From Rhodospirillaceae bacterium (lineage in GTDB: Bacteria > Pseudomonadota > Alphaproteobacteria > UBA8366 > Aestuariispiraceae): a stretch of 64,000 nt of DNA. The first letter of the stretch is position 1, and each line of letters starts with the position of its first letter. Below the pieces are notes generated by a model. That model searched no databases, was not told where the DNA came from, and saw nothing but the letters and a program-made list of their open reading frames with translations. This document shows, in pieces, positions 1-64,000 of this stretch. The translations under genes were made by a program, and so were the position numbers. The stretch spans positions 186,001 through 250,000 of the forward strand of contig PAQY01000013.1 of NCBI GenBank assembly GCA_002709955.1, written 5' to 3'.

Positions 1-512
1 GGGCGGCTGGGCAGGCCTTTCAGCCGTCGCATTGCTTCCTGCAAGGCAATGTCTTCGCCGGGAAACAGGTCCTGCCGCTGAAGGGAGAACATGCAGTAAA
101 TCTCCGCACTCCAACGCCCGAAGCCTTTCAGGCCCATGATGGCCGCAACGGCCTGATCGTCAGGCAGTGTGGCAACAGCCTGTAGATTTAAGGTGCCACT
201 GGCAATCGCGTCTGCCAGTCCCAGGGCATAGGCGACCTTGGGGCGCGACAAGCCCGCCGCGCGAATTGCCTCTGGCCCCAATGCCAGGAAGGACTCTGCT
301 TGCCCCCCAGGGTTCAGCGCTTCCAGCCGTGCCTGGATTGCCCCTGCCGCCTCCTTGGAAATCTGTTGTGACACGATGATGCTCAGCAACGTGTTGAATC
401 CATGGGGCCGCAGGCGGGGCTCCGGATATCCAACAAGGCTCAGCCCTGCCGCCACATCTGCATCCTGTGCGGCAACGATATCCAGCGCGGCGATGATATG
501 TGTATTATCCAT
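1..512 (-). CDS. DNA-3-methyladenine glycosylase II (AlkA-like), C-terminus beyond the window
   Basis: Base-excision repair glycosylase that removes alkylated bases. The minus-strand frame is open from an ATG at 512 to the left edge, giving 170 visible codons. It shows the helix-hairpin-helix segment GLKGFGRWSAEIYCMF followed by FPGEDIALQEAMRRL, whose Asp matches the catalytic Asp of HhH-GPD glycosylases. The N-terminal half carries the family's SQQISKEAA-like helix. No stop codon is seen, so the gene is 3' partial. It is divergent from the gluQ gene with about 40 bp between starts. The HhH-GPD fold is clear; AlkA versus another HhH-GPD subfamily is inferred. Confidence 0.85.
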   Translation of the reverse strand, partial: MDNTHIIAALDIVAAQDADVAAGLSLVGYPEPRLRPHGFNTLLSIIVSQQISKEAAGAIQARLEALNPGGQAESFLALGPEAIRAAGLSRPKVAYALGLADAIASGTLNLQAVATLPDDQAVAAIMGLKGFGRWSAEIYCMFSLQRQDLFPGEDIALQEAMRRLKGLPSR

Positions 513-554
513 GGCTCTTGACTTACCCTGTAGAGGCAAACTACGCCAGTAGCT

Positions 555-1412
555 ATGGATGGATTCAATTCTGCCGCAACCCGATTTGCGCCCAGCCCCA
601 GCGGTTTCCTGCATTTGGGGCATGCCTATGGCGCGCTGTTTTCCGCCCGGCAAGCAACGGCGATGGGCGGTACCTTTCTGTTGCGCATTGAAGATATCGA
701 CCTGGCGCGCTGTACGCAGGCCTATGAGCAGGCGATTTATGACGATCTGCGCTGGCTGGGTTTGACCTGGCCCGACCCAGTGCTGCGGCAATCGGATCGT
801 TTTCCCGTCTATCACAATTTCCTCCACACATTGGAAGAAGGCGGGCTGACCTATCCCTGCTTTTGTACGCGCCGGGAAATTCGAACAGAAGTCGCCAACG
901 CCCCGCGCGCGCCACATGGGCCGGATGGTGCGCTGTATCCGGGAACCTGTAAGCATTTGGACCCGATGATCGCGAAAGACCGGGTCGCCGCGGGACAGGT
1001 TCATGCGGTCCGCCTGCACATGGATCGGGCCGCCCGCATGGTCGGGCCCTTGACCTTTACGGATCTGGATCGAGGGGAGATCAGGGTCCTACCGGAAAGC
1101 TGTGGCGATATCGTGTTGGCGCGCAAAGATGTGCCAACCAGCTATCACCTATCGGTCACGGTAGATGATGCGTTCCAACAGATATCCTGTGTGACGCGGG
1201 GGGAAGACCTGTTGCACGCGACCCATATCCACCGCGTCTTGCAGACCTTGCTGGGGTTTCCAACGCCGGTCTATCGCCATCACCGATTGCTGCTGGATTC
1301 GCAGGGCAGGCGCTACGCCAAACGCGATAAGGCCATCACGTTGCAGGCCTTGCGTAAGGCGGGAAAGACGCCTGAGGATATCTTACAAATGGTGGGCGAA
1401 GATACGCATTAG
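555..1412 (+). CDS. gluQ: glutamyl-Q tRNA(Asp) synthetase
   Basis: Attaches glutamate to the queuosine base of tRNA(Asp). It is a 285-aa protein that resembles the catalytic half of GluRS without the anticodon-binding domain, which is the normal GluQ length. Visible are the start motif TRFAPSPSGFLHLGHAYGAL with the HIGH-like HLGH, a Cys-rich zinc segment around YPCFCTRREI with a later GTCKH, and a KMSKS-like AKRDKAI near the C-terminus. It is convergent with the histidine kinase gene, with 14 bp between the two stops. No strong Shine-Dalgarno is visible; the start was chosen because the family motif begins within 15 residues of it. Confidence 0.93.
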   Translation: MDGFNSAATRFAPSPSGFLHLGHAYGALFSARQATAMGGTFLLRIEDIDLARCTQAYEQAIYDDLRWLGLTWPDPVLRQSDRFPVYHNFLHTLEEGGLTYPCFCTRREIRTEVANAPRAPHGPDGALYPGTCKHLDPMIAKDRVAAGQVHAVRLHMDRAARMVGPLTFTDLDRGEIRVLPESCGDIVLARKDVPTSYHLSVTVDDAFQQISCVTRGEDLLHATHIHRVLQTLLGFPTPVYRHHRLLLDSQGRRYAKRDKAITLQALRKAGKTPEDILQMVGEDTH

Positions 1413-1426
1413 GGCCGCTAACATTA

Positions 1427-2818
1427 CTAGATTGGCAGCCGAACACGGGCCCTCAACCCGCCATGGGGGGAGGTTTCCAATAGGATTTCACCGCCATGGG
1501 TGCGCGCAACGTCACGACTGATCGACAGGCCCAGACCTGTGCCGCCGGTGGATGGATTGCGGGACCGATCCAGACGATAGAAAGGGCGGAAGGCGTCTTC
1601 GCGTTCTTCTTCGGGAATGCCGGGGCCATTGTCGTCCACCAGAATTTCAATGGCATTGCCCCGTTTTCCGGCCTGTAACCAGACCTGACTGCCATAGCGG
1701 GACGCATTTGCGATCAAATTATCAATGCACCGTCGGAAGGCATTGGGTTTCAACCAAGTCACAATCTTACCTTCTGAATGGCAATCCAGGGCGATGCCGG
1801 AGGCCTGCCATGTCGCGGCGAGGTCTTTGACGACCTCACTCAGATCGCATTCAATGGATTTCTCTCCCCCCTCGCCACGGGCAAAGGTCAGGTAATCCTG
1901 AATCATTTTCTCCATTTCGGAGACATTGACGCTTAGTTCCTGCGTTTCGGGCGAATCCCCCAACATTGCCAATTGTAGCTTCATGCGGGTCAAAGGGGTG
2001 CGCAGGTCATGACTGACCCCTGACAACATATCGGTGCGCTGGCGGATCTGGCGACGGATGCGTTCGGACATCAGATTGAACGCATTGGCGGCCTGGCGTA
2101 CTTCCAAGGCCCCTTCTGCCTTGAAATCCTGTTCCGGCTCCCGGCCTTTCCCGAAACTTTCAACGGCACGGGCAAGGCGGCGGATTGGTCGCACTTGATT
2201 GCGCATGAAAATAGAGGCAACGGCGAACAGCACTAAAGACGTGCCAACCATCCACAAGATGAAGATATAAGTTGTCGAACTGAACAACCTGCTGCCCGGC
2301 ACAACAACCTTCAGGACCGCATCCTTCAACTGTATCTGCAATATCAGTTGTTTTCGGAAGGACGAACTGTCGATGATAAAGGGGCGTTGCACGCGCTCAT
2401 TCATCGCCTGGGCCAGCAGGCGGTCCAGTTGGCTGCTGATTTCGGTCTCCTGATTGGGCAGGATTTCCCCTTGCAGCAGGGTAATATCCAATTCCATGTT
2501 CTGGCGAACGCTGTGAAAGATTTCGTCTCGGGCATCGGGTGTGCGGCGCAATTGTTCAATCGTATTGGCGATGTCGCCTGCGACGCTGGCGGACAGACGC
2601 CAGGTCACGGTATCCCAGTGCCGATCATAAAACACCCAGGCCGACACGATCTGCAGCAATATCAGGGGCATGACGATGATCATCAGCGCCCGCCCGAACA
2701 GCGTTTTTGGCAGGCCGCTTTTGATCGTCAGGCGTATTGTGCGCAGCACAGACCGGATCGGACCCATCGATTTACCCGCAGGGGACTGGGTTGGCTTTAT
2801 GGGGGGGCAATCCGTCAT
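1427..2818 (-). CDS. EnvZ-like sensor histidine kinase
   Basis: Inner-membrane sensor kinase of 463 aa. TM1 lies near residues 40-65 (LMIIVMPLILLQIVSAWVF), then a periplasmic domain of about 110 residues, TM2 near 185-205, a HAMP linker (RPIRRLARAVESFGKG), the phosphoacceptor box VSHDLRTPLTRMKLQLAML, and the ATPase boxes DNGPGIP and GTGLGLSISRDVARTHGG. It overlaps the upstream response regulator gene by 4 bp, so the two are one transcription unit. The architecture fits the EnvZ/OmpR class. The stimulus cannot be read from the sequence. Confidence 0.93.
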   Translation of the reverse strand: MTDCPPIKPTQSPAGKSMGPIRSVLRTIRLTIKSGLPKTLFGRALMIIVMPLILLQIVSAWVFYDRHWDTVTWRLSASVAGDIANTIEQLRRTPDARDEIFHSVRQNMELDITLLQGEILPNQETEISSQLDRLLAQAMNERVQRPFIIDSSSFRKQLILQIQLKDAVLKVVVPGSRLFSSTTYIFILWMVGTSLVLFAVASIFMRNQVRPIRRLARAVESFGKGREPEQDFKAEGALEVRQAANAFNLMSERIRRQIRQRTDMLSGVSHDLRTPLTRMKLQLAMLGDSPETQELSVNVSEMEKMIQDYLTFARGEGGEKSIECDLSEVVKDLAATWQASGIALDCHSEGKIVTWLKPNAFRRCIDNLIANASRYGSQVWLQAGKRGNAIEILVDDNGPGIPEEEREDAFRPFYRLDRSRNPSTGGTGLGLSISRDVARTHGGEILLETSPHGGLRARVRLPI

Positions 2819-3504
2819 CCATCCGGCCTTAGGACATAGCCGCGTCCCCGAACGGTTTGCAGATAGCGGGGCACCTTTGGATCCGGCTCGACTTTCCGGC
2901 GCAGGCGGGTCATCTGAACGTCGACCGCCCGATCCCCGCCATCGATGTCTACAAATTGTGTCAGTTCATCCCGGCTCATAACGCGGCCTGGCTCGCCAGC
3001 CATCACCTTCATCAGGGCGGTTTCTGTGGAGGTTAGGCGCACCGGCGTATTATCGCGCAACAATAATTCGCGGCCCAGGTCGAACAGCAAATCCCCCAAT
3101 CGCACAACAGAGGCCCGGCTGGGTTCCGCCGCAGCGGGCAGGCGACGCAGGATCGATTGTATGCGCAGGATCAATTCGCGGGGTTCAAACGGTTTGGGCA
3201 GATAGTCATCGGCCCCAGCTTCCAATCCCTGAATACGGTTTTCGGTATCCCCCATCGCGGTCAGCATCAGGATTGGCACACCAACCTCCTGACGGATGGA
3301 TTTTGCCAGATCAAGGCCACTTTCGCCCGGCATCATGACATCCAGGATCATGATATCAAAGGTCAGGCTGGCGATCTTGCGCCGTGCATCCGCAGCGTCT
3401 TCCGCCTGGGTCACGCGAAAGCCTTCCTTGGTCAGATAGTCACGCAGCAGGCTGCGCAGGCGCGCATCGTCGTCAACCACAAGAATATGCGTATCTGTGT
3501 TCAT
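2815..3504 (-). CDS. OmpR-family response regulator
   Basis: DNA-binding response regulator, 229 aa from the chosen ATG at 3504. A longer frame reaches 3537, but the family start MNTDTHILVVDDD begins at 3504. The receiver has the acidic pair in VVDDD, the phosphorylated Asp in MILDVMMPGESG, and the Thr/Lys switch in LTAMGD and LPKPFEPRELI. The winged-helix output domain ends with RGRGYVLRPDG. It is first in a two-gene unit with the EnvZ-like kinase (4-bp overlap), the usual cognate arrangement. Targets are unknown. Confidence 0.93.
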   Translation of the reverse strand: MNTDTHILVVDDDARLRSLLRDYLTKEGFRVTQAEDAADARRKIASLTFDIMILDVMMPGESGLDLAKSIRQEVGVPILMLTAMGDTENRIQGLEAGADDYLPKPFEPRELILRIQSILRRLPAAAEPSRASVVRLGDLLFDLGRELLLRDNTPVRLTSTETALMKVMAGEPGRVMSRDELTQFVDIDGGDRAVDVQMTRLRRKVEPDPKVPRYLQTVRGRGYVLRPDG

Positions 3505-3756
3505 GAGCGCAGTATAGGCGCAGTTTCGCTGCGACAAAATCTCAACGTGATCGCTAAATTAAGAAACATCGCCTTTTGGGGCCCTATGGGTTCTTGGTTA
3601 TCGCGGGCGAATGGTGTACGCCCTAGCCCATCCGAAGCAAATCATATCCAAACAACCTTGTTTGCGACGATGGCTTGCATAGAAACACTATGTCGGGGTG
3701 TACAGTATTCGCATTGGCGAATGTCTTTTGCCCCGGATTATGATGGATGCAACGCT

Positions 3757-5247
3757 ATGCCGCGTGAGGATCAGGTGTCAGGGGATATCAGCACACAAAG
3801 TATGTGGCGTCTGTTGCTGGGTGCTGCGCTGGCGCTGTGCGCGGTTCGTCTGCTGGTTTCGTATTCAACAGGGCTGTCGCTGCATGGGGATGAGGCACAG
3901 TATTGGACCTGGTCCCGGACGTTTGAGTTCGGATATTATTCCAAGCCCCCCCTGATCGCCTGGGTCATTGGTGCCGCGACCAGCCTTTGTGGCGATGAAA
4001 CGTGGTGCATTCGTGCGCCCGCCGCATTGTTTCAAACGGCGAGCGCGCTTGTATTGGCGAGTGCGGCCCGTCTGTGGTTCGACAACCGCACGGCGCTGTG
4101 GACCGGGATTGTCTGGCTGACCGTGCCAGCGGTATCATTTTCTTCCCTGATCATGTCAACAGATGCGCTTTTGCTGTTTTTCTGGGCGGGATGCCTGTGG
4201 GCCTATGGCGCATTGCTGCGACGCCCAAGCTGGGGGGCGGCCCTCGCTCTGGCGGTCAGTTTCGGACTGGGGCTGAATGCGAAATACGCCATGGCCTATT
4301 TCCTGGTCTGTGTGTTGGTGCACCTGCTGATCAGTGCACAGGCCCGCCAAAAGGCGCGCATCGCAACGGCGCATTTGATCGCAGGCTTTGGCCTGGGGGC
4401 CTGTGCCATTTTGCCCAATGTCTGGTGGAACAAGGTGCATGGCTGGGCAACTGTCGGCCATACTGCCGATAATGTGCATTGGCAGGGGGTGGTGCTGCAT
4501 TTCGATGAATTGGGGGATTTTCTGGGTGCGCAGTTTGGCGTGTTCGGGCCAATTCTGTTTGTGGTTCTTCTGTTGGCGATCCCGCGCAGCCGTCGCGCCT
4601 GTCAGGCCCTGTCCGAACCGGTCCGATTGCTGTTGGCGTTTTCGCTGCCCATTCTGGTGATTATTTCAGTTCAGGCGATCCTGTCCCGCGCCAATGCGAA
4701 TTGGGCGGCAACGGCCTATCCTGCGGCGGCAATCCTGGTAACCTCTGTATTGCTTGCCCAGGCGCGGCGGCGTTGGCTGTTATGGGGCTCGATTGCCCTT
4801 CATACGATTGTGGCCGCAGGCCTGTATGGGGCGGTTTTGATGCCCGGCGCAACGGCCCGCGCCCTGGGGCGTGACCCGTTTCAGGACCTCAGCGGCTGGG
4901 ATCAGGTCGCAAATCAGATATCAGATGCAATGCAGGCTGAAAATCTGTCCGTGCTGTTGATGGACAATCGCATGATGATCGCCTCCATGGCCTATGCATT
5001 GCGCGACCAGCCTGAAATTATCATCCGCACCTGGAACCATGACACCAAGATTGATCATCACTATGAGATGGCGTGGCTGTACACCTCGCCCATTGATGGA
5101 TCGCGGGTATTGTTGATGACGCCCCATGGAACCCAGTCCATTGAAAGCCAATTTTCACAGGTCAAAGACCTGCCCCCTATCCGAAAGATGGACCGCGTTG
5201 GTCAGGTCAAAATTCTGGAATTACGTGTGTTGGAGGATCCGAAATGA
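3757..5247 (+). CDS. GT39-type (ArnT/PMT-like) polyprenyl-phosphate glycosyltransferase
   Basis: Polytopic inner-membrane glycosyltransferase, 496 aa from the chosen start. Early after TM1 it has the GT39 signature LHGDEAQYWTWSRTFEFGYYSKPP, carrying the catalytic acidic residue of ArnT/PMT enzymes, and about 10-12 hydrophobic segments follow. The reading frame is open from 3157, but the upstream part has no coding character; the ATG at 3757 has a GGATG 7 nt upstream, and 3721 is an alternative. It overlaps the PAP2 gene by 4 bp. With the GT2 and LpxB-N-like genes alongside, it likely transfers a sugar from undecaprenyl phosphate to an envelope lipid. The sugar is unknown. Confidence 0.85.
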   Translation: MPREDQVSGDISTQSMWRLLLGAALALCAVRLLVSYSTGLSLHGDEAQYWTWSRTFEFGYYSKPPLIAWVIGAATSLCGDETWCIRAPAALFQTASALVLASAARLWFDNRTALWTGIVWLTVPAVSFSSLIMSTDALLLFFWAGCLWAYGALLRRPSWGAALALAVSFGLGLNAKYAMAYFLVCVLVHLLISAQARQKARIATAHLIAGFGLGACAILPNVWWNKVHGWATVGHTADNVHWQGVVLHFDELGDFLGAQFGVFGPILFVVLLLAIPRSRRACQALSEPVRLLLAFSLPILVIISVQAILSRANANWAATAYPAAAILVTSVLLAQARRRWLLWGSIALHTIVAAGLYGAVLMPGATARALGRDPFQDLSGWDQVANQISDAMQAENLSVLLMDNRMMIASMAYALRDQPEIIIRTWNHDTKIDHHYEMAWLYTSPIDGSRVLLMTPHGTQSIESQFSQVKDLPPIRKMDRVGQVKILELRVLEDPK

Positions 5248-6065
5248 TGTCGCTTGGCAGCCCCGCCTGGTCTACGGCCTGGATGTTGAAAATCTGTGGT
5301 CTGGTGTTTATTGGCCTGGCCGTCATCTTCCTGCCCTTTCCCCAGATAGATCTTTGGGTATCAAGACAGGTCTATCTGGGTGACAATGAATTCTGGCTCA
5401 GCAAAAGCCAGTTCACCGTGTTCAAGAATGATGTCCTGCGCCCGCTGTTTGGCTATCTGGTCGCGATTGGACTGGTGGTGTTTTTATGGCGATTGTTTAC
5501 GGTTCGGATTCAGCAGGTCCGCAAACTGGCCCGCTATGCATTTCTACTTGTATGTCTGATCCTGTCTACAGGATTGGTCGTGCATGGGGTTTTCAAGGAA
5601 AACTGGGGACGCGCCCGCCCAAAACAGGTGACTGAATTTGCTGGGGCACAAATCTTCACCCCCCCGCTATTGCCAGCCCAACAATGCGATGGAAACTGTT
5701 CCTTTGTCTCCGGGGACGCGTCGGTTGGGTATGTATTCCTAGCCTTGGCGCTGTATGCCGCGAAACGCAGAAAATTCTGGATACTGGTCACTGTGGCCGC
5801 AGGGATTGGGATGGGGATTCTGCGGGTCATGAATGGATCGCATTTCCTCAGCGACATTCTCTATGCCGGTGTCTTCACTTGTGGCACGAACCTTATCCTG
5901 TATCGGTGGTTTGAGGAAAAGAAATGGCAACAGGATCTGGGCTTTCTGGCCCCGATCGCACGGCCGGTTTCTGCAACCCTGGCGCAGGCAGTTCCGGCGT
6001 CGGTATCGAAAAAACTGGACCCTGTTGCGGTGCGCTTCCAGGCCTTATTTAGGGACAGCGTCTGA
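5244..6065 (+). CDS. PAP2-family membrane lipid phosphatase
   Basis: Membrane phosphatase of 273 aa acting on lipid phosphates or pyrophosphates. The PAP2 motifs are in order: KENWGRARP (KxxxxxxRP), FVSGDASVGY (normally PSGH; here SGDA, so the central His is replaced by Asp), and RVMNGSHFLSDIL (SRxxxxxHxxxD type). Several TM helices surround them. The ATGA overlap with the GT39 gene indicates a shared transcript. Its 3' end overlaps the convergent LpxB-N-like gene by 21 bp. In this neighbourhood it may remove phosphate from lipid A or recycle the polyprenyl carrier; that role is inference. Confidence 0.88.
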   Translation: MMSLGSPAWSTAWMLKICGLVFIGLAVIFLPFPQIDLWVSRQVYLGDNEFWLSKSQFTVFKNDVLRPLFGYLVAIGLVVFLWRLFTVRIQQVRKLARYAFLLVCLILSTGLVVHGVFKENWGRARPKQVTEFAGAQIFTPPLLPAQQCDGNCSFVSGDASVGYVFLALALYAAKRRKFWILVTVAAGIGMGILRVMNGSHFLSDILYAGVFTCGTNLILYRWFEEKKWQQDLGFLAPIARPVSATLAQAVPASVSKKLDPVAVRFQALFRDSV

Positions 6066-6428
6066 TTTCTTGGGCGTATCGCCGGCCATCCCCTCCCGAT
6101 CAGGGTCCGGAACGTCAAAATCGACCTTCCGGTGGCGCGTGACAAAGTAAAGGTTGCGCAGATAGATAAACAGGCCCGTCGATTGTCCCAGAATGATTAC
6201 GGGATCCGCGCGCCATATGGCATAGGACAGCAGGATCGCGCCGCCACCGATGCTGAAATACCAGAATGCGATGGGGATCACGCTGTCGCGTTTCTTTTCG
6301 CTGACGATCCATTGAATGATGAACCGCATGGCGAACAGAAACTGGCCCAGAAAGCCGATAGACAGCCAAATGATTTCTTCGGGAGGCATGGCCCCGATAT
6401 TTGCGATAATTTTATCGATCCACCCCAT
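6045..6428 (-). CDS. LpxB-N-terminal-domain-like small membrane protein
   Basis: Small integral membrane protein of about 127 aa from ATG 6428 (an upstream in-frame start exists at 6449). It resembles the lipid-A-disaccharide-synthase N-terminal domain family: WLSIGFLGQFLFAMRFIIQW, SVIPIAFWYFSIGG, ILLSYAIWRADPVIILGQ and FIYLRNLYFV. Stand-alone members are commonly found next to GT2 and GT39 genes and are thought to help move or modify polyprenyl-linked sugars. It overlaps the end of the GT2 gene by 17 bp, so it is translationally coupled. Family call is good; function is inferred. Confidence 0.85.
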   Translation of the reverse strand: MGWIDKIIANIGAMPPEEIIWLSIGFLGQFLFAMRFIIQWIVSEKKRDSVIPIAFWYFSIGGGAILLSYAIWRADPVIILGQSTGLFIYLRNLYFVTRHRKVDFDVPDPDREGMAGDTPKKSDAVPK

Positions 6429-7203
6429 GGGGCACCTCTTCTTGAACATCCGGTCGCTTTGACCGTTTTACCAACCAATAGACACCAAACAAATCGATCA
6501 ATCCCGCTAAGGCCCTCTCCAGCGTTCCATATTTGGACTGGCCGCGATCCCGCGCGCGATGCGTCACCCGTTCATAGCGAACCGAAAAGCCTTCGCGACT
6601 GATCAAGGCTGGCATGAAACGGTGCATGTGATCGAAATAGGGTAATTGCTTAAAGACGGGCCCGGCGACGACTTTCAGGCCACAGCCGACATCTTGCGCG
6701 GTATGATTCAATAATGTCCTGTTGCAGGCATTGGCAACCCGGCTGATAAACCGGCGAAAGCCTGAATCCTGACGCTTTTCGCGCTCTCCCATAACCATGC
6801 CGATGGCCTCGCCCTCCGCCAGGGCCGCGTTGAATAGGGCGACAAGGCGGGGCAGGTCGGCTGGATTGTTCTGGCCATCCCCGTCCAGCACACAGATCAG
6901 GCGCCCACGCGCAGCCAGAACGCCCGTGCGGATCGCGCGGCTTTGGCCGGATCGCTGGGCATGGGTCAGAACCCGCAGGTTTTTGTGCTTTGATTGGCAG
7001 TCTTTCAGAACCGCAGGTGTGCTGTCGCGACTGCCATCATCGACATAGATGATTTCCACCTGATCTGTATCCGGGAAGGCCGCCGCAATTTCTTCGATCA
7101 GGGGGGATACATTGCCTTCCTCATCGCAGACCGGGACAACAACACTGATCTCCAAGGAAGCGTCCTGGCCGGGAGAGAGTTTTGTTTTAGTCTGTTGGGT
7201 CAT
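6412..7203 (-). CDS. GT2 polyprenyl-phosphate glycosyltransferase (ArnC/DPM1-like)
   Basis: GT-A fold glycosyltransferase of 263 aa. Visible motifs are ISVVVPVCDEEGNVSPL at the N-terminus, the acidic nucleotide-binding site VEIIYVDDGSRDST, and the second acidic site LICVLDGDGQNNPAD. It ends with a short soluble tail and lacks the C-terminal TM pair seen in ArnC, so it is closer to DPM1 in layout. It is the first gene of a minus-strand pair with the LpxB-N-like protein. Expected product: polyprenyl-phosphate-linked sugar for the GT39 enzyme encoded on the other strand. Donor sugar unknown. Confidence 0.88.
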   Translation of the reverse strand: MTQQTKTKLSPGQDASLEISVVVPVCDEEGNVSPLIEEIAAAFPDTDQVEIIYVDDGSRDSTPAVLKDCQSKHKNLRVLTHAQRSGQSRAIRTGVLAARGRLICVLDGDGQNNPADLPRLVALFNAALAEGEAIGMVMGEREKRQDSGFRRFISRVANACNRTLLNHTAQDVGCGLKVVAGPVFKQLPYFDHMHRFMPALISREGFSVRYERVTHRARDRGQSKYGTLERALAGLIDLFGVYWLVKRSKRPDVQEEVPHGVDR

Positions 7204-7266
7204 ACTGGCTGCTCAAACGACCTTTATGATAGGAACGGCGAAAGGCATTGGTCTTTAAAATGCGAA

Positions 7267-7295
7267 CGGGACCGGGCTTATCACGCCCGGTCCCG
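7267..7295 (-). terminator. Hairpin terminator downstream of ilvE
   Basis: Perfect 11-bp stem (CGGGACCGGGC / GCCCGGTCCCG) with a 7-nt loop, lying 30 nt past the ilvE stop. On the minus strand it is followed by GTTCGCATTTTAA, a short T-rich tract. It probably terminates the ilvE transcript before the GT2 gene. Confidence 0.7.
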
Positions 7296-7326
7296 ATTGG
7301 CACGACCGAAAAATCATTCTAAACGC

Positions 7327-8241
7327 TTATGCCGCAGACCCTGTGATCAAGGCCGCCTTATCTGAGCCTCTGCGCACTTCTGCGTCATAGGCCTTCATTA
7401 AAGTTTCACAGACCTTGCCCGGTGTGAACTGGTATTCGCCAATGGAAGCAATCGGCGTGACCTCTACCGCCGTCCCGGTCAGGAAGGCCTCCGTCGCCTG
7501 TGCCATCTCTTCCGGCTTGATGTGTCGCTGCACGATTTCATAGCCATTGCGACGGGCCAGATCGATTACCGTGCGCCGGGTGATGCCATCCAGAAAGCAA
7601 TCCGGGTCCGGCGTATGCAGCTTTCCATCTTCCATCAGGAAGAAGATATTGGCGCCGGTTGCTTCGGCAACATACCCACGCCAATCCAGCATCAGCGCGT
7701 CATGATACCCTTCCGCTTCTGCCTTATGCTTGGACATGGTGCAGATCATATACAGGCCAGCGGCCTTGCTGCGTGTCGGTGCTGTGCGGGGATCTGGGCG
7801 CGCCCAATCGGAAATCCGCATTTTCAGGCCACGCATGCGGGCTTCCGGGCTGAAATAGGCGGGCCATTCCCAGGCTGCGATTGCCAGATGAATGGTGTTC
7901 TGTTGTGCTGACACGCCCATCATTTCCGATCCGCGACAGGCGATGGGCCGCACATAGCCATCAACGATGTTGTTGGCGGCAACGACTTGATCGCAGGCGG
8001 CGTCAATTTCAGCGACAGTGAACGGAATCTTGAAGCCCAGCAGCTCCGCAGACTGGTGCAGGCGCTCGGTATGTTCTGTCAGCTTGAAAATCTCTTTGCC
8101 ATAGACGCGCTCCCCCTCGAACACACCAGACGCATAGTGCAGGCCATGGGTAAGAACATGCAATTTGGCATCCCGCCACGGCACCAATTTACCATCCATC
8201 CAGATGGAGCCATCGCGATCATCAAAGGGCATTAAGGACAT
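7327..8241 (-). CDS. ilvE: branched-chain amino acid aminotransferase
   Basis: Class IV PLP aminotransferase catalysing the last step of Val, Leu and Ile synthesis, with glutamate as amino donor. The protein is about 304 aa from ATG 8241 (three codons inside a longer frame starting at 8250). It has the substrate loop GLHYASGVFEGERVY, the PLP-lysine context TRSKAAGLYMICTM, and the class IV signature from YVAEATGANIFFL to FLDGITRRTVIDLA. It is divergent from the MarR regulator gene; the 200-bp gap holds two inverted repeats, so the regulator may act here. Confidence 0.95.
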   Translation of the reverse strand: MSLMPFDDRDGSIWMDGKLVPWRDAKLHVLTHGLHYASGVFEGERVYGKEIFKLTEHTERLHQSAELLGFKIPFTVAEIDAACDQVVAANNIVDGYVRPIACRGSEMMGVSAQQNTIHLAIAAWEWPAYFSPEARMRGLKMRISDWARPDPRTAPTRSKAAGLYMICTMSKHKAEAEGYHDALMLDWRGYVAEATGANIFFLMEDGKLHTPDPDCFLDGITRRTVIDLARRNGYEIVQRHIKPEEMAQATEAFLTGTAVEVTPIASIGEYQFTPGKVCETLMKAYDAEVRRGSDKAALITGSAA

Positions 8242-8300
8242 CGTTTCCACTCCATTTTGGGGGTGTCGCCAGCTTCCACGCTGGGTCCCCGGGGTTTTAT

Positions 8301-8321
8301 TTGTAAGCTTTTGACTTACAA
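8301..8321. promoter_or_regulatory. Inverted repeat in the ilvE/marR-type divergent promoter region
   Basis: TTGTAAG and CTTACAA form a perfect 7-bp inverted repeat separated by 7 bp, located 60 bp upstream of the ilvE start. It could be an operator or a short hairpin in the ilvE leader. No regulator is assigned. Confidence 0.4.
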
Positions 8322-8445
8322 CGGCTTTTCCGACCAGCTTTTACTGCGGTTCGGATTTTTTGGTAATTTTATTACTCTGGAGCCGGGTCAAAAGATATGA
8401 TCCAATACGCTTCATTGTTGCCAGACGTAACATCATGAGGCATAT

Positions 8446-8464
8446 ATGTCAACATGACTGACAT
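8446..8464. promoter_or_regulatory. Candidate MarR operator overlapping the regulator start codon
   Basis: ATGTCA and TGACAT form a 6-bp inverted repeat with 7-bp spacing that spans the ATG (8454) of the MarR gene. MarR proteins often repress themselves by binding such palindromes across their own start. Autoregulation is inferred from position only. Confidence 0.4.
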
Positions 8465-9011
8465 AAATTCTTCCAAGCGTGGATCATCTCCCTCTTCACC
8501 CTCACTGGGTGGGGATAGACACCGGTCTGCCAAGGCAGGGGGCAATCCTTTGTTCTTGCGGGATGAAGAATTGCGCCAGGCGATAGAGCTTTTGTTCTAT
8601 GCCTATCGGGATTTTACCGGCGAACCGGATATCATCCTGGCGGAACGGGACCTGGGGCGGGCGCATCATCGCGTGATTTATTTCGTGGGTCGCTATCCGG
8701 GTATGACCGTATCGCATTTGCTGGATATTCTGAAGATCACCAAACAGAGCCTGAGCCGTGTGTTGAGCCAGTTGATGGCAGAGGGCTATATTCGTCAGGA
8801 TCAGGGACAGGAAGACCGCCGTCAGCGCTTGTTGACTCTGACCGACAAGGGCGCGGAACTGGAGCGCCTGTTGACCGAAACCCAACGCAAGCGAATCGCG
8901 CGGGCCTATCGCAATGCCGGCCCGGAAGCTGTGGAAGGGTTCCGCGATGTCATGTTGGGCATTATTTCCGGCGATGCGGATCGTGCACGATTTGAAAACC
9001 GTGGGGAATAA
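8454..9011 (+). CDS. MarR-family transcriptional regulator
   Basis: Winged-helix regulator of 185 aa with a low-complexity N-terminal extension of about 35 residues. The core has the HTH PGMTVSHLLDILKITKQSLSRVLSQLMAEGYI and the wing QEDRRQRLLTLTDKGAELERLL, typical of MarR dimers. It is divergent from ilvE and upstream of the chaC-msrB pair. A palindrome covers its start codon, consistent with autorepression. The ligand and targets are not evident; ilvE is one candidate from layout. No good Shine-Dalgarno precedes the chosen ATG, so the start is moderately certain. Confidence 0.9.
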   Translation: MTDINSSKRGSSPSSPSLGGDRHRSAKAGGNPLFLRDEELRQAIELLFYAYRDFTGEPDIILAERDLGRAHHRVIYFVGRYPGMTVSHLLDILKITKQSLSRVLSQLMAEGYIRQDQGQEDRRQRLLTLTDKGAELERLLTETQRKRIARAYRNAGPEAVEGFRDVMLGIISGDADRARFENRGE

Positions 9012-9083
9012 GTCTGCGTCCCAGTAAGGCCTTGCGTTCCGGCCGCGATGTTCCATGTTATCTTATGCGATTTATAAAGATGG

Positions 9084-9788
9084 ATGGGAATTTTGGTCGA
9101 CAGAGACGGTATCAAAAACGGCTTTTTTCAGGAAATGGCGCGCCAGGCAGAGGCTGAAGGTCTGTTAAAGCCTTTATGTGATGAGGAACGCCGCGCATCG
9201 CGGATTGCGACCATGGCGGCGCGCCCTGCGGGGGCCGATATCTGGGTCTTCGCCTATGGGGCCCTGATGTGGAATCCGGCCTTTCATTTTGTGGACCGTA
9301 AAATTGCCAGGCTGCACGGCTATCACCGCGCTTTCTGTCTGGAAACACAGATTGGGCGCGGAACGCGCGATTGTCCCGGATTGGTTCTGGGGCTGGATCG
9401 CGGCGGGTCGGTTCAGGGTGTCGCCTTGCGCATTGACGAGGCGCAGGCGGATGAAGAACTGGATGTGATCTGGGCGCGCGAAATGCTGGCAGGGTCCTAT
9501 CGCCCGACCTGGGTGCGGCTGATAGACAATGATGGCGGGGCGTTTCATGCCATTGCCTTTGTCATGCGCCGGGATTGCGATCGCTATAAGGGATGCCGTC
9601 CGATGGAAGAAGTGGCACAACAGATCGCGCGCGCGGCCGGTAAACTGGGCCCCTGTTCGGATTACCTGGAACAAACGGTATCAGCCATGGATGAAATTGG
9701 CATTGGCGATGGCCCAATGCATCAATTGCGGGATCGCGTGCGGGTATTACAGGCTGAAATGGAAGCGGAAAGGAGCACCGGATCATGA
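9084..9788 (+). CDS. ChaC-like gamma-glutamylcyclotransferase
   Basis: Cytosolic enzyme of 234 aa expected to cleave glutathione into 5-oxoproline and Cys-Gly. It has the family nucleotide-like loop [13 protein letters not shown] (YGALMW at 58-63), the segment [19 protein letters not shown] containing the region of the catalytic Glu, and the C-terminal [16 protein letters not shown] typical of ChaC. It overlaps msrB by 4 bp. A glutathione-degrading enzyme next to a methionine sulfoxide reductase suggests a redox-repair unit. Substrate specificity is taken from the family. Confidence 0.9.
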
Positions 9789-10201
9789 GTGATACGGCTG
9801 GCAGTAAAGCAAAAGTGACGTTAAGCGACGCTGAATGGCAAAAGCGGTTGAGCCCGGAAGAATACAAGGTCACCCGCAAGAAGGGGACAGAGCGCGCATT
9901 TTCCGGAAAATATCATGATGCCAAAACGCGCGGCACCTACACCTGTAAATGCTGTGGTGAAAAACTGTTCCATTCGAATACAAAATTCGATAGTGGCACG
10001 GGCTGGCCCAGTTTCTTCAAGCCAATCGACGAAACTGCCGTGGCTGAAAAATCCGATAACAGCCTGTTCATGCGCCGCACCGAAGTTCTGTGCGCCCGCT
10101 GTGATGCGCATTTGGGGCATGTCTTTCCTGATGGGCCACAGCCGACCGGATTGCGATATTGTATGAATTCCGCTGCATTAGACCTAGACCCAGAGGTTTG
10201 A
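9785..10201 (+). CDS. msrB: peptide-methionine (R)-S-oxide reductase
   Basis: Repairs methionine-R-sulfoxide in proteins. The protein has 138 aa, full length for MsrB. Zinc ligands are C54/C57 (CKCC) and C103/C106 (CARC), the core has TGWPSF, and the catalytic Cys is C126 in [11 protein letters not shown]. This is the selenocysteine-free, zinc-containing form. It is translationally coupled to the ChaC gene by an ATGA overlap. Confidence 0.96.
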
Positions 10202-10219
10202 GGGTTTTATACCCCCACC

Positions 10220-12154
10220 ATGAACAGACAGCAGCGGCGCGCAAGTAAAGGGAATGGCACCGGTAACGGGGCGGGCAATGGGACCGGCGGGGGATCGGAT
10301 GATTCCCGGCTGGACCAGGCCATGGCATTGCATCAGGCTGGCCGCCTGATGGAGGCGGATGCCCATTACCGACAGATTCTGGAACAGCATCCAACAGATC
10401 CAAATGCCCTGCGCCTGCGCGGGGCCCTGGCCTATCAACTGGGCAACCCGGCGGCGGCGGCGGAATTGCTGGCGGAAGCCCGCAAGGCCGATCCGAAGAA
10501 TCCCGAAGTCTTGACCCTGCTGGGACTGGCACTGGAAGGGGCGGGTAATCCTGAAGCGGCAGAGCAGGCCTATCGCAAGGCATTAACCCTGTCGCCGAAA
10601 TCGCCGGAAATCTGGAACAATCTGGGGGCCCTGCTGCGGGAGACGGGAACCCTGCAAAAGGCGGCGGAAGCCTTTGGTCGAGCCGTTGTCTTGAAGCCTG
10701 ACTATGTTGAGGCCTATCAGAATCTGGGCGTTACCCTGTATCGCATGGGGTCCTATGGGGCGGCGCTGGCTGCCTTTGAAACCGGGCTGAACTATGCACC
10801 CAATGATGCCGATATGATGCTGAACTATGGCGTGGTTCTGTCTGCGGCCAACCGTGTTCAGGAAGCTGCCGCCTGTTTCAAGGCCGTGTTGGAACTGGCC
10901 CCCGATGACCCAGACAGCCTGACCAATCTGGCCGCTGCGCTGATGCGGTTGGAACAATTGTCAGAAGCCGAAGATGTTGCCCGTCATGCCCTGTCCATTG
11001 CGCCGGAAAGCGCCGGGGCGATGGCCAATCTGGCGATGATCCTGACCGCAGCCCGCCATTTTGACGAGGCGGAAGCCCTGTATCACGACGCCTTGCGCGC
11101 CACGCCGGATTTTGCCGATATCTGGGGCAATTTTGGTAATATGCTGACCGCGACCGACCGGCTGGAAGAAGCCGCGGTCGCCTATGACAAGGCCTATAAG
11201 CTTGACCCCAGCGATGCCCGCCATGCCTTTCAACTGGCCCTGTGTCATTTGGGGCAGGGCAACCTTACCAAAGGATGGGCGCTGTATGAAAGCGGCTTGG
11301 ATTGTGGGGAGCGTGTTCCGTTCACCAGTCCGGACCTGCCACGCTGGCAGGGCGATGCCCTGAAAGGCAGGCGCTTGTTGATCGTGCCGGAACAAGGGCT
11401 GGGCGATGAAATTCGCAGTCTGTCCTGCCTGCCCGATGTTGTGCGCGCGGCCGGCGAGGGGGCAAATATTCTGGTTGGCTGTGACCCGCGCTTGCAGGGC
11501 CTGGTTCAGCGCGCCTTCCCCAAGGTTGAGACTATTGGGCGGCCCGATGTTGCTAGTGCCAGGGCGGATGTCTCCATCCCGGTCGCGTCCCTGCCGAAAC
11601 TGTTTCGTACTGCGCTTTCTGACTTTCCAGAAACGGCGGGCTATTTTACAGCGGATCCAGATCAGGTCGCAGCGATCAAGACGCGGCTGGATCAATTGGG
11701 CAGTGGCATGAAGGTTGGCATTGCCTGGCGCAGCGGCTTGCGCCGTGTGCGCAGCCAGGCGGCGCTGACGGAAATTGCCCAATGGCAGAAGGTATTGTCG
11801 GTTCCCGGCGTGCATTTTGTGAATTTGCAATATGGCGTTCAACCGGAAGAGCTGGAAGGCCGTTCCATCACGCATTTTGATGATATTGATCTATTCAATG
11901 ATCTGGATGGGGCCGCTGCCCTGACCCAGGCCTGTGATCTGGTCATCAATATGGGAACGTCGGTCGGTGATATGGCCGGTGCCTTGGATGTGCCCTGTTG
12001 GTCGCTGTTGCTAAAGCCTGAATGGATCACGCTGGGGGCGGAACGCCACCCATTCTATCCCAACACGGATGTATTCTGGCGCATGCCTGATGAGGAATGG
12101 CCGGCGGTTTTGGCCCGTGTGGCGGAGCGCCTGGCCCTGATCAGCAAGGCGTGA
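10220..12154 (+). CDS. TPR-repeat protein with C-terminal glycosyltransferase-like domain
   Basis: Protein of 644 aa. After a basic, Gly/Asn-rich start (MNRQQRRAS) come about nine tetratricopeptide repeats at roughly 30-350, with the usual 34-residue spacing and A-x-x-P/D-P-N endings. The C-terminal 280 residues hold RLLIVPEQGLGDEIRSL, VGIAWRSGLRR and INMGTSVGDMAGALDVPCWSLL, a pattern of the GT41/GT9-like fold attached to TPR arrays in many alphaproteobacteria. It starts 18 bp after msrB and may be cotranscribed. Its stop overlaps the convergent SufR-like gene by 14 bp. An actual transferase activity is unproven. Confidence 0.85.
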   Translation: MNRQQRRASKGNGTGNGAGNGTGGGSDDSRLDQAMALHQAGRLMEADAHYRQILEQHPTDPNALRLRGALAYQLGNPAAAAELLAEARKADPKNPEVLTLLGLALEGAGNPEAAEQAYRKALTLSPKSPEIWNNLGALLRETGTLQKAAEAFGRAVVLKPDYVEAYQNLGVTLYRMGSYGAALAAFETGLNYAPNDADMMLNYGVVLSAANRVQEAAACFKAVLELAPDDPDSLTNLAAALMRLEQLSEAEDVARHALSIAPESAGAMANLAMILTAARHFDEAEALYHDALRATPDFADIWGNFGNMLTATDRLEEAAVAYDKAYKLDPSDARHAFQLALCHLGQGNLTKGWALYESGLDCGERVPFTSPDLPRWQGDALKGRRLLIVPEQGLGDEIRSLSCLPDVVRAAGEGANILVGCDPRLQGLVQRAFPKVETIGRPDVASARADVSIPVASLPKLFRTALSDFPETAGYFTADPDQVAAIKTRLDQLGSGMKVGIAWRSGLRRVRSQAALTEIAQWQKVLSVPGVHFVNLQYGVQPEELEGRSITHFDDIDLFNDLDGAAALTQACDLVINMGTSVGDMAGALDVPCWSLLLKPEWITLGAERHPFYPNTDVFWRMPDEEWPAVLARVAERLALISKA

Positions 12155-12785
12155 CGCGATAAGCGCAACGCCGCGCGCCCGTCAGGATGTGATCGGTCCG
12201 ATCCACCCGAATGTCGGGACCCAGCGCGATCTGGAACACGGTCAATTCCATCGCGCACAGCCCGGTGCAGGCCTTGGCTGCGCTGCAAATCGGGCAATGG
12301 TTTTCGATGAAAAGATATCCATCCGTATCGGCCAGGGGTTCTACCAGTGCCATATACCCCTCGCGGGTTCGGATCTCTGCCAGGGCGTCCAGCTTGTCGC
12401 GCAGGGTCTCAGGCTTGGACAGGGTCGCGGCATAATCCGCGCTTTGCCGCCTGGACCGTTCGGCGATCAACAGATCCAGCGCATCCTGACCCAGGCTGTT
12501 TTTCAGGGCATCGATCAATCCAACGGCCAGTTCGGCATGCGCATCGGGAAAGTATTGATCCGCCGCCGGTGTTAATTGCCACAGCTTTGCAGGACGCCCG
12601 ACAGCGCGGGGTTCTTCCTGTGTCGTCACCATCCCTTCCGCCTGCAAATCATACAGATGCTGGCGCACCGCCATTGGGGTGACGCCCATTGTCTGGGCCA
12701 ATGCGGATGCGTCCGACGGTCCGTCGCGTTTCAGGCGATCCAGGATATCCCGACGGGGGCGTGGTTTCTGTGTGGGATTCGTCAT
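12141..12785 (-). CDS. SufR-like Fe-S transcriptional regulator
   Basis: Regulator of 214 aa. The N-terminal winged HTH (ASALAQTMGVTPMAVRQHLYDL) is followed by VGRPAKLWQLT, as in SufR. Near the C-terminus is a Cys cluster, ENHCPICSAAKACTGLC, with a further Cys in GARRCAYRV; in SufR such Cys bind a [4Fe-4S] cluster that senses Fe-S or oxidative status. It is divergent from the Rieske-MFS operon, and a 15-bp palindrome lies between them, so it probably controls that operon or itself. No suf genes are in view. Confidence 0.85.
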   Translation of the reverse strand: MTNPTQKPRPRRDILDRLKRDGPSDASALAQTMGVTPMAVRQHLYDLQAEGMVTTQEEPRAVGRPAKLWQLTPAADQYFPDAHAELAVGLIDALKNSLGQDALDLLIAERSRRQSADYAATLSKPETLRDKLDALAEIRTREGYMALVEPLADTDGYLFIENHCPICSAAKACTGLCAMELTVFQIALGPDIRVDRTDHILTGARRCAYRVTPC

Positions 12786-12807
12786 GTGAAACTTTCTAAA
12801 GAAAAAA

Positions 12808-12822
12808 CTTGATTAAATCAAG
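12808..12822. promoter_or_regulatory. Palindrome between the SufR-like and Rieske genes
   Basis: CTTGAT-TAA-ATCAAG is a perfect 6-bp inverted repeat with 3-bp spacing, 23 bp upstream of the SufR-like start in an AT-rich stretch. It is a plausible operator for that regulator. The cyanobacterial SufR site differs in sequence, so the assignment rests on position. Confidence 0.4.
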
Positions 12823-12946
12823 ATGAGTGAGTCATATTTATAAAGTTAAATCTATAGAAACTATTTTGATGCAAAAGGGCATAGCCCCGCTTGCGATATG
12901 GTACGGTCTGGATATCGCGGTGTGGGACAGACAGGCGAGGATGTGA

Positions 12947-14530
12947 ATGAAAACCAAGATGCAAGACTGGCAGCCAGTCGCGACAGCCGAAGCATTGCAA
13001 GAGGCCGGTCGGCTGGTTGTTAAAATCAACGGCAAGCAAATCCTGCTATTATGGCAGGATGGACAGGTCCTGGCCTGTAACAATCGCTGTCCTCATGAAG
13101 GTTATCCCCTGTCGGAAGGGGATGTTTCCGGCTGTGTGCTGACCTGTAATTGGCATAATTGGAAATTTGATCTGGACAGCGGGGAGACCCTGGTCGGGGG
13201 GGATAAATTGCGGCGCTTTCCAACCCGGATTGTCGCGGGGCAGGTGGAACTAGACCTAACCGATCCACCGGCTGACGCGGCGATTGCTCAGGCATTGGAT
13301 AATATCACCGATTGTTTCGACCGCCATGAATATGATCGCATCGCACGGGAATTGGCGCGCCTGATGAAGGCGGGGGGCGACCCGCTGGACGGCTTCCGGC
13401 GCACGATTGCAAGGGTGGGGGACCGGTTTGAATATGGCGCGACCCATGCCTTGCCCGCCGCCGCCGATTGGTTAAGCCTTCGCGGTGAGACTCAAGACGC
13501 GGTGCGGCAGTTGGGCATGCTGACAGAATGCATCGGTCATTTTGCCTGGGACACGCGGCGCGAACCAGCCTTCCCCTATCCGGCAGGCGTGTCGGGCTGG
13601 GATGAGGATGCCTATGTCGCGGCGGTTGAGGCAGAAGATGAAGCGTCGGCCTGTTCCCTGATCCGAGGGGCCGTTGCTGATGGCTTAACCTGGTCGGGTA
13701 TGGAGCGTGGCTTTGCGCGCGCGGCCCTGGCCCATTATGCGGATTTCGGTCATTCCGCGATCTATACCTATAAAATGCGGGCCTTAACCGAGGCATTGGG
13801 GGACCGTGAAAGCCTGTTAATGTTGTGTCTGATGCTGACCCGATCCTTTATCTATGCCAGTCGGGAGGATTTGATTCCGGAATTCCGGGCCTATGGCAAA
13901 GCCCTCAAGGCATGGGATGGGCAGGGGATAGCGTATCCCAACTCAGAATCGCTGCGCACTGGGTCTGTTCGGGAAATCCTTGAACGCCTGGGTTCAGGGT
14001 CGAAGGACCCGATTGCCCTATACGACGCCGCCATGGCGGCTGGGGCCTGGCAGTTGTTGCATTTCGATCTGGATTGGCAGGACAAGACCGACAGCAGCAT
14101 CGCCCAAAGCGTTGGCTGGCTGGACTTCACCCATACGCTGACCTTCGGGAATGCGGTGCGGAAGCTGGCGGAACGCTATCCCGACCTGTGGCCCCAAGGC
14201 CTGTTACAGATCGGGTGTTTCCTGGGACGCAACAGCGGCTTTACCGACCCTGACAGTGATGAGGCTCCCTGGCGCAGCAATGATCCCTTGGGGGCGGTTC
14301 AACAGGCGCTATCGGGCGTTGAGGATCATGGCAAGTTCGAGTACATCGTCTCCAGCCATTTATTGAAACTCAGCTATGCGATACGGGAAGAAATGCGGGA
14401 AAGACCAGAATCACAGTTCAATGCCCTGGCCGCTGCTGCCCTGCGCCGGTTCCTTGCCAGCCCGTTGAAGCGCAAGCATGTTCAGCGCACGGCCTATCAA
14501 GCGCTTAATTTCGTGCAGGCTGAAGGATGA
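12947..14530 (+). CDS. Rieske [2Fe-2S] protein with a large C-terminal helical domain
   Basis: Protein of 527 aa. Residues 5-105 form a Rieske domain with ligands C48-x-H50 (RCPHEG) and C67-xx-H70 (TCNWH). The remaining 400 residues are mostly helical and His-rich, with short stretches such as DFTHTLTFGNAVRKLAERYP and GCFLGRNSGF. I do not recognise that domain firmly; it lacks the usual ring-hydroxylase non-heme iron motif. The start has a GAGGA Shine-Dalgarno. It overlaps the downstream MFS gene by 4 bp, and a SufR-like regulator is divergent from it. A redox enzyme whose substrate or product is exported is a fair guess. Confidence 0.85.
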   Translation: MKTKMQDWQPVATAEALQEAGRLVVKINGKQILLLWQDGQVLACNNRCPHEGYPLSEGDVSGCVLTCNWHNWKFDLDSGETLVGGDKLRRFPTRIVAGQVELDLTDPPADAAIAQALDNITDCFDRHEYDRIARELARLMKAGGDPLDGFRRTIARVGDRFEYGATHALPAAADWLSLRGETQDAVRQLGMLTECIGHFAWDTRREPAFPYPAGVSGWDEDAYVAAVEAEDEASACSLIRGAVADGLTWSGMERGFARAALAHYADFGHSAIYTYKMRALTEALGDRESLLMLCLMLTRSFIYASREDLIPEFRAYGKALKAWDGQGIAYPNSESLRTGSVREILERLGSGSKDPIALYDAAMAAGAWQLLHFDLDWQDKTDSSIAQSVGWLDFTHTLTFGNAVRKLAERYPDLWPQGLLQIGCFLGRNSGFTDPDSDEAPWRSNDPLGAVQQALSGVEDHGKFEYIVSSHLLKLSYAIREEMRERPESQFNALAAAALRRFLASPLKRKHVQRTAYQALNFVQAEG

Positions 14531-15915
14531 CCACAGAAAAACCGGTATCCTGGGGGACGGTCCTGTCCGGCCCCAATCGGGGTCTGTTCGCGGTACTGTC
14601 ATTCGGGGTCTGGCTGCATGCAGCCGACAGCACCGTCATCGCCACCCTGCTTCCCGGCGTCGTCGCCGATGTGGGGGGAGAGGCGTTCATTTCCTGGAAT
14701 TTCGTGCTCTACCTTCTGGCCTCCATCACGGCGGCGTGCAGTTCGGCCTTGGTCGCGCGGATGCTTGGTCTGCGCCGGTTGATGATCTGGTCGGCGCTGA
14801 CGGTGGCGATCGGGTGTCTGGTCAGTGCCGTCACCCCGACAATGGGGGGCATGATTGCCGGGCGCGTGTTGCAAGGCTTCGGGGGCGGCATGTTGGTCGC
14901 ATGCACCATGATCGGGGTCGCGCAATTATTCCCCAGTCACTATACGCCCCGCGTCATGGCGGCGATTTCGGCGGTCTGGGGGGCATCGGCCTTCTTAGGC
15001 CCGTTGGTTGGCGGTATTTTTGCTGAATTTGATATGTGGCGAATGGGTTTCTGGTCTTTTTGCGCACAGGCGCTGTTTCTCGCTTTTGCCTTGCGCTGGG
15101 CCCTGCCGGTGACGGTAGCGCCGCCATCAGACCAAACGCGCCTGCCCTGGCGCCGCTTGTTGGTGTTGTCTGTGGCGGTGCTGTGTATTGCAACAGCGGG
15201 GGTCCAGAAAGACAGCCTTGTGCTGATGGGGGCCTTGTCCTGCATCGGAATTCTGGGGTTTGTGCTGTTCCTGCGTTTGGACAAGGCGGCAACCGATAGC
15301 CGCCTGCTGCCATACAGCATCACGGATATGACCCATGTTACAGGAATTGGCCTGATTGGGATTTTCCTGATCTCCTTTGCAACGATCGCATTTTCAGTCT
15401 ACGGGCCGGTCCTGCTTCACAGTTTGCACGATATCGGTCCCCTGGGTGTTGGCTACATGATTGCGCTGGAATCCGTGGCCTGGACGGTGGGGGCGTTGTC
15501 CTTGTCAGGTCTTGCGCCCCGTCAGCAGATCATCGCCATTCGCCTGGCCTTTCTGGCGATTTTAGCGGCAACGATTGGCCTTGCCATGGTGGTCACGCCG
15601 GGGCCTGTCTGGGCCATCCTGCCCTGCCTTTTCATTACGGGGGCCGGATTTGGGGCCTGTTTTGGCCATATCCTTCAGCGCTGTACGGAAGCGGCACCGC
15701 CGGAGGATAAAGACAGGGCTGCCAGTGCCATGACCACGGTGCAGACCGTCGGCTATGCGCTGGGCGCGGCAGTCAGTGGATTGGTGGCAAATCTGGTGGG
15801 CTATGGGGATCAGCCGACGCTGGCAGATGCCCAGGCTGCGGGGATATGGGTCTTTGTTGCGATGGTGCCGGTATCTGCTGTGTCGGTCTTACTGATCTGG
15901 CGTTTGCGGCGTTAA
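14527..15915 (+). CDS. MFS drug/metabolite exporter
   Basis: Major facilitator permease of 462 aa with about 12-14 hydrophobic helices. Motif A-like sequence MLGLRRLM lies between TM2 and TM3, motif C-like GASAFLGPLVGG in TM5, and the TM1 region carries WLHAADSTVIATLLP, as in the DHA2 type. It is coupled to the Rieske protein gene by an ATGA overlap and converges on moaB with a 4-bp overlap. The coupling suggests transport of a compound handled by the Rieske enzyme; the substrate is unknown. Confidence 0.88.
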   Translation: MTTEKPVSWGTVLSGPNRGLFAVLSFGVWLHAADSTVIATLLPGVVADVGGEAFISWNFVLYLLASITAACSSALVARMLGLRRLMIWSALTVAIGCLVSAVTPTMGGMIAGRVLQGFGGGMLVACTMIGVAQLFPSHYTPRVMAAISAVWGASAFLGPLVGGIFAEFDMWRMGFWSFCAQALFLAFALRWALPVTVAPPSDQTRLPWRRLLVLSVAVLCIATAGVQKDSLVLMGALSCIGILGFVLFLRLDKAATDSRLLPYSITDMTHVTGIGLIGIFLISFATIAFSVYGPVLLHSLHDIGPLGVGYMIALESVAWTVGALSLSGLAPRQQIIAIRLAFLAILAATIGLAMVVTPGPVWAILPCLFITGAGFGACFGHILQRCTEAAPPEDKDRAASAMTTVQTVGYALGAAVSGLVANLVGYGDQPTLADAQAAGIWVFVAMVPVSAVSVLLIWRLRR

Positions 15916-16442
15916 ACTTCACGCAGGCGCGGCATCAACTCAACAAAATTGCAGGGTCTGTGGCGGAAATCCAGTTGATAGTGCAGGATCTCATCCCAGC
16001 CATCCTTACAGGCCCCCGTAGACCCTGGCAGGGCGAACAGATAGGTGCCCCGGGATAGGACCGCCATGGCGCGGCTTTGGATGGTGGAGGTTCCGATTTT
16101 CTGGGCGGACATCCAGCGAAAATACTCGCCAAAGCCCGGTATGTCCTTTTCCCGAACGGCGGCGAATGCTTCGGGGGTGACATCACGCCCGGTCAGACCA
16201 GTGCCGCCGGTGGTTATGACACAATCAATTTCCGGGTCATCGATCCACTGATTTAGGACCTGAACAATCTGTGCTGCATCATCAATGATAATCTGACGTG
16301 CTGCCAGGATATGTCCATCCTGTTCCAGGCGCGCGACCAGCAAGTCGCCGGATCGGTCATTTTCAACGGTGCGGGTATCAGAGACAGTCAGCACCGCAAT
16401 TCGCACCGGTTTGAACGGCAGGCTCTTATCAACACCCAGCAT
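15912..16442 (-). CDS. moaB: MoaB/Mog-family molybdopterin adenylyltransferase-like protein
   Basis: Cytosolic molybdenum-cofactor protein of 176 aa. It begins with the MoaB strand IAVLTVSDTRTVENDRSGDLL and contains the molybdopterin-binding signature CVITTGGTGLTGRDVTPEAF, then LPGSTGACKDGWDEIL. Length matches stand-alone MoaB/Mog. In organisms lacking Mog, such proteins adenylylate molybdopterin. It lies 5 bp downstream of the lytic transglycosylase gene on the same strand, probably in the same transcript without a functional link. Confidence 0.92.
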   Translation of the reverse strand: MLGVDKSLPFKPVRIAVLTVSDTRTVENDRSGDLLVARLEQDGHILAARQIIIDDAAQIVQVLNQWIDDPEIDCVITTGGTGLTGRDVTPEAFAAVREKDIPGFGEYFRWMSAQKIGTSTIQSRAMAVLSRGTYLFALPGSTGACKDGWDEILHYQLDFRHRPCNFVELMPRLREV

Positions 16443-16447
16443 TGAAA

Positions 16448-18319
16448 TTACTCCGCGCTGATCCGCACTGTGCGGGGCTCCCCGGTCGGGGCACCCTTTT
16501 GATCCTGACTGACATAAATCGGCCAGGATCCCCCGATCAACATATCCAGACTATCGACATTCTGCTTCAAACGCAGGCGATAGATCCAGAAATTGGACAG
16601 GACATGCTCAATATAGGCGCGGGTTTCACGGGACGGAAGGCTTTCGATGAACAACAGCGGATCATCGGCATAATCAATCTTGGCACGCCAACGCTGCAAA
16701 TTGCCAGGCCCCGCATTATACGCCGCCAGCGCATAAAGCAGGTTTCCATCAATTTCCGCCAGATTGAGGACATGATGCACATATTTCTGACCCAGCGACA
16801 GGTTCAGGCCAGGTTCAAACAGTTCCGCACGGGATGAACCATGGAATCGGTCGCCCGCCATATATCCGGCGGTGGCCGGCATCAATTGCATCAAGCCCCG
16901 CGCACCAGCGCTGCTGATCGCGCGGCTGCGGAATTGAGATTCCTGGCGCACGATGGCAAATATCAAGGCGCGATCAATGCCAAAACCATCTTCCGGTTCC
17001 CAGCCTGGTACTGGATACAGGGCACCGTCCAGGCTGACCTTCTGGCGGCGCTCCATATCACGCCCCAGGCGGAAGGCGACATCAGCCAGCCCCGCCCGAT
17101 CAGCCAGCGCAAGAAGTGTCCCAACAAAGGACGGCGGCAATTCATCCACAAACCGCCGTAATTCTTCATCGGCGCGGTTGGTCTGGCCGGTTTCGATCAG
17201 CGCGATTGCCCGACGGGCTGCGGGGATTTCTAACAGAAACTCCGTCTCTGTATCGGACAGAACCGGCATTTCAAAATCTAATGGGGGTGTTTGGCCCAGG
17301 GCGCGGGTTGCCAGCAGGCCATAGAATGTGCGCGGCATTTCCGCGGCACGCTGCAGCATGGCAGAAACATTCTGGGGTTCGCCGCCAACCAGATAGGCGC
17401 GGGATGCCCAGAAACCGCCGGCGGCCCGCAGCCAATCATCCGCTTCGACAGACAGGCTCAATGCTGCAAAATGGGCCGCAGCCGTATTCCATTCTTTTGC
17501 CCGGAATGCCGCCAATCCGCCCCACCAATGGGCGCGGGCGGCATCATCACCGGCAAGTTTGGTCGCCATCTTGGCAACGGCCATGGCTTCCTTGTCTTCA
17601 TGATATCGGAAATACCCCCGCGCGATAACGCCCAGGCTTTCCGCAAAGCTGACCGGATCAAACAGGGCGCGATTGGCCTTGGTATCCAGATGGCTCAGGG
17701 CAATTGATACACTGCCGCGTTGAACCAATGAATGGATCTGGTGTTGAATACTGCGAATCTTGGCGCGTTGGCTGGACGATTTGCCGGCATATTTACGGCT
17801 TTCCGCTGCGGGTGATTCCGTTTCCGATCCGCCCTGTGGCTCATCAAACGCAGTGACAATGTCCATGGCGGGCATTTCAACCGCTTGCGGCCTTCTTGGT
17901 GCATCAGCAGAAGCTGGTTTACGCTTCAGGGCCAGCCCGTATATGCGCGATGCACCAGGATGATCGGCATACTCCGCCAGCCAGTTCTTCAATTCCTGAT
18001 AGGAAGACCGATAAGCGGTCGGGTGCATATAGCGTTGAAACAGCACATGACCCAAAAGGGAGTCATCGGATACTTGCGCGATCAGACGATCTGCCCGATC
18101 CCATTGACCCTCATTCTGAAGATCAAAAATTTCGGTATAAAGGGCAATGTCATTGCGGCTGAGAATCGCTGGAAGAGTGCTGTTAGATTCTGACAACGGA
18201 CCCACACGCGGGGCCAGGGCGGCCATTTCAGACTGCGCCAGGGCACCACCAAGCGATACGCCCGTGGCAAAAATAATTCCTATCAGTGCGCTGGCAATCC
18301 AGCGCAGGCTGGTGTTCAA
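16448..18319 (-). CDS. Soluble lytic murein transglycosylase (Slt70-like)
   Basis: Periplasmic peptidoglycan-cleaving enzyme of 623 aa. An N-terminal hydrophobic signal (ALIGIIFATGVSLGGALA) is followed by a long helical superhelix with TPR/SEL1-like character. The C-terminal SLT domain has the catalytic Glu in FAIVRQESQF, then SSAGARGLMQLMPATAGYMA and YALAAYNAGPGNLQRW. The order matches Slt70: U/L helical domain, then catalytic domain. An Ala/Pro/Glu-rich low-complexity stretch near residues 130-190 is unusual. Confidence 0.92.
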   Translation of the reverse strand: MNTSLRWIASALIGIIFATGVSLGGALAQSEMAALAPRVGPLSESNSTLPAILSRNDIALYTEIFDLQNEGQWDRADRLIAQVSDDSLLGHVLFQRYMHPTAYRSSYQELKNWLAEYADHPGASRIYGLALKRKPASADAPRRPQAVEMPAMDIVTAFDEPQGGSETESPAAESRKYAGKSSSQRAKIRSIQHQIHSLVQRGSVSIALSHLDTKANRALFDPVSFAESLGVIARGYFRYHEDKEAMAVAKMATKLAGDDAARAHWWGGLAAFRAKEWNTAAAHFAALSLSVEADDWLRAAGGFWASRAYLVGGEPQNVSAMLQRAAEMPRTFYGLLATRALGQTPPLDFEMPVLSDTETEFLLEIPAARRAIALIETGQTNRADEELRRFVDELPPSFVGTLLALADRAGLADVAFRLGRDMERRQKVSLDGALYPVPGWEPEDGFGIDRALIFAIVRQESQFRSRAISSAGARGLMQLMPATAGYMAGDRFHGSSRAELFEPGLNLSLGQKYVHHVLNLAEIDGNLLYALAAYNAGPGNLQRWRAKIDYADDPLLFIESLPSRETRAYIEHVLSNFWIYRLRLKQNVDSLDMLIGGSWPIYVSQDQKGAPTGEPRTVRISAE

Positions 18320-18561
18320 CTTTAAAATGATACTCTCCCCTGCAAACCGTACCGCAAATACTAAGGCGGTGTCGCTCCAAACTGATGAGCGGGAAAAACT
18401 AGTGCCAGGTGCCAGAATAAAATATGTCGGGCGAACTCACCCTCGGTCATGTAACTACGTCATTCAGGGGAATATGGCAAGAATGTGCAGACCGTTTCAG
18501 GCGGATTTTGAGACGCCTACTGTGCTATTGGTTTTGGTGAAAGCAGGAAGTCGAGGGAATC

Positions 18562-18759
18562 ATGGACGAATTTTGGATTTCTCTGGTCACGGGATTTGCA
18601 TTTTTATGTGTCTTGGAAGGGTTGCTTTATGCGCTGTTTCCGACCCAGATGCAGCGAATGATGGCAGCCGCGTTGACATTTTCACCAGCGAGTCTGCGCC
18701 GGGTGGGAATGGGGGCGCTGGTTTTCGGCATTGCGCTGGTTTGGCTGATCCGTCATTAA
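18562..18759 (+). CDS. DUF2065 (YjeT-like) small membrane protein
   Basis: Protein of 65 aa with two predicted TM helices: FWISLVTGFAFLCVLEGLLYALFP, a conserved MQRMMAA loop, then RVGMGALVFGIALVWLI. This is the complete YjeT/DUF2065 layout. Function is unknown; family members often lie near HflKC or envelope protease genes, which are absent here. It stands alone between the transglycosylase gene (divergent) and uvrB. Confidence 0.85.
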   Translation: MDEFWISLVTGFAFLCVLEGLLYALFPTQMQRMMAAALTFSPASLRRVGMGALVFGIALVWLIRH

Positions 18760-18819
18760 GGCAGGGATTGGTTTTTTGCACCGCTTGCTTGCCACCTGTC
18801 GCGGATTATAGTCTCCCTT

Positions 18820-21021
18820 ATGAGCGATACAATGGACCTGAAACCAGATATGCCCGCCGGGTATATCTTTGGCGAAACGCCGAAATATGCGCGCCCCTTA
18901 ACAGAGGGCGGCGTGCCATTGAAAATTGAGTCGGATTATCAGCCCGCGGGCGATCAGCCAGAAGCCATAAAGCAGCTTGTGGAAGGCGTTCGCGCCGGGG
19001 AGCGGGATCAGGTTCTGCTGGGGGTAACCGGATCGGGCAAGACCTTCACCATCGCCCATGCAATTCAGGAGTTACAGCGCCCAACCCTGGTTCTGGCCCC
19101 GAACAAGACCCTGGCGGCGCAATTATATGGGGAAATGAAATCCTTCTTTCCCAATAATGCGGTGGAGTATTTCGTCTCCTATTATGACTATTACCAGCCG
19201 GAAGCCTATGTTCCGCGCTCTGACACGTTCATTGAGAAGGAAAGTTCGCGCAACGAGCAGATCGACCGAATGCGCCATTCTGCGACCCGGGCCCTGTTCG
19301 AGCGGGACGATGTGATCATCGTTGCGTCTGTTTCCTGTATTTATGGTATCGGCTCGCCGGAAACCTACAGCCAGATGGTCATCGATATTGAGGCGGGCAA
19401 GCGCATGGATGTGCGCGATCTGATGCGCGAATTGGTGACCCTGCAATATAAACGCAGCGACATTCAGTTTCAGCGCGGCAGTTTTCGTGTGCGTGGCGAC
19501 ACGATAGAAATTTTCCCGGCCCACTTGGAGGATCGCGCCTGGCGGGTGTCTTTCTATGGCGATGAAATCGATGCCATTCACGAATTTGACCCGCTGACCG
19601 GGGAGAAGACGGCGACCCTGGAGAAAGTCCGGGTCTATGCAGGCAGCCACTATGTCACGCCGCGCCCAACGCTGAAGCAGGCAATGGACCGCATCAAACT
19701 GGAATTGCGCCAGCGCACGGAACAATTTGAGAAGGCCGGGAAACTGCTGGAATTACAGCGCATCGAACAACGCACCGTCTTTGACCTGGAGATGATGGAG
19801 GCGACGGGGGCATGCAATGGGATCGAGAACTATTCCCGTTACCTGACCGGGCGTAATGCCGGGGAGCCGCCGCCAACCCTGTTTGAGTATCTGCCGGACA
19901 ATGCCCTGCTGGTGCTGGATGAAAGCCATGTCACCGTGCCCCAGATTGGCGGCATGTTCCGGGGGGACTTTGCGCGGAAATCGACATTGGCGGAATTTGG
20001 CTTCCGGCTGCCGTCCTGCGTTGATAACCGCCCCTTGAAGTTTGAGGAATGGGAGGCGATGCGGCCCCAGACCATCTTTGTTTCCGCCACGCCAGGCCCT
20101 TGGGAGCTGGAGCGGACAGGGGGTGTCATTACCGAACAATTGGTGCGCCCCACCGGCCTGATCGATCCCGTTTGTATTGTGCGCCCGACGGCCAATCAGG
20201 TCGATGACCTGCTGGATGAATGCCGGAAATGCACCGAAAAGGGGGAACGTGTTCTGGTCACGGTTTTGACCAAGCGCATGGCGGAAGATCTGACCGATTA
20301 CATGTCGGAAACTGGCCTGAAAGTCCGCTATCTGCATTCTGATATCGACACGTTGGAGCGCATTGAGATTATCCGCGATCTGCGCCTGGGGGCCTTTGAT
20401 ATTCTGATCGGGATCAACCTGCTGCGGGAAGGCCTGGATATTCCCGAATGCGCGGTGGTTGCGATCCTGGACGCGGATAAGGAAGGGTTCCTGCGGTCCA
20501 AGACATCGCTGGTTCAGACCATTGGCCGGGCGGCACGAAATGTGGATGGGCGCGTCCTGTTATATGCGGATCGCATGACCGACAGCCTGACCTATGCCCT
20601 GGACGAAACCAGCCGCCGCCGGGAGAAACAGCAGCTTTACAATGCGGAACATGGCATTACGCCGGAAAGCATCAAACGCTCCATTTCCGATGTTCTGAAT
20701 TCCGTCTATGAACGGGATCGGGTCACGGTCGGCACTGGCGATGGCGCACAATCCCATCTGGTCGGGGTCGACCTGAAAACCTATATCCGTGATCTGGAAG
20801 AGCGCATGAAGGCCGCTGCTGCGGATCTGGAATTTGAAACGGCGGCCAAAATGCGTGATGAGATCAAGCGGCTGGAAGCCTATGATCTGGATATGCCGGT
20901 CGATTCCCTGCCCATCAATGCGGAGATCGCAGCCTCCCTGATCAGTAAGAACCCTGAGGCCGTGCCAAAGGGGCGTAAGGGGGCAAAGGCCTCCTCTGGC
21001 CGTCGGCGGGGGCGTCGTTGA
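18820..21021 (+). CDS. uvrB: Excinuclease ABC subunit B
   Basis: Helicase-like damage verifier of nucleotide excision repair, 733 aa. Walker A GVTGSGKT is at 68-75, the beta-hairpin [20 protein letters not shown] inserts into damaged [14 protein letters not shown] is the DExx box, [11 protein letters not shown] and QTIGRAARN are helicase motifs V and VI, and the C-terminal UVR segment ([19 protein letters not shown]) contacts UvrC. The C-terminal tail is Lys/Arg-rich. The N-terminus is about 35 residues longer than the E. coli protein before the core begins. UvrC lies 1.4 kb downstream. Confidence 0.98.
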
Positions 21022-21812
21022 TGCGGGTTCCTTTTGTGCAACAGGATGAGCGTCTGGCCCCGGTCGCATTGGTTACAGGCGCGGCCCGTCGGATCGGTCG
21101 TGAGATTGCCCTGGATTTGGCGCAGTATGGATTTGATATCGCCCTGCATTATCGGGGATCAGAGTCTGATGCCGAAGCGACAGCCCATGAAATTCGCGCT
21201 TTGGGGCGAGAAGTGCATTTGTTCGATGCGGATCTGGCAGACCCTGACGCGGCGACGGATCTGGTTGCCCAAACCCTGTCTGCTTTTGGCGAATTGGGCG
21301 TGGTCGTCAATAATGCGTCGATCTTTGAGCGCGACGATTGGGACAGCGTTACACGGGAAAGCTGGTCATCCCACATGGCGATCAATCTGGAATCGCCCCT
21401 GCGGATCATCCAGGCTTTTGCGAAGGCATTGCCTGATGACAAGAATGGTGTCGCCGTAAACATCATCGATCAACGGGTGTTTAATCTGACGCCACATTTC
21501 ATCAGCTATACGGCATCGAAATCCGGCCTGTGGACATTGACGCGCACACTGGCGCTGGCCCTGGCACCCCAGATTCGTGTTGCCGCCGTGGGCCCTGGGC
21601 CAACCGCGCCCAGCATCCGACAGAACATGGCTGATTTTGATCAACAATGGAATGCCGTGCCGCTTAAACGCCGCACCGAACCAACAGCGATTGCCAAGGC
21701 CGTGCGCTTTATCATCCAAAGCCCGAGCTATACCGGTCAGATGATCGCCCTGGATGGGGGCGAGCATATGGGATGGCAGCAGGCAGGGCTGGGATGCTAT
21801 ATCGAAGAATAA
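21021..21812 (+). CDS. SDR oxidoreductase, pteridine-reductase/FolM-like
   Basis: NAD(P)H-dependent short-chain dehydrogenase of 263 aa. It shows the cofactor motif VTGAARRIGREIALDL (TGxxxRxG, as in FolM/PTR1), NNAS, and the active-site ISYTASKSGL (YxxxK), and ends with SYTGQMIALDGGEHM, a C-terminus typical of bacterial pteridine-reductase-like SDRs. The ATG at 21021 overlaps the uvrB stop by one base (TGATG), giving tight translational coupling. A folate or pterin role is inferred from family resemblance. Confidence 0.85.
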   Translation: MRVPFVQQDERLAPVALVTGAARRIGREIALDLAQYGFDIALHYRGSESDAEATAHEIRALGREVHLFDADLADPDAATDLVAQTLSAFGELGVVVNNASIFERDDWDSVTRESWSSHMAINLESPLRIIQAFAKALPDDKNGVAVNIIDQRVFNLTPHFISYTASKSGLWTLTRTLALALAPQIRVAAVGPGPTAPSIRQNMADFDQQWNAVPLKRRTEPTAIAKAVRFIIQSPSYTGQMIALDGGEHMGWQQAGLGCYIEE

Positions 21813-22217
21813 TGGCGCTGCCGTGACTTAGATGGATCAGTTTAATGCTTATGACGTGTATTGAATGCAGTTGTGCCTAAATATTTAGAAATATGCCTAA
21901 AATCCAATTTATCATTTTGAGTTGTACACAGGAGGTTTTGTCAGAGTGAGAGGGAGTCCGCAGGCAAGAAGCTTTTTTCTGTTTAACCAATCTTTCATAC
22001 TTGACTTATTATAATGTTAATAAAAACAATATGTTAGTTTTTGGTGGTCAAATATTAGGCAAACCGCTGACTCCCCTAGGGAATGTGGCGAGGCGCGGGG
22101 TCGTCCCTTGGTTACCAACAAGGTTTTCCACAGATGCGGTGGATAGCTGGTTTCCAGTGCGCCAATACAGCATTAGAGCGGTTTGGGGTAAAATCCGCCC
22201 CTGTTAGAAAGGCGCAA
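21813..22217. other. AT-rich intergenic region between the SDR gene and uvrC
   Basis: About 400 bp with visibly lower GC than its neighbours. An imperfect repeat of GCCTAAA flanks ATTTAGAAAT near 21875-21902. I see no convincing promoter, RNA gene or terminator. Confidence 0.4.
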
Positions 22218-22337
22218 TTGATACCCTTGACCAATGAGGTTGGCGAAAAGAAATATGGGGAGCAGACAACCCCTGCAGCAAAGCCTGCGCAAACGGACTT
22301 GTTTGCGACGCCGCATTTGCTGAATAAAAAATGGTAA
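22218..22337 (+). CDS. Possible 39-aa leader ORF upstream of uvrC (weak)
   Basis: A TTG start with AAAGG 6 nt upstream opens a frame to a TAA at 22337, encoding a short hydrophilic peptide with Thr/Ala/Lys content ([19 protein letters not shown]). Third positions look plausible for coding, but it is short and matches no family I know. It may be noise. Confidence 0.2.
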
Positions 22338-22392
22338 GACCATCGTGTATGAGCGCATACGAGCGCACGATGTTTGGCAGGAAAGTGACGAT

Positions 22393-24390
22393 ATGCCCAA
22401 CGCATCCAAGACGGAATGTTTAGCCCAAACGGCGGATGGCACCCTGTTGTCGCCTGCTGTTGCTGCACGTCCCAGTCTTGCGACCGGTGCTGCGGTGGTG
22501 AAGCGCTATGTTTCAAAGCTGGGGAACGAAGCGGGCGTCTATCGCATGATTTCTGCAGACGGTGAGCCCTTATATGTTGGCAAGGCACATAACCTGCGCA
22601 AGCGCGTTACGACCTATACCAGGCCAGATCGATTGCCGATCCGCCTGCAGCGCATGGTTTCTGAAACCGCAACGATGGAATTTGTGACCTGCGCCAGCGA
22701 GGTTGAGGCGCTGTTGCTGGAAAACAATCTGATCAAGCGCCTGATGCCGCGCTATAATGTGCTGTTGCGGGATGATAAGACATTTCCAGACATCTTGATT
22801 AGGGGCGATCAGGACTTTCCCCAGATCGTTAAGCACCGGGGCGCACGGGACCGGAAAGGGGATTTCTTTGGTCCATTCGCCTCGGCAGGGGCGGTCAATC
22901 GTACCCTGAATGTGTTGCAGCGCGCCTTTTTGCTGCGCAATTGCACGGATGGGGTGTTTCGCAATCGGTCGCGCCCCTGCCTGCAATACCAGATCAAACG
23001 CTGCAGCGCGCCCTGTGTCGGCTATATCTCGCAAGAAGGCTATGCCGCCACCGTGGCGCAGGCCAAAGCGTTCCTGTCTGGTCGATCGCAGGAGGTGAAG
23101 GATAATCTGGTCAGTGAGATGCAGGCCGCGTCTGATGCCATGGACTTTGAACGCGCCGCTTCTTATCGGGATCGGTTGCGCGCCATGGCCCATGTCCAGT
23201 CCAGCCAGGATATCAATATTGAAGGCATTGGCGACGCGGATGTGATTGCCCTGGAACATCGCGGGGGGCAAAGCTGTATCCAGGTTTTCTTTTACCGGGC
23301 GGGCCAGAATAATGGCACGCGGTCGTATTTTCCAAGCCACGACAAACAGATGGAACCGGGCCTGGTTCTGGCCGGGTTCCTGGGCCAGTTCTATGAAAGC
23401 CGCCCGCCGCCAAAAGATGTGTTGTTGAACCAAACCCCTGATGAGTTGGACCTGTTGACAGAAGCCTTGTGCCTGAAGGCGGGCCGGAAAGTCGCGATTG
23501 CCGTGCCCCAGCGTGGCGGTCGGCGCAAGGCGGTGGATCATGCAGCCGACAATGCAAGGGAGGCACTGGAACGACGCCTGGCGGAAAGTTCCAGCCAGGT
23601 GCGGTTGCTCAATGGTCTGGCGGACCTCAGCGGCCTGGAAGGGCCGCTGCAGCGGGTGGAGGTTTATGACAACAGCCACATTTCCGGGCGTCAGGCTGTG
23701 GGTGCCATGATTGTGGCCGGGCCGGAAGGGTTTTCTAAAAATCAATATCGAAAATTCAACATTCGGGGAGAGGATGAGGCCACCAGTCCCTCTGGTCCCG
23801 GTCTTGCTGAGGCACCCGTGCCTGCCTTAACCGATGCCCCTGCAGGTGGGGATGATTATGCGATGACCAAGGAAGTCATCTATCGCCGTTTCGCCCGCGC
23901 CCTGAAGGAAGACCCGGATCGCACCAGCGGTGTCTGGCCCGACCTGGTCATTCTGGATGGCGGGAAGGGTCAATTGAGTTCGGCGATGGAAGCACTGGCG
24001 GAACTGGGCCTGGAAGACGATGTTCCCGTCATGACCGTCGCCAAGGGGCCGGAGCGGGAAGCGGGCCGAGAACGGATCATGCTGCCTGGTGGGGATCAGC
24101 CGCTGTTGCTGCCCCCCCGCGATCCGGTGTTATATTTCATTCAACGCCTGAGGGATGAAGCGCACCGTTTCGCCATCGGGTCACATCGCAAGCGCCGCGC
24201 AAAGGATCAGGTGCGCAGCCCATTGGATGAAATTCCTGGAATTGGGGGGAAGCGTAAAAAGGCGCTTCTGTTATACTTCGGTTCCGCAAAGGCAGTGTCG
24301 CGCGCGTCTGTGTCGGATTTGGAGAATGTGGATGGCATTTCAAAAGCAGTGGCGAAAAAGATCCACGGTTTCTTTCATCCAAACGGCTAG
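22393..24390 (+). CDS. uvrC: Excinuclease ABC subunit C
   Basis: Dual-incision nuclease of nucleotide excision repair, 665 aa from ATG 22393, chosen for its AGGAAAG Shine-Dalgarno; the frame is open 16 codons further up. Domains in order: GIY-YIG nuclease ([18 protein letters not shown]), a Cys-containing segment [18 protein letters not shown], a UVR motif around [15 protein letters not shown], an RNase H-like 5'-nuclease ([20 protein letters not shown], then [10 protein letters not shown]), and C-terminal tandem HhH ([13 protein letters not shown]). Its 3' end overlaps the next gene by 59 bp. Confidence 0.98.
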
Positions 24391-24775
24391 CCTGACGGTG
24401 CTGCTGTTTTTCAGCCCGGTAAGCATGGCTGTGGCTGATTGTGACGGCAACATTTATGCCCTGGAAAGTATGATGCAGGATGGGCTTGGCGATCTGACCA
24501 CCGCACAGAATTTAACAGAAGAAGCCCTGCATCGTTCAGATATCACCGACGGTCAAGCATGCAGCTTTTTGCATACCGGGGTACAGCGTTTCGATAAGGC
24601 GAAAGCGCATTTTCAAAACTGCGTCGATAGCCTTGAGGATATGCTGACCCGATGTAAGGCACCGGACTGGTCGCAAATCAGCGCCAGTCCGGATTTATGC
24701 CAAACCCGCATTTCTGAAATTGAGCGGGAGCTTGCCTTGATGCCCCACCGCCTGACACGATTTTGCGACCAGTAA
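24332..24775 (+). CDS. Small secreted protein of unknown function, overlapping uvrC
   Basis: Predicted 147-aa exported protein. The ATG at 24332 lies inside uvrC, with a GGAG 7 nt upstream. Residues 1-35 form a signal peptide (basic RKR, then [17 protein letters not shown]). The mature part has five to six Cys (DCDG, QACSF, NCVD, TRCKA, LCQTR, FCDQ), consistent with disulfides in the periplasm. I do not recognise the family. The 59-bp overlap with uvrC implies translational coupling. The frame is open further upstream within uvrC, but the signal peptide fixes the start. Confidence 0.65.
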
Positions 24776-24782
24776 AGCGGCG

Positions 24783-25754
24783 TTAATACAGGTAGACGAC
24801 ATAGCTGCCATACAGGCCCAGAAAACCAGCCCCGACGATCCGCCCCAATCCATTCAGGGCAAAAATCAATCCGGTCAGAAGAAGGGATACGCCGATCATG
24901 ACCGGAATATCCATGCCCGTCATTTCTGGAGAAACTGTGACGGGTTCGATCATCGCGGTGATGCCCAGAATGGCAAGGATGTTGAAGATATTTGATCCAA
25001 CCACATTGCCGATGGCGATATCAGACTGACGACGAATGGCGGCGACCAGGGATGCCGCCAATTCTGGCAGGCTGGTGCCGACGGCTACGATGGTCAGACC
25101 AATCACAGCTTCTGAAACACCAAATGTGCGCGCGATATCTGTTGCTGACCCGACCAGCAGATTGGCCCCCACCATCAGGGCAACCAGGCCACCCAGTATT
25201 GCCAGGGTTTCCTGCCACCACAGCAATTTCGACATACTGGTGTCGGACGGGTCTTCTTCGCAGGGGGTGTTCCGGCAGGCGAAGAACAGATAGGCGATCA
25301 AGACAGCCAGCATGGCCAGCCCCATCCAACGCTCGATCAACCCGGCCCAACCCAGACCCAGCATAACGACCGCAGCAGCGATCATCATGACCAGATCACG
25401 CGACACTGTCTTGAATGCCATCGTGATCGGGGCAATCACAGCAGTCGCCCCCAGGATCAGCAGAATATTGGCGATATTGGATCCGACCACATTGCCCACG
25501 GCAATATCAGGCGACCCGGAAAGCGCGGCCTGAACAGAAACCAAAAGCTCTGGCAGAGAGGTACCAAAAGCCACAACGGTCAGCCCGACAATCAGGGGAG
25601 ACAATCCAAATCGCAGCGCCAGGGAGACACCGCCCCGAACCAGGGCTTCACCCCCGGCGAACAGCAGCGCAAGACCAAGAACCAGCAAAGAAAGGGTGAT
25701 AAGCACGGTAGGATCATCCAGTGAAGAGGGGAGGGTAGAACGATTTCCAGCCAC
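24783..25754 (-). CDS. CaCA-family Ca2+/Na+ antiporter (YrbG-like)
   Basis: Inner-membrane exchanger of 323 aa with about 10 TM helices. The two inverted alpha-repeats are clear: VAFGTSLPELLVSVQAAL...GNVVGSNIANILLILG and VAVGTSLPELAASLVAAI...GNVVGSNIFNILAILG, with the ion-binding Glu in each SLPEL. Length is normal for YrbG. It is convergent with the small secreted protein gene (7-bp gap). The first 15 residues are polar and the true start could be slightly downstream. Confidence 0.93.
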   Translation of the reverse strand: MAGNRSTLPSSLDDPTVLITLSLLVLGLALLFAGGEALVRGGVSLALRFGLSPLIVGLTVVAFGTSLPELLVSVQAALSGSPDIAVGNVVGSNIANILLILGATAVIAPITMAFKTVSRDLVMMIAAAVVMLGLGWAGLIERWMGLAMLAVLIAYLFFACRNTPCEEDPSDTSMSKLLWWQETLAILGGLVALMVGANLLVGSATDIARTFGVSEAVIGLTIVAVGTSLPELAASLVAAIRRQSDIAIGNVVGSNIFNILAILGITAMIEPVTVSPEMTGMDIPVMIGVSLLLTGLIFALNGLGRIVGAGFLGLYGSYVVYLY

Positions 25755-25837
25755 CCGCGACGCATAGGTGATCCCGTGTCGAAGATGTTACAATATGGGA
25801 CTAAAAATAATTCGGTAACTGTTCCCAGATAAGGCAA

Positions 25838-25874
25838 AGCCGGACCTGACTCCAGATTGGACTCAGGTCCGGCT
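25838..25874 (-). terminator. Hairpin downstream of the pirin gene
   Basis: Perfect 12-bp stem (AGCCGGACCTGA / TCAGGTCCGGCT) with a 13-nt loop, 22 nt after the pirin stop. The following minus-strand sequence starts TTTGCCTT, so the U-tract is short and termination may be partial. Confidence 0.55.
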
Positions 25875-25896
25875 GTCGGGGGACTCGTTTCAACGC

Positions 25897-26604
25897 TTAT
25901 CCGTTGGGAACATCCACCAGGATGACTTCAGCGTCTTCCAAGGCTTCGATCTTCACCGATTTGGCATCGCGGATAATGACGCCATCGCGGTTTTTGATCT
26001 CCGTGCCATCAATCTTCACACGCCCCTTCGCGGGGACCAGATAGGCACTGCGGTTGCGCCCCAAAATCTGGTCGATGACCGTGCCTTTGGGCAGGGTGCC
26101 CGCAAACAGGGTTGCGTCCTGATCAATGGGGGCAACACCGGTTATTCCAGGCCGTCCAGAGGCCAGGGGGTGTAATGTGCCCGCCTGATCCCCCCTGGGG
26201 AAGGATTTGGTTTCCCAGCGTGGTTTGCCCCCCTGGCTGCGGGGGATGATCCAGATCTGGAAGATCTTGGTCGTTACATCCTCTTCATTGAATTCGGAAT
26301 GCACGATCCCAGTCCCAGCAGACATAACCTGGATATCGCCCGCCTCTGTGCGGCCCTTGTTCCCCAGGTTATCCTTATGGGTGATCGCCCCTTCGCGGAC
26401 ATAGGTGATGATTTCCATATCCCGATGGGGGTGCGGGTCAAAACCAGTGCCCGGTGCGATCGTATCATCATTCCAGACACGCAGCGGCCCGACATGCATC
26501 CGCTTGGGGTCATAATAGTGCCCGAAGCTGAAATGGTGCTTTGCATCCAGCCAGCCAAAATTGGCAGCGCCCAAGCTGTCGAATGGTCTCAGTTCAAGGG
26601 TCAT
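25897..26604 (-). CDS. Pirin-family cupin protein
   Basis: Bicupin of about 235 aa from ATG 26604, which has a GAGGAG Shine-Dalgarno; an upstream in-frame extension to 26709 looks non-coding. The N-terminal cupin has metal ligands in DPHPHRDMEIITYV and GTGIVHSEFNEE (HxH...H...E). Some pirins have quercetinase activity and others act as redox-sensing cofactors. It lies beside a glutathionyl-hydroquinone reductase and a LysR regulator on a likely quinone or electrophile stress locus. A plausible role is quinone or flavonoid breakdown. Confidence 0.9.
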   Translation of the reverse strand: MTLELRPFDSLGAANFGWLDAKHHFSFGHYYDPKRMHVGPLRVWNDDTIAPGTGFDPHPHRDMEIITYVREGAITHKDNLGNKGRTEAGDIQVMSAGTGIVHSEFNEEDVTTKIFQIWIIPRSQGGKPRWETKSFPRGDQAGTLHPLASGRPGITGVAPIDQDATLFAGTLPKGTVIDQILGRNRSAYLVPAKGRVKIDGTEIKNRDGVIIRDAKSVKIEALEDAEVILVDVPNG

Positions 26605-26730
26605 GATACGCACTCCTCGTCTTGCCCACCGGCTTGTTCCGGTCAGGCGGCTTTCTGGGCATCCCGCCCATGGGGTTCGCCAGAGCATCATGCGTTCGCA
26701 TGAGCTCACACAAGATACTCTGGCTGGTTG

Positions 26731-27735
26731 TTATTTCGGCAAATTCGTCGTCGCAAACGCCTCCGTTTGCTCGGGATTTGCCCCAAAGTCCAGAACCGGT
26801 CCCACAGGAATAACACCTGTCGGGTTAATCATGTCGTGGCTGCCATAATAATGTGACTTGATATGGCGCATATTCACGGTCTCCTGCACGCCGGGCTGTT
26901 GATACAATTCCCGGGTATAGGCCCACAGATTGGGGTAATCGACGATCCGGCGCAGGTTGCATTTGAAATGCCCGACATAGACCGGATCAAACCGAACCAG
27001 GGTTGTAAACAAACGCCAGTCCGCCTCTGTGATCTGATCCCCGACCAGATACCGCTGTTTTGACAGGCGCTTTTCCAACCAGTCCAGGCTGTCGAACAGG
27101 TCTGTGACCGCCTCTTCATAAGGTGCCTGTTCGGTCGCAAATCCTGATTTATAGACACCATTATTTACAGTGTTATAGACCCGGTCATTGACCTCATCGA
27201 TTTCCGCGCGCAGGGCTTCTGGATAGTAATCCCCGGCCCGTGCACCGACCCCATCGAATGCTGAATTCAGCATCCGGATGATATCGGCCGATTCATTCGA
27301 CACGATCTGGTCGGTCTTCTTGTCGTACAGGACCGGGACCGTCACCCGACCGGAATAGTCAGGCTTTACCGCCGTATAGACCTGGTGCAGGAACCGCGCC
27401 TTGTGGATCGGGTCGGTAATGACATCCGGGTCACTGTCGTCAAAGGTCCAGCCGTTTTCTTTCATCCTCCAATGGACGACAGAAACGTCGATCATCTTGT
27501 CCAGGTCCTTGATGGCCCGGAAAATCAGGGTGCGATGGGCCCAGGGACAGGCCAGGGACACATACAGGTGATAGCGACCCGCTTCTGCCTTGAAACCGGC
27601 ATCGCCGGTCGGTCCAGCGCTGCCATCCGCCGTGACCCAGTTTCGGAATACTGAGTCACTGCGCACAAATTTACCGCCTGTTTTGGACGTGTCGTACCAT
27701 TTGTCGTGCCATTCGCCGTCTACCAACAGTCCCAT
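26731..27735 (-). CDS. Glutathionyl-hydroquinone reductase (YqjG/Xi-class GST)
   Basis: Xi-class glutathione transferase of 334 aa that reduces glutathionyl-hydroquinones. It has the class-specific catalytic motif SLACPWAHRTLI, the neighbouring VVHWRMKENGWTFDD, the cis-Pro/GSH-binding VPVLYDKKTDQIVSNESADI, and a C-terminal helical domain ending near MRHIKSHYYGSHDMINPTGV. Length matches YqjG. It is transcribed toward the pirin gene and divergently from a LysR gene, the arrangement of a regulated detoxification unit. Confidence 0.94.
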   Translation of the reverse strand: MGLLVDGEWHDKWYDTSKTGGKFVRSDSVFRNWVTADGSAGPTGDAGFKAEAGRYHLYVSLACPWAHRTLIFRAIKDLDKMIDVSVVHWRMKENGWTFDDSDPDVITDPIHKARFLHQVYTAVKPDYSGRVTVPVLYDKKTDQIVSNESADIIRMLNSAFDGVGARAGDYYPEALRAEIDEVNDRVYNTVNNGVYKSGFATEQAPYEEAVTDLFDSLDWLEKRLSKQRYLVGDQITEADWRLFTTLVRFDPVYVGHFKCNLRRIVDYPNLWAYTRELYQQPGVQETVNMRHIKSHYYGSHDMINPTGVIPVGPVLDFGANPEQTEAFATTNLPK

Positions 27736-27869
27736 GTCGTTGCTCCTTCTGGTTCATTTGTCTGGGACACAACTTAATCCCGATCTGAATAAGAACAATC
27801 GATCAGAAAAGAATTTAATTGTTTCGAAAAAGGCCCTAATGTTTCTCAACCAATCTGGAGCGATAGAAA

Positions 27870-28784
27870 ATGCAGGATTTAAGCGGGATTGCAGTATTCG
27901 CAGCGGTTGTTGAGGCTGGAAGCTTCACCGCGGCTGCCGAAAAAATGGGACAATCAAAGTCTGCAGTCAGCAAGCAGGTGACGCGCCTGGAGCAGCGGCT
28001 GGGCGCGCAATTGATTGCGCGGACAACGCGACGTCTGAACCTGACGGAGGTGGGTCAGGCGTTTTATGAGCGCTGTCGCCGGATCATTGCCGAAGCGGAA
28101 GAGGCGGAACTGGCCGTCACCCATTTGCAGGAACGCCCGCGAGGCCGGTTAAGGGTGACTGCGCCTGTCAGTTTTGGCATTACCCACTTGGCCCGCGCAT
28201 TGCCAGATTTCATGGCGCAGTTTCCAGAAGTGAAAGTCTTCATGGATTTCAGCGACCGTCGTGTCGATATCCTGGAGGAAGGGTTTGATATGGCCGTGCG
28301 CATTGGCGTGCTGGAAGATTCCAGCCTGATCGCCAAGCGCATCGCGGAAACCAGGCGACCAATCCTGGCGTCCAAGGACTATTGGGATCGAATGGGGCAA
28401 CCTGAACACCCCAAGGACCTGGAAACGCATAACTGCCTGATCTACACCTATCTCAGCGCTCCGAATTCCTGGACCTTCAAGGATCCCGATGATCCGAAAG
28501 GGGCGGGGATTTCGGTTCGCGTCAGTGGTACATTGACATCGAATAATGGCAATGCGCTGGCTATGGCGGCAGCGGCGGGTCTGGGAATCGTGAATTCCCC
28601 CACATTCATATGCGCAGATAGTATTCGGAATGGGGACTTGATTTCAGCATTGGATGCGTTTGAACCGGATCCGATTGGCATTTATGCCCTGTATCCGCCC
28701 AATCGCCATTTATCGGCCAAGGTGCGCGCCTTTGTTGATTTCCTGGTTGCGCGCTATTCCGGGCCGGAGATGCTGTGGCCGTGA
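27870..28784 (+). CDS. LysR-family transcriptional regulator
   Basis: LTTR of 304 aa. The N-terminal HTH is VEAGSFTAAAEKMGQSKSAVSKQVTRLEQRLG, followed by the RTTRRLNLTEVGQAFYERC linker and a periplasmic-binding-like effector domain (RLRVTAPVSFGITHL). It is divergent from the glutathionyl-hydroquinone reductase gene, the classic position for a LysR activator of that operon. The 134-bp gap is AT-rich and should contain the operator; no clean T-N11-A box stands out. Confidence 0.93.
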   Translation: MQDLSGIAVFAAVVEAGSFTAAAEKMGQSKSAVSKQVTRLEQRLGAQLIARTTRRLNLTEVGQAFYERCRRIIAEAEEAELAVTHLQERPRGRLRVTAPVSFGITHLARALPDFMAQFPEVKVFMDFSDRRVDILEEGFDMAVRIGVLEDSSLIAKRIAETRRPILASKDYWDRMGQPEHPKDLETHNCLIYTYLSAPNSWTFKDPDDPKGAGISVRVSGTLTSNNGNALAMAAAAGLGIVNSPTFICADSIRNGDLISALDAFEPDPIGIYALYPPNRHLSAKVRAFVDFLVARYSGPEMLWP

Positions 28785-28884
28785 CCATCCTCAGCCGTAT
28801 CTTGACGTAGGGTCTGAAAAGGTCTTGCCTGTGGGCTCCCGCGCCGCCCCAATATCGCGTTACCCATTATTGCATTAAGGACCT

Positions 28885-31524
28885 ATGATGAAGACCGACC
28901 AGCCGCCCGTAATCCGCCTGTCAGAGTATCGCGCGCCCGCCTATTCCATTGACCAGGTGGCATTGGAATTCGATCTGGCCCCGAAGGAAACTCTGGTCAC
29001 GGCGCGGCTTGTCATTCAGCGGGCATCGGGGGAAACAGGTCCTTTGACACTGGATGGCGAAGAGTTGCGCCTGAAGGCGATTGAGATCGATGGGACAGCT
29101 TTGGGGAAAGAGGCCTATAGCCAAAGCAAGACCGGCCTTATCCTGACCAATCCACCCGCGTCTTTCGAATTAATGACACAGGTTGCCATCGATCCGGTGG
29201 AAAACACACGGCTGGAGGGTCTGTATCAATCCAACGGTATTTTCTGTACCCAGTGTGAGGCGGAAGGCTTTCGCCGGATCACCTTTTATCCCGACCGCCC
29301 TGATGTGATGAGCGTTTTCACCGTCACGATCCGCGCCGACAAGGCGTCTTATCCCGTCCTGTTGTCCAATGGGAATCTGACCAGCGCAGGGGACCTGCCG
29401 GATGGTCGGCATCAGGCCGTCTGGGATGATCCCTTTCCAAAGCCCAGCTATCTGTTTGCCCTGGTTGCAGGCAAGTTGGATGCTTATGAAGATACATTCA
29501 CCACCCGCAGCAACCGCGCGGTTGATTTGAAAATCTGGGTAGAACCCGGCAATGCGCCGCGCTGCGCCTATGCGATGGATGCCCTGAAACGCTCCATGGC
29601 CTGGGATGAGTCCCGCTTTGGCCTGGAATATGATTTGGATATTTTCAACATCGTCGCGGTCAGTGATTTCAATATGGGGGCGATGGAAAACAAGTCCCTG
29701 AATGTGTTCAACGCAAAATACATTCTGGCCGATCCAGAGACGGCAACCGATGCGGATTTCAGCTCGATTGAGGGAATCGTCGCGCATGAATATTTCCACA
29801 ACTGGACCGGCAACCGCGTCACCTGTCGCGACTGGTTTCAGTTGAGCCTGAAGGAAGGCCTGACCGTGTTTCGCGATCAGGAGTTCACGGCGGATATGCG
29901 CTCCCGCCCGGTCAAGCGCATACAGGATGTCCGTATGCTGCGCGCGCGCCAGTTTCCGGAAGATTCAGGCCCGCTAGCCCATCCCGTGCGGCCCGAAAGC
30001 TATATTGAGATCAACAATTTCTATACCGCCACCGTCTATGAGAAGGGGGCTGAGGTCATCCGTATGCTGCACGCCTTGCTGGGCGAAGAGGGATTCCAGG
30101 CGGGCATGCGGCTTTATTTTCAGCGCCATGATGGGCAGGCGGTGACCTGTGATGATTTCGTCGCCGCCATGGCTGATGCCAATGACATTGATTTGGGCTA
30201 CTTCAAGCCCTGGTACAGTCAGGCTGGCACACCGGAAGTTCGGGCCGAATGGCGGTATGACGCAACAGCACAACAACTGACATTGACGCTGCAACAGACC
30301 ACAAAGCCAACACCCGGCCAGCCCGAAAAGCAGGCCCTGCCAATTCCGCTGCGTATGGGGTTGATGGATGCGAAAACCGGTCGCCCCCTTCATTTAGGTG
30401 TGGATGGAAAGGATTTGGGTGAAGAAACCGTGCTGGCCTTGAACGAGGCGACATTGGTGACGGTGTTTGAGGATATCAGCGGCCCGGCAGTGCCTTCTTT
30501 GAACCGAGGGTTTTCTGCGCCAATCGCTTTGAAAGCGGATTACACACCGGAAGACCGCGTTGTTCAAATGGCCAATGATCCAGACCCTTTTGCGCGATGG
30601 GAGGCCGGTCAGCAATATGCGACCCAGCGCCTGTTGGAAATGGTGCAGGCGCTGCGGGATGGGCGCCAGCCAGATATCGATCAGGATTTGATCGCAGCCT
30701 TGGGTAAAATCCTGTTGGATAATGAATTGGACCCGGCCTTCCGTGCCCAGGCAATTGCCCTGCCGACCGAAGATTACATTGCCGAACAGATGCGCCCGGT
30801 GGCGATTGATGAAATCCACACCGCCCGCATGATGTTGCGCACCGCCTTTGCACAGGCGTTTCAGGCGGAATTCCTGGCTGTGCATGATGCCCTGGCAGAA
30901 ACTGGCCCTTATGATCCCGCCGCAGAATCGGCCGGGCGTCGGGCCTTGCGCAACACCGCGCTGGCCTATCTGGGCGCGTCGGGTCATGCCGATGCCATTG
31001 CGTTGGCAAAATCGCGCTTTGATCAGGCTGATAATATGACCGATCGCATGGCTGCACTTTCTGTGCTGGCCGATACTGATGGACCGGAGCAAGAGGCGGC
31101 CCTGGCGGCGTTTTATGACCGCTTTAAGGGTGACGAGCAGGTCATGGACAAATGGTTCGCAGTCCAGGCCATGAGCAATCGGGCCGATACTTTGGACCGC
31201 GTCAAGAAACTGATGTCCCATTCCGCCTTCTCAATTAAAAAGCCCAATAAGGTGCGCGCCTTGGTTGGGGCTTTCGCTATGGGAAATCCTGTGCGGTTCC
31301 ATGCCGCTGATGGGACGGGATATCGTTTCGTGGCGGATGTTCTGGTGCAGTTGGATGGCATCAATCCCCAGGTCGCTGCCCGCTTGCTGGGTGTCTTTGG
31401 TCAATGGCGCCGCCTGCCTGCTGACCGCAGCCGGGCGATGCGTGACCAGTTGGAACGCATTGCTAAAACCACCGGTCTCAGCCGGGACAGCCTGGAAATT
31501 GCGACCAAGTCATTGGGGGAATAA
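28885..31524 (+). CDS. pepN: Aminopeptidase N
   Basis: M1 zinc aminopeptidase of 879 aa, the usual bacterial PepN length. The exopeptidase motif GAMENKSLNVF precedes the zinc site HEYFHNWTGNRVTCRDWFQL (HExxH) and the downstream Glu in SLKEGLTVF. The C-terminal half is helical repeats typical of the family. ATGATG offers two adjacent starts. It stands alone, convergent with the acyltransferase gene. General cytosolic peptide turnover. Confidence 0.97.
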   Translation: MMKTDQPPVIRLSEYRAPAYSIDQVALEFDLAPKETLVTARLVIQRASGETGPLTLDGEELRLKAIEIDGTALGKEAYSQSKTGLILTNPPASFELMTQVAIDPVENTRLEGLYQSNGIFCTQCEAEGFRRITFYPDRPDVMSVFTVTIRADKASYPVLLSNGNLTSAGDLPDGRHQAVWDDPFPKPSYLFALVAGKLDAYEDTFTTRSNRAVDLKIWVEPGNAPRCAYAMDALKRSMAWDESRFGLEYDLDIFNIVAVSDFNMGAMENKSLNVFNAKYILADPETATDADFSSIEGIVAHEYFHNWTGNRVTCRDWFQLSLKEGLTVFRDQEFTADMRSRPVKRIQDVRMLRARQFPEDSGPLAHPVRPESYIEINNFYTATVYEKGAEVIRMLHALLGEEGFQAGMRLYFQRHDGQAVTCDDFVAAMADANDIDLGYFKPWYSQAGTPEVRAEWRYDATAQQLTLTLQQTTKPTPGQPEKQALPIPLRMGLMDAKTGRPLHLGVDGKDLGEETVLALNEATLVTVFEDISGPAVPSLNRGFSAPIALKADYTPEDRVVQMANDPDPFARWEAGQQYATQRLLEMVQALRDGRQPDIDQDLIAALGKILLDNELDPAFRAQAIALPTEDYIAEQMRPVAIDEIHTARMMLRTAFAQAFQAEFLAVHDALAETGPYDPAAESAGRRALRNTALAYLGASGHADAIALAKSRFDQADNMTDRMAALSVLADTDGPEQEAALAAFYDRFKGDEQVMDKWFAVQAMSNRADTLDRVKKLMSHSAFSIKKPNKVRALVGAFAMGNPVRFHAADGTGYRFVADVLVQLDGINPQVAARLLGVFGQWRRLPADRSRAMRDQLERIAKTTGLSRDSLEIATKSLGE

Positions 31525-31535
31525 TGGGGGTCGGC

Positions 31536-33425
31536 CTATCTTTCAAACAAAGGTTTGAATAGGGGGCCGACTTCTGCTGCACCGGTAAGGCTTAAATGAT
31601 GCCCGTCATGGTATAAAACTTTTCCATCCCGGTAGAAGTAACACTGCTCCGTGTCGCACAGAATTTCTGATGGTTTTATGATGATCGTATTGGCTGGCAG
31701 GCCGAGCAGAAAGGGGGCCTCGCCGTCAAGACGGGCATCAAATACAGCACGTTCCTGGGTTAGACGGGTGGGCACCCCCTGATCTTTATAGAGATTGAAG
31801 AGGGTCTGGGGAACATCCGCGCGAAATTCTGGAACGGAATACACCAATGCTGTTCGTTTCCCGGATGCTTGCAGCGCGCGCATGGTTGCATAAAAACGAT
31901 CGGAAAAATCGGAGGCAGGATTTGTGATCGGATAACCGGAAAAGCGACTGCTGAAAATGACAGTATGGATCGACGTACTGTCTGATATTTCCTTAAAGGC
32001 CCTATCCTGAAGGGCCAGACAGGCCTCACGCCAGGGTTGGTTTGGAATGGCCCAGCCCGCAATGGGGGGGCAGGACGGCATTGTATATACCATTGCCGAT
32101 GTTCCAGTCTGCATCGCCTGTTCCCCCAATGCCTGGGCGAAGACTGCAGCATGGCTGTCACCCCACAGCGCAACAGTAGGCGGTTCCGTCTGAAGTCCAT
32201 ATAGGCACCCACGGGCCTGTAAGTCTGATTTCAGGCATTCTTCCTGTCGGGGGTCCTTGTCTTGGCCGCCATTGACAATGGACAGAACGGCGGGGGCATA
32301 TCGGCTCTGCCACCCATTCGACAGAATGCCGTGCAGACCGATGGCAATGAAGACTCCCGTTCCCAGCAGGGCGAATTGGAAAATCCGCTTTCGGGACAGA
32401 ATCCCCTGTCTTCCCCGAAACGGGGTTTCGACCCAGATCAGTGTTCCCGTTGCAAGAAGGGCTGATGCCGCAAGGATCAGAATTTTCCATTGGACCGTCA
32501 AGGGCTCCCCAAAATACTGAACGGTCAGGACGATAAGGGGCCAATGCCACATATACAGCGAATACGAGGCGCGACCAATCCACACCAGGGGAGTCAGGCT
32601 AAAAAGGCGCGAAACAATGGTTGATTGCTGTTGGCCGGCCGCAATGATCAACGCGGTTCCAAGACAGGGCAGCAGGGCAGCAGGGCCTGGAAACACTGTA
32701 TCTTCCGAATATCCAATCGCGGATCCCAAGATCAGGACCAAGCCAAGGCCTGAACCTGCCTGGGCAAAGATACGGTGCTTAAAGGCTGTAACCGGCACAA
32801 TAGCCACAGCTGTGCCCAACAGAAACTCCCAGGCGCGCCCTGGCGGCAGGAAGAAAGCTGCCCTTGACTCTGGATTTCGGATCAAGGCCAGGGTCACGCC
32901 AATAAATGAAATCACCCCAATCAGGGTTAAGACATTCAACCGCAATTTACTGGGGTTTCGATAGATCCAGATCAGCAGAAGCGGAAAGAAAATATAGTAT
33001 ATTTCCTCAACCGACAGGGACCATGTGTGCAGCAGCGGCTTTTGTTCTGATGTCAGGTCAAAATATCCATTTTCAGACCTGAAATGAAAGCTTGAGAAAA
33101 ACAGGCTGGCAGCAATCAAGGACCTTGAGAAAGAGACATATTGGATCGGCAGCAGAACCAGTGCAGACAGGACGACTGTCGCTGCCATGACGACAAACAG
33201 CGCCGGTAAAAGGCGGCGCGCGCGACGTTCATAAAAGTGCAGAAGCGAGAAATGACCGCGAAGAGCATCATTCCTAATAATCTGGGTGATCAGAAAGCCG
33301 GATATGACAAAGAAAACATCAACACCGACGAACCCACCACCAAACCCTTGAAACTTTAGATGAAATCCAACGACCGTTAAAATGGCAAGCGCCCGCAGAC
33401 CATCAATGTCGCGACGATATTCCAT
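31536..33425 (-). CDS. OafA/YrhL-type acyltransferase with C-terminal SGNH domain
   Basis: Inner-membrane O-acyltransferase of 629 aa from ATG 33425, which has GGGGAGG 8 nt upstream. The N-terminal acyltransferase-3 domain opens with YRRDIDGLRALAIL, then GFGGGFVGVDVFFVISGFLI and FYERRARRLLPALF, across about 10-11 TM helices. The C-terminal periplasmic SGNH domain has VALWGDSHAAVF and YHDGHHLSLTGA. Such fusions transfer acyl groups to O-antigen, capsule or other envelope glycans. Target unknown. Confidence 0.93.
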   Translation of the reverse strand: MEYRRDIDGLRALAILTVVGFHLKFQGFGGGFVGVDVFFVISGFLITQIIRNDALRGHFSLLHFYERRARRLLPALFVVMAATVVLSALVLLPIQYVSFSRSLIAASLFFSSFHFRSENGYFDLTSEQKPLLHTWSLSVEEIYYIFFPLLLIWIYRNPSKLRLNVLTLIGVISFIGVTLALIRNPESRAAFFLPPGRAWEFLLGTAVAIVPVTAFKHRIFAQAGSGLGLVLILGSAIGYSEDTVFPGPAALLPCLGTALIIAAGQQQSTIVSRLFSLTPLVWIGRASYSLYMWHWPLIVLTVQYFGEPLTVQWKILILAASALLATGTLIWVETPFRGRQGILSRKRIFQFALLGTGVFIAIGLHGILSNGWQSRYAPAVLSIVNGGQDKDPRQEECLKSDLQARGCLYGLQTEPPTVALWGDSHAAVFAQALGEQAMQTGTSAMVYTMPSCPPIAGWAIPNQPWREACLALQDRAFKEISDSTSIHTVIFSSRFSGYPITNPASDFSDRFYATMRALQASGKRTALVYSVPEFRADVPQTLFNLYKDQGVPTRLTQERAVFDARLDGEAPFLLGLPANTIIIKPSEILCDTEQCYFYRDGKVLYHDGHHLSLTGAAEVGPLFKPLFER

Positions 33426-33577
33426 AACCCTCCCCAAATTCCTGAAGCGCACGCGTTAGGCTTATTAATCTCATTTGGACTGTATTCATCTGAATTTTGC
33501 GATGCACGCCTAAATGTTTCAAAGCACTTTATGGCAAACCCCCTTCATCCTTCAGGCGGTGAATGGTGCGCGGGATC

Positions 33578-33669
33578 AAACCATCGCTTGAAGCTTGGGA
33601 CGGAATCCGGCGAGATTGGGGAATGTGTGCTACACTAAATCTTCTGATGGAAACTGCGACCGCTTTCAT
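33578..33669 (+). repeat. Degenerate copy A of the DinG-like helicase 5' end
   Basis: This stretch aligns without gaps to 34048-34139, which spans the region upstream of the helicase gene and its first 15 codons. Here the frame starting at ATG 33623 reads MCATLNLLMETATAFI and then hits TAG, against MCAAPTLMLEPAPALV in the intact gene. It is a partial, decayed duplication of the helicase start. Confidence 0.8.
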
Positions 33670-34040
33670 TTAGTAGATCTTTTCCGGTAGATTTGACGCA
33701 CAATGTCATGCCCAATTTTCACGCGGTCAGACTCCTTTTTGGTATTGTAATCCTGGGTTGAGAATAGATCGGTCGTTGCCGCCTGTACATAATCGTTTCC
33801 AAACCCTCGGTTTGGATCGGACAGCCGTATGCCGGGTGTGATCAGTGTTTTGTCTGTTACATCCGGTGCGGCGGTGCGCTGTGGTTTTGAGGCATTGATC
33901 CCTGAAGCCGACGGTGTTGGCACGGGCGCGGTTGCACCATCCCAGCGCTTCCAGGCCGGATTTTCCGGGACAGTCGGATTGGCTGGTACTGTTGGCGCGG
34001 CCGGGTTCAGACTTGGCAGGGTTGGGCTATAGCCCCCTGC
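33666..34040 (-). pseudogene. 5'-truncated gene fragment between the two helicase-start copies
   Basis: An open minus-strand frame of 125 codons with no ATG; the only near start is a GTG at 33923. The upstream part is Pro/Asn-rich (NPAAPTVPANPTVPENPAW), followed by a charged tail ending IYRKRSTK. The frame closes at a TAA (34041-34043) exactly where repeat copy B begins, and its stop lies in the last bases of copy A. It looks like the C-terminal remnant of a longer, possibly secreted Pro-rich protein whose front was lost in a rearrangement. The 85-codon GTG ORF could still be expressed. Confidence 0.5.
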
Positions 34041-34047
34041 TTATTTG

Positions 34048-34139
34048 AAACCATCGCTTGAGGACTGGGCCGGAATCCGGTGACAGTGGGGAATGTGTGC
34101 GGCCCCGACTCTTATGCTGGAACCTGCGCCCGCCCTTGT
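34048..34139 (+). repeat. Copy B of the repeat, containing the functional helicase start
   Basis: It shares a 15-bp exact run AAACCATCGCTTGA-G/A and the block GGGGAATGTGTGC with copy A at the same offset (45 bp from repeat start to ATG), with scattered substitutions. About 470 bp separate the copies. Confidence 0.8.
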
Positions 34140-36852
34140 GGCCGGGGTGCATGAGGCTGCGTGGCTGACCGTGGATGGAGAGGTTGAGCGTCTGCCCCAT
34201 AAGGAGGCGGCACGGCGGCTGTCAAAAGGCGGGCCGATTTACCTGTTGCATGCGCCTGCTACCGTGACCCGGATTTCGGGTCGGGCCGGGGGGCGTATAC
34301 CGACTGGAAGCTTGGACCTGCTGGAACTATTCGCCTTTGTCGCGCCTGCAAAATTCTGTGTGCCGACCCCGCGCGGGCTGGCCGAGGCCTTGCAATTGCC
34401 GATCCCAGGCGGGCTGGAGGATCAGGCAATCCTGCTGCCCCGCGCTGCCCAGCGTTTGTTGCGTCATTTGATGGCGGTGGGGGAGCGGGACCCCCGCACC
34501 CGGCGGTGTGCCTTCGCCATGGCGCAGGGTGGCTGGCGTTGGGGCCCCATGGTCTTGGCAGCACTGGGGGAGGAGTCGGAGACAGCCGGGCTGCGCGCCG
34601 CTGTGACCGGGTTGGATGTTTGGAAAGACCTGCCGGAATGGCAGGAAGAAGCGCCCCCGCCGCCGCCCGGTGATCTGGCCGTTGATCCGGCAGAGGCACG
34701 CAGCCGCCTGGCCGATCTGCTGGGGGCAGGGGCGGAAGCCCGGCCGAGCCAGTCTGACTATGCCTCTGCCGTCAGTGAGGTGTTTCGGCCCCGCGAGGAT
34801 GAAGGCAATCCCCGTGTCGTCCTGGCAGAGGCGGGAACCGGCGTGGGCAAGACCCTGGGCTATATCGCGCCGGCCAGCCTGTGGGCGGAAAAGAATGAAG
34901 GGCCGGTCTGGCTGTCGACCTATACCCGCAACCTGCAGCATCAGATTGATGGGGAGCTGGACCGCCTGTTCCCCGATGCGAAGGAGAAGGACCGCCGTGT
35001 CGTCATCCGCAAGGGGCGGGAGAATTACCTGTGCCTGTTGAACCTGGAAGAGACGGTTCGCGCCGTTGAGATTAACAGATCGGAGGCAATCCCGCTGGGC
35101 CTGATGGCGCGATGGGCGGCGGCAACACGCGATGGCGATATGACCGGGGGCGATTTCCCCGCCTGGCTGGTGGATCTGACCGGCGGGCGACGGCTCAGCA
35201 GCCTGACCGATCGGCGCGGGGAATGCGTCTATACCGCCTGTGCCCATTACAGCCGATGCTTTATCGAGCGCGGGGTGCGCCGGTCCCGCAAGGCTGATCT
35301 GGTGGTCGCCAATCATGCGCTGGTGATGATTCAGGCGGCGCGCGGCGCGCTGGATCTGGGGGGGCGCACAACGCGGCTGGTCTTTGACGAGGGGCACCAT
35401 GTCTTCGATGCAGCCGATAGTGCCTTTTCCGCCCATCTGTCTGGACAGGAAACCGCCGAACTGCGCCGTTGGCTGCGCGGGAATGAGGGAACCGGTCGCG
35501 GCCGTGCGCGGGGTCTGAAGGCGCGCTGCGAAGACCTGCTGGGGCCAGAGGACAATCGCGCCCATCTGGAGGCCCTGATGCGGGCGGCCGCCGGTTTACC
35601 GGGGGAAGGCTGGCATGCCCGCATGACGGAAGGACGCGCCCAGGGACCGGTTGAGGTGTTCCTGGCAGAGGTGCGCCGCCTGGTCTATGCCCGTTCACAG
35701 GATGCCGATGGCCCCTTTGGCCTGGAGGTTGAGGCGACCGAGCCTAGCCCCGAAGTCGCAGAAGCCGGCTTGAGCGTTAAAGACCTGTTTCAGACCCTTC
35801 TGCGATCCGCCACCGGCCTGCGCGATGGTTTGCTGGCGCGGTTGAGCGAGGAAGCGGAAGAGCTGGAGCCTGGCGATAAAATGCGGATCGATCAGATCTG
35901 CCGCTCGCTCACCCATCGCGTCATCGATTATGCCAAGGCAGCGATGGAGATGGCAGGGTCCCTGGATCATGCGACGCCCGATCAATTCGTTGAATGGTTC
36001 GGGGTGGATCGGGTCGATGGGCGTGATCTGGATGTCGGCATGCGCCGCCACTGGGTTGATCCCAGCTTCCCCTTCGCAGAAACTGTGCTGATCAACAGCC
36101 ATGGCGCGCTGATCACTTCTGCGACGCTGACCGACGGGTCTGGGGATGGGGAGGCTGATTGGCTGTCAGCAGAGCGGCGCGCCGGGACGAATTTCCTGCC
36201 CAGCCCGCCGATCCGTGCACGGGTGCCGTCGCCCTTTGATTACCCTAAGAACACGCAGGTCTATATCGTCACTGATGTGAACCGGAACGACACGGCCCAG
36301 GTCGCAGCGGCCTATCGGGGACTGTTCCGCGCGTCTGGTGGTGGGGCGCTTGGCCTGTTCACTGCAATTGCCAGATTGCGTGCCGTCTATCAGCGCATTG
36401 GTGCAGACCTTGAGGCGGAAGGCATCGACCTGTTGGCGCAGCATGTGGATGCGCTGAACCTGCCGACCCTGATCGATATGTTCCGTGCAGAACCCCATAG
36501 CTGTCTGCTGGGGACCGATGCCATCCGCGACGGCGTGGATGTGCCGGGCGACAGCCTGCGCCTGATCGTGTTTGACCGCGTGCCCTGGCCCCGCCCGACG
36601 ATCCTGCACAAGGCCCGACGAGGCCACTTTGGCGGTAAGGATTATGACGATGCCATGACCCGCCTGAAGCTGAAGCAGGCCTTTGGTCGCCTGATCCGCC
36701 GGGCCGATGATCGCGGTGTCTTCGTCCTGTTGGATTCCCGCATGCCCAGCCGCCTGCTGGGGGCCTTCCCGGACGGGGTTGAGATTCAGCGGGTCGGACT
36801 GAAGGAGGCGGTCGAGGAGGTCGCGGCATTTTTGATGCCTGATGAGGTTTAA
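34093..36852 (+). CDS. DinG-family ATP-dependent DNA helicase
   Basis: SF2 XPD/DinG-like helicase of 919 aa (912 if the ATG at 34114 is used). After a roughly 230-residue N-terminal region come Walker A AEAGTGVGKTLGYI, a Cys set suited to a [4Fe-4S] cluster (NYLCLLN, then GECVYTACAHYSRC), VVANHALVM, the DEAH-like VFDEGHHVFDA, and C-terminal motifs FDRVPWPRPTILHKARRG and KLKQAFGRLIRR. Longer than E. coli DinG (about 716 aa) because of the N-terminal domain. A role in unwinding replication barriers or RNA-DNA hybrids is the family expectation. Its 5' end was partially duplicated 470 bp upstream. Confidence 0.9.
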   Translation: MCAAPTLMLEPAPALVAGVHEAAWLTVDGEVERLPHKEAARRLSKGGPIYLLHAPATVTRISGRAGGRIPTGSLDLLELFAFVAPAKFCVPTPRGLAEALQLPIPGGLEDQAILLPRAAQRLLRHLMAVGERDPRTRRCAFAMAQGGWRWGPMVLAALGEESETAGLRAAVTGLDVWKDLPEWQEEAPPPPPGDLAVDPAEARSRLADLLGAGAEARPSQSDYASAVSEVFRPREDEGNPRVVLAEAGTGVGKTLGYIAPASLWAEKNEGPVWLSTYTRNLQHQIDGELDRLFPDAKEKDRRVVIRKGRENYLCLLNLEETVRAVEINRSEAIPLGLMARWAAATRDGDMTGGDFPAWLVDLTGGRRLSSLTDRRGECVYTACAHYSRCFIERGVRRSRKADLVVANHALVMIQAARGALDLGGRTTRLVFDEGHHVFDAADSAFSAHLSGQETAELRRWLRGNEGTGRGRARGLKARCEDLLGPEDNRAHLEALMRAAAGLPGEGWHARMTEGRAQGPVEVFLAEVRRLVYARSQDADGPFGLEVEATEPSPEVAEAGLSVKDLFQTLLRSATGLRDGLLARLSEEAEELEPGDKMRIDQICRSLTHRVIDYAKAAMEMAGSLDHATPDQFVEWFGVDRVDGRDLDVGMRRHWVDPSFPFAETVLINSHGALITSATLTDGSGDGEADWLSAERRAGTNFLPSPPIRARVPSPFDYPKNTQVYIVTDVNRNDTAQVAAAYRGLFRASGGGALGLFTAIARLRAVYQRIGADLEAEGIDLLAQHVDALNLPTLIDMFRAEPHSCLLGTDAIRDGVDVPGDSLRLIVFDRVPWPRPTILHKARRGHFGGKDYDDAMTRLKLKQAFGRLIRRADDRGVFVLLDSRMPSRLLGAFPDGVEIQRVGLKEAVEEVAAFLMPDEV

Positions 36853-36874
36853 CTTTACGATGCCTATTGTAATC

Positions 36875-37104
36875 GCTGCCCTGGACCCCGGATCAGGTCC
36901 GGGGTGACGAAATCGAGCGCACAATAGTGCCATCCTTCGAGACGCTTCGCTCCTCAGGATGAGGATGCCTTTTGGGAGAGGGAACCGCAGTTGCACGACT
37001 CATTGTCGACCCGTTTGCAGGCAAAAGCATTGGCGACCGGCTAGGTGGGACTAATGAAATCGCACCAATCGTCACCCCGGACTTGATCCGGGGTCCAGGG
37101 CGGC
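36875..37104. repeat. Intergenic inverted-repeat element (REP-like)
   Basis: A 30-bp arm at 36880-36909 (CCTGGACCCCGGATCAGGTC...) is repeated inverted at 37070-37099 with one mismatch. Each arm is itself partly palindromic (CCCCGGA-TC-AGGTCCGGGG). Between them, CATCCTTCGAGACGCTTCGCTCCTCAGGATG forms another hairpin. Both sequence types recur as dispersed intergenic repeats in many alphaproteobacteria. The 317-bp gap between the helicase gene and the convergent FrhB-like gene holds nothing else I can see. Confidence 0.75.
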
Positions 37105-37169
37105 GGGCGCGATTGATGCCTGTGGCCCTATTCACCCGCCTGCGCGGATAGGGCCCGAGTGGTGGTCAG

Positions 37170-38366
37170 TCATTCCCGCTCAATCCCATAAGGCTTCACG
37201 ATGTCCCAGACATGATCCGGGATCATGTATTGCGCGCGGGCGGGTTCTTCCCGCCTTAGATGGATAACGGTTTCGCAGGCCTTCATCTCCACCCGGGCGC
37301 GGGCGAATTCCAGGCCCTTGGGGCCGACGATGGGCATCAAGCGCCCGACAATTGGGCGCAGCCAATTGGGCATGCGGCGCAGGGGCAGGCCGCCCGCTGC
37401 GCGGATTGTATTGGCCAGGAACCCTTTTACCGGGCCTTCGCGTTTGCCTTTGCTGCCTGGCGCTTCCGATTGGAGTTCATCGCCCAGCAGGTCAACCAAC
37501 TCTTCGCCCCGGTCATTGCGAACCAGCAGCCATTGCTGACCCTGGCCGCCCATATAGCCCACGGTTATGTCGCTCAAAACATTGGTGTAATCCACACAGG
37601 TGCGACAGGTCAGGGGGAAGAAATCCGGTGGCAATTGGGAAATGGGCAGCATCAGGAAGGGAATTTCCTTCTTGCGGCCATCGGTAAAGCGCAGTTCCAC
37701 ATAATAGTCCGCACGAAATTCCAGATAGGTGATGGTATCGGGGTCCTCCGCCAGCAATTCCAGGAAGGTATGGAAATTCTCTGTTGTCGTATTGTCGGAA
37801 CAGGGCGTGCCGATGACATACAGCCGCTCCAACCCCAATTCCTTCTCCAGCGCGCGCAGGGCATAGACCTGGCAGGGTATGCCGATCACTGCCAGGCGCT
37901 TATAGCCCTTGGCAATGGCAGGTTCCAACAGGGCCAATAGGGGCGCATAGCCCATGCGCATGCCGCGCACCTGTTCCATGCCTTCAGGCTGGGTTACCAG
38001 GACCGGCATTGGCTTCCATCGGTCCTGTGGATCAGGGGCCATGGTCAGGACGGCATCTACGGCCTGTGTTTCCAGCAGGCGTTGGGCGATCCGGGTGGTG
38101 ATGCCGGTCCATTGCGCACCGGGGCTGGGGCTTTTCAGCTTGGCGCGCAGCATCCGGCGGAAGGGACCAAAGTATATTTCGTCGGTGCGTTCCCGGTCCC
38201 GGGCGCGGCCATGCACAGCGCTTTCCATCGCGGGATAGTCTGGTTTGATGAATTGGCAGGCCTTGCCGCATTGTTTGGGATCGGACATGCGCGATACACC
38301 GCAATCGGTGCACAGGCTGCGCGGGGCGGCGGGTCCATAGGGTATGGCCTCAACCGGCTCAACCAT
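37170..38366 (-). CDS. FrhB/BciB-like Fe-S flavoprotein (coenzyme F420 hydrogenase beta family)
   Basis: Protein of 398 aa. The N-terminal Fe-S segment SLCTDCGVSRMSDPKQCGKAC is followed by the FrhB N-domain (KPMPVLVTQPEGMEQVRGMR) and the C-domain with VIGIPCQVYALRALEKELG, VIGTPCSDNTT and a second Cys cluster LTCRTCVDYTNVLSDITVGY. The closest family I know is the F-type divinyl (proto)chlorophyllide 8-vinyl reductase BciB, with related reductases elsewhere. No other (bacterio)chlorophyll genes are in view, so the physiological substrate is open. It overlaps the upstream AEC gene by 8 bp. Confidence 0.75.
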   Translation of the reverse strand: MVEPVEAIPYGPAAPRSLCTDCGVSRMSDPKQCGKACQFIKPDYPAMESAVHGRARDRERTDEIYFGPFRRMLRAKLKSPSPGAQWTGITTRIAQRLLETQAVDAVLTMAPDPQDRWKPMPVLVTQPEGMEQVRGMRMGYAPLLALLEPAIAKGYKRLAVIGIPCQVYALRALEKELGLERLYVIGTPCSDNTTTENFHTFLELLAEDPDTITYLEFRADYYVELRFTDGRKKEIPFLMLPISQLPPDFFPLTCRTCVDYTNVLSDITVGYMGGQGQQWLLVRNDRGEELVDLLGDELQSEAPGSKGKREGPVKGFLANTIRAAGGLPLRRMPNWLRPIVGRLMPIVGPKGLEFARARVEMKACETVIHLRREEPARAQYMIPDHVWDIVKPYGIERE

Positions 38367-39306
38367 TGTTCAGCAGGTCGACATAATGCTGTAGGATGAA
38401 GGAAACGGTCACGACGGACAGAATTGTCGATACCAGAATGACTGCTGAGGCCCGTTGGACATAGATCCCATATCGCTGGGCCAGCACGAAAATCAGTCCC
38501 CCCGTGGGCAGGGACGCCATGACAACCGCAATCGCCTCCTCCAATGGCTCCAAGGGGATCAGATAATGGGCGATCAGCCAGGTCGCCAGGGGATGGATGA
38601 TCAGCTTCACAAAGGTGACCCAACTGACCTCCAGGGCGCCCCGCCGAACAGACTGGCCCACCAGAAATAGGCCCATGGCGAACAGGGCACATGGCCCGGC
38701 TGCCCCGGCCAGCAGATCCAGGAATTTCAGGCCGGGACCCGGAATTGTAATGCCCAATGCAGACAGCGTCAGGCCCAGAGCCAAGGCACAGAGCAGGGGG
38801 CTGCGCACCAATCCGCGAACGGCATCATAGGCAATGCGCGGGCCTTTTGAACCGGTGCGGTCCACTTCCATCATGGCGGTCGCCAGGCCCAGCACGATAA
38901 AGATATTGGCCAGCACGGTTGCGATCATCGGATTGGTCGCGCTCTCCCCAAAGGCAGCCAGGCCCAACGGTATTCCCATATAGCCCGTATTTGCAAAGAC
39001 GGAGGAGGCGCTGTGCAGCCCGATCTCCCCGATCCGTTTGGCAAAGAATATCCGGGCGATGAAGGCAATCGGGATCGCGGTGAACAGATATCCCCCTGCG
39101 ACGACGGCCAGGAGTGGCCAGTTCAAGACGGCTTCCACCGGCGCACGTGATGTTGATGCCAGGAACAAGGCGGGCAGCGCGATGAAAAAGACAAAACCGT
39201 TCAGCGCGGCGGTGGAATCCTGTCCCAATAATCGAAACCGTCCGGCCAGCCAGCCGGCCAGAATGATTGCGAAGACGGGAATGGAAAAATCGATCAGAGC
39301 TTGCAT
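38359..39306 (-). CDS. AEC-family auxin-efflux-carrier-like transporter
   Basis: Membrane protein of 315 aa with about ten helices in the two-by-five layout of the AEC family: FSIPVFAIILAGWLAGRF at the start, GFVFFIALPALFLASTS, and ANTGYMGIPLGLAAFGE in the central crossing. Bacterial members move malate, malonate or other organic acids. It overlaps the FrhB-like gene by 8 bp, so the two share a transcript. Substrate unknown. Confidence 0.9.
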   Translation of the reverse strand: MQALIDFSIPVFAIILAGWLAGRFRLLGQDSTAALNGFVFFIALPALFLASTSRAPVEAVLNWPLLAVVAGGYLFTAIPIAFIARIFFAKRIGEIGLHSASSVFANTGYMGIPLGLAAFGESATNPMIATVLANIFIVLGLATAMMEVDRTGSKGPRIAYDAVRGLVRSPLLCALALGLTLSALGITIPGPGLKFLDLLAGAAGPCALFAMGLFLVGQSVRRGALEVSWVTFVKLIIHPLATWLIAHYLIPLEPLEEAIAVVMASLPTGGLIFVLAQRYGIYVQRASAVILVSTILSVVTVSFILQHYVDLLNNG

Positions 39307-39483
39307 GATGGTACGCTATAAGCGCTTGCCCCGTTTTGTCGAGCCGAAAGCATGGCACGGGCCTGTATCAACCCCATATTAGCGCCAAGGACAGGCGTAA
39401 CGGTCTTCCTTGACGTGCGGCGGGGAGCTTGAAATAACTCAGGCTCTCTATAGATAGAGTTCTTAACGGAGGGTTCCCAAACA

Positions 39484-39888
39484 ATGTTAAACCGCCACGA
39501 GGCACTTATCCATGGCATGGTGATCGCCGCTGCCGCTGATGCCGTGATCACTGAATCCGAAATGGAAATGATCGGGCGCATCGTTGCGCATCTGCCGGTG
39601 TTTCGTGATTTCGATGTGACCCAGCTGACCGGCATTGCAAATGCGTGTATCGACAAGCTGGATGATGTCGATGGAATAGATCACATTTTGCAGGAAATGA
39701 AGGCCTCTCTGCCGGTATCACTGCATGAAACCGCCTATGCGCTGGCGGTTGAAGTAGCGGCTGCGGATTTGGAAGCCAGCGACGAGGAATTGATCCTGTT
39801 GCAGATGTTCCGCCAGAGCTTCGGGCTGGACCGGCTGATCTGTACCGGCATTGAGCGTGGCGTCCGGGCGCGATTCACCATCGACTGA
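39484..39888 (+). CDS. TerB-like protein
   Basis: All-helical protein of 134 aa. It shows the TerB-type acidic metal-binding pattern AAAADAVITESEMEMIGRI and the second half AVEVAAADLEASDEELILLQMF, as in stand-alone TerB-like proteins of alphaproteobacteria. A GGAGGG Shine-Dalgarno lies upstream of the ATG. It is not in a ter operon. It is the last host gene before the integrated element; a 26-bp hairpin-like sequence without a T-run lies about 32 nt after its stop. Confidence 0.88.
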   Translation: MLNRHEALIHGMVIAAAADAVITESEMEMIGRIVAHLPVFRDFDVTQLTGIANACIDKLDDVDGIDHILQEMKASLPVSLHETAYALAVEVAAADLEASDEELILLQMFRQSFGLDRLICTGIERGVRARFTID

Positions 39889-40218
39889 TCCCCTGTGTTG
39901 CCAGGGAATTTAGGGTTCAGCGGAAATATAAAGCGCTGTTTCCGCGCCAATTGAGCAAATTGGCAAAAATGGTGATATATTTGCAACGGTAAGATTGTTC
40001 AAAAATTAGGCGTTCGCCTATTATTTTATCGTTAGATTTCAAAGGATTCTGAGTTTGTGACGCATTTGTTGCGGGGCTTTAGTTTCAGCCATGCATTTTT
40101 CGCATACCCGGCTTGACGTTTTTGACGCTAGGCGGCGCGCCCCAACAAGACTATGTAAGAGGTGCTTCAGTTGCTGCAGTGCAGCGACGCCGGGTGATGT
40201 CCCCATCAGCCCGGCCCT

Positions 40219-40257
40219 ACGTCTCCCAGACGTGAAGCCTCCCTGTTCAACTTGCCC
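40219..40257 (+). repeat. attL: 39-bp direct repeat at the left end of the element
   Basis: Perfectly identical to 50768-50806. It consists of hairpin H2 (ACGTCTCCCAGACGT), the linker, and the first bases of the terminator stem. Flanking bases diverge on both sides, which defines the repeat as the att core. Confidence 0.9.
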
Positions 40258-40286
40258 CTAGGTCTTTGACTTAGGGGCATTTTTTT
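40254..40286 (+). terminator. Rho-independent terminator of the small RNA (element-supplied copy)
   Basis: Stem GCCCCTAGGTC / GACTTAGGGGC (one G-T pair) with a TTT loop, followed by ATTTTTTT. It begins in the last bases of the 39-bp att repeat and continues into the element, so the element supplied this 3' end. Confidence 0.88.
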
Positions 40287-40314
40287 GTCTGTGGTGTAGA
40301 ACGTCGGGGGCACG

Positions 40315-40333
40315 GTTACTAAATGGTTACTAA
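40315..40333. promoter_or_regulatory. Left integrase arm-type site (inferred)
   Basis: GTTACTAAATGGTTACTAA, itself two copies of GTTACTAA at an 11-bp step, recurs exactly at 50611-50629 by the other end of the element. The pair of identical sites flanking the att cores fits arm-type binding by the integrase. Confidence 0.6.
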
Positions 40334-40430
40334 TTGCCCTAGATTTCCCCCCTGTCTTGCCCTGTCGTCTGCCAGCGTCGGAACGGGCATACCCTATAGA
40401 AGGTTGTTAAAACGAATTGAATTTACAAAC

Positions 40431-41147
40431 TTAAACAGAATCCCACATCGCAACTATGAATCGGCAAGCATTTTCAAGATCATTCATCCTTCGGGAGTTT
40501 GATTCAGGAGCTTGGAAACACTCTCCGTGCTGCACATCAATAGACATACAAAACCTGTTTGATATTGGCTTACTTAGATCAAAATTCTGTTCAGCATGTA
40601 GTCTCGCTAGCGTTGCAACATATAGTCCCATTTCCCTTCTGCGCGTTTGTGCCGCTTCTGATTCGCCGTCAGCCTGGGTCATGCGAAGTATGGCGACCCC
40701 GGAATGAGGTGCCCTTCGAAGGGTGCCCGTCACAATTAAATCCGCGTAAACCGAGATTTCTACGCCAGCGAGATCAAGTTTTGCTTGCCGTTTGGGAGCG
40801 GGTTCAAAGCTGAATTGCGTAAGGCTATTTGCCATGCGCTGGATCGCATGCAGCACCTCTACGCTATTTCTTGCATCATCCTGCCGAAGGGCGGAAATAG
40901 AGGGGTCGTCTGCTCGCTGATTGAAGTGTTCTTCGGCTTCAACTAGGAGATTCACAGAACGTTGATTATCTGATAGAAATGCGTTTACGACAGGCCGCAC
41001 ATCCTTATATCGAATAATGGGCGGAATGTTTGGGGTTTTGGCTCTCCGCAAGATTCCAACACGAGCTGTGTCTGATGACACCATGTACTGAGCGAGATCA
41101 TTCACACTTATTCTAGGAGCGGGTCGATGAACAGGAGTTCGGGCCAT
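40431..41147 (-). CDS. Unknown protein, possibly a degenerate PD-(D/E)XK-like fold
   Basis: About 238 aa from ATG 41147, with AAGGA 8 nt upstream; a longer frame opens at 41180. I do not recognise the family with certainty. The centre, GVEISVYADLIVTG then GVAILRM and, about 25 residues later, MGLYVATLARLH, follows the D-x(n)-(D/E)xK-x(n)-Q/Y order of RecB/Cas4-like nucleases, but the catalytic E-x-K position reads ILR, so activity is doubtful. The last third is conserved-looking (NRFCMSIDVQHGECF). It is the leftmost gene of the element and shares its start site with the divergent 79-aa gene. Confidence 0.6.
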   Translation of the reverse strand: MARTPVHRPAPRISVNDLAQYMVSSDTARVGILRRAKTPNIPPIIRYKDVRPVVNAFLSDNQRSVNLLVEAEEHFNQRADDPSISALRQDDARNSVEVLHAIQRMANSLTQFSFEPAPKRQAKLDLAGVEISVYADLIVTGTLRRAPHSGVAILRMTQADGESEAAQTRRREMGLYVATLARLHAEQNFDLSKPISNRFCMSIDVQHGECFQAPESNSRRMNDLENACRFIVAMWDSV

Positions 41148-41385
41148 GGATGATATCCTTGCAAGCGTCGCAGTCGGCAATGGTTTAAGCGTTCATATTG
41201 CCACACTTGCACGCAAGACGATAGAAAATGCTGGCGCGAGTCATTTAGGATCTGATGGGTACTTTCTATTTGAAGCAACAGACATTCCAGATAGGAAGGG
41301 AATAACGATCCTTGGTAAGGTGGCGTCGTTGGATGCCGCATTCAGATTGATAGACTTATGGACTCTTCGCGAGCGTACAGCCTAG
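41146..41385 (+). CDS. Small protein of unknown function, divergent partner of the preceding gene
   Basis: 79 aa with AGGAG 9 nt before the ATG. Sequence is mixed alpha/beta in appearance (VAVGNGLSVHIATLARKTIE; SDGYFLFEATDIPDRKGI; LGKVASLDAAFRLIDLW). No TM or signal. Its ATG shares the palindrome CCATGG with the ATG of the opposite-strand gene, so the two genes overlap by 2 bp head to head. Such tight head-to-head layout suggests mutual control, possibly an antitoxin or accessory subunit; that is inference. Confidence 0.6.
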   Translation: MDDILASVAVGNGLSVHIATLARKTIENAGASHLGSDGYFLFEATDIPDRKGITILGKVASLDAAFRLIDLWTLRERTA

Positions 41386-41440
41386 TCTCCCCCGCGTCGT
41401 GATTCCATGGCCTTAAAATGACTGCGGGTCAGTCTAACAA

Positions 41441-41592
41441 ACGGTCGTCTTGTTCTAGGTTTCCTCGTTCATCTTCTGAGACGGTATCGGTAACGGTTTG
41501 CCAAACGGTTCGGGGAACGGTTCCCTATACGGTTTCATGACGGGTCGTGACGGTCTGTGACATTACGTGACGGTCTGTGATAGGGCGTGACC
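41441..41592. repeat. Iteron-like direct-repeat array
   Basis: ACGGT occurs at 41481, 41493, 41505, 41517 and 41529, an exact 12-bp pitch, with an outlier at 41441. A second array follows: CGTGACGGTCTGTGA at 41546 and 41566, with a partial CGTGACC at 41586, an exact 20-bp pitch. The 500-bp gene-free stretch 41386-41898 contains this array, then an AT-rich segment with a TTGACA at 41811. It could be a replication origin, an initiator or repressor binding array, or a transfer origin. Confidence 0.75.
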
Positions 41593-41898
41593 ATTGGGGC
41601 ATCTATGCGATATTATGGAGCAAAATCACCAAAATAGCCAATAGGATAAGCCGTGGAAGCTTTACTGCGGCGTTCTTTATGATGTGTATGGATGCAATAG
41701 GCGTTCACGATCTGCGACTAGAAACGTGATTGTGATATTAAATTTGTGTGGGTGGCCTTGTTTTCCTACATTTTGTGTGTGATATATGATAGTAACTTCG
41801 TATTGTGTTCTTGACAAAAGTTAAAAACATAGTCGCGAAACTCGAAACCGCGCTAGAGATGGTGTACCCACTCAACGCGCCAACAAGAGGTGGAAAGT

Positions 41899-42087
41899 AT
41901 GGCTGATCAAGTCTCGCTGGCCCAGAATCGCCTCTTTGGCGAAAGCGGGCTGAAGGTAAAGGATGTCAAACTGTTCCCAGGATCGTCTCGCGACGTTTCC
42001 GAAGCGCAGTTTGCTACCGAAATCAACAAGGTTCTGTCGCAGCTTGAAGCGGGCGACTATGATGTCGAAACCGATAAAGACTACTAG
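41899..42087 (+). CDS. Small acidic protein of unknown function
   Basis: 62 aa from ATG 41899 with AAGAGG 8 nt upstream; an in-frame GTG exists at 41890. The C-terminus is acidic (LEAGDYDVETDKDY). No recognised domain. It is 8 bp upstream of the ImmA/IrrE-like gene on the same strand, opposite to most element genes, and downstream of the iteron array. Its size and pairing resemble small partner or antitoxin genes, without sequence proof. Confidence 0.6.
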   Translation: MADQVSLAQNRLFGESGLKVKDVKLFPGSSRDVSEAQFATEINKVLSQLEAGDYDVETDKDY

Positions 42088-42095
42088 GGGCCCGG

Positions 42096-42668
42096 TTGAG
42101 TTACAAAAACCTTTACGAGTTTGCCCAAAAGCAAACCCCCAAAACCAGTAGAAATATTATACGCGACGAGGCCCTGCGACTAGCAGGGCTTCAAAGCATT
42201 GCACATGTCAAATCTGGCATGGACGTGACTGTATGCCGTGGGCTGTATTTCTCAGCCACATCCAAAACACATAAAATTGTTCAGCAGCTTGGCAGCCATG
42301 TTATTATTACAGAACGGTCGCTCAACGAATGCTGGACTCGCTTTGTATATGTGAAAGAGCTGATGCATGTCTTTACGCCTGCACATGAAGCATCAGACAC
42401 GGGATCTAGGTTCGAAGAACTATTAGCGGACTTGTCTGCCCCGATACTATCATCTCCATCAAATCAAATGCTTTCCGAAGTGGACGCATTTTGGATGTCG
42501 CTGGCGGTTCTGTGTCCAGAAGCGCGTCGCCTTGAGATGAAGGAATCTTTGGAAAAAAACGAAATAGATAACTACGGCATCGCATTAGAACTCAAGATAC
42601 CAGAACAGTATGTTCCTAGGTTATTTGAGGAGCGCTATCTCAGAAATGTGAACCGAATCATCAAATAA
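42096..42668 (+). CDS. ImmA/IrrE-like protein with altered HExxH motif
   Basis: 190 aa from a TTG with AGGGG 5 nt upstream. Residues 82-93, RFVYVKELMHVF, align with the zinc-peptidase helix of ImmA/IrrE proteins (RFTLAHELGHxF type), but the first metal His is Lys (KELMH, 87-91). The next helix FEELLADLSAPILSS matches the E-x-x-A-D...LLMP region. ImmA-type proteases cleave phage or ICE repressors; here catalysis is probably lost and a binding role is likelier. The coupled 62-aa gene upstream could be its partner. The call rests on a short motif. Confidence 0.55.
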   Translation: MSYKNLYEFAQKQTPKTSRNIIRDEALRLAGLQSIAHVKSGMDVTVCRGLYFSATSKTHKIVQQLGSHVIITERSLNECWTRFVYVKELMHVFTPAHEASDTGSRFEELLADLSAPILSSPSNQMLSEVDAFWMSLAVLCPEARRLEMKESLEKNEIDNYGIALELKIPEQYVPRLFEERYLRNVNRIIK

Positions 42669-42716
42669 AGCGACCAACATCATCATATTTGGTGAGTTTA
42701 CTCCATAATACCGCAT

Positions 42717-42941
42717 TTATGCGATCAGTGCCTTTCCGGCCTCAGTCACGCGGTACCCCTTGAATCGGCCCATAGTGACGCGGGCAATCAACTCCCCACG
42801 GCATAGGGCCTCAATGTCTAGAAAAGCTATATCTGCCAGACCATCGGCGTGGACGATAGGCGCGATTCCATCCCCATGAATGCGCATGAGTAGAGTAAGG
42901 TGCCTTTCTGAGATTTGCGGGATCAAATCATCTCGGGACAT
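42717..42941 (-). CDS. Small phage-type protein of unknown function
   Basis: 74 aa from ATG 42941, which overlaps the stop of the upstream HTH-repeat gene (TAATG) and has AGAGGA 6 nt before it. The sequence has a winged-helix feel: ISERHLTLLMRIHGDG, ALCRGELIARVTMGRFKGYRVTEAGKALI. The last part resembles the wing and C-terminal helix of small prophage transcription factors. Translationally coupled to the HTH-repeat gene. Function unknown. Confidence 0.6.
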   Translation of the reverse strand: MSRDDLIPQISERHLTLLMRIHGDGIAPIVHADGLADIAFLDIEALCRGELIARVTMGRFKGYRVTEAGKALIA

Positions 42942-43879
42942 TAAATCCTCTTGAGGTGACGAGATATTGTGCTGGGGCACAAACCGAACCGCGCGCCTAT
43001 TTCCTGATTTGTTAAACTTTCCGACCTTCGGAGTCTTTGCACTTCTTTAAGATCATTTGGAGTCAGTGCTGGTGGCCTTCCCTTCCAGCCGATTCGATTG
43101 TTTTTGATTTTGGATGATATCGTTTCTGGGTTTCTCGCAAGCCAACGCGAGATGCATTCAACTGATTCACCTCGCTTGATAGCACCGATCATAATTTGAA
43201 GCTCTGCGGGAGAGAAAGGGTCCTGATCCCTCTCATGCAGTAAACCATAAAGATATCTGCGAACCGCGTGTTTGGAGCGCTTTGGAAATAGTTCGGCTAG
43301 CGCAATTCCTCGCACACCAGAGAGGTAGGACATCAATAACTTACGTTTGTCGGCAATGGACCAGACCGAAGATTTTTGAAATGCCTCTGGGCAAAGGCGC
43401 TTCGCCATGTGGTTCACGGAGTGCTTTGAACGTCCCGGCAATAATTGTGCGACCTCGCTTAGACTTAGGCCAGAACAAAAACCTCCAACCAATCGGCTCT
43501 TCTCTTCCTCTGTGAATTGTTTACTGAATCGTCGACCATTTAGAACAATCTTTTTTGCGACGTCGCTAGGTTCACGTTCTATTTGGTGTGAAATCATCGC
43601 AATAGAATAATCACTCTTAAGGCACTCTCGGAGTGCAGCCAGGTCTTCTGAACCCCACGGGGACCGACACTTAACAGACGCATTCAGATGTCGTCTTGCG
43701 TTTCTGAATCTCCTTTGTTCCGCTCTATGAAGTATATCCTTTCCATTATCGTCGTGCCTTAGACCGCGACGCTCCGCATCAATAAGTCTACATCGCATAT
43801 GGCGAAAGTTTCTGGCTTCGACATATCCAGTACTCCAATGTGTTCTGCGCAACAGACCTAACTTCCAGGCATGAGACAC
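42941..43879 (-). CDS. Protein with five tandem HTH/SANT-like repeats
   Basis: 312 aa from ATG 43879; M29 at 43795 is an alternative start. Residues 75-312 hold five similar units of about 38 residues starting WGSEDLAALRECL (75), FTEEEKSRLVGGF (122), WSIADKRKLLMSYLSG (173), FSPAELQIMIGAIKRG (222) and LTPNDLKEVQRLRR (271). Each has an aromatic or Leu start, acidic third or fourth residue, and a trihelical HTH ending such as SKHSVNHMAKRL, SKHAVRRYL, NPETISSKI or CPSTISRHLKRI. The last resembles the resolvase C-terminal HTH. Likely a multi-contact DNA-binding protein. The N-terminal 70 residues are basic. Confidence 0.7.
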   Translation of the reverse strand: MSHAWKLGLLRRTHWSTGYVEARNFRHMRCRLIDAERRGLRHDDNGKDILHRAEQRRFRNARRHLNASVKCRSPWGSEDLAALRECLKSDYSIAMISHQIEREPSDVAKKIVLNGRRFSKQFTEEEKSRLVGGFCSGLSLSEVAQLLPGRSKHSVNHMAKRLCPEAFQKSSVWSIADKRKLLMSYLSGVRGIALAELFPKRSKHAVRRYLYGLLHERDQDPFSPAELQIMIGAIKRGESVECISRWLARNPETISSKIKNNRIGWKGRPPALTPNDLKEVQRLRRSESLTNQEIGARFGLCPSTISRHLKRI

Positions 43880-44931
43880 GACATCGCCTCCTGACCGCCC
43901 CAGATCAGCTGCAATTGATAGTATCGGAGCCCCAACAGACCATCTTGTTTGTAGGAGATGTTCTTCATGTTTTTGCCAAGGTGGGAGTTGCCTTCCGGGG
44001 TTCGCAAAAGGTTTGGAAGGGCTGCAAGGAACATCGACACGTCTCTGTCACTGGATGATCCCGAACCCGTCTGTCGCATTGCAGGCGCAAGGCGGCTCTG
44101 AATGCTTTGAATCAGTTCGCCCTCTTGCAAGGATGGATCGACGGGCAAGCCCAAATCGTTCGCCAAGCTGCCAAGGAACAGGCGGATATTTGCGGTCGGA
44201 CCCGTGCCGAATTGATCCAGGGCGGCGCGAACCCGTTGCAAGTCTGGCATGGATTCCCGCATTTTCTGGACGCCCTCCCGCATGCCGCCGATAAATTGCG
44301 CGTCGAGTTTCGACAGTTCGTCTGCACCTTTCGGCATGTTGACGGTCACGCCACCTTGTTTGGACAACATATCGCGGGCGGCTTGCTGATATTCGGGGGT
44401 TCCCGGCTGGTAGCCTGCCTGCATAAGCTTTACCTGGATATCGGGCGGCTGTTGATACGCGGGTTGCCCAAGGGCCTCTTGCGCGGTCTGATATCGGAAA
44501 CCATTGTTGCCGTCCGGTACTTTCACCAAATCGGCGGCTGTGATTGGCTTTGGCTTGTTGTTTTCCATGCCCTGTAGTGCGGCGAATTGAAGTTCCTGGG
44601 CCCGTGGTCCTGTCAGACCGTCCAGGGCGGCGAACATGCCTTGATAGCCTTTAGGCGGCTCTGTGGTGCCTCCAGGCGTCAAGGGTGCGCCGGTTGGGTC
44701 GCTGTAAGTCCGGTTGGGCGCACCTTGTCCCTGAAACCCACGCATGGCGGCTTGGAATGCCTTCTGATCGGCCTCTTGCGCCTGCTGCCGTTCCTGTCGC
44801 TGCCTGCCCATCTCTAAGCCTTGCGTCAACTGAGACGCCAGATAGCCCATACCGCCCGCGTGAGTGCCGTTGTTCATCTGCGCGGCATAGTTCGGGTCCA
44901 ATAATTTCACATAACGGCCTACGGTCTGCAT
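43858..44931 (-). CDS. Phage ejection/internal-virion-type protein, C-terminally truncated
   Basis: 357 aa. The Gln/Met/Gly-rich N-terminal half (LEMGRQRQERQQAQEADQ) and the pattern GSLANDLGLPVDPSLQEGELIQS...APAMRQTGSGSSSDRDVSMFLAALPNLLRTPEGN are typical of podovirus DNA-ejection proteins. In such proteins the RTPEGN segment is followed by a long coiled-coil tail; here the frame changes character after it and ends within 45 residues (LIWGGQEAMSCLMPGS). The gene looks cut by a deletion or insertion near 43970. It overlaps the HTH-repeat gene by 22 bp. Confidence 0.65.
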   Translation of the reverse strand: MQTVGRYVKLLDPNYAAQMNNGTHAGGMGYLASQLTQGLEMGRQRQERQQAQEADQKAFQAAMRGFQGQGAPNRTYSDPTGAPLTPGGTTEPPKGYQGMFAALDGLTGPRAQELQFAALQGMENNKPKPITAADLVKVPDGNNGFRYQTAQEALGQPAYQQPPDIQVKLMQAGYQPGTPEYQQAARDMLSKQGGVTVNMPKGADELSKLDAQFIGGMREGVQKMRESMPDLQRVRAALDQFGTGPTANIRLFLGSLANDLGLPVDPSLQEGELIQSIQSRLAPAMRQTGSGSSSDRDVSMFLAALPNLLRTPEGNSHLGKNMKNISYKQDGLLGLRYYQLQLIWGGQEAMSCLMPGS

Positions 44932-44950
44932 TGGATGGTCCTTTCGTGTT

Positions 44951-45520
44951 TCAGGCGTTGCCAGCGATCAAAGGGGACTGGATGGCGCGAAAAATTCGTT
45001 CTTCATTTTCGAGTAAGACTTCGGCTGCCCAAGGGCCTGCGACTGCCAGCGCAATGTGTGCTGTAGTTTCCAGCGACCATTGCCCCGCCATCTGCTCCAG
45101 GCCGATTGCGGTTGCCACGTTTTGCGGCTGAAGGCTTGCCAGGGCTTGCCGATACTCTAGGGGCTGTTGAAGCAACCAGCGCAAAGGGACCGATAATTCA
45201 GGGCGTGCCGGGTGTGCCGGGTTTCCGTGACCATGTTCCCCGTATGCCGCGACGCCCTCACAATATAACCGTTCCCGCGTATCTGGGGCGATGCTCCATT
45301 GCTCCAAAAGCCCAAAGACAAGATCATTAACTCGCATACCCAGGTTTCCGAGATACCCGGCGATGAATTGGCGTTTCAGGCTTTTCGTGATGTCGTCGGG
45401 AAAGGCTGCCCCCACCGGGCCAGGGGCGCTGTCGGACGCATTCAGACCATGAGAATTATGGGCTTCCGGCGGGGGCAACTCGGACCGCTCAAGGGCGGAA
45501 ATTTGTTTCGTTTGCTTCAT
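44951..45520 (-). CDS. Phage-type hypothetical protein
   Basis: 189 aa. I do not recognise a family. The first 45 residues are polar and Pro-rich; the rest appears helical, with DDITKSLKRQFIAGYLGNLG, LFGLLEQWSIAPDTRERLY-like and LAVAGPWAAEVLLENEERIF segments. It lies 19 bp upstream of the ejection-type gene on the same strand, so it could be a structural or assembly partner. No TM. Confidence 0.55.
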   Translation of the reverse strand: MKQTKQISALERSELPPPEAHNSHGLNASDSAPGPVGAAFPDDITKSLKRQFIAGYLGNLGMRVNDLVFGLLEQWSIAPDTRERLYCEGVAAYGEHGHGNPAHPARPELSVPLRWLLQQPLEYRQALASLQPQNVATAIGLEQMAGQWSLETTAHIALAVAGPWAAEVLLENEERIFRAIQSPLIAGNA

Positions 45521-45578
45521 CTTTCATAACTCTCATGTTGGCGCGACTCCGTATGACTCCGACATACGAATAATAGCA

Positions 45579-45815
45579 TCATCTCCTTGATTCTGCATGG
45601 GTTTCACTGTGACGCGTCACACCCAACCAATCGCGTAACGCGGCTTGTGTCGCTTGTTCAATCGCGGCGCGGTCGTCTGTGTCTGAAGCGCTAAGAAATT
45701 CAAACTCGACAAGCGCGGCTTTGAGTTCGGGACCAATCGCAATTGACGCAACGGAAACGCCAATTTTTTTTCGGTCTCTGTAAGCCCTGGTTCTCGTTGC
45801 GGATTTGTCAGGCAT
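45579..45815 (-). CDS. Small DNA-binding-like phage protein
   Basis: 78 aa. A basic start (KSATRTRAYRDRKKIG) leads into SVASIAIGPELKAALVEFEFL and AIEQATQAALRDWLG, a strand-helix-helix order like ribbon-helix-helix proteins. It is the last gene of a minus-strand set with consecutive overlaps (8 bp with the gene upstream). Assignment to RHH is tentative. Confidence 0.55.
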   Translation of the reverse strand: MPDKSATRTRAYRDRKKIGVSVASIAIGPELKAALVEFEFLSASDTDDRAAIEQATQAALRDWLGVTRHSETHAESRR

Positions 45816-46050
45816 TGGCTTCGCCCGACGACACAGTGTTTCGTCCCGAAGTGCCTACTCCCCTTTTTTTTGGAGATGCTTCTGATCTATCGGTATCGGT
45901 GCGCTCTGTGGTGACTGTGCCCTTGCTCTGGATTGCTGTACTGGCATTCCGGCCCAACACTTCCCCCAAACCCCTGGAGATATAGAAAGGACTCGCAGAA
46001 ATGGGGGTAGGCCAGCCATAGGAAAAATCGCAGAAATCCGGGTTTCTCAT
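45808..46050 (-). CDS. Small hypothetical protein within an overlapping gene chain
   Basis: 80 aa of low complexity, rich in Ser, Thr and Gly (TAIQSKGTVTTERTDTDRSEASPKK). Support comes from position: its ATG overlaps the upstream stop by 4 bp and its stop overlaps the next ATG by 8 bp. It also contains the third member of the GACTCGCAG repeat family. It may be a translated spacer, not a functional protein. Confidence 0.35.
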   Translation of the reverse strand: MRNPDFCDFSYGWPTPISASPFYISRGLGEVLGRNASTAIQSKGTVTTERTDTDRSEASPKKRGVGTSGRNTVSSGEANA

Positions 46051-46123
46051 TTTCGGGTACTCTCTGAAAGGCTGCCCACTACTCGCAGTTTTGGGGGTAC
46101 AGCACTCGCAGTTTTGCGAGTAG
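45991..46123. repeat. Intragenic 20-bp repeats, iteron-like
   Basis: ACTCGCAGAAATGGGGGTAG (45991-46010), ACTCGCAGTTTTGGGGGTAC (46081-46100) and ACTCGCAGTTTTGCGAGTAG (46104-46123), the last being palindromic, plus a weaker partial copy near 46027. They sit at the 3' end of the winged-helix gene and the start of the next ORF. Replication initiator genes of small elements often carry such sites. Confidence 0.6.
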
Positions 46124-46607
46124 CAAACTGTTTTTTCCGGCCCTTATTGGCTTCGGATTGGTGCCGTTTCCAGGCGTCCACCGTCTCTTGTGTCGTCACC
46201 TTCCATTCATTGGTAGGGCCTGCGTCGGCATTCCCTAGCCAGGTCAAACGATAGAGGGAAGGGCGGTTAGCCCCTCCCCACCGTCCACCACGTTTGAAGC
46301 GGATTAAACCAAAGACTTCGGCTTCCTCAATGGCATATCGAATGCAATTCCGGGAAAGCCCGTATTCCTCCAGATCCTTGTGTGTGACTGGCAACCTGCC
46401 ATTTTCAATGCCACCATGTGACAGATGTTCGATCATCAAACGATCTATCAAGCGGCGTCCATTGGTAGACAGACCACACCATGCGGGACTCTCCAGAAGT
46501 TCGGCGGTAAGCCATACGAATTGACCGGGCGGCTTTAGGTTTGCGGCGATGACACGGGTGTATGTCCCACGGCTGCGACCCGTTGCGTCTGTCTTGCGAT
46601 TCTTCAT
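46047..46607 (-). CDS. Winged-helix protein, candidate replication initiator or regulator
   Basis: 186 aa. The central part LSTNGRRLIDRLMIEH, GRLPVTHKDLEEYGLSRNCIRYAIEEAEVFGLIRFKRGG fits a winged helix found in short alphaproteobacterial prophage and island proteins. The C-terminal third is basic and low in complexity, and its coding DNA contains 20-bp repeats, one palindromic. That combination (wHTH protein plus self-borne repeats) is what replication initiators of satellites show, but regulation is equally possible. ATGA overlaps on both sides. Confidence 0.6.
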   Translation of the reverse strand: MKNRKTDATGRSRGTYTRVIAANLKPPGQFVWLTAELLESPAWCGLSTNGRRLIDRLMIEHLSHGGIENGRLPVTHKDLEEYGLSRNCIRYAIEEAEVFGLIRFKRGGRWGGANRPSLYRLTWLGNADAGPTNEWKVTTQETVDAWKRHQSEANKGRKKQFATRKTASAVPPKLRVVGSLSESTRK

Positions 46608-47077
46608 GGCTGCACCGCCGTATCGCCTGCCTGGAGTTGGCGCGTGACCCGCAACAAATCTTGCATGGACGGCGGTCTATTCGGCTCGTATTTGATCCGG
46701 GCGGCGGCGTGTACCAATTCCTCCGCAACGCCTATTTCATTCGATCCATCATCATCATCTTGAATGAAGCCTTGGAATCGGCGGTCATTGATTGCATTAC
46801 ATGCGAGACAAGCCCGAACGAACAGGGCGACACTCCTGTTCCGGTCAAACGGGGCCAAGTCCATTATGGCAAGAGCAAATCGATTCAGCGGATGATTGGT
46901 AAATACGGCAAGCATTGCCTTTCCGTTTTCATCCTCCAGCCATAAACTAGGCGCATATGGTCCCGCTATCGGGGCCATGCGGCCCCGGCCTGTTGCTTCC
47001 CGAACGCCAACTTGAATGGCGGCGGTCAGCAAGGCAGGCGAGACGGTTTCAAACTTCTGAATGTCAAAAATGTTCAT
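46604..47077 (-). CDS. Hypothetical element protein
   Basis: 157 aa, no recognised domain. The N-terminal half has SPALLTAAIQVGVREATGRG and APSLWLEDENGKAMLAVF; the C-terminal half is acidic then basic (FIQDDDDGSNEIGVAEELV). No TM. It is coupled by 4-bp overlaps to the HNH gene upstream and the winged-helix gene downstream, so it belongs to the same early-type operon. Confidence 0.55.
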   Translation of the reverse strand: MNIFDIQKFETVSPALLTAAIQVGVREATGRGRMAPIAGPYAPSLWLEDENGKAMLAVFTNHPLNRFALAIMDLAPFDRNRSVALFVRACLACNAINDRRFQGFIQDDDDGSNEIGVAEELVHAAARIKYEPNRPPSMQDLLRVTRQLQAGDTAVQP

Positions 47078-47742
47078 AGGGCACCGCCTGGACGGGTCAC
47101 GCCCTGTTCGCCCGGTTCCGGGAAATTGAGACGTGCGAATTCGCCGTGCAGGCCACGGGCCATGGCGTCATAGTCTTTTGCGGCTTCAATGGCAGTGAGT
47201 CGCCAGGGACCGCGAAACCTTGCGCCGTCTTGCGTCACTGCCCCTTGGAAACGAACCTGGACAGGATCAAATCCTATCCCCACGAATCCATAGCTGTTAT
47301 GGGAAACAGTCCTGTTGGCGCCGTTCTGTGAATATGTGCAAATCCGCAGGTTTGACCGGCGATTGTCCAGCGGGTTGCCGTTGACGTGATCCACCACGAA
47401 ACCGGGGGGCGGGGACATTAATTCACGATGTAAATAAATGCGGCGTTGCTTGCCATTTATCATGGCGGTTCGCGACATATACCGGCCCTTGGTCCCTCCA
47501 GGCGAATAGCGGTATTGACTGAAACGCGCGTGATCCGCTTTGTCGATAAGACATTCCGCCCCGTCACTGCGAATAAGGATAGCGGTATCAGTGCCAACAT
47601 CGGACAAGTCAAAATGACGGGCGATGATGGACGGGACCGGTTGCGGATTTTTTGGAGTTGGAGTATTCTTAGGGCCTTCCGAGCCTGTTAAGAAATCTCC
47701 GTCCCCGGCCAGCGTGCCGGGGTTCGGTCTATGGTGTGTCAT
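47074..47742 (-). CDS. HNH homing-type endonuclease
   Basis: 222 aa. The core has IYLHRELMSPPPGFVVDHVNGNPLDNRRSNLRICT, a canonical HNH motif (H...DHxNxxxxDNRxxNL), followed by NGANRTVSHNSYGFVGIGF, resembling the AP2-like DNA-binding segment of phage HNH endonucleases. A Pro-rich N-terminal 40 residues precedes it. It starts 2 bp after the excisionase stop. It may be a selfish homing enzyme or serve in element DNA processing. Confidence 0.85.
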   Translation of the reverse strand: MTHHRPNPGTLAGDGDFLTGSEGPKNTPTPKNPQPVPSIIARHFDLSDVGTDTAILIRSDGAECLIDKADHARFSQYRYSPGGTKGRYMSRTAMINGKQRRIYLHRELMSPPPGFVVDHVNGNPLDNRRSNLRICTYSQNGANRTVSHNSYGFVGIGFDPVQVRFQGAVTQDGARFRGPWRLTAIEAAKDYDAMARGLHGEFARLNFPEPGEQGVTRPGGAL

Positions 47743-47744
47743 GA

Positions 47745-47972
47745 TTATGCGGCCGCATTCGCCAATTCAAAGGCGCTCTGGCCTTCGGTGCCGGTCTGTG
47801 CCAAGCGGTCGATACTTTCGGCGGTCACAAGGCGGCGGTGTCCGATCATGCGACTTTCCAGCTTGTTGCCCTGCAACAGATACCGGATTGTGCGCGGGGA
47901 TACGCCCAAGGCTTGGGCGGATTCTGGAATGGAAAAAAGGCGGCGGGTGACAGGGTTTAGATTGTTTGTCAT
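47745..47972 (-). CDS. AlpA/excisionase-like HTH protein
   Basis: 75 aa from ATG 47972 (seven codons inside the longest frame). It carries the MerR-like HTH LFSIPESAQALGVSPRTIRYLLQGNKLESRMIGHRRLVTAESIDRLA, matching excisionase/AlpA proteins that control integrase direction and early genes. It is the first gene of the minus-strand chain down to 45579. The 115-bp gap before it should hold the operon promoter. Confidence 0.8.
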   Translation of the reverse strand: MTNNLNPVTRRLFSIPESAQALGVSPRTIRYLLQGNKLESRMIGHRRLVTAESIDRLAQTGTEGQSAFELANAAA

Positions 47973-48109
47973 AAACGCTAATCCTTTGCTCATGGTTGCG
48001 ACGATTTGCCGTCAGTGAGCAAAGGATGATGGTATAAACCCCTGAAAAATAGACGTTATGATCTACCGTTATGAATTTTGCGGTTCGATACGGTGTTTCG
48101 ATACGGGCG

Positions 48110-49294
48110 TTATGAATTCTCTTTTTTAGAGGGGCCGGGGCGTGCCCAAGGATGATCCGGCGTAATAAGTTGTCCCCAAACCCGATCTCTAAATCCTCTC
48201 TTGCTAACACCAAATGTACTTCTGGCGAATTCAGATAAGGTTTCTTTCGTCTGGTTAGGGGGCCTTTTCTTCGGGTGTTCTTGCAGTAACCCTTCAAGCC
48301 ATTTTCTGCATGCAGAATCCCCTTTTGTTGTCGGCGTCTGATAGGGCGGCTTTTCCTCGACGGGCGGTGCTTCAATTGAGGCGGGGGCAGGCGTTGCCAG
48401 ATCGGGGCTTGCCGGTTGCTCCAGGCTGCTATCAGGTTGCCATAGGCTTAAAACATCATCACGACGAAACCGGATATTCTCAAAATATTCGATTGCGGGT
48501 TTGTTGTAGGTTCCGAAAACACCAAGCCCAAAATACTTTTGCTCCAGATAATTCACACAGTCGGAAATTGTATCATATGTGAATGCTTGCGGGTTGATTT
48601 GTCCATTCGCGGGGAAAGTGCCGTATGGGTTCAATCGCAATAACTCGCCACTGCATATAGCCTCGACCAAATCACGGGCGGCGCGCTTTACGGCAATTTT
48701 AGAATCAAAATAGCTGCCCCCTGTAGTTTCTATCGGAATATCCCAATACCCGGCCTCTATTGGGTCCAATAGATTAAATACCTTGAACGATAAAACTTGC
48801 GACCAGTGCCACACTTGCGACAACGGCAAGCGTTGCGGGCTTTCTATCCAATCGGCGTAAACCGGAATAATCATTACACCGTCAAACCTAGTTGATACCG
48901 ACTCGATATTGTTTCTACAGAAAGTTAGAATACTGCCATTTGATGGGTCTAGAAGATTGCCTTCTTTCCATGCTGACACTGATATGGTTTCCGCTGTCCT
49001 TGATCGAATTGTTTGTGCAGAAATCCTATATCCTATCGCCCGACATACGCCGTTTACTAATTTCTGAGTGAGCCGATCATAAGCCTCTTTACGGGGTTGC
49101 AAAGCCACCCTCACATCATCGCCACTTTCCCCCTTGTTCTCGACAAGATATTTAAGGGGTGATTTTTGATAGCGTTCTAGCTGGTGCCCTAATTCAACTA
49201 GGCGGGCCTCGCTCTCTCTGAGCGTTGCAAGTTCGGTCTCGTTTAAGACACTCTCCAGGGCTTCAACTAGCGTAAGTCGTTTCTGTTCTGTCAT
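48110..49294 (-). CDS. Large conserved-type element protein of unknown function
   Basis: 394 aa from ATG 49294, which has GGAAGG upstream; a GTG at 49303 is also in frame. I do not recognise the family. Residues 1-90 are helical and charged, 100-280 look globular, then a Pro/Ala linker (PASPDLATPAPASIEAPPVE), and a basic C-terminal module (CRKWLEGLLQEHPKKRPP, SEFARSTFGVSKRGFRDRVW) that looks like a small HTH. It lies between the integrase and the excisionase genes. Codon use is AT-richer than the host genes. Confidence 0.6.
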   Translation of the reverse strand: MTEQKRLTLVEALESVLNETELATLRESEARLVELGHQLERYQKSPLKYLVENKGESGDDVRVALQPRKEAYDRLTQKLVNGVCRAIGYRISAQTIRSRTAETISVSAWKEGNLLDPSNGSILTFCRNNIESVSTRFDGVMIIPVYADWIESPQRLPLSQVWHWSQVLSFKVFNLLDPIEAGYWDIPIETTGGSYFDSKIAVKRAARDLVEAICSGELLRLNPYGTFPANGQINPQAFTYDTISDCVNYLEQKYFGLGVFGTYNKPAIEYFENIRFRRDDVLSLWQPDSSLEQPASPDLATPAPASIEAPPVEEKPPYQTPTTKGDSACRKWLEGLLQEHPKKRPPNQTKETLSEFARSTFGVSKRGFRDRVWGQLITPDHPWARPGPSKKENS

Positions 49295-49392
49295 GCTCTG
49301 CACCTTCCGTCTGGCGCGCCGTGATAAGGGCGATGGGGGCAGGCGGGCACGGTCCCCGCTTGTCGGTCGCTAAACCTAGCCCCCATCAACTT

Positions 49393-50577
49393 TTACCGAA
49401 TTGAGACTACCCTTGCCCCGGCTTCGGAATTCAAAACGACGCGGCGGACGTGTTCCCCCCACTTTTCCAGCGCGTCGCGTTTTTCGGCTGCAAAATCATA
49501 CATATCGTATGTACTCTCCATCGCGTCTCTGGCATGGTTTAGGATCAATTCAGCGACCAGAACCGAGACACCAAGGCGCGATAGACCCGTTCGGCCTGTC
49601 CGTCGAAAATCGTGCAGCGTCCAGCCCGTCACGGCGCTTTCGCTAGTGAGCGCGCCTACAATCTTGCTATGACCGGCATAGGGGCGTTTGCCGTCGATGG
49701 TGAAGACATAGGGGCCAAGCTTGGGCAGGGATTCCAGAATCTCCCAAGCGAAAGAGGATAAGGGCACAGTATGCTCGCGGTCTGCCTTGGTCCTGGACGC
49801 TGGAATGATCCATAGTCCTGCATCCCGGTCCAGTTCGGCCCATCGCATGGCGCGGATTTCGTCCCGGCGCTGCATTGATAAAATGAGAAGCTGGATGAAT
49901 TCCCTAGAGGGTGAGGACCGGGCGGCGGCTGCTTCCCAGACGGCCCGCAATTCGGCATCATTCAGAGACCGGGCGCGCTTCGTTTCTTTCACGCGCCGCC
50001 TCAATCCACTCATATGGTTGATTTCGATGCGGCCCTCATTCACGGCCCAATTTAACGCGCCATTCAAGGCGGCGTGTACGCGGTTGATTTGTGCGGTCAA
50101 TCCCTTGCCCGAAAGCTTGTCGAGAAGCCCGATAGCATCCCCACGGCGGAAATCGTCCAGGCGCAACTTTCCAATGTATGGAATGACGTGCTGGTCAAAC
50201 AGGACGCGCGTTTGTTCGGGCTTGCGCGTTTTGGGGATGGAATGGCAGGTGTGATAGTTGTCTATGAGATCCGATATGGTTTCGATCTTGTTCGCGCCTG
50301 AGACCTTGCCCTGCAGAAGATCGGCCCGGAACAGTGTTGCAGCGGTGCGGGCGTCTGCCAGCGACATTGCCGGATAATCCCCCAATAATTTCGCGTCCTG
50401 CACCTTTCGGCGCGGATCGGTATATCGGACAAACCATCTTGCGCGGCCCGTATGGTAAAGGCGAAAGGTTAAACCGCTTGTGTGAGTATCGGTGCGCCAT
50501 ATGAAACCCTTTGAAGGCGGCTTTAAGCTTCTCAAAAGCTGGTCAGTCAGTCGTGCCTTTGTCGGTTGCTTTGCCAT
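49393..50577 (-). CDS. int: Tyrosine recombinase (phage-type integrase)
   Basis: 394 aa from ATG 50577, with GGGGG 5 nt upstream. Layout: N-terminal arm-binding region (KARLTDQLLRSLKPPSKGF, DUF4102-like), core-binding SAM-like domain, then the catalytic domain with Arg I in MQRRDEIRAMRWAEL, HxxR in HDFRRTGRTGL, His in LILNHARDAM and the nucleophile in TYDMYDF. It is a P4-type integrase. It lies next to the right att repeat and presumably recombines the 39-bp sites. Confidence 0.95.
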   Translation of the reverse strand: MAKQPTKARLTDQLLRSLKPPSKGFIWRTDTHTSGLTFRLYHTGRARWFVRYTDPRRKVQDAKLLGDYPAMSLADARTAATLFRADLLQGKVSGANKIETISDLIDNYHTCHSIPKTRKPEQTRVLFDQHVIPYIGKLRLDDFRRGDAIGLLDKLSGKGLTAQINRVHAALNGALNWAVNEGRIEINHMSGLRRRVKETKRARSLNDAELRAVWEAAAARSSPSREFIQLLILSMQRRDEIRAMRWAELDRDAGLWIIPASRTKADREHTVPLSSFAWEILESLPKLGPYVFTIDGKRPYAGHSKIVGALTSESAVTGWTLHDFRRTGRTGLSRLGVSVLVAELILNHARDAMESTYDMYDFAAEKRDALEKWGEHVRRVVLNSEAGARVVSIR

Positions 50578-50591
50578 ATTGGCCCCCATGA

Positions 50592-50629
50592 ATTAGTAAC
50601 GGAATGCCTCGTTACTAAATGGTTACTAA
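50592..50629. promoter_or_regulatory. Right integrase arm-type sites (inferred)
   Basis: GTTACTAAATGGTTACTAA at 50611-50629 is identical to 40315-40333, and an inverted ATTAGTAAC lies at 50592-50600. They lie upstream of int, so integrase binding here could also repress its own promoter. Confidence 0.6.
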
Positions 50630-50767
50630 ATTTATTGCTGCTTGGCGTTGCTACGCATTGCCATATATTGCAGAATGTACAGCAAGAGATACAGGATTAA
50701 CAGGGTTTTTAGGGGTTCGGATTGTTTCACATTGCACGACAAGGAACCCCGTTGCCCGGTTGGCAAC

Positions 50768-50806
50768 ACGTCTCCCAGACGTGAAGCCTCCCTGTTCAAC
50801 TTGCCC
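50768..50806 (+). repeat. attR: 39-bp direct repeat at the right end of the element
   Basis: Exact duplicate of 40219-40257. The 323-bp gap between int and the EAL gene holds the arm sites, this repeat and the terminator that follows. Confidence 0.9.
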
Positions 50807-50832
50807 GGATCTTCTGATCCGGGCATTTTTTT
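50803..50832 (+). terminator. Rho-independent terminator at attR
   Basis: Nine-bp perfect stem GCCCGGATC / GATCCGGGC, 4-nt loop, seven T. Its stem sequence differs from the attL-side terminator but the stem start and T-run context (GGGCATTTTTTTGT) are shared. Confidence 0.88.
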
Positions 50833-50900
50833 GTTTTAATCCCGATTATTCAAACAGCATTTGTGTGTGCTGCTTGAATTCAATGATTTGGAAAGCAGCT

Positions 50901-52583
50901 TTATGCTTTGGCCCTTGGGTCGTGCTTTCTCAGCCAGTCCGGCCATTCTGAGAGTGGCATGGGTTTGGCGATCCAATAGCCTTGCAGCATGTCGCAGCCC
51001 TGCTTGGTCAACCACTCTGCGGCTTCTTTGTCTTCGACACCTTCTGCGATGCTGACAAGGTTCAGATCCTTGGACAATTCGATGGTTCTGCGCACCAGAA
51101 TGGCATCGGTTGACGAGTGCATGATTTCGCGCACAAAGGACTGATCAATTTTCAAGGTGTCCGCGGGGAAGTCCTTCAGGTAGGAAAAGGACGAAAACCC
51201 CGTGCCAAAATCGTCAATCGCGATATGCACGCCCATGTTGCGCAACTCAGCAAGAACCGGTTTGGCGGCCCCCAGGTCTTCAATAACAGAGGTTTCCGTG
51301 ATTTCCAGTTCCAGATTGGGCAGGCGTTTCATATCGTCTTTAAAGGCTGCTTTTAGCCGGTTGGGGAAGTCTGAATCTGTGACATCCCAGCCAGAAACAT
51401 TGATTGCGATATGATAGTCGACATTCGGCAGGACAGCTTCTGTCGCCATCATATACACCCGCGCAGCGTCAATTGATGCGCTTGTGATGTCATAGATCAA
51501 CCGCGATTTCTCTGCCAAAGGGATGAAGCGATCCGGCGGGATCATCCCGTCCTCCCCATGTTTCCACCGCACCAGCAATTCGCATCCCCGCACCAGTCCC
51601 GTCCGGGCGCAAAGCTTGGGTTGGGCAAAGAAAACGATTTCCTTTCGTTCGATGGCCTGGCCCAGGTCCGCCAACAGTTTCAAGTTCTCGCGCCGGATCG
51701 TGTCGTCATTCTCATTGAATACCGACGCAGTGGAAAATCTGGCTGGTGTCTGCAACATCGCTGCAAATGATTTGCGCACCAAATCGTCTGCGTGCGTTCC
51801 GTGATCTGGAAACACGACCATGCCAATCCGGCTTTCTATTCGCATCGGAAGGCCCTGCATCATGACCGGACATTGAAGGGAGCAAACGATTGAGTTTGAT
51901 ATCCGACCCGCTTCTTCAGGCGTTACATGTTCTATTAAGGCCAGGAATGTGGCGTGGCCACCGCGGGCCAGATAAGAGTCCTTCGGCAGGATGGATTGTA
52001 TTCGATTGGCACAGGCCTTGATAAAATCTTCACAGGCATCATTCCCAAATGACGTGCGGATGTCGACGGCGGTTTCGATTTCGAAGTTCAGGATGACATG
52101 TTGCTCATTTGGGTCGGTATAGGCCTGGGCTGCTGCGCTGATCTTGCGCCGGAACGCCTCAAACAGGGGAAGGTTTGTGACCGGATCATAATTCAGGATC
52201 CGGAACATTTCTTGTTGATGGTTGAGGATCGTGTTGTGCATAAGGCCGATCACCAGCCCGAAAAGGCACAGATACCCACCCCGAGAGACCCAGTTTTCAA
52301 GCTCTTGCGGTTCCCCGGCCAGAACATCCAGAGGCATAATCGGCCCCATAACAATCATACCGACCAGACCCGAAACAATGCCCCCCAGGACGCGAAACCG
52401 GAAGGCGGCAAGGACCACTGGAAAATATACGACATGAAGATGGGCGAATTTTGTTCCGCCTGTTTCATAAACGACAATCCAGGACAGGATAAAACAGACC
52501 CCGATTGTCAGGAGTGCGATCCAGGGTTTGTTGTAAAGCCGGAGCAGCAACGCGAATGTCGTCCTGTCAAAGATGCTCTTCAT
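50901..52583 (-). CDS. Membrane GGDEF-EAL protein, c-di-GMP phosphodiesterase with dead GGDEF
   Basis: 560 aa. Several TM helices in the first 130 residues form an MHYT/MASE-like sensor. The GGDEF domain is degenerate: the signature reads LARGGHATF, so no cyclase activity is expected. The EAL domain (roughly 305-545) keeps CELLVRW in place of EALLRW, ELEITETSVIED, IAIDDFGTGFSSFSYLK, LKIDQSF and IAEGVED, the metal and catalytic residues of an active phosphodiesterase. It is monocistronic and reads toward the attR terminator. Confidence 0.9.
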   Translation of the reverse strand: MKSIFDRTTFALLLRLYNKPWIALLTIGVCFILSWIVVYETGGTKFAHLHVVYFPVVLAAFRFRVLGGIVSGLVGMIVMGPIMPLDVLAGEPQELENWVSRGGYLCLFGLVIGLMHNTILNHQQEMFRILNYDPVTNLPLFEAFRRKISAAAQAYTDPNEQHVILNFEIETAVDIRTSFGNDACEDFIKACANRIQSILPKDSYLARGGHATFLALIEHVTPEEAGRISNSIVCSLQCPVMMQGLPMRIESRIGMVVFPDHGTHADDLVRKSFAAMLQTPARFSTASVFNENDDTIRRENLKLLADLGQAIERKEIVFFAQPKLCARTGLVRGCELLVRWKHGEDGMIPPDRFIPLAEKSRLIYDITSASIDAARVYMMATEAVLPNVDYHIAINVSGWDVTDSDFPNRLKAAFKDDMKRLPNLELEITETSVIEDLGAAKPVLAELRNMGVHIAIDDFGTGFSSFSYLKDFPADTLKIDQSFVREIMHSSTDAILVRRTIELSKDLNLVSIAEGVEDKEAAEWLTKQGCDMLQGYWIAKPMPLSEWPDWLRKHDPRAKA

Positions 52584-52896
52584 GGGTCACTCCCTTGGAT
52601 CGTCATCTAATCGGCGGAACTATCAGGCGGCACTTTATACGAAAAATTGTTGAATTTAGTTTGAGTGGTAAAAACTTAACAAATTATTATAAAAAACAAC
52701 CAAAACGAATATACAGTGTTTGAGTGTGCGTTGGAAAGTTTTCTCAGGAAAAGAATCTTTTCCTGGTCGTCGGGGTGACTAACGGTAGCTGGGTGACCGA
52801 AAGCCTGGATCGGGGCCTCCAGCAGCCCGTCTGCTGCTTGTGCCTTGGGGGTGATCTGGTATCTTTGACGCTTGATACACTGATAAGGGTTTGTGT
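52584..52896. other. Divergent intergenic region with a perfect short hairpin
   Basis: About 310 bp between the EAL and FkbM genes. CAGGAAAAG-aat-CTTTTCCTG at 52745-52765 is a 9-bp perfect inverted repeat with a 3-nt loop. The 60 bp before it are very AT-rich. The repeat may be an operator; no RNA gene is recognised. Confidence 0.4.
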
Positions 52897-53589
52897 GTGT
52901 TCTCGCGACTGTTTGATCCTGCACGGAAATTCAAGAAAACGCCTGAGGGCAAGCTTGTTTCCATCCTGAATGAATTTTCCATAGATATCGTTTTGGATGT
53001 CGGGGCCAATGTTGGACAGACAGGGCAGCGTTTGCGCCGGGTCGGTTATACGGGCGCGATTGTCTCCTTTGAGCCGGGACCAGAAGCCCATGGCACGTTG
53101 AGCGTGGCCGCAGCCAAAGATCCGAAATGGACCGTCGCACCGCGCATGGCAATTGGAGAGGCGGAGGGCGAAATTGTCCTGAACGTGTCGCAAGAAACCA
53201 GTATGAGCTCCGCCCTGGACGCAAGTCCTGCATTGATTGAGGCATTGCCGCGCACCGCCAATCAGGAAAAAGTCACAACCCCCGTCTTTCGTTTGGACAG
53301 CCTGTGGGATCAGTATGTTACGCCTGATAATCGGGCGTTTCTGAAAGTCGATACACAAGGCTTTGAGCGTCAGGTGTTAAATGGTGCGCCACAGACATTG
53401 AAGAAGCTGCAGGGGGTTCAGTTGGAATTGTCCTTGTTCGAACTGTATCAAGGGGAAGAAACGTATCTAGGGTTTCTCCAGGACCTGCACCGCTGGGGCT
53501 TTGAACCTTACATGATGTGGGAAACCTATTTCTCGCGAAAACTGAAACGACAGCTACAGATCGATGTCGTTTTCATGCGCCCCCGATAG
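52897..53589 (+). CDS. FkbM-family SAM-dependent methyltransferase
   Basis: About 230 aa from GTG 52897 (AAGGG 8 nt upstream); a TTG two codons earlier is also possible. SAM-binding motif IVLDVGANVGQTG and VSFEPGPEAHGTL, then FLKVDTQGFERQVL, are the FkbM signatures (LKID...GFE). Such enzymes O-methylate sugars or polyketides and in bacteria commonly act on surface glycans. Its 3' end overlaps by 17 bp the convergent glycosyltransferase-like gene. Confidence 0.88.
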   Translation: MFSRLFDPARKFKKTPEGKLVSILNEFSIDIVLDVGANVGQTGQRLRRVGYTGAIVSFEPGPEAHGTLSVAAAKDPKWTVAPRMAIGEAEGEIVLNVSQETSMSSALDASPALIEALPRTANQEKVTTPVFRLDSLWDQYVTPDNRAFLKVDTQGFERQVLNGAPQTLKKLQGVQLELSLFELYQGEETYLGFLQDLHRWGFEPYMMWETYFSRKLKRQLQIDVVFMRPR

Positions 53590-54778
53590 AGGGTTTCAAT
53601 ACCGAAAAACCGGTTAACCTGTCCGCTAACAGGGTTGTCCAGACCGTGCCGCCGCCCACCACCATCATCAGATAGGGGGCCGAATAATAGCGCGGGTCAT
53701 AATAGGGGAAGATGATGAAATGCAGCGCAACCATCGCAACCGAAATTGCCCCGATTTCCCCATATATCTGTAATTCTGTGTGCCGACGGCTGATCCAGTA
53801 AGCCACCAGCACCAGGGGCGCTATGATCAAAAGTTTAATGCCATCAACCATCAAATACCCCAATTGGCGGATGAGTATTTCCAGATAGATTTCAAATGTC
53901 ACGATTGGTTCTGATATTTGTAGAAAGGGTGTCTGGGAAATAAGGCTGTGGCTGAAAACTGCCTTGTATCCCGGCGGATTCATAACCGCCACAATTCCGG
54001 CATACAGCAGCAGGGAAACGATGCCCCAGGGTACCGCAGCCTGCCAGAATGGCATGCGCCGCGGGCCCTGACAGAAAAAGGTCGCCACCCCCAGATAGGC
54101 GCCGACAAAGATGATCGCATCCGCCCGCACAGTGATCGCAGCCAGCAACAGCAAGCCGGTTGTGCGTGGCATTGCTTTGCCATGGGCGATCATCGCTGCC
54201 CCCAAGGCCAGCGCGGTCAGGCTGTCTGGATATTCGTACCGGGCCGTTTGATACAGCATGAAGCCCATGCCCATCAGGCTGAGCGGAATGGCAATCCGTG
54301 CATCCATGCGACGACACAGCCAGACCGCTGTCATGCCGAAAAGAACTGCTGCAGGAATTGCAGAGAGCAGTCTGAGCGCCCAGTGTGGATCAACGCCCAT
54401 CCATGTCAGCGCAATGGCGGGCCAGACAAAACCTATCTTGTAACAGTAAACCGGCTGAGTTAGTTCGAAAGCCTTCGCTGATTTGCTCATGAATTCACGG
54501 TAGGTGCTGATTCCCGGCCCTGCCGTGGTCAGGTCGCGATAAACATCCGGCGGGTATCGTTGCGACAAGTATGAATAGGTTCGTTCCCGCTTTTCTTCCC
54601 AGGTACCGCCCTGCAGGGCAGACAGGATACACCCAATATAATGCGTTGAATCCCACGCATATTTGGGTTTCAGCAGGGATAGGGTGGCAAATGTCAGTAC
54701 CAGACAGAAAAGAATGCCAATAACAGGCGTCGACAGGCCAAATAGCCGTGTCGGTTCGCTTAACCAACGCCCCTGCAT
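53573..54778 (-). CDS. Polytopic membrane protein, GT39/GT87-like glycosyltransferase
   Basis: 401 aa with about 9-10 TM helices, including PVIGILFCLVLTFATLSLL at the N-terminus. The first periplasmic loop holds AWDSTHYIGCILSALQGGTW, where the Asp lies where GT-C enzymes keep their catalytic acid. The rest resembles mannosyl/arabinosyl transferases in layout, without a strong motif. Next to an FkbM methyltransferase it may belong to surface-glycan modification. Specificity unknown. Confidence 0.65.
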   Translation of the reverse strand: MQGRWLSEPTRLFGLSTPVIGILFCLVLTFATLSLLKPKYAWDSTHYIGCILSALQGGTWEEKRERTYSYLSQRYPPDVYRDLTTAGPGISTYREFMSKSAKAFELTQPVYCYKIGFVWPAIALTWMGVDPHWALRLLSAIPAAVLFGMTAVWLCRRMDARIAIPLSLMGMGFMLYQTARYEYPDSLTALALGAAMIAHGKAMPRTTGLLLLAAITVRADAIIFVGAYLGVATFFCQGPRRMPFWQAAVPWGIVSLLLYAGIVAVMNPPGYKAVFSHSLISQTPFLQISEPIVTFEIYLEILIRQLGYLMVDGIKLLIIAPLVLVAYWISRRHTELQIYGEIGAISVAMVALHFIIFPYYDPRYYSAPYLMMVVGGGTVWTTLLADRLTGFSVLKPSIGGA

Positions 54779-54878
54779 CCCCCTACCTATCCCACTATGT
54801 TACGCCGCGAACACACTATAAAGGGAAGGGATCGTTGGCAAATAGATCTGATCCGTGTCACATCGACGCCCTGAACCT

Positions 54879-55409
54879 TTATTGGCTGAAAAGGCCTTCG
54901 GCATAGCGACGAACCGGTTTTACCAGAAAGTCTTCAGGGTGGCCCGCAGCGATCCCCATGAAACTTCCTTTTGCGTCGATGGTGCTGGATTTAACCTCAG
55001 TGCCAGTCTTGGCATCAATGATTGTCAGCGTGATCGTGGCCTGATCCACGGCACCCGACCAGGCGGTATCAACATCACGCCATCGCAGTATCTTGGGTTC
55101 TATCAGGTAATCGGCCTGTTGGGATCGGGCGGAAATCAAGGCCTCTTCCCGGCTGGCTGGATCAGACCCAAGCGTTAGATTTAAAAAATAGGGTGCGAAG
55201 GCATCCGCCACGATATTGGCCGTTAAAGAGCCCGAACGGAAATAGATGCTGGCCCCATCCCGACCGTCCACTGGTGTCGTAACATAGGCTGTTTTTTGAT
55301 TGGCTGGCAGAATCACTGCTGTCGCGCCATCGTCCTGAATATCCTGTTGTGCGCTGCACCCGGTCAGCAGCGCGACAAGGGTAAGAATTTTCCAGTATCG
55401 TTGCATCAT
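54879..55409 (-). CDS. DUF4823-like lipoprotein
   Basis: 176 aa. A signal peptide ends with the lipobox LLTGC (Cys at 18), so it is a lipoprotein. The mature domain (AYVTTPVDGRDGASIYFRSGS, YLIEPKILRWRDVDTAWSG, ATITLTIIDAKTGTEV) matches the pattern of DUF4823 proteins. Position +2 after Cys is Ala, not Asp, which in E. coli logic favours outer-membrane sorting. Function unknown. Confidence 0.75.
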   Translation of the reverse strand: MMQRYWKILTLVALLTGCSAQQDIQDDGATAVILPANQKTAYVTTPVDGRDGASIYFRSGSLTANIVADAFAPYFLNLTLGSDPASREEALISARSQQADYLIEPKILRWRDVDTAWSGAVDQATITLTIIDAKTGTEVKSSTIDAKGSFMGIAAGHPEDFLVKPVRRYAEGLFSQ

Positions 55410-55630
55410 GGTCCATTTCTAAAATTCAAATACAGATATCACCAGAATCGTTCATCCTGAAAGACTTAGGGCGAGAAGGACGCTGCTGCAAGGTGGTCTG
55501 TATACCGGGGAACACGGGGCGTTTGGCAGGGTGCCTACTATTTGTGCAGCATTAACCATGTTGAATGCTTGTCTTGAAAAAATACTCCGGGCACACTTTT
55601 CAAATTGGGCATTGCAGGCTGGGGAGCAGG

Positions 55631-55966
55631 ATGTTTCGAGGCAATCGAGGAAACGCGGATACAGGGTCGGATTTTCGGCGGGACCCGCGTTTCAATTCCA
55701 AGAAAATTCGCTTTTTGATGGACGGTCGCGAACTGGATGTGGTCGATATTTCCGCGACCGGCATTCAGGTGCGTCATGTACCGGGATGGGTGGTTGCCGG
55801 GCAGGGCTTGTATTTCGATTTATTGATCCCCGTGCGTACAGGGATGAAGAAGGTTCCAGCGACGGGCCATGTTTTGCGGCGCAAGGGCACTGACATGGTG
55901 GTGACCTATCACAGCCCCCATCCGGATTGGCGGCGTTTGATCACGCAATTTTTGGCCAGCCGCTGA
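55631..55966 (+). CDS. PilZ-domain protein
   Basis: 111 aa from ATG 55631 (GGAG 5 nt upstream; the frame is open to 55565). Single PilZ domain: RRDPRFNSKKIRF supplies the RxxxR c-di-GMP-binding arginines, and VVDISATGIQV is the (D/N)xSxxG motif. Further strands follow (LYFDLLIPV, GHVLRRKGTDMVVTY). A c-di-GMP receptor near an EAL and an HD-GYP protein. Output partner unknown. Confidence 0.88.
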   Translation: MFRGNRGNADTGSDFRRDPRFNSKKIRFLMDGRELDVVDISATGIQVRHVPGWVVAGQGLYFDLLIPVRTGMKKVPATGHVLRRKGTDMVVTYHSPHPDWRRLITQFLASR

Positions 55967-56192
55967 ACCAGCTTGTGAATCGGCTTTTCGGTTTGCATCA
56001 ATCCCCCTATAGTTTCGGAAAGGTGTTTTTGGATTGAATATGATCCAGGAAATGCTCGGTTCGTATCACAGCAGTGCGCCTAAACGGTGCGGGTCTTAAA
56101 TAGGATCCGGCCGAGGGTTGTGCGCGTCGATGCGATCTGCGGGATGCAGCACATTTCGTGCAAGCCTCGCCAAACCGTAAGGATATGATCAA

Positions 56193-56327
56193 ATGGGTAA
56201 GGGCAATAATCAACGCGGCAACAAGGAAACGAAGAAGCCCAAGAAAGAGCAACCAAAGGTCCTGGCAACGGCCAATTCGAATGCCGGCAAGCCTGTCCTG
56301 GGGGCCACCAGCAAAAAGGCCAAATAA
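56193..56327 (+). CDS. Small basic protein (44 aa)
   Basis: ATG GGT AAG start with AAGGA 9 nt upstream, ending TAA at 56327. The peptide starts MGKGNNQRGNKETKKPKKEQ and ends GATSKKAK; it is highly basic and probably disordered. Similar short proteins with a GNKExKKPKK core occur across alphaproteobacteria and are often missed for size. Function unknown; nucleic-acid binding is possible from charge. Convergent with the acyl-CoA synthetase-like gene, 20 bp apart. Confidence 0.7.
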   Translation: MGKGNNQRGNKETKKPKKEQPKVLATANSNAGKPVLGATSKKAK

Positions 56328-56347
56328 GCATAACTGGCCGGAAAGGT

Positions 56348-57847
56348 TCAGGCCGTGCTGTTTGGTTTCCGCTGTGCGGATGAATGGATGTGTTGGCGCA
56401 ATCTGGCCGTGATCTTATGGCGTTGGATTTTTCCAGACGGACCGCGCGGGATCGCATCCACGGAATATAGATGGATGTCGGCCTTGAAGGTCAGGTGCGT
56501 TTTCAGTTTTTGCTGAATGTCTGAAAATTCAAAATTGGGTAAAAATTTTACGCCCAACCAGATTGCGCCATCATCCAGCGGGTCTTGAAGGGTTGTCGCA
56601 CAGCAATCTACGACTTCCGGAAATCCCTTTACGACATCTTCGATGGCTGTGGCGGGTATTTTGTATCCACGGACGTTTAACAGGTCGTCATCCCGCCCCA
56701 GCAAGCGCAAATGTTGCGCATCTTCCAGGATTGCCAGGTCGCCTGGATAAAACCAACCGCCGCGAAATCGATCTGGTCTGGGGTGATCTTCGAACAGATA
56801 CTGGACTGTGCAGGGCGCCCCGCGCAGTCGAATGGCACCAGCATGTCCAAAGGGAAGCGGGGTATCCTTGTCATCGACGACCTGAACCTCCAGTTCGGGG
56901 ATGATTTTTCCGTGCTTGTCTGATTGCATCTCTGCAATCGTACCACTTTCATTGGTCCCATACAGTTCAATCAATGTGCCTGTGGGGCAGGCCTCGTGCC
57001 AGGCGGTTCTGTCAGCCGGGGACAGGCTGCCGCCGACAATAATTATTTTCAGGCCGGGTGGCAGTTTCTTACGGTATTCAGGCGCTTTCAGCGCGATAAA
57101 CTCCATAGGAATGACGATGCTATGTGTCGCGCTCTGCTCTTTGAGAGATCTAAACAGGGGGACCTCGCCAGCGAAAATGCAGTAACCGCCCGCCCGCATG
57201 CAGGAAATAAAGGAGAGGTAATTTGCTTGGAAAGCAAAACTGGCAGGCAGGACAAGGCGGGAATTTGGCGTCAATCCAAGGCGCATCTGGTTTTGGCCAA
57301 AGCGGAATTCTGACTGGGCGCATGTCCGCATCATAAATTTCGGTGCCCCGGTCGTGCCGGAACTGCTGGCGATGCGATGGTTTACTGCCGGTTTGCTGTC
57401 ACAGATCGCCGCTGGATCGGCTGGTTCGGATAATGTCCTTTCCCACCACATATCATTGCACAGGATTGTCAGGGTCTCTTTATGTGGGCGGATCGTCGCC
57501 GCCGCGATCAGGTCCGAATGGGCAAATAGGCGTTGATAGTCCCCGGCAATTTCCTGGGGACGGTAGGTAGCCGTCACCACGCCAAAATGTTCCAGCGCCA
57601 GTAACAGCAATATGTGTCGATAGGGCGATGTCCATTCCACGGCAACCAACGCATCGGGTGCTGGTACAATGGGACCCAGCGCGGAAATCGTGCGGCAGAG
57701 ATCCTGCCACAGAGTCTGATAGGATATGGATTCCGCATCATCCAGTATCGCCGCCGCATTGGGGCGCGTCTGTGCATGGGCTGCCAGGGCCGTCAGGGTT
57801 TTGGTCAGCGACGGCTGGTCGGGTGCGTTCACGGTGTCGGGCGTCAC
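56348..57847 (-). CDS. AMP-dependent acyl-CoA synthetase/ligase
   Basis: ANL-superfamily adenylating enzyme of 499 aa. Motif A3 IASSSGTTGAPKFMM, A5 LIELYGTNESGTIAEM, A7 WFYPGDLAILED and A8 LRLLGRDDDLLNVRGYKIPA are visible, and A10 PRGPSGKIQRH has the catalytic Lys. It activates a carboxylic acid as acyl-AMP and passes it to CoA or another thiol. Substrate unknown. It overlaps the upstream HD-GYP gene by 4 bp, an unusual pairing of signalling and acyl activation. Confidence 0.9.
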   Translation of the reverse strand: MTPDTVNAPDQPSLTKTLTALAAHAQTRPNAAAILDDAESISYQTLWQDLCRTISALGPIVPAPDALVAVEWTSPYRHILLLLALEHFGVVTATYRPQEIAGDYQRLFAHSDLIAAATIRPHKETLTILCNDMWWERTLSEPADPAAICDSKPAVNHRIASSSGTTGAPKFMMRTCAQSEFRFGQNQMRLGLTPNSRLVLPASFAFQANYLSFISCMRAGGYCIFAGEVPLFRSLKEQSATHSIVIPMEFIALKAPEYRKKLPPGLKIIIVGGSLSPADRTAWHEACPTGTLIELYGTNESGTIAEMQSDKHGKIIPELEVQVVDDKDTPLPFGHAGAIRLRGAPCTVQYLFEDHPRPDRFRGGWFYPGDLAILEDAQHLRLLGRDDDLLNVRGYKIPATAIEDVVKGFPEVVDCCATTLQDPLDDGAIWLGVKFLPNFEFSDIQQKLKTHLTFKADIHLYSVDAIPRGPSGKIQRHKITARLRQHIHSSAQRKPNSTA

Positions 57848-60801
57848 GACGCTATTTGGATGCGAAAATCGCCAGGATCGACGGCATCAATCTGTTCTGG
57901 TTGTAGGAATTTTTTCGCATAGGCCTCATAAATTCGCTCTGCCAGGAACAGGTTGAAAAGCTCTGGGTCCAAATGGGAATCCTGTGCCATGAATTTCATG
58001 ATCTTCAGGGCTTCGGACAAGGTCTTGCCTTTCTTGTAGGGGCGGTCAACGGCCGTTAATGCCTCAAAGATATCGGCGATGACCATCATACGCGCGACGG
58101 GGGACATTTCCTCCTTGGTCAAACGCTTGGGATAGCCTGTCCCGTCCATCTTCTCATGGTGGCCCCCTGCAAGCTCCGGCACATTTCTAAGGTGTTTTGG
58201 GAAGGGCAGGCGGTCCAGCATTTTGATGGTTTGGACGATATGTTCATTGATCTTGTATCGATCTTCATCCGTCAATGTACCCCGACGAATGGTCAGATTG
58301 TGGATTTCGCCACGATTGTACAGAAGTTCTGGGACTTGCATTTTAAAGCCCCAGGGATTGTCGGCATCGAACTGTTCTGTGACGGGGCGTTTGATCTGAT
58401 GTTCTATCCGATCCGCCAACAATGGTTCTTCTGCAGGTACGGGAAGTTCTTCACGCCCTTGGAATCGATTGAGTTCTTCATGGGAGACGCCCATGCGATC
58501 ACTGATGGTCCGTGTCCAGGTTTTAGCAGCAATTTCCTTGATGCGTTGAACATCCGCATCGGTTGTGAATTCTCCACCCTGATTACATTTCGCCAAGAAG
58601 ACAAAGTCGTCGTCCAATTGATCCAGGTCGGCCTGAAGCGCTGCTTTACGTGTGGGTGTGTCGCCATCACGTAATACGTCGCGCAGATAGGCGATTTCGG
58701 CTTCACGCTTCATGACCTCGACACGCATGCGAATTTCGTGAATTCGGTCATAGATGGTTTCCAGCTTCGTCGCCTTATCGACAACGAATTCAGGCGTCGT
58801 CACTTTTCCACAATCATGCAGCCAGGCGGCAACATGTATAGCCTCCCAATCTTCGTTGGACAGCGTGAAGTCGGCGAAGGATCCGCTGGTGGATGAATGC
58901 GCTGCCGAGGCCAGCATTTTCGTCAACTCTGGAACCCGCGCACAATGGCCACCCGTATAGGGGCTTTTTGCGTCAATTGCGCCTGCAATCATCTGGATGA
59001 AGCTTTCAAACAGCTCCTTCTGGGCAACGATCAATTGCCGGGCTTCCAGAGAAATTGCTGCGGAACCGGACAAGGCTTCCGTGAAGCGGATCAAGGTTTG
59101 ATCCATCGTGGTATCGGTTTCCAACAGCAACAGGACCCCGACCAGTTCTTTCTGGCGATTGTACAGGGGGGCTGCGATCAGGTTCTTTGGTGCATCGTCC
59201 ATTGCTTTGGCGATGTTACCCAGGCCCAACATTTCCAGTTCAGTGGCGGTGGCCGGGGCCCCTTCCGCATTTTCATCGACGATGCTGCGGGCCAGCAGGG
59301 TTTCCTTGCGGGACAGCAGAACATCGGGCAGCGGATAGTCCAAGGGCCGGTTGCGATCCAACCGCCCCGCATGGGGCACCAACCGGGTTCCATCCCTGTC
59401 GGTCAGATACAGAATGCCTGCTTCGGTCTTGGTCACGCCAATGATTTCATCCAGCAACCGCCGCATCAACGCATCAAAGTCTTCCTCTGCGGCAACTGCC
59501 TGTGAGATATCCAGAAAGCGCCGGATTGTTTCCTTCATCATGAAGATAGCATCCGACAAATTCTGAATATCTGAAATTCGGGTTGTCGGTGACTCCTGAT
59601 GTGTGAAGTCAAACCGGGTGACATCGTTGGCCTGTTTTTGCAGGACCCGCAAGGGATTGGTGATCATGCGACTGACCCACAACACCAGCAGTATAGATAC
59701 CAGCATCAGACCCAGCGCCCAGATCATTCCTTCCTGTATGACCGCTGTCAGCCCTCCCATCATTTCCGCGCGCGGAATTGCCAGGGCCAGGATCAAGGAC
59801 TGGTCCCCCAATATGGGCACCGATGAATGGGATACGTCCCATACAGAGCCATCCTGTGTTAATTGCAGGCGGCTCTGTTCACCGCTGCGGAAGCGCTCAA
59901 ACCCCAGGGTCAGGACCGGGCTACCAAGATCCGACAGGATGGTTTGCTTCAGTTTTCCATCATCACCCATTTTGGTTACTTTGCTGGGGTCCGGATGCGC
60001 GACGATCAGTCCGTCGGTGGTCATAAGAATGCTTTCCGTGCGCGGGGTCACACGGTTTTGTTCCATCGCATTGCCCAGTGTTCCAAGCGTGATATCGACA
60101 CCAATAACGAACTGCTCGTCAATTGACTCTGAGGATCCCTTTCGGGCCACGGTCACCCCTATTTCCTGTGTGGTAAAGAAAACATAGGGGGGCGTCGAAA
60201 CTGTCTCATCGCTTTCTACGGCGGATTGGTACCAAGGGCGGGTTCGGGGGTCATAGGTCGTGTAGTCTTCCCGTGGTTGAAAACGGACCGTCTTCAAGGC
60301 GGCATTCACATAGATATAATAACCGCGGGCGACTTGTTGCCTGTTGCGCTCTAATACCTGAACGATATAGGCGGTGCCTTCTGGTGCATTAAACCGTGCG
60401 GCCAGGTCCGGGTCCGTAGGCATCCTTCGGACCAGCATGAAGTCGCCCTGCTCGTTCCCGACAAAGACAGCCGTTATATTCTCGGACCTGTTCAACCCCC
60501 GCAAAAGGACGGGAATGCTTTGCATCCGATTTTTCAGCGTCGTTGCGCCAAGATTGCCATTGGATGAAAGAAGATTGGCAACACTTTCCGCAGGCAGAAA
60601 CAGGGCGCGGGTCTCCGCAATTGAAACGCGATTGACTTGGTCCAAAAGCGAGTTTGTCGAAGCTTCAGTGAGCTTTAGGGCATAATTGTAGGAAACGACG
60701 CCAATCAGCGAACAAACAGAAATAAGAACAAAAAGGAAGATCGTACTTAGGTGTACCTGAAGGGAAAATCTTAAATTTTTAAGATCCAATTTTGAGAGCA
60801 T
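57844..60801 (-). CDS. Membrane sensor HD-GYP phosphodiesterase with Cache and GAF domains
   Basis: 985 aa. TM1 lies near residues 15-40, a large periplasmic double-Cache sensor to about 340, TM2 (GLMLVSILLVLWVSRMI), HAMP, a GAF domain (about 440-600: AEEDFDALMRRLLDEIIGVT), and an HD-GYP module with AWLHDCGKVTTPEF and GGHHEKMDGTGYPKRL. The gap between these two motifs is about 170 residues longer than in typical HD-GYP proteins and holds a charged, coiled region. Expected to hydrolyse c-di-GMP to pGpG/GMP on a periplasmic signal. Coupled by ATGA to the acyl-CoA synthetase-like gene. Confidence 0.93.
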   Translation of the reverse strand: MLSKLDLKNLRFSLQVHLSTIFLFVLISVCSLIGVVSYNYALKLTEASTNSLLDQVNRVSIAETRALFLPAESVANLLSSNGNLGATTLKNRMQSIPVLLRGLNRSENITAVFVGNEQGDFMLVRRMPTDPDLAARFNAPEGTAYIVQVLERNRQQVARGYYIYVNAALKTVRFQPREDYTTYDPRTRPWYQSAVESDETVSTPPYVFFTTQEIGVTVARKGSSESIDEQFVIGVDITLGTLGNAMEQNRVTPRTESILMTTDGLIVAHPDPSKVTKMGDDGKLKQTILSDLGSPVLTLGFERFRSGEQSRLQLTQDGSVWDVSHSSVPILGDQSLILALAIPRAEMMGGLTAVIQEGMIWALGLMLVSILLVLWVSRMITNPLRVLQKQANDVTRFDFTHQESPTTRISDIQNLSDAIFMMKETIRRFLDISQAVAAEEDFDALMRRLLDEIIGVTKTEAGILYLTDRDGTRLVPHAGRLDRNRPLDYPLPDVLLSRKETLLARSIVDENAEGAPATATELEMLGLGNIAKAMDDAPKNLIAAPLYNRQKELVGVLLLLETDTTMDQTLIRFTEALSGSAAISLEARQLIVAQKELFESFIQMIAGAIDAKSPYTGGHCARVPELTKMLASAAHSSTSGSFADFTLSNEDWEAIHVAAWLHDCGKVTTPEFVVDKATKLETIYDRIHEIRMRVEVMKREAEIAYLRDVLRDGDTPTRKAALQADLDQLDDDFVFLAKCNQGGEFTTDADVQRIKEIAAKTWTRTISDRMGVSHEELNRFQGREELPVPAEEPLLADRIEHQIKRPVTEQFDADNPWGFKMQVPELLYNRGEIHNLTIRRGTLTDEDRYKINEHIVQTIKMLDRLPFPKHLRNVPELAGGHHEKMDGTGYPKRLTKEEMSPVARMMVIADIFEALTAVDRPYKKGKTLSEALKIMKFMAQDSHLDPELFNLFLAERIYEAYAKKFLQPEQIDAVDPGDFRIQIAS

Positions 60802-60878
60802 ACTACCCTACACGCAAAGAGGTTTTGGCTATCGTAGCACAGCACCGTTAATTCTCTTATTGTAAAGTGTAATTTTAC

Positions 60879-61445
60879 CTAAATTCGCTCGCTCAACCAA
60901 ATGGCAAGGCGGGAGCCGCGTTGGATCAGGCCTGTCAGCACCGAATAGGCAGGGGCCTGGGTTGCGCCATGGTCCAGACCAATATCCCTGTGTTCCAGTT
61001 CTTCCAGGCGGAATTCCTCAATTTTTGCACTCAGATCCGGTTCGTCCTGTCCCAGAGCGGATAGCTGCTCCTGATAATGGGCATCGATGACTTCTTCGAC
61101 GGCGACAGTGCACGCCATCGCAGCCTTTTCCCCCATCAGGGCGGTGCCCATTCCCAGGGCGTATCCCGCAACATGCCAGACGGGGCGCAGGGCGGTTGGG
61201 CGCACGCGGCGCTGTGCCACCATGGTTTCAAAGGTTTCCAGGTGATGGGCTTCCTGTTCCGCCATATGACGCAGGATGTCCCCCTTGGGGCCCTTTCCCA
61301 GAACCGCCAATTGCCCTTCATAAATCTGTTTAGCCCCAAACTCACCCGCCAGATTAACGCGCAACATAGAATGCACGTCGTCGCGCCTGCGGGTGTCACC
61401 AGGCAGATATTTCGGGCCACGGTTCATGGGTTTTTCAAGGGCCAT
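60879..61445 (-). CDS. coq7: Demethoxyubiquinone hydroxylase (Coq7)
   Basis: Di-iron hydroxylase of ubiquinone synthesis, about 188 aa from ATG 61445. The two ferritin-like iron-binding pairs are visible: RVNLAGEFGAKQIYEGQ with AEQEAHHLETF, and TVAVEEVIDAHYQEQL with EELEHRDIGLDHGA. Length and ligand order are typical of alphaproteobacterial Coq7. It overlaps the 3' end of dsbB by 22 bp and closes the yqaA-dsbB-coq7 operon. Confidence 0.95.
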   Translation of the reverse strand: MALEKPMNRGPKYLPGDTRRRDDVHSMLRVNLAGEFGAKQIYEGQLAVLGKGPKGDILRHMAEQEAHHLETFETMVAQRRVRPTALRPVWHVAGYALGMGTALMGEKAAMACTVAVEEVIDAHYQEQLSALGQDEPDLSAKIEEFRLEELEHRDIGLDHGATQAPAYSVLTGLIQRGSRLAIWLSERI

Positions 61446-61957
61446 GGGCGTTTCAATCCTTTCCAAATCGCCAGACCGCCCATCAGGACGACAAACAGCG
61501 ACAGCAGGAAATTATACCCCGCCATGGAAATGCCAAACAAGGTCCATGCGGCGTCGCTGCAAGATGGGGCGGGCGGGCCGGACTGAATGTTCTGAATCGC
61601 CCCGGCCAGGCCCGATGACAAGGACTGTGCGCCCGTGCAGCCGGATGGTCCGGGCCAGAATTGATATTCGACACCGGCATGATAGGCCCCCAATCCCGCG
61701 CCAATCAGAATGGCGACCAGCGCCAAGATTGAAATCAACAGTGACAATACGCCCCGGCGTTTCAACAGCATAATGGCAATGCACGACAACCCCAATGCGA
61801 TCCACCAGGGCAACCGCTGATACAGGCACAGATGGCACGGCAGATAGCCAAACCCGTATTCGAAAATATTGACGGTTATCAGCACCAGTGCCGAACACAC
61901 GGCAAGGGCGATCGGGATGCGTTGCGGCGGCAGCAGGCGGGTCACAAGCGTTGTCAT
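61424..61957 (-). CDS. dsbB: Disulfide bond formation protein B
   Basis: Inner-membrane quinone-linked oxidase that reoxidises DsbA, 177 aa from ATG 61957; a longer frame to 62134 is rejected because it runs through yqaA. Four TM helices. The first Cys pair is LPCHLCLYQR (CxxC); the second loop has GPSGCTGAQSL and APSCSDA. Start overlaps the yqaA stop by 4 bp. Its electron acceptor is ubiquinone, made with the help of Coq7 encoded downstream. Confidence 0.93.
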   Translation of the reverse strand: MTTLVTRLLPPQRIPIALAVCSALVLITVNIFEYGFGYLPCHLCLYQRLPWWIALGLSCIAIMLLKRRGVLSLLISILALVAILIGAGLGAYHAGVEYQFWPGPSGCTGAQSLSSGLAGAIQNIQSGPPAPSCSDAAWTLFGISMAGYNFLLSLFVVLMGGLAIWKGLKRPWPLKNP

Positions 61958-62541
61958 AAGATTACTTTGACCACAAGGAAGCCGCCGATCAAGAGCACAA
62001 AAGACCCTGCGACAACCCAACCCAGTCTGGTTTCGATAAAGTCTCGAATGGGGGCCCCAAATTTCCACAGCAGGGCCGCGACCAGGAAGAACCGCGCCCC
62101 GCGCCCCACAATTGAAGACGCCATAAAGGCCCACGGATCCAGCCCCAGCGCGCCAGACGCAATGGTGACGACCTTATACGGAAACGGGGTCATACCGCCG
62201 CCCAGGACGATCCACCACCCATTTTCCGCGAAATCCCCCTGAATGCCCTGCAATGCCTCCGTCGCGCCATACAGGGCGACCAGCGGCCGCCCGATGGATT
62301 CGAACAGGAAATGCCCGATTCCATATCCGGCCAAGCCGCCCAATACAGAGGTAACGGTACAGATCAGGGCAAACCGGAACGCCAAGTCCGGGCGCGCCAG
62401 GATCATGGGAATCAACAGCACATCGGGCGGTATCGGAAAGACCGAACTTTCGATAAAAGAAACCGCCGCCAACCACCAAACCGCATGGCGATGCGCGGCA
62501 AGAGACAACGTCCAATCATACAGGCGATGCAGCAGGAGCAT
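61954..62541 (-). CDS. YqaA/DedA-like membrane protein
   Basis: 195 aa, SNARE-associated (VTT) family. Signature segments are FIESSVFPIPPDVLLIPMIL, GLAGYGIGHFLFESIGRPL, GGGMTPFPYKVVTIASGAL and RGARFFLVAALLWKFG. YqaA/DedA proteins help envelope lipid handling and ion homeostasis; lipid scrambling is proposed for the family. First gene of the yqaA-dsbB-coq7 operon. Confidence 0.9.
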   Translation of the reverse strand: MLLLHRLYDWTLSLAAHRHAVWWLAAVSFIESSVFPIPPDVLLIPMILARPDLAFRFALICTVTSVLGGLAGYGIGHFLFESIGRPLVALYGATEALQGIQGDFAENGWWIVLGGGMTPFPYKVVTIASGALGLDPWAFMASSIVGRGARFFLVAALLWKFGAPIRDFIETRLGWVVAGSFVLLIGGFLVVKVIL

Positions 62542-62641
62542 GGGGGGTCCATTTTCTTAACGGTTTCCTGCTGTTAGCCCATACGACCATTATCGTCCAC
62601 AAAATAACCAGACCTGCAGTTACAAAGCGACAATCAGATTG

Positions 62642-63442
62642 TTAAAACATGCCATTGTTTACAGCCATTTGATGACCGATTGGAATGTCGGAATTTAGAT
62701 AAAAGGGGGAAGAGTCTAAGCGCATTAAATCAATTATAATCTGCTGATGTTCCAAAGATTTATTCCTGATGGCTATGTCTGCCGATGATCCGGCGTAGAA
62801 GTGTGCTGGTTCACAATTATAGTATGTATTGTTTGTGCACACAGGATTGATTTTATTTCGGAAATCAAATCGGATGGCACAGTCCAAGCCCTGTTGATTT
62901 GGAATAATAGCTGTCTGGTGTATTTCATTTAGTTTACCCAGCAGGTCGGGCCAAGGCATTGCTGGCAATGCCTGAAGCATTCTAATCTTATTATTAAAAT
63001 CGGGCTCTATATTAAGAAACGAACCGACTGTATGATGAGTGCTAGGATTTCCGCTCGGACCAAAAGTTTGGGTATTGTCTTCGACTGAATAGAGATTTCC
63101 GCGTTTCCAAACGATCACAAATGCAGATCGTGGCTTTAAGACTACCCAATATGATGTTTTGTTGGTGTTAGGGTTATTTACCCCAAAATTACGGGTAAAA
63201 GGTCTTTGCTGTAATGTTATGTATAAGCAAGATTTTGGGATACTTTTGTCTCTTAGTTTTTCTATTTCAAGGTCAATTTCGGACGGGTTCACCGGCAAAG
63301 TAGATGGGGCGGAAGCACCCTTAACCGTGCCGCTATTTGGGAAAGATGAAAAAAAATCAGTACCGGAAAGTGAAATAATTCCAAATACAAAAAGAAGGAG
63401 TATTGAAAGTTCAGATAGAGTGCTTTCTACAATTCGTGACAT
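62642..63442 (-). CDS. Single-TM protein with extracytoplasmic domain, unknown
   Basis: 266 aa. One N-terminal hydrophobic helix (ILLLFVFGIISLSGTDFF) then a secreted or periplasmic domain with no family I recognise: SYWVVLKPRSAFVIVW, KIRMLQALPAMPWPDLLGKL and IRNKSLEHQQIIIDLMRL. It has no visible OmpA/MotB peptidoglycan-binding motif. Its ATG follows the stop of the upstream MotA/ExbB-like gene directly (TAA-ATG). AT-rich and unlike the neighbouring operon, suggesting horizontal origin. Confidence 0.65.
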   Translation of the reverse strand: MSRIVESTLSELSILLLFVFGIISLSGTDFFSSFPNSGTVKGASAPSTLPVNPSEIDLEIEKLRDKSIPKSCLYITLQQRPFTRNFGVNNPNTNKTSYWVVLKPRSAFVIVWKRGNLYSVEDNTQTFGPSGNPSTHHTVGSFLNIEPDFNNKIRMLQALPAMPWPDLLGKLNEIHQTAIIPNQQGLDCAIRFDFRNKINPVCTNNTYYNCEPAHFYAGSSADIAIRNKSLEHQQIIIDLMRLDSSPFYLNSDIPIGHQMAVNNGMF

Positions 63443-64000
63443 TTATAAGTCACTCTTGTTTTTGCGGTGACCCCATTTACGAACTACATAGTGTGCAAAA
63501 TCAGATATTTCATTATTTGTATTTAGATCATATAAATTTAAATGAGGTGTTGTTCTGGAAATTCTTGTTACTTGTAATAACTTTATGTCTTCTTGGCCAA
63601 GGTTTGGACGACTTCCGTCTGGATGCATTCTGCACGTACAATCCTTTATCTGATTTAGTAAAGTTATGATATTCTTTGCCCAGTTGGTTTTAGAAAAATT
63701 GCTCCAGTCCAATACATTTGAACTATGTTTGTCATTATTATTGAATCCAATATTGTCCATTAGGCTGCGTGTTATCAGGCCAAAGATCGTTGAAATGATC
63801 GCCGCCCCCGCTATTGGAACAATTTTTACCCCAAATGCTAACCGAACATCCGTGCTGTTGCTGTTGCCTAGTATAGCGTTCTGGCCAGCCAAATTAATAA
63901 GCAGTGATGTTGCAATTCCTGTTTGAAGGAATCCATAGGCCAAACTAGCCAAAGTGCATATAAACCCAATGAAATAAAATTTATCTGTAGACCAGCCGCA
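63443..64000 (-). CDS. MotA/TolQ/ExbB-like proton-channel subunit, N-terminus beyond the window
   Basis: The frame is open to the right edge (186 codons seen). Two helices match the channel-forming pair of MotA/ExbB proteins: FIGFICTLASLAYGF corresponds to FIGLLGTVxGL with its polar Thr, and after a 25-residue loop DVRLAFGVKIVPIAGAAIISTIFGLITRSL matches the DVxxGIxxALxxTxxGL helix. The C-terminal 100 residues are soluble and unlike MotA. The next gene encodes a single-TM protein, as expected for a MotB/ExbD-type partner. Family call is from motif pattern only. Confidence 0.5.
   Translation of the reverse strand, partial: CGWSTDKFYFIGFICTLASLAYGFLQTGIATSLLINLAGQNAILGNSNSTDVRLAFGVKIVPIAGAAIISTIFGLITRSLMDNIGFNNNDKHSSNVLDWSNFSKTNWAKNIITLLNQIKDCTCRMHPDGSRPNLGQEDIKLLQVTRISRTTPHLNLYDLNTNNEISDFAHYVVRKWGHRKNKSDL

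Follow-up and report, generated by a model that had tools for sequence, protein, structure and literature searches.

The 64-kb window, the whole stretch of DNA analysed here, carries what is very probably an integrative element, with an arm-binding tyrosine integrase that would recombine the 3′ module of a small RNA (sRNA) gene, borne on a circle, with the chromosomal copy of that module. This reading is favoured because direct repeats bound the element, the adjoining integrase retains its catalytic residues, repeated sites lie at both ends, relatives have single-copy RNA loci and the same arrangement is found in 14 genomes.

Ends and gene content of the element

As the first-pass annotation had claimed, the element is bounded by a perfect 39-bp direct repeat, which can be extended at neither side (Table 1). 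The pair is the sole exact direct repeat of at least 20 bp in the window, direct repeats having been searched, and a search of its own genome allowing up to three mismatches returned only these two copies. One repeat plus the interior gives an element unit of 10,549 bp; the earlier figure of about 10.6 kb thus holds if both repeats are counted, but not for the unit itself. Both copies fold into a hairpin of 6 bp and a strong stem with T7 after it, the two joined by an unpaired GAAGCCTCCCTGTTCAACT linker; the energies are -26.6 kcal/mol at 40219-40290 and -26.1 kcal/mol at 50768-50835, in keeping with the previous description of the repeat as a hairpin, a CCTCCCTGTTCAACT linker and the start of a terminator. 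The suggestion that the target is something other than a tRNA gene is likewise borne out, as ARAGORN identified no tRNA or tmRNA in the window and the repeat occupies instead the 3′ end of a conserved RNA-like gene.

Two traits of tyrosine-integrase elements are present, namely a perfect direct repeat that covers the target gene's 3′ end on either side of the element, and an intact integrase gene adjoining one attachment site. Invariant columns of alignment A2 include the integrase residues R240, K267, H325-x-x-R328, H351 and Y360. Putative arm-type sites flank both ends: GTTACTAA, a pattern chosen after inspection, occurs five times in the window against 0.24 expected, always near the two ends of the element, and reached five or more in none of 100 shuffles. 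A repeat of at least 11 nt is common to both arms in four of six pairs of copies and absent from the other two, these being counts with no shuffle control. An inverted repeat around the linker, TGAA-N9-TTCA, was dropped as a core-site pair for the integrase, being missing in the G104 variant.

The int-alpA RNA, which is distinct from the target sRNA, is the sole Rfam match in the window and in one of seven scanned element loci (L069). Among the cargo, the 357-aa protein has a counterpart in the G004 element with 94.5% identity over 329 aa. No relaxase or conjugation family was found among 15 element proteins in Pfam at E <= 0.01, which argues against classification as an integrative conjugative or mobilizable element.

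Table 1. Positions in the window of the element, its target and the neighbouring genes.
Feature	Position	Strand	Basis or remark
TerB-family gene, left neighbour outside element	39484..39888	+	PF05099
sRNA gene, whole copy: native 5′ hairpins, 3′ module, probably element-supplied terminator	40160..40290	+	conserved after TerB in same-family genomes; 5′ end predicted
Left 39-bp repeat, left attachment site, sRNA 3′ module	40219..40257	+	identical to 50768-50806
Left-copy terminator, probably element-supplied	40253..40286	+	fold; differs from right-hand terminator
Two GTTACTAA sites 11 bp apart, putative arm sites, left arm	40315..40333	+	motif count
HTH regulator, D5-like, cargo	42941..43879	-	HTH_38; phrog_323
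357-aa protein, cargo	43858..44931	-	no Pfam or PHROG match
Weakly replication-initiation-like protein, cargo	46047..46607	-	phrog_270, E=0.0017; no Pfam match
HNH endonuclease, cargo	47074..47742	-	HNH_3
AlpA/excisionase-like HTH_17 protein	47745..47993	-	HTH_17; phrog_66, E=0.00013
int-alpA RNA	49319..49386	-	RF02996, 50.9 bits against gathering score 35.8
Tyrosine integrase, pointing away from right attachment site	49393..50589	-	Phage_integrase + Arm-DNA-bind_3; phrog_1
Three GTTACTAA sites, putative arm sites, right arm	50593..50629	.	motif count
Right 39-bp repeat, right attachment site, displaced 3′ module	50768..50806	+	upstream sequence differs from native sRNA 5′ part
Native sRNA terminator, probably displaced	50802..50832	+	fold; resembles terminator at same junction in G004
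GGDEF-EAL gene, right neighbour outside element	50901..52583	-	PF00563 + PF00990

The target sRNA

Conservation, covariation and a kept 5′ hairpin support the earlier proposal that the target is the 3′ end of an RNA gene, here a conserved RNA-like gene that is presumably transcribed. In 13 of 14 genomes of the same family its 3′ module follows TerB. The RNA motif is present in 26 of 98 genomes and the TerB-family gene in 53 of 98, both counts including the window's own genome, while the reversed-pattern control for the motif gave 0. Covariance model R1 of the sRNA has matches in 217 of 387 alphaproteobacterial genomes, the weak end of these matches being uncertain. The terminator helix covaries, with pairs kept in 94.3% of cells where shuffles keep 79.5%, and in the first 5′ hairpin one base pair is altered on both sides (U-A in 8 rows, C-G in 7).

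Judged by sequence, the sRNA would stay whole after insertion, the terminator alone being exchanged; at the left copy the RNA is retained, ending in a terminator that the element appears to have supplied, in line with the view that the element restores this part of its target. Displaced modules fold more weakly upstream than native ones, with means of -6.6 (n=15) and -14.3 kcal/mol (n=41), although the displaced copy L264 folds strongly and several others overlap the native range.

No Rfam family reached its gathering score at the window site or at 20 related loci. The families suhB/MmgR (RF00519), SorX (RF02784) and SorY (RF02651) likewise combine a hairpin, a CUCCC linker and a terminator; the sRNA scored 26.5/41, 18.1/46.6 and 17.8/111 bits respectively, each below the gathering score, and identity with suhB/MmgR was rejected at this cut-off. 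The sRNA fits the description of the Sinorhizobium meliloti SmelC671 family and is likened to it by description. In the portions of the reports consulted, RFMSmelC671/Sm84 is a Rhizobiales sRNA with a long single-stranded region containing a conserved CUCCCUGU, flanking variable hairpins and a 3′ terminator, and was detected by sequencing in S. meliloti (PMC3927594, PMC2873474). The window family similarly places a single-stranded CUCCCUGU between variable hairpins and ends in a 3′ terminator. The same portions describe RFMSmelC671/Sm84 for Rhizobiales and mention no role as an integration site.

The junction in relatives and recurrence of the site

An uninterrupted TerB-RNA-EAL locus, to which the first-pass annotation had pointed, was sought in the genus and not found. 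The loci of the genus are single-copy RNA loci with a right flank differing from that of the window, and a search for the EAL gene in G001, G003 and G005, all of which possess TerB and a single RNA copy, gave no match at E <= 1e-100; the GGDEF-EAL gene does adjoin the right junction in G004. Two other pairs of genomes reveal the uninterrupted site: the left and right flanks of G433 meet at one RNA copy in G372, and those of G321 are likewise joined on one RNA copy in G384. G170 and G252 match the left flank of G321 and the module only, the right flank being unmatched. In G002 (L063) the RNA runs into the terminator found at the right junction of the window, with the left arm of the element coming next, so the attP terminator would seem to vary or to be exchangeable. 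With this left arm and a run of N, L063 was rejected as an uninterrupted site.

Across 14 genomes, 15 integrase loci are placed immediately upstream of a module, with the gene directed away from it. In seven of these genomes another copy of the module was found; in the other seven none was located. Elements of at least 13 other alphaproteobacterial genomes thus appear to use the same sRNA site, through integrases of about three lineages for which a single origin is possible. The sRNA gene appears to be a common docking site, comparable to tRNA genes, with distinct integrase lineages that appear to use the same 18-bp core. The 80-bp site has no match in the phages collection and one partial match in the plasmids collection, from Tistrella mobilis.

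Discussion

We propose that the integrase joins the sRNA 3′ module on a circular element to the same module on the chromosome, the crossover probably falling where the two share sequence around GACGTGAAGCCTCCCTGT. The product of insertion would be, on the left, a whole sRNA gene ending in the terminator of the element and, on the right, a leftover core with the native terminator adjoining the integrase gene; excision, probably aided by the AlpA-like protein, would restore the original gene. The 3′ end of the sRNA would make a suitable target for mobile DNA, since its sequence is highly conserved throughout the class and insertion would leave the RNA whole, the same targeting logic as for tRNA genes.

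A mere duplication of the terminator module, giving two paralogous sRNA genes 10 kb apart with an integrase adjacent by chance, has its precedents: two complete paralogues lie 2.2 kb apart in G006, for which reason two module copies per genome were rejected as proof of an element, and R1 matches lie about 0.4 kb apart in G015, G277 and G405. For the window, however, we consider it extremely improbable, as the right copy is preceded by sequence unlike the sRNA, the integrase arrangement is the same at 15 loci, the flanks join in relatives and repeated sites occur at both ends of the element. It is also very unlikely that the core is targeted simply as conserved DNA, with an untranscribed or non-functional sRNA whose RNA aspect is incidental. 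Integrases do read DNA, the common part is the 3′ module only, and the invariance of the linker in alignment A1 is partly built in, the copies having been retrieved by the pattern of that linker; yet the family retains the first 5′ hairpin, with its two-sided pair change, the sequence of the terminator shifts while pairing holds, and SmelC671, alike by description, is reported in the excerpts cited above as detected by sequencing.

An identity as degraded prophage or phage satellite would concern the nature of the element and is compatible with the insertion mechanism proposed. Phage-inducible chromosomal islands (PICIs) of Gram-negative bacteria feature int and AlpA, rep and helper-dependent packaging. 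The element has the int and AlpA-like genes and a weak rep-like match, and the viral contigs L172 and L173, both with portal genes and L173 also with capsid and protease genes, bear the same module within 100 nt of one end. Against this, a PHROG scan of 10 element proteins found no head, tail or packaging family, which speaks against a prophage, and the structural proteins of L173 have no match in the window, its type of head genes being rejected as part of the element. A degraded prophage or PICI-like satellite is therefore a possibility of some weight, though a doubtful one.

Beyond the integrative element itself, we offer as a speculation, unlikely to hold as a whole, that about three lineages independently picked this class-wide landing site; that terminators and U-tails are swapped and displaced modules can fuse to 5′ ends encoded by elements, so that elements may retune the riboregulator and make chimeras; and that module-bearing phages without an adjoining integrase belong to the same traffic.

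Insertion into an sRNA gene is already known from PhiW104 in ryeB, and the class-wide reach is the new part. An Alphaproteobacteria-wide sRNA gene would join the RNA genes serving as docking sites for mobile DNA, and would provide precise ends for elements missed by island finders based on tRNA and tmRNA. As distinct integrase lineages appear to share one core, the site also lends itself, as a natural experiment, to asking why the 3′ ends of RNA genes are chosen by integrases. In the literature covered, from which subscription journals are mostly absent, ryeA/ryeB was the precedent for sRNA genes as attachment sites and none was found for Alphaproteobacteria; the core sequence itself occurred in one unrelated paper only. 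The terms sRNA, small RNA and ncRNA are absent from the available portions of an S. meliloti hot-spot paper (PMC11476347) and a Paracoccus virome paper (PMC6536676).

In tRNA islands the integrase gene more often adjoins the restored tRNA, whereas here it adjoins the displaced copy at all 15 loci. The accessible text on Islander describes tRNA- and tmRNA-targeted genomic islands that split an RNA gene, restore it with island DNA and leave a displaced fragment marking the other end (PMC4383910), a pattern shared by the window element, the target of which is by contrast a regulatory-type sRNA. The position of phage PhiW104 at the Salmonella ryeA/ryeB sRNA locus was reportedly described by Balbontin et al. 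in 2008. As given in the extract consulted (PMC7380047), its attachment site lies within the last 23 bp of ryeB, so that in both systems mobile DNA has entered the final base pairs of an sRNA gene; the PhiW104 insertion alters the antisense RNA ryeA and its transcription, while the window sRNA has no known antisense sRNA. Unlike the target of PhiW104, the window RNA is common to Alphaproteobacteria and appears to be used by about three integrase lineages.

The RNA module at the element boundary

The 39-bp repeat that bounds the element is, as the first-pass annotation held, perfect; it cannot be extended, the window contains no other exact direct repeat of 20 bp or more, and its own genome has no third copy at up to three mismatches. 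In both copies a hairpin is joined by an unpaired linker to a stem that runs into T7, and the folding energies of the 3' modules are -26.6 and -26.1 kcal/mol. The further claim that the target is an RNA gene other than a tRNA is supported by the absence of tRNA and tmRNA genes from the window and by the conservation of the module in relatives. Searched at up to two mismatches, a 24-base part of the repeat was present in 26 of 98 genomes, its own included, with none for the reversed control, and in 13 of the 14 same-family genomes (again including its own) a module copy follows a TerB-family gene at about 0.2 to 1.2 kb; the sole exception, G004, gave no TerB match. The covariance model R1, built on the 3' module, matched 39 of 43 genomes in the order and, at E <= 0.01, 217 of 387 class genomes, its E-values being rough and chance matches possible at the weak end. 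Neither the site nor 20 related loci gave an Rfam match that reached the cut-off of its family. Paralogous sRNA copies also exist, two of them complete and 2.2 kb apart in G006 (L070), and others seen as model matches about 0.4 kb apart in G015, G277 and G405.

The terminator varies in sequence with its pairs kept: 94.3% of alignment cells pair (79.5% in shuffles), 53 cells are changed on both sides (14.8 in shuffles) and the covariation score is 0.374 (0.113 in shuffles). The number of pairs changed on both sides is five, no higher than in shuffles (4.9), and in the short hairpin it is zero. Among the 15 family copies, eight have U-A and seven have C-G at one pair of the first 5' hairpin. The linker is mostly invariant among 29 aligned copies, an invariance partly built in since they were retrieved with a pattern of the linker; a different linker exists in the copies L139 and L174.

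Uninterrupted sites in relatives

The left flank of the G433 element (L158) maps to positions 2448-8448 of a G372 contig (L161), and its right flank (L159), which is on a different contig of G433, covers 8375-9722 and, beyond a gap, 12625-20000 there, so that the flanks overlap on G372 solely around the RNA module. On G384 the G321 flanks map to 3950-6245 and 6177-6253 and then again from 9948, G384 having additional DNA past the site; matches of G321 to G170 and G252 are limited to the left flank and the module. Three members of the window's genus (G001, G003, G005) carry a single RNA copy after TerB, and none has a match to the EAL gene at E <= 1e-100; at that cut-off, none of the three shows the TerB-like gene - RNA - EAL gene order proposed as a check in the first-pass annotation.

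Integrases adjoining the module

A search near RNA copies identified integrases in the window, G004, G321, G329, G347, G380 and G433, several of these regions having been picked since the genome had two module copies; 60 further regions around RNA copies had no integrase beside them. A profile built from seven of these RNA-site integrases was run on the 387 class genomes, with up to four candidates scored per genome, and matched in 102 at E <= 1e-50. Eight of the 42 distinct loci examined, in seven genomes, adjoin the RNA, and they have the eight best scores (at least 414 bits); six are profile members, the non-members being G104 and a second integrase in G380. None of the 34 loci scoring 356 bits or less adjoins it. 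Among 22 new loci from further orders (127 genomes listed), the RNA adjoins four of four at 431 bits or more and two of 18 at 368 or less, some integrase loci stopping near a contig end where a neighbouring module was possibly missed. Occupancy is low, at least seven of 387 class genomes in the profile search. A few loci of other integrases contain tRNA genes, for Pro in L245 and for Asp in L246 (the same locus as L270), L306, L307 and L312.

In total, 15 integrase loci in 14 genomes lie upstream of the module, each reading away from it. A second module copy was located in seven genomes, on the same contig in the window, G321, G329 and G347 and partly on other contigs in G433, G104 and G380; none was located in G004 and the six new genomes. 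One G380 contig (C18; L155, L264) bears two RNA-site integrases 33 kb apart that belong to different subgroups; each has an RNA module next to it, and the arrangement is apparently a tandem pair of elements.

A tree of 38 integrases (15 RNA-site and 23 hand-picked others, with one of 39 omitted) puts the RNA-site integrases in three places: 11 with the window (89/72, weak), three together (100/99) and G347 by itself. This distribution requires three changes (bootstrap 3-4), against 12.1 with shuffled labels. An earlier tree of 45 rows, nine of them RNA-site, also needed three (bootstrap 2-4), L148 lying apart from the others. Either tree may also fit a single origin followed by losses.

Putative exchange at the core

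Six copy pairs share identical stretches of 39, 44, 30, 67, 43 and 46 bp, with GACGTGAAGCCTCCCTGT common to all and a repeat of at least 11 nt common to both arms in four of the six, the pairing being presumed for G433 and G104, whose copies lie on different contigs. The two G104 copies agree in their variant linker, suggesting a match between element and host site. As judged by sequence, the left copy would retain the RNA upstream of the terminator loop and differ in its terminator. Element terminators may be host-like, because the two in G347 are identical and the G002 RNA bears the terminator found at the window's right junction. The upstream fold averages -6.6 kcal/mol in 15 displaced copies, the leftover modules beside integrase genes, and -14.3 in 41 hand-picked native copies (Mann-Whitney p 8e-7), with overlapping ranges (displaced L264, -17).

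Element content

The integrase has Arm-DNA-bind_3 and Phage_integrase domains and is adjoined by the int-alpA RNA. Further family matches are to an AlpA-like HTH protein, an HNH endonuclease, a D5-like regulator and, weakly, a rep-like protein; no family match was obtained for the remaining 10 of the 15 proteins scanned, the PHROGs scan covering a subset of the 15. L064, a contig that shares about 94% identity with the window across 34045-43990, encodes identical left-part proteins (40431-41180, 42096-42668, 42941-43879), and parts of the right half resemble the G004 element (L069). The element is therefore mosaic, with a joint near 43990: L064 follows the window up to 43987-43990 and L069 beyond it, at about 93-94% identity. 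The pattern GTTACTAA, picked after being seen, has five occurrences in the window against 0.24 expected, and all five lie close to the two element ends. Cargo differs among elements at the sRNA site, comprising ABC transporter, TonB receptor and metallo-beta-lactamase-superfamily genes in G329 and kinases and a cyclase-AAA protein in G347.

The module in viral contigs

L172 and L173 are related short IMG/VR contigs with portal genes, to which L173 adds genes for capsid and protease. In each, the module lies no more than 100 nt from one contig end and no integrase was found; the two may be satellites, or pieces of prophage, that use the sRNA site. In five others it lies away from contig ends (R1 E 3e-18 to 1e-7). 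The integrase profile, covering part of most of these contigs, found none beside the module, L293 giving a weak match 12 kb from it; L292, where the module takes the form of hairpin, linker and terminator, is a phage contig in which a terminase match was obtained. These modules could be sRNA mimics carried by phages, or attP sites.

sRNA 3' modules within viral contigs
Feature	Contig	Position	Strand	Basis
sRNA 3' module	L289	3714-3790	-	model R1
sRNA 3' module	L290	2922-3009	+	model R1
sRNA 3' module	L291	11454-11531	+	model R1
sRNA 3' module	L292	9867-9942	-	model R1
sRNA 3' module	L293	1357-1449	-	model R1

Comparison with known systems

The original observation was right and its interpretation is supported. 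The finding is stronger than first stated, because Alphaproteobacteria beyond the window's genus share the site, and less unprecedented than was implied, because sRNA targets are already known. Our search of the literature on sRNA genes as attachment sites, in the extracts it returned, found no report for Alphaproteobacteria. At the level of description, the window sRNA resembles RFMSmelC671 of Rhizobiales, for which PMC3927594 reports variable hairpins, the last of them a terminator, on either side of a long unpaired region with conserved CUCCCUGU; SmelC671 is a 100-nt sRNA with sequencing support, according to PMC2873474. A review counts sRNA genes among favoured prophage sites and locates PhiW104 in the final 23 bp of ryeB (PMC7380047); on that account, insertion into an sRNA gene, as for PhiW104 in ryeB, is an already known kind of phenomenon.
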